Made by a program: the position numbers and the translations under genes. 64,000 nt of DNA from Panorpa germanica (lineage: Eukaryota; Arthropoda; Insecta; Mecoptera; Panorpidae). The stretch is from positions 1,137,001 to 1,201,000 of the forward strand of contig OY783220.1 in assembly GCA_963678705.1 (NCBI GenBank). Reading direction: 5' to 3'. Shown piece after piece: positions 1-64,000 of this stretch. The notes below the pieces were generated by a model that did no database searches, was not told where the DNA came from, and saw only the letters and a program-made list of their open reading frames with translations. The stretch's first letter is position 1. Each line of letters begins with the position of its first letter.

Positions 1-1141
1 ATTACCATTAATAAACATAAACAGTATTATCGTACCAGCACGTACTAGGAAATTAATTCCTATGTCGGGTTCTACGGTAGGAGTTTGTGTAGCCAAGGAA
101 TTGCTACCTGAAGTTTTTTTAGCCAACGCATTAATTAATCCTATTAATAATATTTTTTATATATCTATAACTAATTCCTCAGCGAAAGATGTAATACTTG
201 ACAATTTTAAACCAGATATTATTCCAATAAATAAATTTAATTTTTACCATTTTTTGAAAAGAAATCCTAACGATCCTAAAAGATCCTTACGACATCTTTT
301 ATTTAATAATATAGATTTTTCAAATGTTAATTCAAAATACTTAACAGATTTAATGGAAATCTGTAATAATTTTAATAACATATTTTTTTTCCCGGTAGAT
401 AATTTATCTTGTGCGAGTGCACTGAGTGACTCACCTAACCCTGTAAACATTAAGCCGCATAGATTATCTCATGCGCATAAAGAAATTGTTGAGAAGCATA
501 TTCAAGAACTGTTGGCAAACAACATTATTGAAAAATGCGACTCACAGTTTAACGCACCTCTGTTAATGGTACCTAAAAAAGCAGATGTGTCTGGGAACAA
601 ACAATTTTGCGTTGTAATCGATTATCGTAAACTTAATGAGCAGACGACAAGTGATGTTTATACTTTGCCTCTTGTACATGACATACTAGACCAATTTAGT
701 GGTGCAAAATATTCTTCTACGATTGATTTAGCTACAAATAAATTTACTAGTAATAAACCAAAATTTAAACTAAATTTTGATAAAAGGGTCAATTCTTTTT
801 TTTCACCTAGAAAGTATACGGTAGTTAATAGGAATAGATTGAAGAGATTTTGTACCAATGAATAAAACCTTGACGGATAAGATGGATTTTGTCAGGGATG
901 ATTGTTTTGTGGAGCAGTGTTAACTCTATACGATGGGATCAGAATCGTTGTCGACACTTTGCTTCTCTTTTTGTTTTTTTTCCAGAATTGTAACTCGTAT
1001 ATTTTGTTTTTATACGTGTCCCTTTTTTTTTGGAAGGGGGTGTTGCGATAGTACGACATCGTCCTATCTTCCTTTTTCTTTTTTCTTGGAAAGAAACGCA
1101 TATGTTTGTTTAATATGCGTTCCTTTTCTAGGGTTGAAGGG
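1..1141 (+). mobile_element. LTR retrotransposon, internal region (partial fossil)
   Basis: This is the 3' part of a Ty3/gypsy-like LTR element that starts before the window. The frame at 62-865 is nearly the same as the last third of the long frame in the second copy at 8696-11233, including an RT-type segment with a DYRKLNE motif. A purine-rich tract (1130-1141) sits just before the LTR. The element is an old virus-like fossil and is incomplete in view; only the end of the protease/RT region can be recognised. It is more diverged from the 6860-12329 copy than that copy's two LTRs are from each other, so it is the older of the two insertions. Confidence 0.85.
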
Positions 1142-1966
1142 TGTTGTAAGTACGCATAAGTCGTACTTATCCTTCCTATTTTTAATATAAATGTTATTTA
1201 TTTTATAAGAATTATATTACGTTATCTTTAATTTTAGTATTAATATTGTAATAAATAATTATTTGTATTTAGCGCTTGTAAAGATTGACTCTGGTCTGTG
1301 GAGATTTTATATTGTTTTAATGCTGGTAACTCAGTATTGGCACATTGTGATGTGAAATAAATCATTATATATTAATCTGCACGCTAGTCAGAAAGTCAGT
1401 CTTCTCCTGAGTCTCAACCAAGTGTTTACTAATTGTAACTTCGTTCGTACAATACTCCAATTGTAACATCTAAGTATTCAATAGTGAGCACATTTTAACT
1501 ATTAATCAAATTATAACACTAGAAATTACATTTTGTTTTATATCTGGCATCTTTATTAATCCAATAAAATACTATTGTAATTAAGTACGCAGATATAATA
1601 TTACAACGAATAAATGATATATTTTTATAAAAGTGTTTGTATTAATAGTATTTAAAAGATACTAATTGTTCAACCGTCGTATGTTGCAACGAGGTTATAC
1701 TTTAGGCCGCTCAAGTATTCTCAAATTGCAACAATACACCGTCTTAACAAGAATCCTATTAATCATCTTAAAAGAGTTAATTCTTATCAACGTGAGTAAT
1801 TCAAGAAGGTGGATGATCGTCAAACTGAAGAATCTACTTCCAGTAACTAGCAACACTGCGTGATGTATTAGCAAGCTGAGTAATCTCCTTCTAGAACGAC
1901 AATCCGACCTCTACTTACAACATTGATGTCAGGTGAAACATCCGCCCTCGAATCTTACTTACAACA
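1142..1966 (+). repeat. 3' LTR of the partial element
   Basis: An 825-bp LTR begins TGTTGTAAGT and ends ACTTACAACA, a perfect 10-bp terminal inversion with the TG...CA ends typical of LTRs. It aligns along its length with the LTRs at 6860-7679 and 11509-12329, with scattered substitutions and small indels. Its matching 5' LTR lies outside the window, so its target duplication cannot be read. Confidence 0.92.
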
Positions 1967-2280
1967 CTATACTAAGCAGGAAGTGTTTTAAAAAGTGAAA
2001 GTAAAAAGTGAAAGTGAAAAACGTGTTTATTATAGCAAGGACCTAAACAAATAAACAATCACAGCAATTCTCTGTAAATACAATTTCTCATAGTGTTAAA
2101 ATATTCCATTTTATATTTTTGTATCACAACCTTTACAATCATTATTCTAGCAATAAGTTACTTTATATTTTAGCACGTAAGCACAATACTTTATGTTTAT
2201 ACTACTTTTATTTATATTACTCTTAGTATATTTCATTTTATATTTCATATCTAAAATTTTATAAATATTTCTATAACATT
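1967..2280. other. unassigned AT-rich spacer
   Basis: About 310 bases lie between the LTR and the duplicated block. I see no open frame, RNA gene or repeat in them. Confidence 0.5.
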
Positions 2281-2886
2281 AAGTCACTTTCTATGTAATA
2301 AAAAAAATAAAAGATCCTTTGACAGAGAAATACCGCACATTCTTTACCAAGCGTAAAAGACATTAAATCGGCGCCTCTGTCAAAGTGACACTTTCTCTAT
2401 ATATTAATATTAATTCTAGGACACAATTTTAGTGTCCGTTTTATGGCCTACCCAAAATAAATGATCCATACAAGCAAATAAGGGTCAGGTCATAAAACTA
2501 AAGTACAAAAATTATTTTCAAATATTATTTTCAAATACTCTCAAATTAAAATATTACCACTATTTATATTTTACTACTTCAGCCTCACTTTTAATTTCAA
2601 TACTATCATTTATCACCATGTAACATTAGCCGACCTGCACAGGATCACAGGCCCGGACTTTATCTTTTATTTTTAGAATTAAGTATTAATTTTAAAATTG
2701 TATTTCACTTCTATATACCTATGTCTTAGTTTTAAGTTAGCTTAAGCCTGTATATAATTTTATATTTTTTTTTGTTTTCTTTTTTTTATCAATAAATAGA
2801 CACGCGGTTTTCCCGTGCCGAGTCCAATATCCAGTATAACTTGTCCATTGTTGCTTGCTTGTCAACAGTGATTGGCTCTTGACTAT

Positions 2887-3000
2887 GCGAGTTAATGGGC
2901 TCATTAAGAGCCTGGAATCGCTATAGCCTCTTCGGGTGGAGGAAGAGTAAGTCCTGCCCTGTGCAGCTTTCTCTGTCGCTTCGCGACACACTCGCACCCG
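2887..3000 (+). repeat. GC-rich module A
   Basis: This module begins GCGAGTTAATGGGCTC and ends ACTCGCACCCG. It is recognisably the same as module B at 3374-3482: both have a short inverted GGCTC/GAGCC-like stem, then GGTGGAGGAAGA, then the same end. It is much richer in G+C than its surroundings. The two modules differ mainly in what follows, a 5S-like stretch here and a tRNA-Ile 3' half after module B. Its family is unknown to me; a LINE or SINE terminal module is the likeliest explanation. An identical copy lies at 14514-14627. Confidence 0.6.
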
Positions 3001-3001
3001 T

Positions 3002-3055
3002 TCGATCACTGGGGTTAAGCATCACAGCGGGCAGTCACAGTTTGGACGGGTGGTT
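3002..3055 (+). pseudogene. 5S rRNA-like fragment
   Basis: The order CGATCAC, TTAAGCA, GCGGGC, TTTGGACGGGTG follows the internal control region of animal 5S rRNA (CGATCACCGAAGTTAAGCA, CGGGC, TTGGATGGGTGACC). Spacing is about right, but there are several mismatches. The 5' third and the 3' end of a real 5S gene are absent. It directly follows module A. It is probably a 5S-derived piece of a repeat rather than a working gene. The second copy is at 14629-14682. Confidence 0.45.
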
Positions 3056-3087
3056 AGTGCTGACCATCATCCGTCCAAACTGTGGCT
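3031..3087. repeat. strong hairpin
   Basis: CACAGTTTGGACGG at 3036-3049 recurs inverted as CCGTCCAAACTGTG at 3070-3083. The outer GCAG/CTGC bases also pair, which gives a stem of about 18 bp around a loop of about 20 bases. The second copy is at 14658-14714. It overlaps the 5S-like fragment. Confidence 0.75.
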
Positions 3088-3373
3088 GCGGTGACCGTAG
3101 TCGTGGTTCGGTGCCGTCGTGCACACGTCATTTGAACCGCGGAGACGGGGGTATGCGTATGGGGTTTTCGTTGACATTGCACTTCCCTAGCCAATGGTGC
3201 GCAGTGTTCGGTGTCACCGCGTCATACTACCGGTAGTATTATTACTACCATTCCAGGCGAACACATTTCAGTGATTTAATATCTAATAGGGGTATCTCCC
3301 CTTATCCAAGGTACCTGACTTCCTATAACCGCCCGTGTTACACATGCAGACGTAATTTCTGTGCCATATTTGC

Positions 3374-3482
3374 GCGAGTTATGGCCTCATAAGAGGCTGG
3401 TATCGCAAAGCTCCAGGAGTGGAGGAAGATTTTATCTTAACCAAATCATACTATACCCAGTGTAGTATATTACTCGCACCCG
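3374..3482 (+). repeat. GC-rich module B
   Basis: This is a diverged relative of module A (2887-3000). It begins GCGAGTTATGGCCTC, passes through GTGGAGGAAGATTT and ends ACTCGCACCCG. It runs straight into the 3' half of a tRNA-Ile gene. The second copy is at 15001-15109. Confidence 0.6.
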
Positions 3483-3526
3483 TGCTAATAACGCGAAGGT
3501 CGCGGGTTCGATCCCCTCATGGGCCA
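3481..3526 (+). pseudogene. tRNA-Ile (AAT) 3' half
   Basis: The 46 bases match the 3' half of insect tRNA-Ile: anticodon loop CTAATAA with AAT, variable loop, T arm with GGTTCGATCC (B box), and acceptor strand ATGGGCC plus discriminator A. The D arm and 5' acceptor strand are missing, replaced by GC-rich module B, so no complete cloverleaf can form. It is a truncated pseudogene at a repeat junction. Confidence 0.8.
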
Positions 3527-6441
3527 ATTTTTATAAATTCTTTTAAAATAACTTAAAAATTGGTTTAATTAAAGCAGTCGGAAAGAGAAGAGGATATTCT
3601 GCATTCTGTGGATTTTATTCTAAAAGAAATTAGATGGGGATTAGAGAAATCATAGGCCTAGGATAGGATAGTCAAAGTTCAAGTAAATTTTTAAAGCGAA
3701 AAGAAATTGAAAATGAATTTTCATATTTTTATATTTTATATTATTTGATATGTAAAATATTTGATACGAGCCGCTGTACCATAATTAAAGTCACTTGACG
3801 AGTTGTGAAATATTGGATTGGTGTAAAATAGTCCTTCATTTTAGAAATCTGAAATTTGGATTCAGTCATGGGCGAGTTAACATGGAACGACCTACATATG
3901 TTTCATGTCACATTCTCATAAATTATATATTTTAAAACTCTCAAGTCAATAATTACTTAAAATATCAAATAACAAGTGTTCCGTTCCTTAAATAAATAGA
4001 ACAAATATCTTACTCTATCATAAAAGTCATAAATTATGTATTTTAAAACTCTCAAGTCAGAAACATGACCTTTGTAACCTATGTAGTAGAATCCCACACA
4101 AATTCTAAGGAATCACTTGACAATTGACTAAGGGTTCTGCCCTTGGGTTGATATACAACATTAGTATATATATAGTTCGTAAAGATATAATGAGTTCACT
4201 TACACTGATACTTTCTCAAAGGATCTCTATAGAAATACCTCAACCGTAGTACGTGTTTCTTTGATTCAGTAATGGTCAATTTCTATCGCAGATTATTGAC
4301 ATTACCTTAATTTTAATTTTAAAATACAAAAGTATAAATTACAAAAGAAAGAAATCAAAATTAAATAAAATATATAATAAAATATAAATAAATAAACTTA
4401 AATAATTGTTTTATTTACGTCGATTACGACATATGAATTAATAAGTAAATTAACCACCAAATATAAATTTGTTAATTACTTTCGGCTCCCAGAAAGTATA
4501 CATTAACTGGCGCATTGAGGCGGGGGCCCTATAACGTAGATTGGTAGATGTTTTCAATCGGTCCATGGAGGATTGTTGTTTTTGTAATGATTCTATTCTT
4601 CTAACGTCTTCACAATAAACAAGATGGAAAAATGGGTCTTTTTGTTCGTGTGTTCTTTTTTGTTAGACTTAACCGCATTGTATGTTAGATGGATCGCAAG
4701 GAAAATTATATCAAGGTGAAAGGAGATTGGCGGCTTATCAAAGTACTTTCAGTAAAACGAGCTTTTCAATATATGCAGCTATTTGATGATTTAGAAAACG
4801 ATTAAGTCTATTGAAAAGTAAGAATAATATCGTCTAAGGGTGGGAAAGTTATGAGAAAAACTATGAGCTCAATAAATACTTAAAAAAGTTATTTGATTTT
4901 AAATAACACTATATTATTTAATAAGAAAGGAATGTATATGATATTGTATAAATTAGAAGAATTAGTGTTAGCCTGTTTTCTTAGTTGCGTTCTTTATTAT
5001 TCTCACATGGAATGAGGTAACACCACCTAAATACAAGGCTTAACAGAGTTTTGTCGAAAATACTGTAACTTCACGCGTTGTTGCCCATACCACTAAAAAT
5101 ACGGAGGGGCGCTTTTAGGGGCTTTATATTTTTAGGAACTTTTTGATTTACAAGTATAGGCCATGGGATAATGCCAATCTAGACAATCATGTTCATTTGT
5201 TGGCTTAGTGACTAGTACAATTAGTCCTCCTAATTAAAAACACAGAGTAATTAAAAAATCGCATTTATTTTTATATTTAAATTGTTTATTTGATTTGTTA
5301 TTATTTATAATTAGTTATCATTAAGATATCATTATTAAAAACTTTAAAACTCTTATTTGTTTATAAAGTGACCTTTCATTTTCAAATAGAGTAAGTATAA
5401 TTGCTTTACAATAACATAATTTTGAGGTTATAAAATTTATTTATTATCAATATAATTAATACGTCTTTTATTTTATGTTTTAGAATGCGATGCAGGGATA
5501 AATGAAATCAACAATCATTTATAGGAGACTTCAAACAACAATACTGAGATAGGTGCAAATGACAGATGCCATAATTTTGTTGTGTCTTAAGAGCAGGGGG
5601 CCCTCACTTAAAATAAATTCCTCGACATGAAAAAAACCGCTTACTTGATGCTCTATATCTTCTATGAACTAAACTTGAAAGTACGGATGCGGATGCGCCA
5701 AGTATTGCAACAGTAGCGACAATTTCTGTTGACGGAAAAAATGGCAGCCGCTCATATGAAATATTTAGAGAACAGAGACTACCACTGTTGACCCGAAGAA
5801 CGCATTTTTTCTTTGAGTATGTTGAGTAACATGTTTCTTTTATTTATAATTTTATGTTTAGTAAACAAAATAAACGATTTTCTTAACAATATTATTTATT
5901 TCACAGATGTATTGATATAACATTGTTGGTATTTTTGTATTAAAATGTTGTTGTATAGAATGAAAAGATTAAAAATTGTTACTTTAATAAATTAAGGTTG
6001 TTTTTATTTTTATTTTAGTTTCACAATTATTTTATGTACCATAATATGGAAAGAGCCAATGCATGTAATTTCATATTTACACTTACTATTATTTTGTATG
6101 GTGGCTCGAAGACCAATCCGTCAAATTGTTAAAACATTTGCTGTATCGTAGAGAAAATAATTAATGAAATTAATAAATAATTAATAAATAACTAAGACTT
6201 TTGGCGTTCTCGAATTTTCTTTTGAATTTTCTGAAAACCCGTAAATTTGGAAAACTAAAAAAAAATTTTTGCTCCCCAAATTTTTTCTATCCCCCTTTTT
6301 TAATTTCTAATTTAAGAAAAATGTCTGCATTAAACTCCGTCATAATACACATGTTTAAACTTAAACAATATTTAAACTTTCAAATTAGGACGAATTAAAA
6401 GTTATAAAGGAAAAAGTGATTATTTTTTTTATTTTACAAAA
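3527..6441. other. AT-rich non-coding part of unit 1
   Basis: There is no convincing coding frame over about 2.9 kb. GGGGGCCCT (about 4523) and a second GGGGGCCCT (about 5597) are the only odd GC islands and could be remnants of a DNA transposon. The matching stretch in unit 2 is 15154-18068. Confidence 0.5.
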
Positions 6442-6859
6442 TAATTATATCGCATAAACAAATTAGCGCTGCATTCAACCGTTCAGTAGGGAGCCGACCG
6501 CGCGAGTGACCCGCGCGGCATGGTATCTCGTTGAGCTACACCCCCCTCCCGGCTTGCCCGCAAGCACCGCCTCTCTACCGCCGCGCCGGCCAGCGCAGAG
6601 AGCGAGTTGGTTTTGTTTGGGAGTTATTTATCATTGTAATCTTTAAAGTTTTTTGTTGAAATACCATAAAAACGGTTTTTGTGAGTTAATCTTAAAAGAT
6701 AGACATATACTATCGCGGACTGTTTTTTAGATCATTAAAAGAGCGATTATTCTTTAATACATATTTTTTGTGTATCTTGAACCGTTTTCACGGCGCACGC
6801 AACGGAAGGCTTCAAAGATGAAATAATTTCTCCCGTTTTTTACACATTTACCACTATAT
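6442..6859 (-). mobile_element. Helitron 5' part, left piece (unit 1)
   Basis: This is the reverse complement of 55454-55880 in the Helitron at 55300-56359, with high identity including the GC-rich stretch around 6486-6600. It ends at 6859 because the LTR element inserted there; the remaining 5' end continues at 12330-12493. Similarity to the other Helitron stops near 6442, and no 3' CTAG end with hairpin was found on the left. Confidence 0.8.
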
Positions 6860-7679
6860 TGTTGTAAGTACGCATAAGTCGTACTTATCCTTCCTATTTT
6901 TAATATAAATGTTATTTATTTTATAAGAATTATATTATGTTATCTTTAATTTTAGTATTAATATTGTAATAAATAATTATTTGTATTTAGCGCTTGTAAA
7001 CATTGACTCTGGTCTGTGGAGATTTTATATTGTTTAATGCTGGTAACTCAGTATTGGCACATTGTGATGTGAAATAAATCATTATATATTAATCTGCACG
7101 CTAGTCAGAAAGCCAGTCTTCTCCTGAGTCTCAACCAAGTGTTTACTAATTGTACTTCGTTCGTACAATACTCCAATTGTAACATCTAAGTATTCAATAG
7201 TGAGCACATTTTAACTATTAATCAAATTATAACACTAGAATTACATTTTGTTTTATATCTGGCATCTTTATTAATCCAATAAAATACTATTGTAATTAAG
7301 TACGTAGATATAATATTACAACGAATAAATGATATATTTTAATAAAAGTGTTTGTATTAATAGTAATAAAAAGATACTAATTGTTCAACCGTCGTATGTC
7401 GCAACGAGGTTACTTTAGACCGCTCAAGTATTCTCTAAATTGCAACAATACACCGTCTAAACAAGAATCCTATTAATCATCTGAAGAGACTTAATTCTTA
7501 TCAACGTGAGTAATTCAAGAAGGTGGATGATCGTCAAACTGAAGAATCTACTTCCAGAAACTAGCAACACTGCGTGATGTATTAGCAAGCTGAGTAATCT
7601 CCTTTTAGAACGACAATCCGACCTCTTTTTACAACATTGATGTCAGGTGTAACATCCGCCCTCGAATCTACTTACAACA
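6860..7679 (+). repeat. 5' LTR of the nested element
   Basis: This 820-bp LTR starts TGTTGTAAGT and ends ACTTACAACA. It is preceded by ATAT (6856-6859), which is repeated after the 3' LTR (12330-12333). It is almost identical to the 3' LTR at 11509-12329, which points to a recent insertion. Confidence 0.95.
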
Positions 7680-7680
7680 T

Positions 7681-7698
7681 TGGTGTCAGGTGGGGTCT
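7681..7698 (+). promoter_or_regulatory. primer binding site (tRNA-Leu-like)
   Basis: TGGTGTCAGGTGGGG begins one base after the 5' LTR. Its complement ends TGACACCA, as in the 3' ends of insect tRNA-Leu. Priming by tRNA-Leu is inferred from this match only. Confidence 0.65.
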
Positions 7699-8146
7699 CG
7701 AAGAGATATTCCTACACATAAATATCCAAGAGGTACGCCCAAAAAATTTTTTTTCTATATATTCTACACCTGGATGCGAATCAATTAAATCTGGATACCA
7801 CTACGCCGATGGATTATTTCCAAAAATTGCCGAAGAGTACGAGATAGAACGTCAATTCATCTGTATTTCTCATAATTTTCTACAAGTCCGGTGGATGCAA
7901 AACTACAGCCCGCTGAATCAGAAAAAAGAAATCTTTTGCCCCCAGCGAATGGATGGATGCTTCTAGAACACATGGAATAATCTAAATCGATGTTAATCGT
8001 CTCCAGAGCCCTGCACACAGCTGTTTATAGATCATAATCACTGATAAGAAAATCTTTAAGTATAATAAGACAGTATCTTTCTTTTTGTATATAATTATTA
8101 TTATAAATTGATAATTGTATTTTTTTTATTAATAGCATTATTTTTA

Positions 8147-8395
8147 ACGAGGCTATCATTTTTTTTAGTATTATATTCAGTACTTTTGAATATTTACTAT
8201 AATCCAAGCATTTTTTTAGTAGCAACGTTGTTAATGAGGCTATTGATATTTTTTTTTAGTATTATATTCAATACTTTTGAATATTTGCTATAATCCAAGT
8301 ATTTTTTGTAGCATCCTTGTCCATCATTGAAGCTATTAATTTTTTTATAGTATTATATCCAATACTTTTGCATATTTACTATAATATTTTTTATA
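8147..8395 (+). repeat. three tandem ~85-90-bp repeats in LTR-element leader
   Basis: The motif AGTATTATATTCAGTACTTTTG, written here as AGTATTATATTC then RTACTTTTG, appears at about 8167, 8258 and 8349. Each is followed by ATATTTACTATAAT-like sequence. The units lie in the untranslated leader of the nested LTR element. Confidence 0.7.
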
Positions 8396-8695
8396 ATTGT
8401 TTCCGCAATTATACTAATTTATGTTAATATTTTTTTAGAACAACATCTTTTTTTGAACGAGAGGGAATTTTGAAAAGGAGAAGTAAAGAGCTGAAGCAGT
8501 TAGATAGCAGTCTGTTCAATCAGAGAGACTACCTTCCTGTTACAACTGCGGTGTCTGAGCCCCATCGGAAATTTCCTGTGAGTTACTGTTTTCGCTAACA
8601 ATTTTTCCTTGTCAGAATCCTATTTTTCGGAGAGTCGTTTATTGGTACAAAATAATCTTTAGCCTGTATATTATATATAACTTTAATTAAGTACA

Positions 8696-11233
8696 ATGGC
8701 ACCGAACGTTCATTCCCTCACATTAGTTGAGAATACAATCAATCTAATCAATGAGTTTTCAAAAAATTTAGAAGTCCAATCAACATCCTTAACAATAGTT
8801 GAATTAAAAATCAAAAACTTAGAAAAGGCTTGGGTCAAATATAATAGTATCGTAGAAGCACTGCTTCCAACTCTAAAAAATGAAGAAGCTACGGCTATCG
8901 TTAGTAAGTCTATGGAAGTTGAAAGTATTTATGACGACACTCTTATTTCCTTGTTGAATTATAAGCAAACATTTGAGAATGATACACATATTGTGGATGA
9001 CTCAAAAAGCATAGATTCAATAAGAAATTTAAACTTAAGTCCAATGCAACTAACCGTTTTTGATGGAGAATATACTAATTGGCAAAGTTTCATGGAATTA
9101 TTTACAAATTTAATTCGTAATAATAGCAAACTATCAAACATTGAAAAAATGCATTATTTAAAATTAAATTTGACAGGAGAACCACTCAAACTCATAAAGA
9201 ATTATCCTTTAACAAACGATAATTATGAAATTGTTTGGAACATCCTTTGTAAACGTTATGACAATAAGGTAGCACTTATTGAAACCTGTTTGAACAATTT
9301 AATAAACTACAATGTTATACGTTTAGAATCAGAAACTAATATCAAAAATTTTTTAGACGAAATTAATGAATCGATTAGAGCATTAACCGAGTTGGGAATA
9401 TATTCTAATCATTCAGATTTTATTTTTATACATTTTTTAAAGACCAAGTTAGATTTTAACACATTAAAGGAATGGGAAAACAGAAATACTTCTGAATTAC
9501 CAACCCTAAATGATTTTACGAATTTTCTTGAAACACGGTGGCGCACTCTAGAAAGAAGAAGGCATGTTGAATTTAAAACAGATTCAAGTCATTCTATTTC
9601 TAGTAGTGAACCAGTTTCAAGTGAACAATTTGCTAACGAAGTCGAAACAAAATTTAAAACTTTTTTTTGTAACTATTGTAAAAAAAATGGTCATTTAGAG
9701 AAATATTGTTTTATCAAGAAGGAAAATGCGGATACGGTATATCCTGTCGCGCAAATTAATATTTGTAGGAGAGATACGGTATTTTCAAAACCTTCTGTTT
9801 ATTGTAAAAGATCGAGACATCTTGAATCTGATGGTCCTCAAGTATCTTTTACTAAAAATACAAAACAAAATTCACGTTCTTTTTATAATCACCATTTACG
9901 TAAATTTAATAGTTTAAATAAAAATATTGAGATTAAAGAAATACAAAATACCAATGATATAACAAATTTTAACTGTAACAATGAAAATGTTATTGACAAG
10001 CAAACAGCTGACACTGTTCAATTCAGAATAGTCGCAGCCAAAGCAAAGACTGTATCATTTTTATTGGACACTGGTTCTCAAATTTCTTTAATTAAACAAA
10101 ATATTTTAAAAAATAATATCAAAATAGATAGTACATCTAAAGTGTTATTAAAGGGAATCTCTGAAGGCACGTCTTATACTTTAGGTTCACTAAAAACTTC
10201 TATAATTTTAGATAGTTCTAGGTCGAAACATACTTTTCAGGTTGTGTCAGAGGATTTCCCCATTAAGCATGATGGAATCATAGGATTAGATATTTTACGT
10301 ACATTTAAAGCAGTAATTAATTTGGAAACAAACAGCGTACAATTCTCACAACATGGCAAAATATTTGAATTACCATTAATAAACATAAACAGTATTATCG
10401 TACCAGCACGTACTAGGAAATTAATTCCTATGTCGGGTTCTACGGTAGGAGTTTGTGTAGCCAAGGAATTGCTACCTGAAGTTTTTTTAGCCAACGCATT
10501 AATTAATCCTGTTAATAATACTTTTTATATATCAATAACTAATTCCTCAGCAAAAGATGTAATACTTAACAATTTTAAACCAGATATTATTCCAATAAAT
10601 AAATTTAATTTTTACCATTTTTTGAAAAGAAATCCTAACGATCCTAAAAGATCCTTACGACATCTTTTATTTAATAATATAGATTTTTCAAATGTTAATT
10701 CAAAATACTTAACAGATTTAATGGAAATCTGTAATAATTTTAATAACATATTTTTTTTCCCGGTAGATAAGTTATCTTGTGCGAGTGCACTGAGTGACTC
10801 ACCTAACCCTGTAAACATTAAGCCGCATAGATTATCTCATGCGCATAAAGAAATTGTTGAGAAGCATATTCAAGAACTGTTGGCTAACAACATTATTGAA
10901 AAATGCGACTCACAGTTTAACGCACCTCTGTTAATGGTACCTAAAAAAGCAGATGTGTCGGGGAACAAACAATTTTGCGTTGTAATCGACTATCGTAAAC
11001 TTAATGAACAGACGACAAGTGATGTTTATCCTTTGCCCCTCGTACTTGACATACTAGACCAATTTAGTGGTGCAAAATATTCTTCTACGATTGATTTAGC
11101 TACAAATAAATTTACTAGTAATAAACCAAAATTTAAATTAAATTTTGATAGAAGGGTCAATTCTTTTTTTTCACCTAGAAAGTATACGGTAGTTAATAGG
11201 AATAGATTGAAGAGATTTTGTACCAATGAATAA
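8696..11233 (+). pseudogene. gag-protease-RT region of LTR element (fossil)
   Basis: This is one long frame within the LTR element. The first ~280 residues resemble the DUF1759-type gag of BEL/Pao elements (FDGEYTNWQSF, then EKMHYLKLNLTGEP). A CCHC knuckle follows (CNYCKKNGHLEKYC, about residue 325), then an aspartic protease with LLDTGSQISLI (about residue 455). A Ty3/gypsy-type reverse transcriptase start (VVIDYRKLNEQT) comes near the end. No complete polymerase or integrase can be recognised, so the product would not be a full pol. It is treated as a fossil virus-like gene. Confidence 0.85.
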
Positions 11234-11496
11234 AACCTTGACGAATAAGATGGATTTTGTCAGGGATGATTGTTTTGTGAGGCAGTGTTAACTCTATACG
11301 ATGGGATCAGAATCGTTGTCGACACTTTGCTTCTCTTTTTGTTTTTTTTCCAGAATTGTAACTCGTATATTTTGTTTTTATACGTGTCCCTTTTTTTTTG
11401 GAAGGGGGTGTTGCGATAGTACGACATCGTCCTATCTTCCTTTTTCTTTTTCTTGGAAAGAAACGCATATGTTTGTTTAATATGCGTTCCTTTTTT

Positions 11497-11508
11497 AGGG
11501 TTGAAGGG
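11497..11508 (+). promoter_or_regulatory. polypurine tract
   Basis: AGGGTTGAAGGG directly precedes the 3' LTR, in the position expected for the plus-strand primer of an LTR retrotransposon. Confidence 0.6.
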
Positions 11509-12329
11509 TGTTGTAAGTACGCATAAGTCGTACTTATCCTTCCTATTTTTAATATAAATGTTATTTATTTTATAAGAATTATATTATGTTATCTTTAATT
11601 TTAGTATTAATATTGTAATAAATAATTATTTGTATTTAGCGCTTGTAAACATTGACTCTGGTCTGTGGAGATTTTATATTGTTTAATGCTGGTAACTCAG
11701 TATTGGCACATTGTGATGTGAAATAAATCATTATATATTAATCTGCACGCTAGTCAGAAAGCCAGTCTTCTCCTGAGTCTCAACCAAGTGTTTACTAATT
11801 GTACTTCGTTCGTACAATACTCCAATTGTAACATCTAAGTATTCAATAGTGAGCACATTTTAACTATTAATCAAATTATAACACTAGAATTACATTTTGT
11901 TTTATATCTGGCATCTTTATTAATCCAATAAAATACTATTGTAATTAAGTACGTAGATATAATATTACAACGAATAAATGATATATTTTAATAAAAGTGT
12001 TTGTATTAATAGTAATAAAAAGATACTAATTGTTCAACCGTCGTATGTCGCAACGAGGTTACTTTAGACCGCTCAAGTATTCTCTAAATTGCAACAATAC
12101 ACCGTCTAAACAAGAATCCTATTAATCATCTGAAGAGACTTAATTCTTATCAACGTGAGTAATTCAAGAAGGTGGATGATCGTCAAACTGAAGAATCTAC
12201 TTCCAGAAACTAGCAACACTGCGTGATGTATTAGCAAGCTGAGTAATCTCCTTTTAGAACGACAATCCGACCTCTTTTTACAACATTGATGTCAGGTGTA
12301 ACATCCGCCCTCGAATCTTACTTACAACA
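11509..12329 (+). repeat. 3' LTR of the nested element
   Basis: An 821-bp LTR, nearly identical to 6860-7679. It ends ACTTACAACA and is followed by the target duplication ATAT at 12330-12333. Confidence 0.95.
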
Positions 12330-12493
12330 ATATCTTTGCTCCTATTGGTCGTAGCGTGATGTTATATAGCCTATAGCCTTCCTCGATAACTGGACTATCC
12401 AACACAAAAAGAATTAGTCAATTCGAACCAGTAGTTTCGGAGATTAGCGCGTTCAAACAAACAAACTCTGTCGCTTTATAATATTAGTATAGA
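12330..12493 (-). mobile_element. Helitron 5' terminus (unit 1, right piece)
   Basis: Read on the minus strand from 12493, this starts TCTATACTAATATTATAAAG, the same 5' end as the Helitron at 55300, with an A before it and T after it on the host side. It was joined to 6442-6859 before the LTR element split it. The first host-side base lies in the transposase remnant to the right. Confidence 0.85.
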
Positions 12494-12499
12494 TTTACA

Positions 12500-12979
12500 T
12501 TATAGTAAATGTTCAAAATGTTTGCCACCAGCATAAATACAGGCACGACATCGCCTTAAAAGAAACCTTTTTATTCGTCGAGCATATCGTTTACCTTTCA
12601 TATGATGTGCAACCTGAGTATTTTTTTGTCGAAGCTCGTCCAATGTTGCTACGGGTTTTGAATAAACTCTTTCTTTAAGACAACCCCAATAGAAGAAGTC
12701 CAGGGGGTTTAGATCGGGTGAATGGGGTGGCCATAAAATAGGACCAAGTCGTCCAATCCAACGCCCTGGATACTCTTCGTTTAAGTATTCTCACACAGGA
12801 CGAGCATAGTGAGCTGGGCAACCATCATTTTGCAACCAAATGTTTTGTAAATCACTTATGGGCACGTTTTTTAATAATTCTGACAAGTCATTTTGTAAAA
12901 AGTTCAAATAATTATTGCCATCTAATTTCCTTGTACCTAAAAGGGCCCAAGCATTTTTCCATTTAATATGTTCGTCCAT
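12500..12979 (-). pseudogene. mariner-like transposase, C-terminal half
   Basis: The minus strand from 12979 to 12500 reads as the DDE domain of an IS630/Tc1/mariner transposase. It has LQNDGCPAHYA with the second acidic residue, then GRWIGRLGPILWPPHSPDLN and PLDFFYWGCLKERVY, ending in EHLL and stop. There is one internal stop (TGA at 12791-12793, where Arg CGA is likely). Counting from NDG to PLD gives 41 residues between acidic residues, the DD41D spacing of rosa-type elements. The N-terminal helix-turn-helix and first Asp are not found, so it cannot be active. Confidence 0.8.
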
Positions 12980-13129
12980 AGGTTAATCTTAATTTGATAT
13001 TGGGATTTGTCTGGTCTCATTAGGTGCGGTTTTTCATTGCTCCAGCTATGTAGGTTATGAAGATTTAAATAACCATCTTCCTTGCAGGTTGTTTCATCCG
13101 ACTATAGAATTTTACCTAAGAATTGGGGA

Positions 13130-13223
13130 TCTTCCCTGACCCGTCCGAAAAAAAAAATCTTCTTTAAGGCGAAGTTATGCCTGTATTAATGCCGGTGGGA
13201 AACAATTTGAACATTTACTGTAA
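13130..13223 (+). pseudogene. second transposase C-terminus, inverted
   Basis: The plus-strand frame RRSYACINAGGKQFEHLL followed by TAA (near 13165-13222) is a diverged duplicate of the minus-strand end RRCRACIYAGGKHFEHLL. The two 3' coding ends face outward in one element, a sign of an inverted insertion or fold-back rearrangement. Confidence 0.7.
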
Positions 13224-14513
13224 TGTAAATAATGCAATAAATTTATAAAATGAATGAAAAATTGTTTGTACCATTTGTTTTAATTCATTCAACTATAAAA
13301 AACCTCTTTTGGGTATTGTAAAAATGATAACTATCAACAACAACAATTTATGAAATATGGTTCTTTTTTAGAAATAGTATGCATAATTTTTTTTATTGCT
13401 AGTTTTCCTGGAGTATTATACCATTTTGGAATCCTGAAGAGTTGCGCCAATTTTTAAAAAAAACTTGCCATAGTAGTGTTCATACTTTTTTTTTACACCA
13501 CGATGAGTTAAAGTTGACTGAAACTAAAAATCTTTAAAAATTTTAGGGAAAAAAATAATTTCGATTGATTGTTGTGTAAAAACTACTAGCTTTCTTGGAG
13601 TTTTAATGATTGATAGCAGTGCTGTTAAGGTTGCCGATGCAAAAAAAAAATCAGAAATATTTGAAAAATTGTGGTCATGGTAGTTAAAAACATCTTAAGG
13701 TGTTTCAATTTTCGAAAAAAAAATATTTTTTTATACGGCTTATCGTTGAATTTTGGGACACCCTGTATATTTACGCGATTCGTATGGTGTCTTTAAGACA
13801 TCTTTATGAAAATTATCTATTTCGTAGATAAAAAAAATTTCTAAATTTGATAAACTTATTTACGAATCGGAAAAAAAAATACAGAATTTTGTAAAAAAGT
13901 TCATAAGAAGTCACTTTCTATGTAATAAAAAAAATAAAAGATCCTTTGACAGAGAAATACCGCACATTCTTTACCAAGCGTAAAAGACATTAAATCGGCG
14001 ACTCTGTCAAAGTGACACTTTCTCTATATATTAATATTAATTCTAGGACACAATTTTAGTGTCCGTTTTATGGCCTACCCAAAATAAATGATCCATACAA
14101 GCAAATAAGGGTCAGGTCATAAAACTAAAGTACAAAAATTATTTTCAAATATTATTTTCAAATACTCTCAAATTAAAATATTACCACTATTTATATTTTA
14201 CTACTTCAGCCTCACTTTTAATTTCAATACTATCATTTATCACCATGTAACATTAGCCGACCTGCACAGGATCACAGGCCCGGACTTTATCTTTTATTTT
14301 TAGAATTAAGTATTAATTTTAAAATTGTATTTCACTTCTATATACCTATGTCTTAGTTTTAAGTTAGCTTAAGCCTGTATATAATTTTATATTTTTTTTT
14401 GTTTTCTTTTTTTTATCAATAAATAGACACGCGGTTTTCCCGTGCCGAGTCCAATATCCAGTATAACTTGTCCATTGTTGCTTGCTTGTCAACAGTGATT
14501 GGCTCTTGACTAT

Positions 14514-14714
14514 GCGAGTTAATGGGCTCATTAAGAGCCTGGAATCGCTATAGCCTCTTCGGGTGGAGGAAGAGTAAGTCCTGCCCTGTGCAGCTTTCTC
14601 TGTCGCTTCGCGACACACTCGCACCCGTTCGATCACTGGGGTTAAGCATCACAGCGGGCAGTCACAGTTTGGACGGGTGGTTAGTGCTGACCATCATCCG
14701 TCCAAACTGTGGCT
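14514..14714 (+). repeat. GC-rich module A with 5S-like fragment and hairpin (unit 2)
   Basis: This is an exact positional copy of 2887-3087. Module A spans 14514-14627, the 5S-like stretch 14629-14682 and the hairpin 14658-14714. I see no base differences in the 5S-like part. Confidence 0.6.
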
Positions 14715-15000
14715 GCGGTGACCGTAGTCGTGGTTCGGTGCCGTCGTGCACACGTCATTTGAACCGCGGAGACGGGGGTATGCGTATGGGGTTTTCGTTG
14801 ACATTGCACTTCCCTAGCCAATGGTGCGCAGTGTTCGGTGTCACCGCGTCATACTACCGGTAGTATTATTACTACCATTCCAGGCGAACACATTTCAGTG
14901 ATTTAATATCTAATAGGGGTATCTCCCCTTATCCAAGGTACCTGACTTCCTATAACCGCCCGTGTTACACATGCAGACGTAATTTCTGTGCCATATTTGC

Positions 15001-15153
15001 GCGAGTTATGGCCTCATAAGAGGCTGGTATCGCAAAGCTCCAGGAGTGGAGGAAGATTTTATCTTAACCAAATCATACTATACCCAGTGTAGTATATTAC
15101 TCGCACCCGTGCTAATAACGCGAAGGTCGCGGGTTCGATCCCCTCATGGGCCA
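15001..15153 (+). pseudogene. GC-rich module B plus tRNA-Ile 3' half (unit 2)
   Basis: This is a copy of 3374-3526. Module B is followed by the 46-base tRNA-Ile (AAT) 3' half at 15108-15153. It is truncated in the same way as the first copy. Confidence 0.75.
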
Positions 15154-18068
15154 ATTTTTATAAATTCTTTTAAAATAACTTAAAAATTGGTTTAATTAAA
15201 GCAGTCGGAAAGAGAAGAGGATATTCTGCATTCTGTGGATTTTATTCTAAAAGAAATTAGATGGGGATTAGAGAAATCATAGGCCTAGGATAGGATAGTC
15301 AAAGTTCAAGTAAATTTTTAAAGCGAAAAGAAATTGAAAATGAATTTTCATATTTTTATATTTTATATTATTTGATATGTAAAATATTTGATACGAGCCG
15401 CTGTACCATAATTAAAGTCACTTGACGAGTTGTGAAATATTGGATTGGTGTAAAATAGTCCTTCATTTTAGAAATCTGAAATTTGGATTCAGTCATGGGC
15501 GAGTTAACATGGAACGACCTACATATGTTTCATGTCACATTCTCATAAATTATATATTTTAAAACTCTCAAGTCAATAATTACTTAAAATATCAAATAAC
15601 AAGTGTTCCGTTCCTTAAATAAATAGAACAAATATCTTACTCTATCATAAAAGTCATAAATTATGTATTTTAAAACTCTCAAGTCAGAAACATGACCTTT
15701 GTAACCTATGTAGTAGAATCCCACACAAATTCTAAGGAATCACTTGACAATTGACTAAGGGTTCTGCCCTTGGGTTGATATACAACATTAGTATATATAT
15801 AGTTCGTAAAGATATAATGAGTTCACTTACACTGATACTTTCTCAAAGGATCTCTATAGAAATACCTCAACCGTAGTACGTGTTTCTTTGATTCAGTAAT
15901 GGTCAATTTCTATCGCAGATTATTGACATTACCTTAATTTTAATTTTAAAATACAAAAGTATAAATTACAAAAGAAAGAAATCAAAATTAAATAAAATAT
16001 ATAATAAAATATAAATAAATAAACTTAAATAATTGTTTTATTTACGTCGATTACGACATATGAATTAATAAGTAAATTAACCACCAAATATAAATTTGTT
16101 AATTACTTTCGGCTCCCAGAAAGTATACATTAACTGGCGCATTGAGGCGGGGGCCCTATAACGTAGATTGGTAGATGTTTTCAATCGGTCCATGGAGGAT
16201 TGTTGTTTTTGTAATGATTCTATTCTTCTAACGTCTTCACAATAAACAAGATGGAAAAATGGGTCTTTTTGTTCGTGTGTTCTTTTTTGTTAGACTTAAC
16301 CGCATTGTATGTTAGATGGATCGCAAGGAAAATTATATCAAGGTGAAAGGAGATTGGCGGCTTATCAAAGTACTTTCAGTAAAACGAGCTTTTCAATATA
16401 TGCAGCTATTTGATGATTTAGAAAACGATTAAGTCTATTGAAAAGTAAGAATAATATCGTCTAAGGGTGGGAAAGTTATGAGAAAAACTATGAGCTCAAT
16501 AAATACTTAAAAAAGTTATTTGATTTTAAATAACACTATATTATTTAATAAGAAAGGAATGTATATGATATTGTATAAATTAGAAGAATTAGTGTTAGCC
16601 TGTTTTCTTAGTTGCGTTCTTTATTATTCTCACATGGAATGAGGTAACACCACCTAAATACAAGGCTTAACAGAGTTTTGTCGAAAATACTGTAACTTCA
16701 CGCGTTGTTGCCCATACCACTAAAAATACGGAGGGGCGCTTTTAGGGGCTTTATATTTTTAGGAACTTTTTGATTTACAAGTATAGGCCATGGGATAATG
16801 CCAATCTAGACAATCATGTTCATTTGTTGGCTTAGTGACTAGTACAATTAGTCCTCCTAATTAAAAACACAGAGTAATTAAAAAATCGCATTTATTTTTA
16901 TATTTAAATTGTTTATTTGATTTGTTATTATTTATAATTAGTTATCATTAAGATATCATTATTAAAAACTTTAAAACTCTTATTTGTTTATAAAGTGACC
17001 TTTCATTTTCAAATAGAGTAAGTATAATTGCTTTACAATAACATAATTTTGAGGTTATAAAATTTATTTATTATCAATATAATTAATACGTCTTTTATTT
17101 TATGTTTTAGAATGCGATGCAGGGATAAATGAAATCAACAATCATTTATAGGAGACTTCAAACAACAATACTGAGATAGGTGCAAATGACAGATGCCATA
17201 ATTTTGTTGTGTCTTAAGAGCAGGGGGCCCTCACTTAAAATAAATTCCTCGACATGAAAAAAACCGCTTACTTGATGCTCTATATCTTCTATGAACTAAA
17301 CTTGAAAGTACGGATGCGGATGCGCCAAGTATTGCAACAGTAGCGACAATTTCTGTTGACGGAAAAAATGGCAGCCGCTCATATGAAATATTTAGAGAAC
17401 AGAGACTACCACTGTTGACCCGAAGAACGCATTTTTTCTTTGAGTATGTTGAGTAACATGTTTCTTTTATTTATAATTTTATGTTTAGTAAACAAAATAA
17501 ACGATTTTCTTAACAATATTATTTATTTCACAGATGTATTGATATAACATTGTTGGTATTTTTGTATTAAAATGTTGTTGTATAGAATGAAAAGATTAAA
17601 AATTGTTACTTTAATAAATTAAGGTTGTTTTTATTTTTATTTTAGTTTCACAATTATTTTATGTACCATAATATGGAAAGAGCCAATGCATGTAATTTCA
17701 TATTTACACTTACTATTATTTTGTATGGTGGCTCGAAGACCAATCCGTCAAATTGTTAAAACATTTGCTGTATCGTAGAGAAAATAATTAATGAAATTAA
17801 TAAATAATTAATAAATAACTAAGACTTTTGGCGTTCTCGAATTTTCTTTTGAATTTTCTGAAAACCCGTAAATTTGGAAAACTAAAAAAAAATTTTTGCT
17901 CCCCAAATTTTTTCTATCCCCCTTTTTTAATTTTTAATTTAAGAAAAATGTCTGCATTAAACTCCGTCATAATACACATGTTTAAACTTAAACAATATTT
18001 AAACTTTCAAATTAGGACGAATTAAAAGTTATAAAGGAAAAAGTGATTATTTTTTTTATTTTACAAAA
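15154..18068. other. AT-rich non-coding part of unit 2
   Basis: Duplicate of 3527-6441; no gene or RNA is recognisable in it. Confidence 0.5.
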
Positions 18069-18646
18069 TAATTATATCGCATAAACAAATTAGCGCTGCA
18101 TTCAACCGTTCAGTAGGGAGCCGACCGCGCGAGTGACCCGCGCGGCATGGTATCTCGTTGAGCTACACCCCCCTCCCGGCTTGCCCGCAAGCACCGCCTC
18201 TCTACCGCCGCGCCGGCCAGCGCAGAGAGCGAGTTGGTTTTGTTTGGGAGTTATTTATCATTGTAATCTTTAAAGTTTTTTGTTGAAATACCATAAAAAC
18301 GGTTTTTGTGAGTTAATCTTAAAAGATAGACATATACTATCGCGGACTGTTTTTTAGATCATTAAAAGAGCTATTATTCTTTAATACATATTTTTTGTGT
18401 ATCTTGAACCGTTTTCACGGCGCACGCAACGGAAGGCTTCAAAGATGAAATAATTTCTCCCGTTTTTTACACATTTACCACTATATCTTTGCTCCTATTG
18501 GTCGTAGCGTGATGTTATATAGCCTATAGCCTTCCTCGATAACTGGACTATCCAACACAAAAAGAATTAGTCAATTCGAACCAGTAGTTTCGGAGATTAG
18601 CGCGTTCAAACAAACAAACTCTGTCGCTTTATAATATTAATATAGA
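18069..18646 (-). mobile_element. Helitron 5' part (unit 2, uninterrupted)
   Basis: On the minus strand this starts TCTATATTAATATTATAAAG at 18646 and matches the Helitron at 55300-55880. It has the same left breakpoint as unit 1 and no recognisable 3' end. It contains the intact CTATAT at 18481-18486 that marks the LTR insertion site of unit 1. Confidence 0.85.
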
Positions 18647-18652
18647 TTTACA

Positions 18653-19132
18653 TTATAGTAAATGTTCAAAATGTTTGCCACCAGCATAAATACAGGCACG
18701 ACATCGCCTTAAAAGAAACCTTTTTATTCGTCGAGCATATCGTTTACCTTTCATATGATGTGCAACCTGAGTATTTTTTTGTCGAAGCTCGTCCAATGTT
18801 GCTACGGGTTTTGAATAAACTCTTTCTTTAAGACAACCCCAATAGAAGAAGTCCAGGGGGTTTAGATCGGGTGAATGGGGTGGCCATAAAATAGGACCAA
18901 GTCGTCCAATCCAACGCCCTGGATACTCTTCGTTTAAGTATTCTCACACAGGACGAGCATAGTGAGCTGGGCAACCATCATTTTGCAACCAAATGTTTTG
19001 TAAATCACTTATGGGCACGTTTTTTAATAATTCTGACAAGTCATTTTGTAAAAAGTTCAAATAATTATTGCCATCTAATTTCCTTGTACCTAAAAGGGCC
19101 CAAGCATTTTTCCATTTAATATGTTCGTCCAT
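18653..19132 (-). pseudogene. mariner-like transposase, C-terminal half (unit 2)
   Basis: Duplicate of 12500-12979 with the same internal TGA, so the mutation predates the duplication. The surrounding element runs 18647-19927, with the terminal motif at 19914-19927 and the inverted second C-terminus near 19283-19376. Confidence 0.8.
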
Positions 19133-20239
19133 AGGTTAATCTTAATTTGATATTGGGATTTGTCTGGTCTCATTAGGTGCGGTTTTTCATTGCTCCAGCT
19201 ATGTAGGTTATGAAGATTTAAATAACCATCTTCCTTGCAGGTTGTTTCATCCGACTATAGAATTTTACCTAAGAATTGGGGATCTTCCCTGACCCGTCCG
19301 AAAAAAAAAATCTTCTTTAAGGCGAAGTTATGCCTGTATTAATGCCGGTGGGAAACAATTTGAACATTTACTGTAATGTAAATAATGCAATAAATTTATA
19401 AAATGAATGAAAAATTGTTTGTACCATTTGTTTTAATTCATTCAACTATAAAAAACCTCTTTTGGGTATTGTAAAAATGATAACTATCAACAACAACAAT
19501 TTATGAAATATGGTTCTTTTTTAGAAATAGTATGCATAATTTTTTTTTATTGCTAGTTTTCCTGGAGTATTATACCATTTTGGAATCCTGAAGAGTTGCG
19601 CCAATTTTTAAAAAAAACTTGCCATAGTAGTGTTCATACTTTTTTTTTACACCACGATGAGTTAAAGTTGACTGAAACTAAAAATCTTTAAAAATTTTAG
19701 GGAAAAAAATAATTTCGATTGATTGTTGTGTAAAAACTACTAGCTTTCTTGGAGTTTTAATGATTGGGATGGATAGCAGTGCTGTTAAGGTTGCCGATGC
19801 AAAAAAAAAATCAGAAATATTTGAAAAATTGTGGTCATGGTAGTTAAAAACATCTTAAGGTGTTTCAATTTTCGAAAAAAAAATATTTTTTTATACGGCT
19901 TATCGTTGAATTTTGGGACACCCTGTATATTTACGCGATTCGTATGGTGTCTTTAAGACATCTTTATGAAAATTATCTATTTCGTAGATAAAAAAAATTT
20001 CTAAATTTGATAAACTTATTTACGAATCGGAAAAAAAAATACAGAATTTTGTAAAAAAGTTGGTCAAAAGACGCATGAATTGAAAATATTTTTTATTTTG
20101 TTAAAAAGAATATATTTTTTTAGTCAGTTTATATGAAAAATTAATTGTTTTTATATGTAAAATTTATATAGAACGAGTTAAATATTTCAATTTAAAAATA
20201 GAATATAAATTTGATATGAAATTAAAGCCACACACAAAA

Positions 20240-20391
20240 GACAGTCGTCGCTTGCAACGGGGGCAAACTCTAGTGTTATTATATTGTATTAAACTATGAT
20301 ATAATATAAACAGAGAGAATTTTGAGGCCACGGTAACCTCATTTAGTTATATATCTACTAGAGTTTACCCCCATCGCAAGCGACGAATGAC
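20240..20391. mobile_element. fold-back MITE-like element
   Basis: About 34 bp at 20240-20274 (GTCGTCGCTTGCAACGGGGG then CAAACTCTAGT) is repeated inverted at 20357-20391 with a few mismatches, around a centre of about 80 bp. One arm of the same repeat recurs at 25906-25950, and the adjacent AT-rich sequence recurs inverted at 25031-25140, so related arms flank the LINE on both sides. No transposase is present. Confidence 0.7.
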
Positions 20392-20528
20392 GTTTTTTCG
20401 TGGAATAAACATCCTTTCCGCGCATTTAAAAATAAATGTATTTAAAAATTATTTAAATAATTTATATTATTTAAATAAATTATCATAAATTAATAAATAG
20501 GTGTAAGAATTTGATTTGATTAAAAAAA

Positions 20529-21563
20529 ATGGAAAATAATAATAGGAAAAACACCTTAAGTGTAGACTTCATCGAAGTGATTTATAGAATGACGTTTACC
20601 GAATTACACTTATTTTTAAAAAACGATTTAAAATTATCAGTGGAAGATGTGATGGCAATTCAAGTGAATGGAAACAAGATGATGAAAATTGCAGAACATT
20701 TATTAATTGATAACATTATTGAAATGACAAATGGGAAAATAATTTACAAAGGTACGGATGACAATAATTATAATGTGTATATAGAAAGAGCCGATAAATT
20801 CACAATTGTAAGAATGCACAATATAGAATATGAAATTCAAGATATAACGATACAACACGCACTAAAAGGATATGGTACAGTTATTAGCATCAAAAAAGAA
20901 ACTTGGGGTAGAGATATGCCTTTCCCAGTTTATAACGGAACAAGATCAATAAAGATGATTTTAAAGAAAGAAATCCCATCGTACATACCAATGATTGGCA
21001 GAAAGGTTTGGGTTAGCTATGCTACCCAAAAGAAAACTTGTACGTTTTGTGATAGAGAAGACCATTTAGGACAAGATTGCCCTACTAAAATTAGCAACAG
21101 AATAAATTCAAATGGTTTCGCACGCAGCTATGCAGCCATTGCGGGGAATACAATGAATGACAAAGCGGTAACTGATTGTGTTGTTCCAACTGAATCAAAA
21201 AATGAAGAATTAAGTTTTGTCAATAATTCAATTTTTCCACCCTTAATGCCAAAGAATACGCAAAATGAAACAAAAATCATTTCAACAGCTATTAATGATG
21301 ATACTATTGCGATTGTAAATAATAATGATAATTTGTCCAAAATTCCTACAGCACACAAAGAAATTAAGAGAAAAATTGTAGAATCATCGTCAAATGAAGA
21401 TACTTTGGCAAATTCTGAAATTGTAGATTGCTCAGATAATTCCGCTGCATCCAAAATGGATATAGGATTGGAAAAAAAAGATAAGAAAAATAACAAAAGA
21501 CCAAAGAAACAAAAAAAAGTGACAGGAAAAGCAATGGATATAAAAGATAAAACAATTGAATAA
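20529..21563 (+). CDS. LINE ORF1 protein (L1/Tx1-like element)
   Basis: This 344-residue frame lies 27 bases before the endonuclease frame of the same LINE. Around residue 170 it has a CCHC knuckle (CTFCDREDHLGQDC), the nucleic-acid-binding motif of LINE ORF1 proteins. The last ~60 residues are very lysine-rich (KKDKKNNKRPKKQKK). The start at 20529 is the first ATG and follows an A-rich run. The protein would bind the element RNA. The frame is open, although ORF2 downstream is broken. Confidence 0.85.
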   Translation: MENNNRKNTLSVDFIEVIYRMTFTELHLFLKNDLKLSVEDVMAIQVNGNKMMKIAEHLLIDNIIEMTNGKIIYKGTDDNNYNVYIERADKFTIVRMHNIEYEIQDITIQHALKGYGTVISIKKETWGRDMPFPVYNGTRSIKMILKKEIPSYIPMIGRKVWVSYATQKKTCTFCDREDHLGQDCPTKISNRINSNGFARSYAAIAGNTMNDKAVTDCVVPTESKNEELSFVNNSIFPPLMPKNTQNETKIISTAINDDTIAIVNNNDNLSKIPTAHKEIKRKIVESSSNEDTLANSEIVDCSDNSAASKMDIGLEKKDKKNNKRPKKQKKVTGKAMDIKDKTIE

Positions 21564-21590
21564 CCTTAATTTATTTAATATCTTATTAAT

Positions 21591-24500
21591 ATGGTACTAA
21601 GAACATTTGCAACATTTAATATCAATGGATTATCCTCTGTAACATCTAAAATTATGCTGAAACAATTTATTATAGACCACGATTTGGACATAATTTTATT
21701 ACAAGAAGTTAATATAGAAAATTTAAGTTTCTTCAAACCTTATTCCTATATCTCGAACATTGGCATAAATAATAGAGGAACTGCAATTTTGTTGAGGCCT
21801 GGAATAGAAGCTACAGATTGCATATGTGAAGAAGATGGACGTATCCTATCGATAACTGTTGAAGGTCATAGATTAGTAAATATATATAATTTTTCTGGAT
21901 CCAAATATAGACAACAACGCATAAAGCTTGCTAATGAAACTATTGTCAAACATATTAACTTTAGACTACCTCTAATAATTGCTGGCGATTTTAACTGTGT
22001 GCTGAACCAGAGAGACCAACTTGGGAATCTAAACTTCTGTTCTGGATTAAATAGGTTAGTAACTGAACGAATTCTATCTGATATTTGGATCCTCAAGAAT
22101 AAAACTCAACAGGGCTTCACTTACTTTAGGGGAATGAACATAGCATCAAGAATTGATAGAGTTTATGTTTCTGAAGATCTCAAACCATCTATCCACAAAT
22201 GCTTAGTTATATCCAATGCAATATCTGATCATCTAGCATTGGTATGGAAAATGAAAACTGATAAAAGATTACCTATATTTGGCCGCGGTTATTGGAAATT
22301 GAATGCGAAACTAATTATAAGTGAACCCAAAGATCCTATTAACGTTATAATACAAACTTTAAAAAAACGAGCCTCCTTTCAAGACCGCACCAAATGGTGG
22401 ATAAATATATTCAAACCCAAAATACTACAATATTACAAACATTGTACGATACAGAAGGCTAAGGAACGAAATACTACTTTAAATTTCTATGAAACGGTAC
22501 TAAAGGAATTGTACGAAAATCCAGCGATGTACAATGACTTTGACATACAATCAAGAGAATGTAAAAACAAAATAAGGCAAATACATGAAGAGAGAATAAA
22601 CGACCGCCTCAAATCATCCTTTGGTTCCGTTATGGAGGAAGAAAGAAAATCCATATATCAAGTAGATAAAGAAAGAGAAAGCTAGACATATAATAAAAAT
22701 AAAAAATGATAATGATAATTGGATTCTCAACTCCATAGAAATTAGACATGAATTTTTATGTAAATATCAACAGATATTTCATGATAAAGCAATTTCCGAA
22801 TCCGACCTTCATAAGATGTTGAGTAATAATACCACCTATATATCAACAGCACAAGCAGATATATTAAATGAGAAAATCAGCAAAAATGAAATAAAAACTG
22901 CAATTGATCGAATACAAAAAGGAAAATCTCCGGGACCTGATGGTTTACCATATGAGTTTTACCAAATCTTCTGGGATGAAATAGGGGACGTCTTAGAGTC
23001 TATCTTTAATGATCTGTATGTCGGTAAAATGGATAAAGAACACATAAGATCCCTAACCACTGGTGTTATAACTTTCATTCCAAAAACCTCTAAGCCTATA
23101 AAAGTGAATGACTTCCGCCCTATAAATTTATTAAATACTGATTTTAAGTTATTTATGAAAGTCATATCAAATAGGATCAGACCACTTTTAGGAGATATAA
23201 TAGACTTTGGACAAACATGTGCAGTAGAAGGGAAATCTATTATAGAAAACTTATCTATGATTAGAAATATTATTTTAGATAGTAGTTGTCGATCAAGTAA
23301 AACCGGTGCAATTGCATCAATTGATATGAATAAGGCTTTTGATAGCATATCTCACCCTTATCTATGGACTGTAATGAAATCATTTAAATTTCCTGATCAG
23401 TTATTGCCATGCCTCAAAAATATTTACTAAAATTCCGCTTCGAAATTAATTATAAACGGTCATTTAACTAATGAGATTCAAATGCAAAAATCAGTTCGCC
23501 AAGGATGCCCTTTATCTATGTTACTATTTGTCATTGGAATAGAACCTGTCATTAGATTAATTGCTAAAAAAATGAAAGGAATTCAAATTACAGGTGGAAG
23601 ATTTAAATGTATGGCCTATGCAGATGACATCACTGTCGGCATATCTGATAGGAACGATCTTCAAGCATTAAAATAAATACTTGATTACTTTACAAAGGTT
23701 TCTAATATAAAAATCAACCTCGAAAAATCAATTATGATGTCTCTTGAAACAACAAATGCTAATAATTCAATATTAAAAAATGAAGATTCCGTTAAAATTT
23801 TAGGTGTTATTTTTGAAAAATCACTAAATGAAACCATTACTAGCAACTGGACAAAAATATGTAATAATATTAAACACTTAATGGAACGATTCAAATCTAG
23901 AAACCTTGATTTAATACAGAAAGTATGGATTATTAACACCTTTATTTTAGCAAAAGTGTGGTATTTAAGTCAAATTCTCCCAATGCCACTTAAATTTAGT
24001 CAACAATTGGAAGTCCACATTGGTAAATTTTTATGGTATGGACACATCTATAGAGTTAAGAGGGACCAACTATACTTACAAAAAGATGACGGAGGCTTAG
24101 GCTTGATTTCTACTAAATTAAAAGCTAAAGCATTATTGAAGAAAAATCTATTGAAAAGCATTTCAGGGCGATTTAACAAAATTGAACAGCAATTTGTTTT
24201 GAACCTCATAAATCATATGAACGACTTCAAAATTTCAAAGGAATTAAGAAATACTTTACAAGGAATTAACTTAAATGACCGGACAGATGATAAATTTATT
24301 AAGAACTCATCTGCTATTTACAAAGATGAACTATCAGCTTTGCAAATAAGCTCTTATATTGTTAAAAAATATCCTGCTAGAAAACACTCTCAAATATGGA
24401 AAAATATACATCATAAATTTTTGAATTCTAAATGGAGATCTTGTTTATATCGCTTCACCAACGAAGTTTATGCCACAGGAGATAAAAGATCAAGACATAA

Positions 24501-24846
24501 TATAGCGGATAATAACTTATGTGAGAAATGCTCAAATGTGGATACGCTCGACCATCGTATTTATTCGTGTGTGAAGTCAAGATTAATTTGGGAAAAGACA
24601 CTTAATAATTTGCGCCTGAAGTTACAACTACCGAGGAGTATCACCACCGCTATAAATATCCTTGAAATGGTACCGACAAGCAAATGTGACCCCGTGCACT
24701 TTGCTAAAATATGGCTGACAGCTGCAGCCATATATGAAGCACTTCACGGGGAAGACAAATTTGAATCCTTTTTAAGGTCAGAAAGACATAAAATGTTTAC
24801 TACATCAAATATAACATATGAATCTAAAAAATTAATTAGATTTTAA
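21591..24846 (+). pseudogene. LINE ORF2: AP endonuclease, reverse transcriptase, zinc end (broken)
   Basis: The endonuclease domain (21591-22280) shows FNINGLSS, LLQEV, AGDFN and the SDH end motif. The reverse transcriptase follows with GKSPGPDGLPYEFY, then DFRPINLLN, SVRQGCPLSMLLF and the active site YADD (about 23617). A C-terminal CEKCSNVDTLDHRIYSC zinc-type motif lies near 24520-24570. Three breaks are visible: one frameshift near 22680 (the RT continues in another frame) and in-frame TAA stops at 23428-23430 and 23674-23676. The RT wording is closest to L1/Tx1-like elements; I am less sure of the clade than of the type. Confidence 0.85.
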
Positions 24847-25031
24847 AAGATTAAAACAATTAGAAAAACAGGTAAACACATAAAACAAAATATTAAATTT
24901 CATGAAATAAATATTTTTGGAGAAATATATATTGCCCTCACTGTAGAATACTCCTACTATAAAATGTTTTACTAAGATCCTTGTTTTGTAGTTGTAATAT
25001 TAAGAAATAAATGAATATCAATAAAAAAAAA

Positions 25032-25608
25032 ATGTCTTTTGTGTGTGAGTTGATAATTTTTACATATAAAAACAAATAATTTTTCATATAAATCGACTAA
25101 AAAATATATAATTTTTCTACAAAATATAAAATATTTTTAATTTATTCGTTATTTAACTTTAACTTTTTTTTTAAATTTAGAAATTTTTTTTCAATTTGTA
25201 AAGCCTATATAAAAAATTTCAACTTTCTAGCACAATTTTTATCCTCGGCAAAAACCGCCCACGTGCCTCCAAATAAATTTTTTAATTTTGAATTTTTTTT
25301 TTAATATTATATTCAATTATTACAGAATCCAAAATGTGACCTTTCTCTAAAGTTTCTTACGGGGCACTTTAATTTTCTCAGGGCTCCTTTTATAAAATTT
25401 TGAAATTCTAAGTTTTAAAATATATTCGCATTCAATAGCGTAACACACATACAAAATATCACCTTTCTATCTTTTTCGAATACAAAATTATGGAGGAAAA
25501 AGGGCCCACATTTCAAGGAAATTCAGCGAAAAAAAATTTTATCTATGAAATAGGAAATTTTACGTTATGTATTTTACCAACAATTAATTTTATTCCATTT
25601 TGTTTTAG
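25032..25608. other. AT-rich upstream or intron region
   Basis: No coding frame is present. The first ~120 bases are an inverted relative of 20073-20250. Later parts (CATTCAATAGCGTAACACACAT-like at about 25430) recur, diverged, at 26100-26125. The stretch ends in a splice acceptor TTTGTTTTAG (25599-25608). Confidence 0.5.
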
Positions 25609-25674
25609 CTAGAAACGACAATGTCTGACTTGAATAACAACTTTTTAAGTGAATCTGAAAACACTTTTCCGCCG
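25609..25674 (+). CDS. repeat-protein gene, candidate first coding exon
   Basis: A good acceptor (TTTTGTTTTAG) precedes CTAGAAACGACA and an ATG at 25621. The 18 codons MSDLNNNFLSESENTFPP end at a GTAACT donor (25675). The acidic, signal-free start would suit a membrane protein with a cytosolic N-terminus. It leaves phase 0, which does not join cleanly to the next candidate exon, so an exon may be missing or the junction may differ. Confidence 0.4.
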
Positions 25675-25748
25675 GTAACTACTTTGATAAGACTTAAAAA
25701 GTACATTAATTTTATAAGAAGCAATCTGTATATTTTATTATTTTACAG

Positions 25749-25874
25749 AATCTCAATGATTATGATCCATAGGAGAGAGAACAAGTGATGATCATGAGAA
25801 GAAGATAACACGTGATGATCACGAGGAGAAGATAACACGTGATCGAACTACAACTGAGTGTACATGCGAATTAT
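25749..25874 (+). CDS. repeat-protein gene, candidate exon A (duplicated cassette)
   Basis: This exon is bounded by TTTTATTATTTTACAG and the donor in GAATTAT/GTAAGTATAAG. In the frame required by exon B it reads an acidic, internally repeated stretch (HEKKITRD, then HEEKITRD) and ends TTTECTCEL. The frame is closed by a stop in its first few codons, so its 5' limit is uncertain. It is a diverged duplicate of exon B, whose end reads TTTEFASEL at an identical donor. Confidence 0.4.
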
Positions 25875-26334
25875 GTAAGTATAAGAGTGAATATAAATTA
25901 ACTATCGTTTAACCCCATCGCAAGCAACGACTGTCTTTTGTGTGTGCATTTAATTTAATTTCAAATTTCAATTTCATTTTTATATTCATAACAACAAATA
26001 ATTTTTCATATACACTGACTAAAAGCACACTTTTTAGGGCTTATTAATTTTTTCTATTTTGTAATAAAATATTTAATTTCTAAATTTTGAAATATGTTTA
26101 CATTCAATAGTGTAATACATATGCACAATTTTACCTTTTCATCTTTTTAAGGAAAAATCCAAGTAAAATTCTGTACTAAACATAGCCAGGGAGATTATAA
26201 TATCTCACGTGTACTCTTTATTTTAAGTATGTTTATGCTTTTTCAGTAGCAATAACTTTCGTAAGTTGATGCACTAAAAAAGAAACATTAAAAGAAAAAT
26301 AGGATGTACAATTAACATTAAACTTTTATCTCAG

Positions 26335-26562
26335 ATCCAAATAAACCGAGTATCAAATATTTGATTGAAATTGGTTTGAACATTTCTGAAATGGAAAATT
26401 CGCATAGTTGTAATCTATGTGGTAACTTTTTCTTAAGAAATGATTACTCTCTTCAAGAACCTACTTCGGTTTCTAATGATGATGACCAAAATAAAGAAGA
26501 ATTCGCAAATAAAGAAGAGCGCGATGAAAATCTAACTACTACCGAGTTTGCATCCGAATTAT
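26335..26562 (+). CDS. repeat-protein gene, exon B
   Basis: The exon lies between CTTTTATCTCAG and GTAAGTATAAG. It starts with two bases of a split codon and leaves one base, so it joins exon C in frame (T+GT = Cys). It encodes about 75 residues: a small CNLC pair (SHSCNLCGNFF), then a very acidic stretch (DDDQNKEEF...NKEERDEN). No known domain is recognised. The split phase at its start also fits exon A (T+AT = Tyr). Confidence 0.6.
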
Positions 26563-26637
26563 GTAAGTATAAGAATAAAAGAATGAATATAAATAAATGT
26601 GTATTATTTAACAACTAACATTAAAATCTTATCTTAG

Positions 26638-29600
26638 GTAGAAGCAAAACGAATATCACAGATTTGGAGAAAACTTGTTCGTACGATTTCGTCAGAAATA
26701 AAGGCGCAAATATAGAAGAAAAGGAACGCACTTCAAAAAAGAATAAAAGCAGTTTCATTACCATTAGAAGATGTATCTTCTTAGCATGTTGCTGTGGTAT
26801 AATATTCTGGATTCTGTATTATGTATTGCCTAAGATTTACGAGTTCGCAAAATGCCTTTTAGGTGTTTTAATCCTCCTTGGAATTGCTAAGGGTATTTTT
26901 AGTAAGCCTACTCATGATGGTGACACGTGGGATCAAAAGAATTTGACAAAACCTATATTTCCCAAGTTTACTGAGTCAACAGAACAGCTAGATCAAGAAA
27001 TAACACACATGGGGAATTCTATTAACATTATGGCATATAATTATAATAATGGAATATCAGGAGTGGATAGGCCTATTGCTCCTAAATATATTGGAAAAAC
27101 AACAGTGGACGTTAATGGAATAACGTACACATTGGATTCTATTAAATCTATGGCATCTAATTATAATAATGGAATATCAGAAGTGAATAGGCCTATTGCT
27201 CCTAAATATATTGGAAAAGCAACAGTGGACGTTAATCGAATAACGTACACATTGGATTCTATTAAATCTATGGCATCTAATTATAATAATGGAATATCAG
27301 AAGTGAATAGGCCTATTGCTCCTAAATATATTGGAAAAGCAACAGTGGACGTTAATCGAATAACGTACACATTGGATTCTATTAAATCTATGGCATCTAA
27401 TTATAATAATGGAATATCAGAAGTGAATAGGCCTATTGCTCCTAAATATATTGGAAAAGCAACAGTGGACGTTAATCGAATAACGTACACATTGGATTCT
27501 ATTAAATCTATGGCATCTAATTATAATAATGGAATATCAGAAGTGAATAGGCCTATTGCTCCTAAATATATTGGAAAAGCAACAGTGGACGTTAATCGAA
27601 TAACGTACACATTGGATTCTATTAAATCTATGGCATCTAATTATAATAATGGAATATCAGAAGTGAATAGGCCTATTGCTCCTAAATATATTGGAAAAGC
27701 AACAGTGGACGTTAATCGAATAACGTACACATTGGATTCTATTAAATCTATGGCATCTAATTATAATAATGGAATATCAGAAGTGAATAGGCCTATTGCT
27801 CCTAAATATATTGGAAAAGCAACAGTGGTCGTTAATCGAATAACGTACACATTGGATTCTATTAAATCTATGGCATCTAATTATAATAATGGAATATCAG
27901 AAGTGAATAGGCCTATTGCTCCTAAATATATTGGAAAAGCAACAGTGGACGTTAATCGAATAACGTACACATTGGATTCTATTAAATCTATGGCATCTAA
28001 TTATAATAATGGAATATCAGAAGTGAATAGGCCTATTGCTCCTAAATATATTGGAAAAGCAACAGTGGACGTTAATCGAATAACGTACACATTGGATTCT
28101 ATTAAATCTATGGCATCTAATTATAATAATGGAATATCAGAAGTGAATAGGCCTATTGCTCCTAAATATATTGGAAAAGCAACAGTGGACGTTAATCGAA
28201 TAACGTACACATTGGATTCTATTAAATCTATGGCATCTAATTATAATAATGGAATATCAGAAGTGAATAGGCCTATTGCTCCTAAATATATTGGAAAAGC
28301 AACAGTGGACGTTAATCGAATAACGTACACATTGGATTCTATTAAATCTATGGCATCTAATTATAATAATGGAATATCAGAAGTGAATAGGCCTATTGCT
28401 CCTAAATATATTGGAAAAGCAACAGTGGACGTTAATCGAATAACGTACACATTGGATTCTATTAAATCTATGGCATCTAATTATAATAATGGAATATCAG
28501 AAGTGAATAGGCCTATTGCTCCTAAATATATTGGAAAAGCAACAGTGGACGTTAATCGAATAACGTACACATTGGATTCTATTAAATCTATGGCATCTAA
28601 TTATAATAATGGAATATCAGAAGTGAATAGGCCTATTGCTCCTAAATATATTGGAAAAGCAACAGTGGACGTTAATCGAATAACGTACACATTGGATTCT
28701 ATTAAATCTATGGCATCTAATTATAATAATGGAATATCAGAAGTGAATAGGCCTATTGCTCCTAAATATATTGGAAAAGCAACAGTGGACGTTAATCGAA
28801 TAACGTACACATTGGATTCTATTAAATCTATGGCATCTAATTATAATAATGGAATATCAGAAGTGAATAGGCCTATTGCTCCTAAATATATTGGAAAAGC
28901 AACAGTGGACGTTAATCGAATAACGTACACATTGGATTCTATTAAATCTATGGCATCTAATTATAATAATGGAATATCAGAAGTGAATAGACCTATTGCT
29001 CCTAAATATATTGGAAAAGCAACAGTGGACGTTAATCGAATAACGTACACATTGGATTCTATTAAATCTATGGCATCTAATTATAATAATGGAATATCAG
29101 AAGTGAATAGGCCTATTGCTCCTAAATATATTGGAAAAGCAACAGTGGACGTTAATTGAATAACGTACACATTGGATTCTATTAAATCTATGGCATCTAA
29201 TTATAATAATGGAATATCAGAAGTGAATAGGCCTATTGCTCCTAAATATATTGGAAAAGCAACAGTGGACGTTAATCGAATAACGTACACATTGGATTCT
29301 ATTAAATCTATGGCATCTAATTATAATAATGGAATATCAGAAGTGAATAGGCCTATTGCTCCTAAATATATTGGAAAAGCAACAGTGGACGTTAATCGAA
29401 TAACGTACACATTGGATTCTATTAAATCTATGGCATCTAATTATAATAATGGAATATCAGAAGTGAATAGGCCTATTGCTCCTAAATATATTGGAAAAGC
29501 AACAGTGGTCGTTAATCGAATACCGTACACATTGGATTCTAATAAATCTATGGCATCTAATTATAATAATGGAATATCAGAAGTGAATAGGCCTATTGCT

Positions 29601-30475
29601 CCTAAATATATTGGAAAAACAACAGTGGACGTTAATGGAATAACGTACACATTGGATTCTATTAAATCTATGGCATCTAATTATAATAATGGAATATCAG
29701 AAGTGAATAGGCCTATTGCTCCTAAATATATTGGAAAAGCAACAGTGGACGTTAATCGAATAACGTACACATTGGATTCTATTAAATCTATGGCATCTAA
29801 TTATAATAATGGAATATCAGAAGTGAATAGGCCTATTGCTCCTAAATATATTGGAAAAGCAACAGTGGACGTTAATCGAATAACGTACACATTGGATTCT
29901 ATTAAATCTATGGCATCTAATTATAATAATGGAATATCAAGAGTGGATAGGCCTATTGCTCCTAAATATATTGGAAAAGCAACAGTGGACGTTAATCGAA
30001 TAACGTACACATTGGATTCTATTAAATCTATGGCATCTAATTATAATAATGGAATATCAGAAGTGAATAGGCCTATTGCTCCTAAATATATTGGAAAAGC
30101 AACAGTGGTCGTTAATCGAATAACGTACACATTGGATTCTATTAAATCTATGGCATCTAATTATAATAATGGAATATCAAGAGTGGATAGGCCTCTATTG
30201 CTCGCAATTCTATTAAAATAACAATGGACGTTAATGGAATAAGGCACACATGGAATTCTATTCTACCCACGACACCTAATTATAATTCTAAAATAGGGGA
30301 GCATGATGGTCAAACAAAATCAAATTACAAGTTACCAAATCCTCACCAATACAACGTCATCCTTCTAGAGAATAATGGAATGTTATATATTACTTTCATT
30401 CAAAATACTATGACGCAAAAGATAATGCTCCTAGTTACTGAAATATTGATGACCAATATGATCAACATCAAGTAA
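26638..30475 (+). CDS. tandem-repeat membrane protein, main exon (interrupted as read)
   Basis: The acceptor is ATCTTAG before 26638, and the frame joins exon B. The protein has a lysine-rich stretch, then a Cys-rich hydrophobic segment (FLACCCGIIFWILYYVL, plus LLGVLILLGIA; about 26770-26900) that should span the membrane. A short linker follows, then about 27 copies of a 40-residue repeat with core SEVNRPIAPKYIGKATVDV and TLDSIKSMASNYNNGI. After the repeats a non-repeat end (GIRHTWNSIL...NMINIK, stop at 30473-30475) is reached only by a change of frame in the last, altered unit (about 30195-30220). There is also one TGA (29157-29159) where every other unit has CGA. Function unknown. It is either a decaying gene or a real gene with assembly errors in the repeats. 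Confidence 0.6.
27011..30230 (+). repeat. 120-bp coding tandem array (~27 units)
   Basis: The period is exactly 120 bp, so the frame is kept. Most units from 27121 to 29460 are identical to the base. Variants are few: GAC to GTC (Asp to Val) at about 27829, 29509 and 30109; a Thr/Gly version (KTTVDVNG) in the first unit and again at about 29620; and RVDRP units near 29940 and 30180. Such uniformity implies recent expansion or continuing unequal exchange. Confidence 0.95.
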
Positions 30476-32044
30476 AGAAAGTATAAATCTTTTATGTATA
30501 AAAATAATATATATATATTAATAAGATGTACATTTATAAAATAAACATATTCATTTTCAAAACTAAATTTTTTTATGATGATTAAATGTTGAATGAATTT
30601 TTATTGTTTATTTATTTTAGTGTTCAGTATTTAGTTCAGTGTTTTAAATTTATTAAACGTCGGCCTATTTCCGATTCTGAGTCCTACCACCGACGACCGC
30701 CTTCAATGTTAGCAGTATTTGTGGTGTCGTGGCTTCATATATGTGAACCACCCCAGTAAACAATTTGGTGAAGTGCCCTATTTAGTGACGTTCGAGTCAC
30801 TCGTACAATTCAATTCTAACGCTTTACAAGTTCGAAGCAACAACACAGAAACCAATTTTAGTTCAAATTTATTTTCTACCTGTCAAGATTTTGTGAAATA
30901 AAATCTGATATATGTAGTCTTAGCAAGTTCGATAATAGTTCAAAATTGATACACAAAAGTCGCTTTTAGTTCAAATTGATTCTCTACCTGTCACAGATTT
31001 TGTGTTAGTTTTTATAATTTTTTCATAATAAAATTCTTTCTTTTTCCAACATCATTCATTAAGTAGCAGTTGTTTCTTTCACACTTGGATATATTTTTTT
31101 TTAGTTCCTTTTCATTCCAAAGTGAGAGAGAAACGAGATGCGGTTAGACAAGTAAAATATATTTTTCACCGTTATACTTGTATAGTTCTATAGTATTTAG
31201 TTCAGTACAGTATGTTTAAAGTATATGCTATCCTTTTTCAACAAATATTTCTTTAATGGTAATAGGCACACGCTGTCTCCCTCAATCCCCGAATATAATG
31301 TGTTTAAACGAATACTCTAAACAGCGATGCTAAGACAGATGTTTTAAACCTAACGCAGACCTGCCGATCGTGGATTTTTGAATCACCAAAACAATGTAAA
31401 AAACTAATATAACGAGTATTGTTGAAGATGAATAATATTCATTAAAAAAATCACGATCCGTACTAAAGATTACATCTATTTATTTCTTCATTTAAATATT
31501 TATATTTTGCAGACTCTAAAAAGTAGAATTCCATTAAGTTTTATACCCCTGCCATCCCTGACGAAGAAAACAGGCTTTCAACTAGTGTCAACTTTATAAC
31601 TCCGGTCATAAATCATAAACTGGACTCGCTTTTAATTCAGCAGTGAGCCGTCGTTGCGATGTCTGTAGCTCATAAAACGGGCCTTTCCTATGAACGACTG
31701 AATAGAAAACGAACGCGTTCCAGACAAAAAACTCATGATAAGTAATAGAAATGAAGTAGAATTGACTCTAAAATGTTTACTGGGTAAGCAAATATTTTAC
31801 TTTAATAAAAATATCAGGTAGTCTGTGATTCACTCTTAAATAACTAATAAATTTTAAATCCCTAGTTTGGCTAAATCCACTATTCTAAAGAGTTTTACAA
31901 AATTGAAATATTGCTAAAATATTTTATTATAGTATAAGCCAGGTGAATTTTTGTTGGCAAGTACCAAATAGTTTATGTGTGTACTTCCAAAATTTGAAAT
32001 TACTACTTATAATAATTTAATAAATTGTCATAATAATAACATTA
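30476..32044. other. AT-rich intergenic region
   Basis: There is no supported gene. A fragment of the SINE 3' part lies at 30648-30771, and a pair of similar ~35-bp stretches (TTTTAGTTCAAATT...CTACCTGTCA) lies at about 30857 and 30971. Confidence 0.5.
30648..30771 (-). mobile_element. SINE 3' fragment
   Basis: The plus-strand text CGTCGGCCTATTTCCGAT then CTGAGTCCTA..CACCGACGACC and TGTGGTGTCGTGGC matches 32066-32160 of the SINE below with scattered changes. Its tRNA-like head is missing. Confidence 0.7.
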
Positions 32045-32310
32045 TTTTTTTTTTTTTTTTATTTAACGTCGGCCTATTTCCGATGCTGAGTCCTATCACC
32101 GACGACCTCCTTCAATGTTGGCAGTATTTATGGTGTCGTGGCCTCATATATGTGGACTACACCACTGCCTAATAAATGTACGATTATGTATGACCATAAT
32201 CAATATAAGTTCATAATAACCAAACCCAGAAAATATATATCTGGTCCGGGGATCGAACCCGAAGACACAGCAGTCGGCGTCAAGCATCAATGCTCTCGCC
32301 CACTGTGTCG
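32045..32310 (-). mobile_element. tRNA-derived SINE
   Basis: On the minus strand the element starts near 32310 with a tRNA-like head carrying a B box (GGGTTCGATCCCC at about 32248-32260). A unique body follows, then a poly(A) tail (T run 32045-32060). It is flanked by TCATAATAACATTA (32311-32324) and a matching stretch with a three-base gain at 32028-32044, its target duplication. Amplification would have used LINE machinery. Confidence 0.8.
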
Positions 32311-32432
32311 TCATAATAACATTAATTATAATATTCTTTCATAATGTTGTCAGTTCATATTGATTGATTAAAATTTATTTGTTATTTGATGTTTACTTTT
32401 AAGATTACTATTTTGGGATTAATGCTTTTATA

Positions 32433-32642
32433 ATGAAACAAAAAGATATGAAAACTGCATATGGTACTGATAAGAAAAAGAACGAATCTTACTATATGTT
32501 TGTGGAAGACTTAGATTCTTCAACAGCCAGTAACTATTCTAATACAACCATAAATCTAGAATCGTTGCAAAAACAAAAAACCGTTGGGACCAAAAAAATC
32601 GATTTTTCAAAAAAATTTCCAAAAAAAAATATATATATATAA
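32433..32642 (+). CDS. small frame of unknown status
   Basis: This is a 69-residue frame, rich in Lys, Ser and Asn, ending in a poly-lysine-like and TA-repeat stretch. There is no homology, domain or splice support, so it may be chance. It is listed because it starts at an ATG in otherwise gene-free sequence near the SINE. Confidence 0.15.
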   Translation: MKQKDMKTAYGTDKKKNESYYMFVEDLDSSTASNYSNTTINLESLQKQKTVGTKKIDFSKKFPKKNIYI

Positions 32643-32840
32643 TCTTAGTCAACAATACAATAGTTCTCTATATTAAAGAATTAAAGAAAAGTTAATTAAA
32701 AAGGTTACATGAAAATATTTAAAGAGGAGGATATTATACACACTACTTCTAGCGTGGCGCTACTTTCCTTATATTTTATATTATTTATATAATACGAAAC
32801 GAAAGGCGATTTAAGTAAATAACGAGATTTGTTTACTTAC

Positions 32841-33177
32841 TTGTGGCATTGAAAATTGCTTGAGCAGCAGCTAAACCAAGATTATGCAAATCTTTCCAAT
32901 CCTCAGGATATTGCTCAGCATATCCCCACGGATACAAAATAAGATTTCCATGGCTGTGCAAGGTAAGATAAAGTTGAATGTTATCACGACTACGCAGTAG
33001 TTTGGCCATAAGTTGTGTTTCAGGTACCGATAGAGGAGCAAATCCAGCAAAATTATGTTCACAAGGATTTCCACTAGCATCGCTGTGCATCCAGAAATAG
33101 TCATAGTTTCTATTTCCATCTGTGCCAAGACAGGAGGATCCTTTATTCACATTGCGAGTCTTCCTCCAAGTAATATC
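32841..33177 (-). CDS. M14 zinc carboxypeptidase, exon with His/Asn-Arg motifs
   Basis: This exon encodes the middle of a digestive carboxypeptidase A/B-type enzyme, a metalloprotease that removes C-terminal residues from peptides. It has TWRKTRN, GTDGNRNYDYFW (the Asn-Arg pair that holds the substrate carboxylate) and LHSHGNLILYPWGY (third zinc ligand His). The acceptor GTTTTACAG (33178-33180) and donor GTAAGT (32835-32840) are good. It starts in phase 0, while the upstream exon ends in phase 1 with every nearby GT, so canonical splicing gives a one-base frame error. The exon or exons with the catalytic Tyr and Glu were not found downstream to about 30.5 kb. Confidence 0.85.
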
Positions 33178-33955
33178 CTGTAAAACAAATTAGTTATAAA
33201 TCACGTTTTATTAAATATGTATTTTAAAATATTTGTCTATTTCATTTTCAATTTTAAACAAAAGTTATGGAGATTTACATGATGGATCAACTAATAAGAA
33301 TAGTTCTTGTAATCGACCACAGTATCATCATGTAGGAGCGACCATTACCGGCGGATGTCCCGGCGAGTATCAGTATGACTAGACTCAACCTAGTTATGAG
33401 AACCAAAATGTCCTGAGATAGTATTTGTTGTTAAATATTTCACAAAAATTCTGGTGTTTTGCTTAACTCTAAACCACTATCTTTCTTACGCCATGTGGAA
33501 AAGAAGGTACATTATAGGACTTTGCTAGGCCAAGAACCAGTGACCCATTTTGATTAACTGTTTGATTAACGCTAAAATTTTGCACGGTAATACTTTTAAG
33601 AACAGATAACCGAGTCGAAATTTTAGACCTATCCTAACCCTAAAAGGGATCTATACTCCTCTTTTCATACTAAATAAAATAAAGTAAACCTCGTCTCGTC
33701 CTAAACATTATTATATGACCCTGCCTTAATCATAAACAAAATTATGATGATCCTGTTTTATATTATAATACTGTTAAAAGATATGAATATGAAATAATGA
33801 GTTAGAGAGAAATAGATAGATGCAATAATGAGATAGATAGAGATAGATAATGTTATATTCGCTGGTATTTAAGATTTCATTTACTTGGTACTTAGATTTT
33901 ATTGAAGAAAGATTTAATCTTTGATTTTACCTAACTTAACTAATATTTGTAACAG

Positions 33956-33976
33956 CAAGAATTGTAGAAATCGATG
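33956..33976 (+). CDS. possible 21-bp micro-exon
   Basis: The 21 bases sit between TATTTGTAACAG and GTAAGTAC, both strong splice signals. They could read RIVEID and join in phase to the acidic exon at 34175. There is no further support. Confidence 0.15.
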
Positions 33977-34174
33977 GTAAGTACATATATCGTATTTTAT
34001 TAAATGTTTTTTTCTTTTTATATCATTATTTTATTTTATATATATTTTTTTTAATCAAGTTTAGATTTATAAAATACTGGTGTTTACTCTCGTCATATAT
34101 AAATATAAATAATTAAAACAAAAATATAAATATTTAATGTCATTGTATTGACGAAAGTTAATTTTTCTTTGTAG

Positions 34175-34245
34175 ATGATGACGATGATGATGAGAAGGAT
34201 TACAATGACGACAAAGATAACAAGAATGACATAACAGTGAAGTAA
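34175..34245 (+). CDS. possible acidic terminal exon
   Basis: After TTTTTCTTTGTAG the frame reads DDDDDEKDYNDDKDNKND and ITVK, then TAA. With the micro-exon upstream it would form the acidic C-terminus of a plus-strand gene inside the carboxypeptidase intron. A GAT-rich simple repeat could imitate this by chance. Confidence 0.18.
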
Positions 34246-35117
34246 TTTAATCAAAATATATAAAATATCTTTGCATATTAATTTTATAATTTATTTATTA
34301 ATCCAGTTTTAAACTGCAAATATAAGAAATACTTTTTTATTCTGAAGTAAACCTTGAAATATGTCCGATAAGTGCCACATGTAGGCCCAAAGTTGGAGCA
34401 AAAATCCTTTGTAAAATATCTCAGAAACGGGTTCTTTTAGGTCGTCAATAGGATCAAAATTTCGACTCGGGTACAAAAGGAATCGCATGTTTGCCGGACG
34501 TTTCTTGATATAGGAGGTACTGCACATAGATCAAAGTTTAAAAAAAAAACTCTGTGCAAAATTTCTTGCGTGAATCAAACACTTAATTACAATGAGACAT
34601 TGGCTCTCCGACCATGAAAGATTCTTTGCGCATAACGACAGTACACAGTCAAGCAAAATCATTTGAAGTCTTTCGACTTTGTTGTAGGTTTTTTTCTTTA
34701 ATAACAAAAATCAATATTTTAATTATATTTGTCTTAGTAGCTAGTTAATTGTTAGTTAAGCAATTACTTGGGTGTTCATATTACATATTACAGATGGCTG
34801 CCTGATTTGAAGTAAGTGAATCATACTTTCTTTAAAAAGAAATTAGTATTTTGTTTTCGGGAAACTTAAAATTTGGTTTTAGTTCTAAGCAGATTAATTT
34901 GCCTTTTTGCTTTTCTTAACCCCCTCTTCCCTATATAGGTACGGCCCTCAATACAGATAATCCTATAGAGTATTAACGGAGGTACAGGATCAGAACGCAA
35001 CGTACTATACAAACCTATGCCCATGAACCATCTCAAAGACTGTATTTAAAGTAATGAATATTTTTTTACCTAATGCATATATTTAACAAAAAAAGCAAAG
35101 AATCTCATTACTACCAC

Positions 35118-35424
35118 CGGTGTGTGAAAATTCGTATCCATCCGGATTGATCAAAGGAATAATGAGCCAATCAGCGTTGTCCAACAAGACACTGTTTTCA
35201 GGTTTAACCAGTTGATCTATAGTGTACAACGCAACAAGAGGTGTGATCCATTCCTGAGCGTGGATCGTGGCATCAATTACAATTGCTGGTTTACTGCCTC
35301 CTGCCTCTAGTTTACTAAAGATTTTCATTAGTTTAATAACTCGCCCTTCAAAGCTACGTCCATCATTATCCACAGTCACTACGTCCGGATGTTCAGCTGC
35401 TACCAAATCTAAATATTCGTTTAT
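35118..35424 (-). CDS. M14 zinc carboxypeptidase, zinc-binding exon
   Basis: This exon reads from INEYLDLVAAEHPDVV through GRVIKLMKI, IDATIHAQEWITP (His and Glu zinc ligands), NADWLIIPLINPDGYEF and SHT. The acceptor is TTTTTTGTTGCCATCAG, phase 0. The 3' limit is 35118 or 35115, since GGTGGTAG offers two donors, both phase 1. It matches the order and spacing of insect digestive carboxypeptidases. With the next exon it would supply all three zinc ligands. Confidence 0.85.
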
Positions 35425-35525
35425 CTGATGGCAACAAAAAATAGAAAAAGAATAACGAAATGGAACTGTTAATAATAAAGTTGATAAACTAGTAAAATAG
35501 AGCATGGTTTATTTGGGACCATCAC

Positions 35526-35616
35526 CTCGTCATAACGGAGATATCGGTTGTAAGAAAACCGGCCATTTGATATCACACGTGCTCTTTCATTGTCACGACG
35601 TATTTCTAAGATGGTT
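35526..35616 (-). CDS. M14 zinc carboxypeptidase, N-terminal catalytic-domain exon
   Basis: This 91-base exon lies between TTTTTAATTGCAG and GTGATGG. It encodes TILEIRRDNERARVIS and NGRFSYNRYLRYDE, the end of the propeptide and the start of the mature enzyme (compare FxxxRYxxxxE in the family). It joins the next exon in phase 0 (DE/INEY). The signal peptide and the rest of the propeptide are not visible upstream, where an I-type LINE occupies 36169-41732. Confidence 0.75.
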
Positions 35617-36153
35617 CTGCAATTAAAAATGTATGTGAATGATAAATCATAGTTGAGAGAATAATCCGTAAAATGGTATTTTTTTACCTCTCAACGTCGG
35701 AGTTTATAATAACTTTATAACATAAGTTTATTACAATAGAATAAATCCCCATGTAATTTTATTGGGTTATTTTGAAATTAATTAAATATTTTGTAAATTC
35801 TTTTAAACTAAATAATGACAGATATGCGTGATATTGTTTAAGTACCAAATGCAAAAGAGAGATGGCGCTTGGCACTAATATAGAGGAACTTGTCGCGACT
35901 TCCATGAGGTGACTAGATACATGTAAATTTGAATAATAAATAATAAAAGTACTTATTTGTACTCATTTGTACTTGTTTGTACTTTTATTTGCTGTGCCGG
36001 TCTTACTGATTTTATATATAATATTATTATTATTATATAAAATATTATTGTATATAATATTAGATAATTATTCGATATAGCTGCCACTTTTGTTTATCAC
36101 TTTGTAAAAAAACTACTGCATTTTGCATGTTTTATTATGCTTGTTGTATTTTC
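35617..36153. other. AT-rich flank or intron
   Basis: No coding sequence is recognised between the carboxypeptidase exon and the LINE. Confidence 0.5.
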
Positions 36154-36382
36154 AAAACATGTCAAAATAAAAAAAAAAAAACAAAAAGCTATCGCATATT
36201 TATGTTGTATTAATTTTGCTCCTGAAATTATTTTCAATTTATTAAATTTATTATACTAAATATAAATTATTTATTTAATAAATACAATTGGAAAAGGAGT
36301 TTAAGGATAATAAAGTGTAAAAATAAAGTAATAGATAATAAATTTTTTTTTATTTGTGTTCAGTGAAAGTGAGGTTATAATA

Positions 36383-38060
36383 ATGAATGACAGGTCTCAT
36401 GAGAAAGACCTCTTTGAAGCAAAAAGGATAAGAACCAGCTATTATCCACATAGTTATTCAGGAGTGTGCTTGGTAATTCTAAAACCAATTACTTATAACA
36501 CAAACCCTGCCTTTATTGCACAATATTTGCGGTCAAATTATAAGGACATTAACATTATTGCTGTCAGCCAAAGAAAAATTGAGGTGGAGACCAATAGCCC
36601 ATTTCTGGCTAATAAAATTATAGAAGACGCCATAGTTCTAGCTAAATACAATAGCATAATTCCGAAGAATTTGGTAGAAGTGCAGGGACTAATCGATTTA
36701 CACCCCGATAATCTGGATGACGTATTCCTACATGACGCAGTAGGCTTTAATAAAAATAGTAGACAGTTGGCACCAAAAATTACCGATTTTATTAGATTCA
36801 ATAGAATTGAAGAAGGCAAAAAGACTCCTACTTGGAAGTGCCTAATATCCTTTAGCGGGGATAAGATCCCGGAATATATAGCCTTCCAGGCAGTGTTACC
36901 AACCCTACTGTTTTAACAGTAGATTTGCTGTTTTCACATTGATGTCCCTGTTTTCTGTTTCATTCCTAATTTTTACTGTTTTTCGATTAGCGTTCAGCGC
37001 CACCTATTACACTATGCAAATATTTTTTAAAAAGAAAAATGAGTGTGAAAATATTGAATATGAGGCAATTGAGAATGAAAGTGGAAAATAATTTTACTTT
37101 GATTTTTATTTTTTTGTTGTTGTGATTATTAATATAACAATGTATGTGAGTTCTGGTAACTAAGAAAATTGTTCATTGTTTTAATTATATGAGCAAAAGT
37201 TTGAAATCTGCCTTTTTTTTCTTTACCTACTGTTTTCTCCTGTTTTTTTTTTTGCGAGCTGCTGTTTTTTAGTTTTTTGGGGTTGGCAACACTGCTTCCA
37301 GGGTATCCTTTACCCAGTTTCAGCATATATAGAAAGAATTAGACAGTGTCGTCGGTGCTGGAATTTTGGCCACTCCACTAATTTCTGTAGAAGTCCTGAA
37401 TATTGCCAATTTTGTGGTGGAGATCACAGCTCTTTAAGTTGTAAGAAAGAGAAATTATTTTGTCGCAACTGTAAAGAAGACCATAAAGCTGACGATAGAT
37501 CCTGCAGCAAATATTTAGAATTGAAAAATAAAAACGAAGCTAAAGCTAAAACTACCTATATAGAAAAAAATAAAATTGATCGTGGAAAGGAGGTATTTAC
37601 ATTAAACCTTTTTGAGTTTCCTTCTTTGGAAGAAAGTATAAATAAAAAGAAAATTACAGACTGTATTATAAGCGGTGAACCGGAAAGGAAAATCCGTAGA
37701 GTTTTGAAAATTTCAGAACCCCGCAGATCCCCCAGAGAAGTAAAGAAAAGGATTTGGAAACCTGACAATACACAAAAGGCAAAGGAAAACGAACGCTCTC
37801 AGCCAATTCCCGTAAATAAAACCGATAAAGTGAAGAAACAAGAGATAATTAAGAAATCAGAGTTCGTTAAGAAAACTGATTTAGACAAAAACATTATTGA
37901 GAATTCAGAAGAGATCAGAGATTCAGAGGAGATAAACCAAAATATTGATACTGACGAAGTAGTTTTAGAAGCAGAAACTATTACTAATAATTTGAACCAA
38001 AAAATTGTAAATAACCATAATATTCCACCCCCAGATAATCAAAATATTGAAATGTTCTAA
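36383..38060 (+). pseudogene. I-type LINE ORF1 (interrupted by MITE)
   Basis: The natural ATG is at 36383. The frame runs to 36890, is broken by the MITE at 36891-37294, and resumes in frame at 37303 once one copy of the 8-bp duplication is removed. The second part has three CCHC knuckles (CRRCWNFGHSTNFC, CQFCGGDHSSLSC, CRNCKEDHKADDRSC), the usual I/Jockey ORF1 arrangement. A charged tail follows to 38060. It would be an RNA-binding protein of the LINE particle. Confidence 0.88.
36891..37294. mobile_element. hAT-type MITE
   Basis: This 404-bp element has 15-bp terminal inverted repeats (CAGTGTTACCAACCC and GGGTTGGCAACACTG, one mismatch) and the 8-bp target duplication CTTCCAGG (36883-36890 and 37295-37302). 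Length, ends and duplication are as expected for a non-autonomous hAT element. It carries no transposase. Confidence 0.93.
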
Positions 38061-38091
38061 TACAAATATTAGTTAACAAACATAATAAATA

Positions 38092-41000
38092 ATGTATAAA
38101 AATACTTGTATAATGCAATGGAACTGCCGCAGTTTAAAATCCAAATTGATAAATCTAAAACAAATAGTTTTTGAAAATAATATTGAAGTAATCGCGCTCT
38201 CGGAAACCTGGCTTGATCCATCTTATAAAATCAAATGGAGAAATATGGAACTAGTAAGAGCAGATAGAAATAACAACGGTGGAGGCGTTGCTCTAGTAAT
38301 AAACCACAACATTTTTATTGACAAAATTTTAATTCCTCTCTCAGGGGATATTGAAATTATAGGAGCAAAAATTAAATGGGGTAATGAGCATATTAATGTT
38401 GTATCTCTTTATGCCCCAGCAACAGCATCTATTACTACAGGAATATTGAATGCAATATTAAGATCTATTCCAGAACCAAGGCTAATTCTAGGTGACTGGA
38501 ATGCTAAAGCCATTGCTTGGGGAAACACCTATGACTGTCCAAGGGGTAAAATTATATGTCAGGTGATGGACAATAACAATATGATGTTCCTTAATGATGG
38601 TTCTCCTACTCGAATCAACATCCATTCAGGAACAGCGTCAGCAATTGATTTATCATGGGCAACCCCATCTCTTGGTAGCCAACTTTCATGGAACGTAATG
38701 GAGAATCAACTAGGTTCTGATCACGCCATTATACTTATGAATGGGGCACAAATTGGTCAATCAAGCAGAGGCAAGGAAAGATTTAAATTAAACATTGTAC
38801 CAAATACAATCGACTGGGACAATTTCTCTAACCAAATAGAAGCAGACTTATTGGCAAACCAAATTCAGTCCAATACTACGCTGGAAAAAAAGTATAATTA
38901 CCTCATTGACTCAATTGAGTCTGCAGCTAAAAAGTGGGGGAAAAATATTGCAAACAATAAAATCTCAAAATATCCGCCAAATCCTTGGTGGGATGATGAA
39001 TGCAAAGAGGCTGTGCAAAACAGAAAAAGAGCCTACAGAAGATACCACCGAAATAGTTCTGAAACAAATAAAGTAGCCTTAAAAAAAGTAGAATCTGAAA
39101 CGACCAACTTACTAAAGTTCAAGAAAAGACAAGCTTGGAGAAACCTTGCCGAAGAGTTAAACCATAATTTAACTACTAAACAATTATGGGAAAAAATTAA
39201 TAGGATGAGAGGTTCAGGAAAATGCACGAAAACAATTTCACCTAACAGTGAGGACTTGTTATGTGAACTTTCACAAGTAATAGCATCGCCCTGGGTACCT
39301 GAGCAAGAAAGCGTACTATATGGAGTCACTCAAGACGACTCTAGCAAAATGATGATTAAAGAAGTAGAAATGTGGGAAGTACAATCTCACCTTATAATAA
39401 CGAAAACAACCACGCCCGGTCCAGATGGAATATCTTATGAAATGTTAGGCCATCTCCCATCAATCGCTAAAAAGTTATTATTAAACATATACAACACAAT
39501 TTTGGAAGAAGAACTAATTCCTGAGTCCTGGAAAAATACTCAGATTGTTCCAATATTAAAAATAGATAAGCCAGTAAATCAACCAACCTCATATAGACCT
39601 ATAACTCTCATTAATTGCTGCAGAAAAGTCTTTGAGAAAATATTGAAAACGAGATTAGAATATTGGTTAGATTCTAAGTCGTTAATACTAAAGCAAATTT
39701 TAGGCTGTAGAAGAGGTAGAAGTACCAGGGATGGCATAGTTGCATTATCAGCTAGAGTTGAAGCAGGAAAAAGCAAAGGCAATGTATCAATGGCCTGTTT
39801 TGTAGATATCAAAGCAGCTTTCGATAATGTAAACATCAATTTTTTATTAAGGCAATTATATGTAATAGGAGTACCGAGAGTAATAATTAATATACTAAGG
39901 AATTTACTAAGTGGCAGGAAAACTCAACTATGGTTTAATGGATTACTATCGGACTGGAGACTATGTTCTAAAGGCATTCCACAAGGCTCAGCACTAAGTC
40001 CTCTTCTCTTTAATATGATGGTTAGGTCAATAAAACCGTATCTCAACCCAACAATATCATGGATATCATATGTGGATGACTTAGTTTTCTTATCACAAGA
40101 AAATACTATAGAGGAGACTGGAAAAAAAATGCAAAAGATTGTAAATAACTTAGAGAAATGGCTTAATGATGCTTGTTTAGAAGCATCAACAGAAAAATCT
40201 AAACTAATGATTTTTAACATGAGTTCAAAAATATCACAGCCACCTATAATAACTCTAGGTAAACAAAAATTGGAATACACAAATAATTATATATACTTAG
40301 GATTTCCATTTTCCACAAATAAATCCGAAAAATCAATAATACTCAATATTAAAAAGAAAGCTGAACCTGCAATCAATATACTCAAAATGTTTGCTGGACA
40401 AAGATGGGGACTAAATACATCTTCGCTACTAAATTTATATAAATCATTAGTCCGCCCTCATTTGGAGTATGGTGCAGAGGTACTAATAATGTGTAAAAAC
40501 AATACAATAGAATCACTTGAAAAATTGCAATATAAAGCTTTAAGAATAGTATTAGGAGCTATATGTACAACTCATACCCTTTCATTACTAGCAGAGGCTT
40601 GTATGCCACCATTAAAAGAAAGATGGATAAAGAAAACGTCTTACCAATAGAAAGAAATACCAATTTTCGAATTAGATTATTATTACTCAGGTAGAGGATC
40701 TCCTGCAAATATAACTATTGGCAAGGAGCTAAATATGAGTAACATATTACCTGAGCTAATAACTATAGACTTACAACAAAAATTAGATCTACAATTCCCG
40801 AATTATACAAAATTATATACTGACGGCTCAAAAGAAGCAGATGGAGTGGGTGCAGCAGTAGTAGATATTAACAATAGCAGAATTTACAAGCTTCATAATC
40901 AAGCATCCATATATACAGCTGAGTTATGTGCTATAGATCTAGCTGTGGATCAAATCATTACTGATGATAGAGACAGCACTTTAATATTATCCGACTCGTT

Positions 41001-41658
41001 ATCAGTCATACAGTCCTTAAGCAGTAAGGGAATCAATACAAAATTAGACAACAAAATTTATTATGTCAAAGAAAAAATAAATAGGGAAATAGATAAGGGC
41101 CGAAATATTAAACTAATTTGGATACCGTCACATAAGGGAATTAAGGGAAATGAAAAAGCTGATCAAATGGCCAAGGTAGCTACTTCCTGTGATAAATATA
41201 TTTCATTTTTTATAAAATCAGACATGAAAGCAGAATTAGAAAAAAATGAAATGAAAAATTGGCAAGATAAGTGGGATAATTCTGATAAAGGTAGAGAATT
41301 TTATACAATACAACCAACACTGAGACGTAAGCCATGGTTTGCCAAACTAAAATGGCCAAGAAGATTAATTACAATGACCTCAAGGCTAAGAATGAATCAT
41401 ACTGGAGCTCCGAAACATCTAGCAAGAAACAAAATCATTCCAAACTCTAAATGCGAATGTGGTGAAGAAGAGGCAGACCCTGACCACATTCTGTAGCAAT
41501 GTAAAAATACATCAATGGCAAGAAATGGACTCCAAAGGGCGGTATTACAGACTTCGCAGACGCTTCCTGTTAACACCGCTTTTTTGATTGAGAAACCGAG
41601 ATTTATAACTGCAGTAGCCATGAATCGATCATTCTTGTTATCTGGGTATAATATATAA
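38092..41658 (+). pseudogene. I-type LINE ORF2: endonuclease, RT, RNase H (two stops)
   Basis: The N-terminal AP endonuclease shows MQWNCRSLKSK, ALSETWL, LGDWNAK and GSDHAI. The RT follows with TPGPDGISYEML, YRPITLINC, DIKAAFDNV, IPQGSALSPLLFN and the active site YVDD (about 40070). RNase H has YTDGSKE, TAELCAI, LSDSLSV and HKGIKGNEKAD. The C-terminal CECGEEEADPDH motif is near 41453. Two in-frame TAG stops, at 40648-40650 and 41494-41496, break an otherwise single frame, so the element is only slightly decayed. Confidence 0.9.
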
Positions 41659-41747
41659 GAAAAGACAGAATAGTATTAGGGGCGATAAAAGGCTACGTGC
41701 CTACGAAGCCCAAAAATCTATAATTAAAAAAAAAAACATGTCAAAAT

Positions 41748-42929
41748 CCTATGTAATATTTATTTTACCACTTCTTTATTAAGAAATAGAAGACATTGAG
41801 GTTTCCAATTTAGTAATTATATAGATGTAGGGTTTACACTACTCTGATAAAAAGATATAAATAAAGATAAAGACAAATATAGCAGATATGGAGGAAGTAG
41901 AAAGAAGTGGGGGGGAGAGGGGGGAGAGGGGAGAGAATGGAAAAAGAGAAAGGAATGGAATGCCGATCGAGGAGGCAGAAAGAAGAAGAGAAGATTTAAA
42001 CATAAATCTCTTTTCCATCTTTTTTTAACTGCGTGTATCCAAGAAATAGGGTAAGAATTTATAGGACGCTGAAAGTCTTGGAAGTATTTTCTCTAAAAAG
42101 TAGACAATTTTCAGAGACATGTATTTAAGATACCTTACAAAATTGGCTACTAAAAACACAAGGTGTGAGCAAACAGTAGTGGATTAGGAGCCCACCCCAA
42201 TTATTTTATAAATTCTGTTCCAAAGTTAGTAGTACTGCACTCAACTACTATGCCAAATAGGATCAAGATCGATCAATTCGCTAACGGAATTTCGTTTGCT
42301 GACTTACATAGTACGAAAAATGTAAACTCTATTCCCTTTTCCTAAATAACGGTTTTCAAAAAAATTCAAGGTGACATTCAAGAATGCCGAAAGTTTGAGG
42401 AATGGTCCTATACACAGGTCTGGTATCGAGCAAGTGTTGTTAATGAAGAAATGCGTCAACTCTTAAACAGGTTAGCCGCTAGGAAGCGCTGAAAATAAAC
42501 ATCCCCTAAACCGTCTGTCAAAAAAGATACAAACTACGAAAAATGCAGAAAAATAGAATCAAGAATGGACAATAACATAAATATTAAAAATTTATTTAAG
42601 GATTTTATTTATTTTGGTTTTGGTACATTTCTACGCTGGAAAATAAATTTTATATCTTGCCATTAACACGATTACTAAAAGTTAGGTTAAGAATCGGCAT
42701 CCTGATCATTTACGTCATATGCAAATATGCGATCAAAACGTTCGTTAGAGTTCCACATTGAAGTTCTAGTTGTCAGACATGTGCATAGGACTACAGTTTG
42801 AAGAAAGACCATTAGTACCTATGTTAAAAATGAAAATTAACCTAGATAAGAAATAGTCGTCCAATGATGGCTATATCTATGAATGACAATTAAAAACGTT
42901 AATGCGCCACTTCTTTAGTCAGACTTAAA
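41748..42929. other. intergenic region with GA-rich tract
   Basis: No gene is recognised. 41880-41995 is a strongly purine-rich tract with a G-rich core (GAGGGGGGAGAGGGGAGAG-like, about 41920). Similar purine-rich stretches lie at 44240-44390 and 51650-51800. Confidence 0.5.
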
Positions 42930-43556
42930 TCTCGTCTAGGATAGTTTGTACTTGCTGTTTGTGTGTCATCTGCAAAAGTTGCTGTTGTTGTTTGGCTATA
43001 AGTGAGTATGTCTGCAGCATACAATGTTGGTCCAAGAACACTGCCTTGTGGAGTTCCAGCCATGAGTAGCTTTGTCTTGAAACTTTATCTGATACATTGG
43101 TCTTGGAGGTATAGTAAAGTATCCTGTAGAATGAATGGGGCAGTGTCTTCTTTATTTTATAAATCAGTCCCGTGGGTCATACTTTGTCCAACGCTTGACT
43201 AATGTCTAGAAAGACTGCTGAGCAGTATTGCTTTTTGTCAAGACCCTATTTACCACATGTACTACTCTGTGGTCTTGTTCTATTGTAGCGTGCTGTTCCA
43301 GAAAACCGAACTGGTGGTTTGGTATCACGGAAGTCAGAAAAGGTTTTATTCTTTTTAGTAAAAGCCATTTGATCACCTTGGAAAGGATGGGTAGAAGGCT
43401 AATAGGTCTGATTGATTTAACTTCATTAAGAGGTGAATTAAATATGATTTTTATTAGTATTAATGCTCTTAGGGGCAGTTCTTTAAGAATGTGATTTGTA
43501 ATCAAGTCATAACCGGGGGCTTTTTGTGCGCAGTTCATATTTAAGAACTTTTTGAA
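42930..43556 (-). pseudogene. Jockey-type LINE reverse transcriptase fragment
   Basis: The minus strand reads APGYDLITNHILKELP, then IRPISLLPILSKV, NHQFGFLEQHATIEQDHRVV, and further on LDISQALDKVW. It ends in decayed sequence corresponding to the PQGSVLGP and YADD region (about 42950-43060). Several frames are needed, so it is an old fossil. No ends or tail are visible. Confidence 0.75.
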
Positions 43557-43705
43557 TTTCTACTAATGAAAAGGTCAATTATTAAAATGAAATGACTTAG
43601 AAAATAAAATAATTAAACATGGTATATCTTTCTATTATTGCATCAAATTGCGTTGTCACCTACAAAATTTGTGCGTACATTCAAGTGTGTAAAAATAATA
43701 ACATC

Positions 43706-43711
43706 TTTATT
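43706..43711 (-). terminator. poly(A) signal of esterase gene 1
   Basis: AATAAA on the minus strand, about 115 bases past the stop codon of the upstream esterase gene. Confidence 0.5.
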
Positions 43712-43826
43712 TAACATATAGCATTGTATAAAAATTTAGATTTGTGGAATAAAAATGGCGGTCAAATGGTATCTCTTATACCCAAGATAAGATACTATAA
43801 GTAATATAAAAACATTCTAATTATTT

Positions 43827-43983
43827 CTAATAATCATAAAATTGTGAATAGAAATCAACAACAGATTTGTTAAAATCTTGCATCATGGTCAGTTCATCAT
43901 CTATGTTCAACATGTACTGACTCTGTGACGTCACTGGCAGCCATTTTATAGGTAGTAGATCAGTTATTTCCGGTGTTGGATTT
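43827..43983 (-). CDS. carboxylesterase gene 1, exon 3 (3' end)
   Basis: The acceptor CTTTGTTTCAG precedes 43983. The single first base completes an Arg codon begun in exon 2, and the exon continues NPTPEITDLLPIKWLPV to ...DFYSQFYDY and TAG at 43827. The NPTP start and WxPV are normal for the last exon of insect carboxylesterases. It is almost identical to exon 3 of gene 2 (52420-52576). Confidence 0.9.
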
Positions 43984-45548
43984 CTGAAACAAAGACAAGC
44001 ATGTGAGTGGAAAATTCTTTGGTTCGATTTAAAAGAAACGGCAGACACAAATACAAATAATAATTTAAATAAACGGCTAATCTATTAAGGGACAGATGCC
44101 TGAATCTTTGCCAAAAACTGCCACATCAAATTTTTTTAATTTTAATTTCTTTTCATTAATTAGATACTTAAATACTACATAATACAGAGTTTCAAAATCC
44201 TTCAAAGTGTACTACCGGCCGCCATAGCCATAAAAATAATAGAGGGTTTGTCGAGAGGGGACAAGAAAGGCGAGAGGTGAGACATGGAGGTACACGCAAG
44301 AAGGAAGAAGAAGCAGGAAACGGTGAAAAGAAAGGAGGTGTATGGAACATGTAGAGAGAGAAGGTTAAGAGAAGAAAAAGCAGAAAGTACTTTTAGATGT
44401 ATAAAAAGCTAGAATAGTTTAAGTTTAATTTTAAGTTGAAGTTATATGAAATGTATTAAGAAATAAGATAATGTAGATTGTAAAACTGAAAGGCACACAA
44501 TTAATATTTAATATAATATAATACTACTGACCACCTTTTTTTAATTTCTGAATAGGAAAACTTAGGGTTTTTTCTACTACAAAATAAACAATTTGCAAAA
44601 CCTTTTACTGAACCTTTTTCAACAAACCATACAAAATTCAATATCAAATAGATATACAAATAATTATATAAATGTGGGAAATAATTTAAGATTAAATATA
44701 GTTAGTTTTTAAGAAATAATTATTATAAAGAACTCTGTAAATTAGGTTAAGAACTTTGCTAATATTAAGATATATTTGAATGTTCCTAGCGCTGCTTTGA
44801 AACAATTTGTGGACCCCTGAGCCGTTCAGTTAACAGTTCACTAACAAAGAACAGGTCACCAAGCGTTCGCTAAGCATTATATGCTGACGGCACATGTTTG
44901 CGCGGCAAATGATTGATAATGGTAGATATACACAGTGTGTATGGCGTCATTTGTAAATTCAGGAAATGTTATGTTAACTAGTTGTTAATATCATTGAGAA
45001 TTGTAATCAGTTTAACTATATTGCTAGGTGTAATATTTGTTATTGTCATAGGCGTAAATAGTAGAGTTTTTGCAAACTAGTATAGTGTTAATTACTAGGT
45101 TGTTTTTTATCATTATAAACCATTGTGATTGTAAAACTATGTACTATTTATACTACGCATTACTTTGTGATATGCAAACATTGTAAGAAGGTCTTCCAAC
45201 CTAAGCATTGTATATAATTAAGTGTTATTATTATTGTGAACTCTTTTTAATTTATTAACTTGTAATGTAATTGTTTTTGTGAAATAATTAAATGAACTAC
45301 TATTATTCAAAAAGTTCTGTGTTAACTTATCCTTAATAAACTATATTGTAAATGGGGGGCTCAACTCAGGATTTATATAACATCAAAACTGCTAAAAAAC
45401 CCCAGCTGGAAATCTAACTAACACCCACTAAGGTGTAAGATAGACCCACATAAATATACACCATAAATGAAAGTATAAAAAATTGAAATAGTAAGTTTCA
45501 ATTTAATAAACCATTAATATACTACGAAACCCCTTAAACATTATTTAC
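43984..45548 (-). other. esterase gene 1, intron 2
   Basis: AT-rich intron of about 1.6 kb with a purine-rich stretch at 44240-44390; nothing else is recognised. Confidence 0.7.
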
Positions 45549-46807
45549 CTGGTTTTCGCAAAGTTAGTCCACATTTTAACCATTCTCTTTAAAGTCAATA
45601 ACTCTCTTGAATTTGTGACATACAAAGAATCATCTTCATGACCATTTCTAAATAAATATCCTAAATCGTCTCCATGTGATGCACCAGGAAAATCAGGTAC
45701 ACCAGAATAAAGTTTTCTAAAATTGAAACTTCCATTAAATGAAAATTGGTAGTAATATATTGGCGGAGGGATAATCTTTTTAGATAAAATATCAACAGTC
45801 TTACTTATCCCATGGAACATCAAACATTCCGTGTCTATTTTAGAATATTTCTGATAAATATTTTTCAACTCAGGATTATCATCTTGTCCTGCATGTTCTC
45901 TAATAACTTGTAACACATCACGAAAACTAGTTCGTGTAAAGTTCATGCTATTGCTCATACATGTGTTGAGATACAGGTCAAAGTTACATGCTTCCATTGC
46001 GACATTGTTGAATATGTTACCCTCGAACGATGTGAAACCAATAACCATGGGCACTTGCCTTATTGAATCCTGTTTTAAAATATTTAGAGGAGTATCGGGT
46101 AGAAAAGTGCCGTCAGCATTTGGGAGAAAACAGTATGGATGTATGCCCAGAAAGCTCTTTGATTTATGACAGTCAAACCGTGATAAGTCCAACGAATCTG
46201 CTTGTTGCAACATTGGTAAGTGAGCTGAACTGCAATTTACGTTGTAAAGGTCGTTACATAGTAAGTTGCTAATTTCGTCACCGTCGTTTGTAAACGCCCA
46301 TGGACATATAGCACTTCCGCTTTGTAGAATAGCTCCATGAAACAACCCTTCACTTAGCGGAGACATCAGATGGTAATGGACAGATGCTGAACCCGCACTC
46401 CACCCAATTAGAGTCACTCTGTCACGATCACCTCCAAATTTATGAATATTCCTTCTAACCCATTTAAGAACTTCTAATTGATCTTTCATTCCAGCGTTTC
46501 CCGATATGTTTAATTCTTTGCTGTTCAAAAATCCAAATATTCCAAGTCTGTAGTTAAAGGAGACCCATATTACGCTTTCATCCATGAAGAAATCTGGTAA
46601 CATTTCATACTCGTGACCTGCTCCAGTGTTGAAACTACCACCATGGATCCAAACCATTACTGGAAGAAGAATTTCATTCGATGTCTCGAGATTTGGTAAA
46701 TATGGCGTTAAGATATTTAAATAAAGGCAATCCTCGTTGCTTTCGCAAGATGGTTTAATAATAGTAACATCTTTTATATCATTCCAGTTATCCACTTCTA
46801 CCGGAGG
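45549..46807 (-). CDS. secreted carboxylesterase (gene 1), main exon
   Basis: This is an alpha/beta-hydrolase of the carboxylesterase type B family, which hydrolyses ester bonds of lipids, hormones or xenobiotics. Together with 49084-49275 and 43827-43983 it makes an intact protein of about 535 residues, the usual length. Visible motifs are EDCLYLN, HGGSF (oxyanion hole), NYRLGIFGFL, the nucleophile in GWSAG (about residue 201), the acid in SFEGN and the catalytic His in GASHGDD. The full triad is present, so it should be active. Splice sites are TTTTTTTTAG (phase 0) and GTAAAT (phase 2). The GWSAG elbow in place of the GQSAG of juvenile hormone esterases argues against that role. The natural substrate is unknown. 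Confidence 0.93.
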
Positions 46808-49083
46808 CTAAAAAAAAATAAACACTTTAGTTTTGGAATGTTTTAAATTATTTACTTTATTTAGAGCCTTATTCTAAACAAAATCGATCTTATATATAAG
46901 AACGATGAGAGTTTACCCTCCACTAATGAACATATATTCTCACAAATATGGGCTCTAGAATTTTAGAGTAAAGCTTAAAAATGTTAGTATAATATGTACA
47001 TTGTACATATATTAGAAAGCTTAGTTATGCTGCACATGTCAATTTATAAATTTATTCATACTTTATTTAGATAAAATAGACGAACTGTTGTAATTATAGT
47101 AAATAATTAAGAATATTTGTATTCACCGCTCATTATAACCATATGAACTGTAATTATTAACATAGCATTATAGTATGATCAGTACAAGGAACATGAGAGC
47201 CATCCATGTTTCGAAACATTAACTAAAGTACCGGTAGTACTTAGTAGTATCACATGAGGTGATAAGGCACTTGTTTAAATGGACGTTGGTCTGGATGCTA
47301 AGCTCTAAGAACCTCGTACTGATACGACATATTTGATACACGTTGTTAACTCTCCGTGTGAACACTATATTTTTCGAGTTATGGGTCTTTGGGGTTTTCT
47401 AGGTTTTCAAAAAATCTGAAAAAAATCTGAATTACCTCTTAAAGTGTCTACAACATGGTCCAGAAGTTGCCAAAGTCCAAAGTTTAAAACCGTTGTTAAT
47501 AAAAATTAACAAATAGTAAAAAGGCCGGGAAAAACGGAATATTGTTAAAAAATTCGTAACTTTATAACAAACAAATATTAAGAAAAACGGTTGTAGACTT
47601 TTTACCTTAGACTATTACCTTCTTTACCTATAGACTTAGCTTTCGAAAGAATGTAGTGTCTTTGGCGTGAGCTCCAAAAAGTTGAATTATTTGTGCACCT
47701 CAAAATGGGGGATATTTTATGGATTCAGGCATGTTATAATAAACGGAACAGTGATTATTCCGTAAAAAATAAGTTTTTATTGTTGAAAATACAAAAATTG
47801 TAAAATTATAATTAATAATAGTTAATAATAATTAGTGTCAAAGGAGAATTTACGGTGTGCTTTTAATGTAATGTATTTTTTGTATTTTTTAGTTTAAAAG
47901 AAACAATTTCGATTTGCTCCTTTGTTTTTAAATCACTCTATTGAATTAATTAATTGAATTAACTAATTGAATTAATTATATTGTATTATTATATGTATTC
48001 AATTGTGCGTGTATTATAAAAGCATTAAAAAATAAAACCAAGTACCTTTTACTAAAATCCTAATCTACCAAGTTCAGCGAAGGTATTTTTTATCAAATTA
48101 AACTTCTACAACAAAACAACCGTTTTGAATATTGTAATAACAAATTTTCGTAAAAACCATTGCTTGTATAAGAAAATTGTTTAAATCTCTGATATGATGG
48201 AAATGATCGCTATACAAATAGCTGAGAATACAACCAAAAACTAAAATTTATAGTGAGTATTCAAACTTACATCAGTAGTTGTACCATTGAAACATAGATG
48301 GATTCTAAATGGTGTAAATAATAAATGTCATCGTACAAGCAATGCATATTTTATTAAGAGCATCTAGTATATTTATTTTTTACTGCTATTTTTGTGTTAT
48401 TTTTATAAAAACACAATTTCTGACATTTAAATGCCAACATTGGCCCAATTTAAGTTGATATGTTAATTGTTTTATTTGTTGGCGTTTGTCAGATGTGTAC
48501 CTAATCTAATAAACCAAGTTTAAAGCATCCGCGTTATTTAAAAAAAACTACTAGACGCTTTTGAAGTTGTAAAAAATTTTATAATTAAAAAAAGCTGCTG
48601 CAGTTTATGCTATTTAGAAAAATAAATGAAATAGCCTCGATCGTTCAAACCTTTTTAAAAACATGCTAGGTTATTTATTAGACTTTCTTTTAAGGTATCA
48701 TTTAAATTTTCTGTTTATTTATTTATACTTTTTGCATTTCTCGTCAATCATCAAAAATATTTACTTTCAATTTACATAAATTACACAAAGAACAAGAGCC
48801 TCGCAATGGTTAAGGCTGCCACTGAGAACTAACTCTGAGAACCTCTTGCTTACCATACATGAGAGAACAATATACCATCATGTTATATTGCTTTTGCAAT
48901 CGAACGCAATAGCAACAAGACAAGCTCTGTAAAACTATGCAGATTACGTATCGGACTATATTATAACGTTCTTATTTATAACGGTGAACTGGACAATAAA
49001 AATAACGAAACTTCAATAAGTTACAAGCACTGGACTAAACACAATGTGAACTAGTTAAATTAAAGCAAACAAAAACAGATTAC
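46808..49083 (-). other. esterase gene 1, intron 1
   Basis: About 2.3 kb, AT-rich. A short (TTGAATTAAT)n-type run occurs at 47940-47985. No element could be named. Confidence 0.7.
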
Positions 49084-49275
49084 CATAAACCTGAGTTCCC
49101 CAAGTGGCGGTTTGGCATATGGAATGCTCCAAAATGTGTAATAAGTTGTGTTCCATATTGTGTGCTCTTCCACTCCTCGTACAGCGCCATTATCCGTGTC
49201 AACCACAGGCTCAAAGTCACAATATGAATTCGAAATAAATTCAATAAAATAATACAGCAATATCTTGAACTGCAT
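49084..49275 (-). CDS. carboxylesterase gene 1, exon 1 with signal peptide
   Basis: It begins at ATG 49275 with a hydrophobic leader (MQFKILLYYFIEFISNSYC), a likely secretion signal cut near DFEP. It continues TDNGAVRGVEE, YYTFWSIPYAKPPLGELRFM and ends at a GTAATC donor in phase 0. The start is supported by the leader and by the parallel exon in gene 2. Confidence 0.9.
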
Positions 49276-49601
49276 TTTGTATGTCCCACAAAAACACGAG
49301 ATAACTGCAAGTGCAAGTGCATTTCGCTGTAATCACGTAACGAGATGCATTGCACTCTGCACCTCTAGAGGTTAAAAAATAATCTAAATCGTACAGATAT
49401 TTTTTATAAATGAATTATATGTTGTTTATATGAATATTATAACGCATATCTGAATATAACAATCATTTAACATATTATACAGTACGTAGAATCGTGAGTT
49501 TTATCATTTTTAAAATTAAATTTTTCAGTTGCAAGAATTACATAGCTTATAGAATAATGGCGCAAGGGGCCATCCATAATCATTTCATACAAATTTCCTG
49601 C
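49276..49601. other. upstream region of esterase gene 1
   Basis: Contains the presumed promoter of gene 1. No clear core element could be chosen. Confidence 0.4.
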
Positions 49602-50201
49602 AATGGGCTTGTGTCCTATGTCTTAATTTCTATAAAAGTGTACTATATATTGACAAAGTGGGTTACCTCAAATGTTCAATTATTTTTTAATAACTCATTA
49701 TATGTTAAGAGATATTACCAATTAAAAAAGTCATTTTGTCTCTTTAATTATTAAAGGGATTCAACGTTGTACACATTCCAAGTGCATGTGACATCACAAT
49801 CCTTGTGTAAGGTTACCAACCTTACAGCTCATAAATCTCTGCTATATGTATTTATATATCAAAATATCAAATATTATTTAGAGCTATTTCAAGGAACAAT
49901 AAAATTTCAATATTATTTCTGCCTTAACAGGGTTAAATAAAATAAAAACTTATTATTCTTTAACTTGACTTGATTATTTCGACTACCAACAGCTACAAAA
50001 CATTACCACAGCACTGACCTACACAACAAATAACTGACGTTAAAATATATTTCACGTCATACAAATATGGCCGACAATTTCTAGCGCTAAAACTACAATT
50101 CAAATTTCTAATTGCTATATCTCCGTCAACATTTAGATATTTAATAAAATAGACACGCAAAATACACATTTTTTAACATCAATTTCAATCAACAATTGAA
50201 A
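49602..50201. mobile_element. MITE copy A (GGGCTTGTGTCC family)
   Basis: It starts AATGGGCTTGTGTCCTATG and follows the same sequence as copy B through AAAGGGATTCAACGTTGTAC and CTCCGTCAACATTTAGATAT to about 50201. The right inverted end is missing. Confidence 0.75.
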
Positions 50202-50238
50202 TATCGAACGAATTTGTAATTTTCAATCTGTCAAAGTC

Positions 50239-50665
50239 AATGGGCTTGTGAACCACGGCTTAATTTCTATAAAACTGTACTATACACCAATAATGATAAA
50301 AATGGTTACCAGAACCTTAAATGTCAATTATTTTCAATTAAAAAATCATTTTTTCTTCTTATTATTAAAGGGATTCAACGTTATAGAAAATTCTTTTCTC
50401 TTTTATACAATAGAGACGCATACGAGTGAGTGTGTGATAAGGTTGGTTACTACTAACAGCTGATTGTGTATCCCATGAAGTATTATAGAACGAAGGGTGC
50501 CAATAAGGAAATTAATCTCGATTACTCATTACTACTTATTTCTTGTAAAACAAACGTAAACATTTCGATATTCAGAAAAATAAAAACGTCAATATACATA
50601 AATTAACATTTATTTCAATAAAAGATTAAGAAAACGCCCCTAAAAAATGAGTTCACAAGCCAATT
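50239..50665. mobile_element. MITE copy A2 (variant)
   Basis: The left end AATGGGCTTGTGAACC and right end AGTTCACAAGCCAATT form imperfect inverted repeats. The left 150 bp resemble copy B, with AAAGGGATTCAACGTTATAG; the rest is diverged. Confidence 0.6.
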
Positions 50666-50920
50666 GTCAATTCGACTTGTGGAAAATAAAGAAGTTAAAA
50701 TATTTATATCGAATATATTAATTTATATTAAATAAAGACAAGAATTAATATTGAATTTAAAAAAAGTAAACGCACGGCTACAAAGTACATTCGAAATAAA
50801 ACGTAAAAATTGAAGTAGGGTTTATTTATGACATAATGGCATAAAATGCCATTGTGTACAGATACTGTAGGCGAGGCTGGCCGGTAAAACAGCTGAAAGA
50901 AATGTATCGCAAATTTATTG

Positions 50921-51602
50921 AATGGGCTTGTGTCCTATGTCTTAATTTCTTCAAAAGTGTACTATATATATATATATAGTACATATATATACTATACTAC
51001 TATATATACTATATAGTGGGTTACTAGAACCTCAAATGTTCAATTATTTTTAATAACTCCTTATATGTTAGGAGATATTAACAATTAAAAAAGTCATTTT
51101 GTCTCTTTAATTATTAAAGGGATTCAACGTTGTACACATTCCAAGTGCATGTGACATCATAATCCTTGTGTAAGGTTACCAACCTTACAGCTCATAAATC
51201 TCTGCTATATGAATATATATATATATATCAAAATATCAAATATTATTTACAGTTATTTCAAGGAACAATCAAATTTCAATATTATGTCTGCCTTAGCAGG
51301 GTTAAATAAAATAAAAACTTATTATTCTTTGACTTGACTTGATTATTCGACTACCAACAGCTACAGAAGATTACCACAGCACTGACCTACTCAACAAATA
51401 ACTGACGTTAAAATGCATTTCACGTCATAAAAATATGCCAACCATTTTTAGCGCTGAAACTACATTTCAAACTTTTAATTGCTATATCTCCGTCAACATT
51501 TAGATATTTAATAAAATAGACACGCCAATACACATTTATTAACATCAATTTCAATCAACAATTGAAAAATCGACCACTAAAAAATGAGGACACAAGCCCA
51601 TT
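50921..51602. mobile_element. MITE copy B (complete)
   Basis: This copy has perfect 16-bp terminal inverted repeats AATGGGCTTGTGTCCT and AGGACACAAGCCCATT. The body of about 680 bp has no coding capacity. Flanks share ATTGAA around the GGGCTT core, possibly part of the target duplication. The superfamily is not determined. Confidence 0.8.
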
Positions 51603-52419
51603 GAAACCTTACCGACACGTGTGCGAGGGCCTTAGCAACATATACTATATTGGAGCACATAACGGAGCACGAAGCAGTTTAGAAAGAATGTTAGAAATGG
51701 AAAAGAAAGAATGGAGGTACGAATATAGATAATAAGAAAGGAGCCAGAAAATAAAAGTGGATTGAATCAGCTGAGAACGGCGTAGGAGCAGCTTCCACTT
51801 TAAATATATCTCTTTTTTTTGTAAAATACCTATTCTAAGTTTAGTTTATTTTGGTTAAGTTTCAGTAGCAAGCGAAGTATAATGATTAGAAGAAACAATG
51901 TAATTAATGCTCAGGGATGATAAATGTAATGATGATATAAAAAGAATTATATAAAAATATGTTTAGCTTCGGTAAATAATAAAACATAACGTTTCGTGAA
52001 AAGCAGAATATATTAGGGGCGATAAAAGGCTACGTGCCTAGGAAGCCCGAGGAACTATATTTAAAAAAAAAAACGTTTCGTGAAAAATATTACTTTAATA
52101 AAATATGAATTTAGAAAGGGAGGAATATATTGACGGATGTGTAGTTATTGGAAACAGTTTTTGGACGGGAAAACGTGATTTACGTAGTGTACATAAGAAA
52201 ATTATTAATGTTCTATTTATACGTCACAAAACGTAACTTTGTGCCAAAGTTCATTTTTTCAACGTAGTGTGGCTTGCTATTAACATAATTTCACTATGTA
52301 GCAGCCAATTTTGGTCGCTCAACATTATTTCATTTCACATTTACTAGTTCGATGACCGATTCTTTCGTAACTTAAGAACAATCATAGATTGAAGTACAAA
52401 TAAAGTAGAAACGTTATTT
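51603..52419. other. spacer downstream of esterase gene 2
   Basis: Purine-rich at 51650-51800. It contains the 69-bp LINE tail listed next. No gene is recognised. Confidence 0.5.
52003..52071 (+). mobile_element. tiny 5'-truncated I-type LINE copy
   Basis: These 69 bases match the last part and poly(A) tail of the I-type LINE at 41665-41732 (GGGGCGATAAAAGGCTACGT, then GCCTA.GAAGCCC). They are flanked by a perfect 15-bp duplication AACGTTTCGTGAAAA (51988-52002 and 52072-52086). Confidence 0.88.
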
Positions 52420-52576
52420 CTAGTAATCGTAAAATTGTGAATAGAAATCTACAACAGATTTGTTAAAATCTTGCATCATGGTCAGTTCATCATCTATGTT
52501 CAGCATGTACTGGGTCTGTGACGTCACTGGCAGCCATTTTATAGGTAGTAGATCAGTTATTTCCGGTGTTGGATTT
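52420..52576 (-). CDS. carboxylesterase gene 2, exon 3 (3' end)
   Basis: Same length (157 bases), phase and protein end as exon 3 of gene 1, with only a few base changes: NPTPEITDLLPIKWLPV to DFYSQFYDY and TAG at 52420. The neighbouring intron sequence is not conserved beyond TTTCAG. Confidence 0.9.
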
Positions 52577-52715
52577 CTGAAACAATTTTTGATATGATAT
52601 TTGTTTGCAATTGCATGTCATATTTTCGTTAATAATGGAAAGTTTCAAAATGTCTAAATTTGACCTTAGAAAAATTAGACAATGTACAATTTTTAATAAA
52701 ATTTTAGGTATAGTG

Positions 52716-53400
52716 AATGGGCTTGTGTCCTATGTTTTAATTTCTATAAAAGTGTACTGTATATTGATAAAGTGGGTTACTAGAACCTCAAATGTTCAAT
52801 TATTTTTTAATAACCTATATTTCAGAAGATATTAACAATTAAAAGAGTCATTTTGTCTCTTTAATTATAAAAGGGATTCAACGTTGTACACATTCCAAGT
52901 GCATGTGACATCACAGCCGGTAGTTGCTATCTCTTTTATACAACAGAGCGTAAAAGGGATAGCATATTCAAGATAGAACTCTGGCAACTTTACAGGTTAC
53001 CAACCTTATAGCACATAAATCTCTGCTATATGTATTTATATATCAAAATATCAAATATTATTTACAGCTCTTTCAAGGAACAATAAAATTTCAATATTAT
53101 GTCTGCCGTAACAGGGTTAAATAAAATAAAAACTTATTATTTTTTGACTTCACTTGATTATTTGGACTACCAACAGCTACAAAACATTACCACAGCACTG
53201 ACCTACTCAACAAATAACTGACGTTAAAATCTCACGTCATACAAATATGGCCGACCTTTTCTAGAGCTAAAACTACAATTCAAATTTTTAATTACTATAT
53301 CTCCGTCAACATTTAGATATTTAATAAAATAGACACGCCAATACACATTTATTAACATCAATTTCAATAAACTTTTGAAAAATCGACCACTAAAAAATGA
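52716..53400. mobile_element. MITE copy C (in esterase gene 2 intron)
   Basis: Left end AATGGGCTTGTGTCCTATG, the same body as copy B, ending ACTAAAAAATGAG at 53400 without the last inverted bases. It lies in intron 2 (52577-53798) of esterase gene 2. An extra stretch at about 52917-52995 is not in copy B. Confidence 0.75.
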
Positions 53401-53798
53401 GTATGGTGTCAAAAATGACCACTGAATACGGAATGTAATTTATGGTGAATTTGTATTCACGAGCTATATTCGAACCTGGAATAAATTTACACTGAATGAA
53501 ACAGAATATGATACTGAGTCTATTGCTTGGTATTTCTGTTTTCATTAGAGTACAAATTTAGACTAATTTAAATTTGAATTTTAACTCAATTATTCTTTCT
53601 ATATATTTTTCCTTTTTCAATAACACACCGAATAAGTATTTAATTTGGTCAGAATCGGATTACTAAAAAGTCAAGGTCAGATGTTTTTTATCGACTACAC
53701 AGCACTATTTTAAATCCGCCTTTAACAATAATTTATCATAAATACATTCTTCTAACATTCTTAAATCTTCTTACATTTAAATATTTTTAAATACTCAC

Positions 53799-55060
53799 TT
53801 GATTTTAGCAAAATTAGTCCACATTTTAACCATTCTCTTCAAAGTCAATAATTCTCTAGAATTTGTGATATACAAAGAATCTTCTACATATCCATTCCTA
53901 AATAAATATCCATTATCATCTCCATGTGATGCACCAGGAAATTCAATTACACCACTACCCAATTTATTAAAATTAAAAGTCCCATTAAACGAAAACTGGT
54001 AAAAGTATATGGGATATTCACTGCTATGTATTTTCTTAGATAAAACATCTACAGTTTTGCTAATGCCATGGAAGGTCATGCATTCCGTGATGAACGTAGC
54101 GAGTATCATCATCATATTATTATTTTCTAGATCACCATCTCCAAGAGCATGTTTTTTAATCATGTTTACCACATCGCTAAAATTAGTTCTGGTAAAATTC
54201 ATACTGTTACTTGTACACAATGTAAAAACCTTTTCAACAAAATCTTCTGTTTTATCGTCCAAAATATTACCTTCTAACGACGTAAACCCAATAATCATTG
54301 GCACACGCTTTATTGAATCTTGTTTCAAAATATTTAAAGGAGTGTCAGTTAGAAAAGTGCCATCGACATTTGGGACAAAGCAGGTCGGGTAAATTCCCAG
54401 AAAGATTTTAGATTTATGACAGTAAAATCGTGATAAGTCCAACAAATTTTCTTGCTGCAACATTGGTAAGTGAGCTGAACTGCAATTGACGTTGTAAAGT
54501 TCGTTACATAGTAAGTTGCTAATTTCGTCACCGTCGTTTGTAAACGCCCATGGACATATAGCACTTCCACTTTGTAGAATAGCTCCATGAAACAACCCTT
54601 CACTTAACGGAGACATCAGATGGTAATGGACAGATGCTGAACCCGCACTCCACCCAATTAGAGTCACTCTATCACGATCACCACCAAATTTATGAATATT
54701 CCTTCTAACCCACTTAAAAACTTCTACTTGATCTTTCATTCCAGCGTTTCCAGACACGTTCAGTTGCTTGCTGTTCAAAAATCCAAATATTCCAAGTCGG
54801 TAGTTAAAGGACACCCATATTACATTTTCATCCATGAAGAAATCTGGTAACTCATGATGGTAGTGGCCTGTGCCAACGGTGAAACTTCCACCATGGATCC
54901 AAATCATTACTGGAAGGAGCTTATTTTTGCTCGAATTAATAACATTTGGTAGAAATGGCGTGAAGATATTTAGATAGAGGCAATCTTCATTGTTTGTACA
55001 AGATGACATTTGATTTGTGGCATGTTTTATGTCATCCCAGTAATCCATTTCTTCGGGAGG
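53799..55060 (-). CDS. secreted carboxylesterase (gene 2), main exon
   Basis: This is a paralogue of gene 1 with the same exon plan; with 60140-60340 and 52420-52576 it encodes about 539 residues without a break. Motifs are EDCLYLN, HGGSF, NYRLGIFGFL, GWSAG nucleophile, acid in SLEGN, and catalytic His in GASHGDD. Splice sites are AACTTTCAG (phase 0) and GTGAGT (phase 2). The stretch around the nucleophile is nearly identical in DNA to gene 1, while the first ~60 residues and the region after SLEGN differ clearly. The two genes are head-to-tail duplicates, probably secreted. Substrate unknown; gut or detoxifying esterases are the likeliest role. Confidence 0.93.
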
Positions 55061-55299
55061 CTGAAAGTTAAATCTACTTTAACGAAGAAACTAATTTCCT
55101 AGTAAATACAAAACTTGAATGTAAAATGCCCAATACACATTTATATCTTGAGTATGTAACTGGTTCACCTAACTGGCACCTAACGTTTACATGTATGACA
55201 AAATGACCAGTTTGTTGTTCAATGATAGTTTTACTTAACTCTTGAGGAGGTATGTTTCATATCACAAGTGTTAGACACACACACATGTATATATATATA

Positions 55300-56477
<1,178 letters not shown>

Positions 56478-56479
56478 TT

Positions 56480-59427
56480 GTGGTGAGGAGGAGAAATTTT
56501 CGATAAAACTGTCGCCTGACAGCCCGTCGGGACGTGTTGGATTCACCCTCGCTGGAAGAGCGCCTACCAACTAAAACTCCCCCTCTCTTCATCTAGACCA
56601 CAATCTGGTACCGCAATTGCATTCCTTCAGACTGGATCTTGATACCCGAGTTCCGGTTACGATGTTGTGTTGACGTCCAGTTCCTTGGTTTTGAGAATTT
56701 TCGTGACGAAGACTCGAACCGCACTCCAATACTCTTCCTTCTCCACCATAATATTAACAATATTATCTACGGTCAGTGTGGTTCCCGTTATCGTCCGTAC
56801 TTCTTCCCTTTCCATCGTCCATCGGCCACAATAGAAGAACGTATGTTCTGGTGTATCGACATGTTCACAGTACCAACATTTGTCGGACTCTCTCTTTTTG
56901 AATCTCTTCAAGTAACTCCTAAAGCATCCATGTCCTCCGAGAAATTGTGTTATAAAATAATCAATTTCCCCGTATTTTCGATTTTTCCAAGTACTGATCT
57001 TCCGTATTAGCCTTTTAGTCCACACCGCTTTACCGGTCTCTTTCTCCCACTCGCATTGCCACTTTTTTAAAACTTCTTCCCTTACTTCCTGGTGTTTTTC
57101 TTCTATTTCCATATAGACCCTTTTCCGCTCTTCCACCAGTAGTGCCAGAGGTACTATTCCGCTTATCACCTGGACAGCTTCTGCCGAGATTGTGCGATAA
57201 GCACTACTCACACGTATTGCCATTCTACGTTGCACACTCAATAACATATTTCTATATTTTTTGAGTTTTACAGCTTCTTCCCATATCGGTGCAGCATACA
57301 GCATTATTGAGTGAACCACCGACGCTAACACTCTTCTCTTACTTGCCTTCGGTCCCTTCAGATTTGGCATTAGTCTACTTAGCGTCATAAGTTTTTCTTC
57401 GGATTTCTTGGCCGCTTGTATAACATGTTGCTTCATGTCTGCATTCCTTCCAATATAGAGCCCCAGGTACTTTAAGTGTTCTTTGGATTTAATTTTCGTT
57501 GTGCCTACCTCCAAGGGTATTTCCTTCAGTTTTCTTCCACCATAAAGTGCGATTGCCTCCGTTTTTTCAGGAGCGAGCTGTAGTTGCTTCCTCTCTAGCA
57601 TCTGTTCAATCCTGTTCAGCGCCGTGTTAGCGTGTGCCTTTAGTGTTTCCTCAGTTTTAGCTTCAACAATAAGTGCTGTGTCATCCGCGAATCCAATGAC
57701 TGATGCGCCTTCTGGTAGCTCAGTTTTTAGCACCTCGTCGTACAGAATGTTCCATAAGAGAGGCCCTAATACCGATCCCTGTGGAACTCCGCAGGTTACA
57801 CTTATTAAATTCCCCTCGACTTCTATCCAGCGGTCCTCTAGATAGCTGCTTATAATTCTCGTCAGGTACTCACTGACTTCGAATTCTTTCAGCGCTTTCA
57901 TGATTCTATCCCAAGGTGCTGAATTAAAGGCATTCTTGATGTCTAGCGTTACTAACACTCCATATTTCCTGTTCCGGTGCGCCTTGAGTTTTATATTCTC
58001 TACCGATCTCTTGATGTGGATCATAGCATCAATTGTTGACCTTTCCTTTCTGAAACCATATTGGTTTTTTGAGAGTTTTGGTTCAACTTCCCCTGTTAAC
58101 CTGACTGCTACCAGCTGCTCGAGAACTTTTCCCATGACGTCCAGAAGACATATTGGTCTATATTTAGCCTCCAGGTCTCCTTCTTTTTTAGGCTTCTGAA
58201 TTAGGACTAATTTGGCTATTTTCCACATTTTTGGAAATACTCCACTTTTTAGTTGGCTATTCATTATTTCGAGGAACTCTCTCGGGAATTCCCTAATTGC
58301 CGCTTTGACGATTTCAGATGGAATTTGGTCCGGACCTGGTGACTTTCCATATTTAATTCTTTTTGTCGCTTCCAGGAGTTCTGCTTCAGTAAAATAGGGT
58401 ATACACTTTTCCTCTATGGCTATGTATGGCCATTTGTGTGTCGCTCGTGTTGGAAACAGCTCCTCGACAGTTTTCATTAGCTTATCGCTACTTAACTTAA
58501 TTCGAGGTATCATGTTGAGCTTTTTACACACAATTTTATATCCCATGCTCCAAATATCTTGGTCAACTTCTTGGCAGGTTTTTTTCCAGGCTTCTTGTTT
58601 TGATCCTATTATTGCATTTCTGAGGAGTTTCCTTTTTCCATTGTAATTATTTCTGAGTCTTTCTCTACTTTCTTCTGTGACTTCTTTGCTCTTATTTCCT
58701 CGAGTTAACAATCTTCTTGACCTCAAACATTGCTTTCTTAACTGGGCGATGTTATCGTTCCACCAGTACACAGGTCTACGATTTCCTCCTGCAGCTCTTT
58801 TATTAAAAGTGGCTTTTAGTGCTAGGTTTATTGCCTTCATGCCTTCATTTATATTTAATTTCTGTATTTTGTACATTTCTTTTTCCAGATTTTCCACAAA
58901 GATCGGTATTCCTTCTTTATTTATTCTCCATCTTGCTTCGCTCATTTGTGTCGTTCTAGAGTTAGCTGAAATAACATTAAAGTAGATATTCCTATGAAAG
59001 CTAAGGTTTTCTTCCTCCGCCACTTTCCATTCTGTTATTCGATTTGCTATTTCTTCAGACGTTAGTGTTATGTCGATATGGGATTCACTGCCTCTTCTTA
59101 CAAAGGTCGGCTCTTTGCCTCTGTTCTGCATAACTAGTGAAAGTTCTGCTATCCAGTCCACCAGTGCCTTTCCTTTCTTGTCTTCTTTGGGACCCCAAAC
59201 TCGTGACTTAGCATTTAGGTCACCCGCTACTAGCACCTGCTTCTTCTGTGTTTTTAGGCTTTCCCCCAGTGTCTGAAGATAGGACTCAAATTCTTGTTCA
59301 CTTATATTCGGTGATGCGTAACAAGAGTAAACAACAAGGTCCTCAAGTTCCACCCATACGAATCCTTTCTGTTCTGTGTCACATTTTAGTATACTAACTT
59401 CTTTGCTGAATACCCTAATTGCTGCGT

Positions 59428-59430
<3 letters not shown>
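56480..59430 (-). mobile_element. R1-clade LINE, 5'-truncated, in (TA)n
   Basis: A minus-strand LINE with a 3' UTR (56480-56656), a poly(A) tail (T run 56460-56479) and an ORF2 with no breaks. Both sides are (TA)n, so it inserted in a microsatellite. ORF1 and the first part of the endonuclease are missing; the element begins within ORF2 at 59430. The intact remaining frame suggests a recent insertion. Confidence 0.9.
56657..59430 (-). CDS. R1-type LINE ORF2 (N-terminally truncated)
   Basis: About 920 residues. The endonuclease remnant has VVYSCYASPN, AGDLNAKS and SHIDITL. The reverse transcriptase has YGKSPGPDQIPSEIV, YRPICLLDVMGKV, LDIKNAFNSAPW, GVPQGSVLGPLLWN and the active site FADD (about 57695). 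A C-terminal CWYCEHVDTPEHTFFYC knuckle follows, then stop at 56657. The wording (FADD, PQGSVLGP, and a CCHC end) is typical of the R1 clade. The upstream in-frame Ile/Tyr run is only translated TA repeat. It nicks its target and copies its RNA in the full element; here the nuclease is partial. Confidence 0.9.

Positions 59431-59486
<56 letters not shown>
59430..59486. repeat. (TA)n microsatellite, second side
   Basis: About 55 bp of TA repeat flanking the 5'-truncated end of the R1-type LINE, followed by ACAGGGTGTCCCA. Confidence 0.95.
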
Positions 59487-59489
<3 letters not shown>

Positions 59490-60019
59490 GGTGTCCCAGA
59501 AGTCGTCGTCAAGCCGGAAGTGGGTCATACGTTAAGTCATGACAGTTATCAGAAAAATATTTAAAGAAATCTAAGTTGAATATTTAAAAAATTATTGGCA
59601 TTTAAAAAAAATCGAAAAAACCTGCTTCCTGTGACAGTCTTTTTACTCCTGTTGTTACAAATCTTAACTTTTTTAAACAAAAATTTTTGTTATATGATCC
59701 TGAATAATGTTTTTGTAAACTCTTGCCTAAAATGTAAAGCCAACTGCTTCAGCTTGGAAGTCACTCAAAGTTAGGCGAAAAATTAATTTTGAATATTTGG
59801 TTGGACAAAAAGTGTCAATTTCTTCCAAGCTGGAGCGGTTGGCTTTACGTTTTAGACAAGAGTTTACAAAAATTTCATAACTTATAACAAAAATTTTTCT
59901 TTAAAAAAGTTAAGATTTGTAGCAACAGGAGTGAAAAGACGATTTTTTTAAATGCTAATAATTTTTAAAATATTCAACTTAGATTTTTTTAAATATTTTT
60001 CTGATAACTGTTATGACTT
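59486..60019. mobile_element. long fold-back element with mariner-type end
   Basis: ACAGGGTGTCCCA at 59486 is the mariner-type terminal motif also seen at 13754-13767. From 59533 (AAGTCATGACAGTTATCAG) to 60019 (CTGATAACTGTTATGACTT) the sequence is a long imperfect palindrome, with arms of about 230 bp meeting near 59780-59800. A second terminal motif was not found on the right. No coding capacity. Confidence 0.75.
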
Positions 60020-60139
60020 GGACAAAGCTTAAAGGTAAGTCGTGTGGTAAGTTTTAAATATACCGGTGTTACACTTTCACGGAGTAAAAACACAGCAGAA
60101 TGGAATTGCGAAAAGAAAAGACCTTAATATTATATTTAC

Positions 60140-60340
60140 CATAAACCTTAGTTGCCCAAGTGGTGGTTTTGCATAGGGTATGCCCCAAAATATGTAATAA
60201 GTTGTGTTCCATATCGTTTTATTTACTACCCCCTTTACAGCGCCCTTATTGGTATAGACAACAGGATCAATCTCACAGCACGAATTTAAATAGAACCAAA
60301 TTATCGAAACAAAGCAATACACTAAGAAGTTGAACTGCAT
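60140..60340 (-). CDS. carboxylesterase gene 2, exon 1 with signal peptide
   Basis: It begins at ATG 60340 with a hydrophobic leader (MQFNFLVYCFVSIIWFYLN then SCCEIDP), a likely secretion signal. It continues NKGAVKGVVN and IFWGIPYAKPPLGQLRFM, and ends at a GTAAAT donor in phase 0. It is parallel to 49084-49275 of gene 1. Confidence 0.9.
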
Positions 60341-62088
60341 CTTTTTGATTTAGAGTATTACAGTAAATACTATTATATGAATGATAGTTTGATAGATGAG
60401 ATAAATATTTACTTTGACCTCGAGGTTAAGAAATATTCATAATCTATCGGAATTATAAAAAAATTAAGTGATAAATTTTTCAATTGATAACCTTAGCCAA
60501 TAAGTTATGACACATCCATATACTATAGCACAGGGATAACCAGGCGTGACCTGATGATAAGAGGAACTTTGAAAAGATAGTTTAAATTATTAGATCTGTG
60601 TAAAATTGAACATTGAAACGAGATAAAGTCATTATATTTATATTTAGTAAAAATACACGTCCTTCTGTGTTATTAAGTCATCCAAACTCAACCTTCTATA
60701 TAAGCGGGCCTCCACATGCAATCGGGAAAACCGAATTTACGCGAATTATACAATAAAAAAATTTAAGAAGTCGTGTTTTAGTCATATTTGTTGTACCTCT
60801 TATTGCTGTGGCAGTTGCTTAATTCGTACAAAAATTGAAGAACTTGGGAATTGTTTGAATGAAAAATTGTTCGTCCTGGAATACGCAGAATATATTAGGA
60901 AAACTGGAAAGAAATGTTGACAAAATTGGTTGACAAGGAGAATCTCGCACAATTACCTAAACTACCATATGCGCAGTTTTATTGACATCCGCCCAGAATA
61001 ACGTGAACAATTTCCCATTTAATTATTTGACGCTTTTGGCTAACGGTGTTTTTGAGAGTCAGTTAATGCATGGTTTTTGACAATAATATTAAATGGTTCA
61101 TTTGGTAACTTGTTTCATTGCACCAGTGAAGTGGTAGAAGAGGCGTCATGTAGTTCCACATCAAAAGGGAAAAAAGTAAAACTTGGAGCAACCTAATTTC
61201 TATAATAGAAAACGCTGTTTGTAAAGTTCTAATTTTTATTGTTAAACTTCAATCATCAGAAAATATACGAGTATTAGATGCAGTTATAAAATAATTGTTC
61301 CTTCAGTAAATGGTTTCATATGATTGTTTAAATCCTTTGCAACAACCTTTTTCATTGGTGGTGAACAGAATTCAAAGCATACCCTTGCGGGGTTAAGACA
61401 TATTACCTATGAAGGTAGAAAACTTTACAACGCAGGTTTAGAGGCTAGATGTAAGTTCTGCTCGACAAGGAAAAAACTTACTGGCCTACTGATCCCAATA
61501 AAACACCAAATATTGGGATCAGTAATCATAAATAAAACAGTTTATTGTATTTTTTATATTAAACGTAGTTAATAATATTAATAGAGAAAAGTAAAATAAT
61601 AAATATATAATAATAAAAAATATATAATAATAAAAAAATATAATAAATTGGACAAAAATAAAAAGTTAATACAATAACAAATTAAAAATAAATAATACTA
61701 GATAAGTACTTGATATTAAGAATTATAGTTATGGCACCTACATATTTGGAACAGATTTTATCTGCATACCGTGTTTATATATTATTAAGTGCTTTGTTAA
61801 TATTAAGATGCAAATCGGAAGAAGAGTTATTGAAACGTATGTTTATAAAAATGTATCAAAATAAATCACAAGCAATTAAATACGCAGACTGTACAAATAT
61901 ACTCGAGAGATATACTCATGTCAAAAAATGAGTCATATTTTTAGGTTATAATGCAGTGTCAATTTGCGTTTGGGTAGAAAGAGATAAAAGTATATTCATT
62001 TCATGTTTCCACTCTCTCGTATCGACTGCGGGGCGAAGTGCAAATGTATACAGAAACTAAAACTGCGTATTCAAACCAAATAGACTAA
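60341..62088. other. AT-rich region without recognised genes
   Basis: Upstream of esterase gene 2. Short frames at 61324-61572 and 61710-61931 have no support. The first has Cys and His spacing that faintly recalls the end of piggyBac transposases, too weak to call. Confidence 0.4.
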
Positions 62089-62305
62089 GGCCCTCCGTAC
62101 ACGAAACTCGAAGTTTTCAATGTTGAGCAATGTTTCGTGACTCTATAGAATTTTTAACAACAGCATAATAGGGGATTTTTCTGTGTCGTATTGTGAGGTA
62201 TTTGTATATATTTAAATACTTTGGAATAGTGTGTGTGCACATCGCTGTTCATGCTGTTCACCATCAAGATTCAGGGTTCGCGTTTGTGATCATGTGCGGA
62301 GGGCC
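62089..62305. mobile_element. PIF/Harbinger-like MITE
   Basis: The ends GGCCCTCCGTACACGA and (inverted) GGCCCTCCGCACATGA flank 217 bp. The element is bordered by TAA on both sides (62086-62088 and 62306-62308), the 3-bp duplication expected for this superfamily. It has no coding capacity. Confidence 0.7.
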
Positions 62306-62308
62306 TAA

Positions 62309-63544
62309 ACACAACGCAACCAATGATCTTTATCGACTCTAGATGAGAATGTGTTTTGTTGCAAACAACCGCAATAAATGACAAAAATGTTGTTAAAACT
62401 GTGTTTGGTGTAAACATTGATACAACTTTTATTAAAAACAACTTTTTGTTGCAGTTTTATGCAACTGTCTATCTGGTGTAAAACCAGCATTATATCAATA
62501 ATTCATCTTAAAACTAACAACAGTAAATTATAATTACACATTTATGAACTAATTCGTTTCTAACCAATAGCACTCAAAATACAAAACATTAATATTACGT
62601 ACCATTCATATAATATATTACTTAAGCTAAGCCTAGTAATATTTAATCTGAAAGGGTTTCATTTTGTTATTTTATAGCTATTCTAAATCCTTTAAATCCT
62701 AAAAAAGGAACTTCTTCGGAATTTAACATTCTTAGAAAGGATTCTTAAAAATGTGGAAATAGTAGATTAATTTATCAAAAAGTTACAAACTAATTCAAAA
62801 ATATTTTATTAATTAAAATATTTATTGTGTAATATACTAGTATTTACAAAATAGTTTAAAAATATATATAAAGTTAACATTACACTAATTACACTAAAAA
62901 TGTAATGCTTCTAAAAAAATATATATTAATTTAATTTATTTAAAACAAGTTTTTTATGTGATTTTGTCATTTTTGCTGATTACAGCTAATCCTAGCGGCT
63001 AACCGCTTCAAGTACCCTTTTATCACCAACAACGGCCAATCGTTGCAGGATCTGTGTGTAGTACAACATCAGACAATGTTATTTACATTATGTTATTTGA
63101 TACGCAGAACACTTAAAATAAAACATGCCAAAGTGAATTGCTTTTCAATTTCTGGATGAGAATAATAGTTCAACTGTCTTAGTAAATGGTCTAGCTTTAG
63201 TGAGTGCTGCTACAGTTATTATTATAAAGCTACATTTTGAATATTTATGGTTGTAAAAGTTACACGGGAGGATTCATAAGTGAATTCTTCATACGTTGCT
63301 TATACTTACGCTAGTGTGATGTTGGAGTATTCCAGGTTATGTAGTGATTTGTCACTGAATTCCAAATATATGAAACAAAAAATCTATTTTGTGCAAACGC
63401 AATCCTTTGTTGTTGCATAACAATAGGACCAAGTGACTTGTTATAAAAGTAGAAAAAATTATGTATTGTTTACACTAAGGAATTTTTGAGAATCATCTAA
63501 CATTCCAGCTATCAATGAAAATTAACAAGGGGATTCCTGTAACC
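62309..63544. other. AT-rich region without recognised genes
   Basis: No open frame of note, RNA gene or repeat is recognised. Confidence 0.4.
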
Positions 63545-64000
63545 TTCATAAAATGTCCCGCGGATGACAAATAAGGGAAGGCTCTACCCGGCTTGCCGGC
63601 GAGTAGGTGTGAAATAAAATAGCTCTTGCGGTTCAACAGGATTGCACGGAGTTGTCATTCTCCTCAACAGAAAAAGGACAAATGAAATAGAAAAAGTAAA
63701 GGATTGTGAACTTACGAGACTGGGGCTCAAATTCCCAGAATCGGTACTTACGGCGAGTGAGCGAGTGGGCTCCCGCGGACCGTTAGCAAGCGAACGCTCA
63801 GTACTCCTGGTAGGCGACCAATCCAGGGTACTGGATAAGGCTACTAGAAATAGAGAAGGAGTTGACGAGCACCGGTGCCCTTTTAAAAAAAGAGATCTGC
63901 CTGCAGTAAATATAAGAAGAGAAATAAAGAAAACCCCGAGTGCATACAGAAAGAACAAGCGGATGCTGTTGCAGGAACATGTAGCCAAATAGAGAAAACT
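63545..64000 (+). other. GC-richer block, possible start of a repeat element
   Basis: Base composition rises sharply from about 63555. A 116-residue frame on the plus strand (63642-63992) has no recognised domain. The sharp composition change and lack of gene-like features suggest the 5' end of a transposable element running out of the window. This is a guess. Confidence 0.25.

Follow-up and report, generated by a model that had tools for sequence, protein, structure and literature searches.

Gene structure and lesions of the window copy

The window analyzed here is a 64,000-nucleotide stretch of Panorpa germanica DNA (positions 1137001 to 1201000 of contig C17). Its forward strand holds a gene copy of four exons, the last of which carries an array of 120-bp units. 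Exon 1 (25621..25674; MSDLNNNFLSESENTFPP) has the donor GTAACT and was found likewise in three sister copies, being fused to exon 2 in a fourth. Exon 2 (25749..25874) contains a 27-bp tandem repeat and measures 126 bp versus 97 bp in three sister copies; the 29 bases extra to sister copies A, B, and C appear by eye to be a 27-bp duplication with 2 further bases. A TAG in this exon aligns with AAG in the same three copies and, together with the net 2-bp frameshift, disables it. Exon 3 (26335..26562; 228 bp, phase 1-1) contains Cys and an ATG at 26391, and exon 4 of the spliced model (26638..30475) comprises a linker, hydrophobic segments, the repeat array, and a C-terminal tail that is out of frame here.

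The joints at 25674/25749, 25874/26335, and 26562/26638 are all GT/AG, so that the good splice sites noted in the sequence-only reading are present, but no open protein runs across the exons owing to the TAG, the frameshifts, and a TGA. The latter is an in-frame stop in unit 18 of the array (29157..29159), where alignment of the units gives CGA as the consensus. The 27th unit (30138..30257), compared in register with the array and the sister copies, is decayed and has a 2-bp insertion near 30194, which shifts the C-terminal tail out of frame; the tail is also 6 bp short. The protein proposed earlier, with no mention of any lesion, was not confirmed, given these changes in exon 2, unit 18, and unit 27. 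Judged by its stops and frameshifts against open sister copies, the window copy, whose lesions were read in one haplotype, is classed as a probable pseudogene. Because of the lesions at these three places, a full-length 27-repeat protein is unlikely to be produced from this copy, while a truncated product is possible.

Within exon 4, two hydrophobic stretches (26772..26900; CIFLACCCGIIFWILYYVL ... FAKCLLGVLILLGIAKGIF) form a predicted membrane hairpin, as indicated by hydropathy and by an AlphaFold2 helix with block pLDDT of 78-86, and are preceded by an RR-containing segment. The Cys-rich membrane segment that had been described ahead of the array was thereby found as a hydrophobic, Cys-containing segment by hydropathy, its membrane location being a prediction.

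Properties of the array

Across the window, Tandem Repeats Finder reported a period of 120 bp with 27.1 copies and 98% matches, in agreement with the exact period claimed from the letters alone. The array consists of 26 full coding units in tandem (27018..30137; consensus SIKSMASNYNNGISEVNRPIAPKYIGKATVDVNRITYTLD), 18 of which match the consensus exactly. The description of about 27 near-identical 40-residue repeats therefore holds for the 26 full units but not for the 27th, which is decayed and frameshifted. Units 2 to 26 differ pairwise by a mean of 0.78%. Divergence is greatest at the two ends, in units 1 and 27, a pattern that fits an array growing from inside. As far as the sequence goes, the uniformity of the units is that of a recent expansion.

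The consensus unit is stop-free in only one of the six frames, and this frame is open in 25 of the 26 full units. Derived point changes were counted in internal units only, leaving out those common to edge units or sister copies, and fell by eye into five kinds: I2N, R18R, D31V (in three units), R34 to stop, and T36P. These comprise three missense changes, one nonsense change, and one synonymous change (n = 5), against a neutral expectation of 25% synonymous, 71% missense, and 3.5% stop. The derived changes thus appear to lie near the neutral expectation, with five being too few to prove neutrality or to show selection in either direction.

Sister copies and genomic distribution

The genome searched comprised 464,208,970 bases in 249 contigs. 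A DNA search with 1001 bases of the array, skipping very common words, gave at least 11 matches, all on C17, of which 5 fell in the array and 6 elsewhere. These correspond to seven places, namely six gene-family loci including that of the window and a short fragment at 9727491. A protein search under the same word rule, whose only query was the initial part of exon 4, gave at least 17 matches at E <= 1, again all on C17, with at least 8 outside the window gene. Five loci, counting the window copy, lie within about 0.3 Mb and one lies at 9.70 Mb; the short fragment of the family, near 9.727 Mb on the same contig, was seen in both the DNA and the protein searches. Apart from this fragment, the genome searches, which skipped very common words, detected no dispersed copies of the unit outside the gene family.

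All four modeled sisters (A, B, C, and E; locus D and the 9727463 fragment being left out) have stop-free spliced frames at shared splice sites, in keeping with a protein-coding gene family; unit counts were read by eye from the spliced models. Sisters A (near 870 kb) and B (near 950 kb) each have four exons, an uninterrupted frame of 363 residues, and one unit before a degenerate tail. Sister C (near 914 kb) has four exons, 415 residues, three units, and another C-terminal end, and sister E (9.70 Mb) has fused exons 1 and 2, four copies of exon 3, 631 residues, and two units. The C-terminal tail is common to three of the four open sisters. In sister E, the 228-bp exon 3 and its 75-bp intron are repeated in 303-bp steps (L027:2549-3760); all four exon copies are open, with 6-17 differences between them. 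Locus D is split in two, with about 6 kb between the pieces: one extends from intron 1 into the beginning of exon 4, the other contains the remainder of exon 4, and one of them carries a TAG. The frames between the pieces resemble, by eye, a retroelement-like endonuclease and a zinc-knuckle protein.

Upstream of sister B (L028:2481-3007), a different 120-bp unit is present in about 5 repeats and occurs once in the window near 25430-25513; that its period equals that of the exon-4 unit is probably due to chance. When the 1.6 kb upstream of exon 1 was scanned for a further coding exon, no ATG-to-donor frame was common to all five copies, and a 26-codon frame of this type was common to B and C only.

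Rates of change and exchange among copies

Sisters A and E are separated by about 116 coding substitutions and contain no stop; under simulated neutral change, 3.97 stops arose on average, with P(0) = 0.015. The closer pair, A and C (44 changes), had a P(0) of 0.18. These comparisons used one of the four exon-3 copies of E, and C was cut before its divergent end. The dN/dS ratio was 1.11-1.17 in five of six sister pairs, and the sixth (A-B) had no synonymous change; A and B are almost identical and not independent, leaving few independent comparisons. The sister frames are thus open while their amino acids change at a neutral-like rate, a combination that fits either relaxed or diversifying selection, and a dN/dS near 1 would also be compatible with constraint having been lost family-wide.

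Exon 3 of the window copy differs from A and B by 0.9-1.3%, whereas the first part of exon 4 differs by 2.9% from C and by 10.9% from A and B, and intron 2 by 6.1-6.6% from A, B, and C. This mosaic of similarity across exon 3, exon 4, and intron 2 suggests exchange among the copies.

Searches for relatives and structure models

With pieces of the array as queries, Pfam returned Coat_F at 1.7e-27 and seven more families above the cutoff at 29160-30221. These were rejected as summed partial matches (Coat_F covered 23 of 63 profile positions), a single unit giving 0 matches, although a 40-residue query has little power. The best Pfam match of sister protein A was BRI3BP at E 0.15. tblastn of two units against phages listed 21 weak records, the best at E 0.2, and nothing at E <= 1 was obtained with sister protein A; the viral and prokaryote scans turned up no relative. 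In PDB sequence searches, the window piece had no match at E <= 1, and the sister profile had matches at E 0.14 and 0.31. The best PHROGs match, at E 0.014, involved one of three members only, and Rfam gave 0 matches at the gathering threshold in 24500-31500. The available parts of the literature on parasitoid repeats, on Diptera repeats, and on Panorpa saliva, silk, transcriptome, tandem repeats, or gene families contained nothing on this gene. Once repeat inflation was removed, the earlier statement that the repeat matches no known family was thus upheld in Pfam, PHROGs, PDB, and the phage and viral sets. Relatives may well be known outside the libraries searched, which did not extend to insect proteins or genomes in general.

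Single-sequence AlphaFold2 prediction of exon 4 with the first units gave a confident helix at the hydrophobic stretches and little else (mean pLDDT 49). Modeling of several units had been proposed as a check. Six units gave a strand-rich, solenoid-like model with a mean pLDDT of 75.2 in the best of five, the others ranging from 62 to 27, and Foldseek with this model found no PDB match at E <= 0.001. The model of the array resembles beta-solenoid repeat proteins (mean pLDDT 75) but differs from them in having no PDB match and in reaching that confidence in only the best of five models. According to the available text of PMC11795689, AlphaFold2 draws beta-solenoids for random perfect repeats. 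The solenoid-like model of the array was given no weight, being of this known artifact type.

Genomic neighborhood

A carboxylesterase reading frame lies on the minus strand at 45545..46807, and has relatives next to sister loci A and C, two of the five. A second such frame (53795-55078, minus strand) has about 80% DNA identity to the first. Because sequence homologous to the window continues into the carboxylesterase gene at A and C, a joint duplication of gene copy and esterase is probable at these two loci; within the stretches fetched, no esterase match was seen at the corresponding place for B, D, or E.

Upstream, about 6.2 kb of the window is duplicated in tandem (2281-20061), the pieces being 99.9 and 99.4% identical. 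The first copy includes an LTR-type element, gypsy-like by eye (6860-12330), whose insertion would be very recent because its 0.82-kb ends are 99.9% identical, it has an apparent 4-bp target duplication, and it is absent from the second copy. Three regions resemble non-LTR retrotransposons: 20520-24846, with an endonuclease match at 21579-22685; 38089-41496, with endonuclease and reverse transcriptase matches at 38089-40650; and 56657-59524, judged by eye from its frame. Elsewhere in the assembly, the mitochondrial genome is contig C249 (16,386 bases, 22.7% GC). Nineteen COX1-like stretches on contigs other than C249, 17 of them above the family cutoff and most with standard-code stops, are probably mitochondrial insertions in the nucleus.

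Interpretation

We consider it likely that the window copy is a disabled member of an undescribed, fast-changing family of predicted membrane proteins and that its coding minisatellite expanded recently. The family would be small and young, confined to one chromosome, with the window copy as one disabled member. In its open members, a Cys-containing N-terminal part would be followed by the hydrophobic hairpin and then by a C-terminal part that includes one to three 40-residue units. The expansion in the window copy would have turned a single unit into about 26, whether through unequal exchange, slippage, or conversion, and recently so because 18 of the 26 units are identical. With stops and frameshifts in exon 2 and the array, the full-length product would no longer be made. 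The array is thus a coding minisatellite in a probable pseudogene, with no maintained 27-repeat protein.

Coding minisatellites, or in-frame variable-number tandem repeats, are known from mucin-like and silk-like proteins. The array shares with them a unit length that is a multiple of three, near-identical internal units, and diverged edge units, but here the frame of the carrier is broken and the open sisters have one to three units. Tandemly duplicated, fast-changing, lineage-specific gene clusters are likewise a known kind in insects. The present family resembles these in its clustering (five loci within about 0.3 Mb, with a sixth at 9.70 Mb), its dN/dS near 1, and its mosaic similarity; it differs in having no recognizable domain and in that different copies multiply different modules.

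One point against a disabled copy is that a reading of 897 residues is intact as the sequence stands, from the ATG at 26391 in exon 3 over the GT/AG joint to the TGA of unit 18 at 29157, so that expression may persist. The window copy could then be expressed as a shortened protein displaying 17 whole units and most of unit 18 at the membrane, with repeat number mattering. We regard this as unlikely, since such a protein would lack everything encoded before the ATG in exon 3, exons 1 and 2 included, as well as the C-terminal tail found in three of the four open sisters. A broader reading is also unlikely. In it, an undescribed family of scorpionfly membrane proteins would diversify as different copies multiply different modules (exon 3 fourfold in one, the exon-4 unit 26-fold in another, and the 120-bp upstream unit about fivefold in a third), repeat number would be under selection, and the window copy would work as a truncated array protein.

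A functional, homogenized surface repeat protein, with the lesions put down to assembly errors or to a rare allele, would account for the uniform units, the coding period, and the 25 of 26 full units that are open. Against it stand the several separate lesions and the one to three units of the open sisters. The available text of PMC11464959 reports QV 59.9 and HiFi reads for the P. germanica assembly, and at that quality base errors at every lesion are unlikely; we consider this explanation improbable. A satellite or transposon-borne array unrelated to the gene, for which the surrounding retroelement-like frames and minisatellites might speak, is very improbable because the array sits inside exon 4 and, in a search that skipped very common words, all of the unit matches (at least 11) were confined to a single contig, at the six family loci and one short fragment (9727491).

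The preferred reading accordingly remains a coding minisatellite that expanded recently, in a gene copy that is now disabled. Of what the sequence-only reading had proposed, a coding-type repeat behind a predicted membrane segment was supported, and no sign of a satellite or transposon was seen, the matches in searches that skipped very common words being restricted to the gene family and the fragment on C17. The uniformity had also been taken as a sign of a functional surface, adhesive, or host-interaction protein, a proposal that is not supported, given the broken array copy, the one to three units of the open sisters, and changes near neutral. Nor does the locus seem to represent an undescribed system; it reads as an ordinary runaway repeat within a fast-changing gene family. 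As for the open copies, it is a tentative guess that their product is a membrane protein that evolves fast and serves a task specific to the lineage. The locus would offer a clear case in which a highly uniform coding array seems functional, yet the gene copy bearing it has several disabling changes beside open sisters, and it illustrates that homogeneity alone, and AlphaFold2 models of perfect repeats, can mislead.
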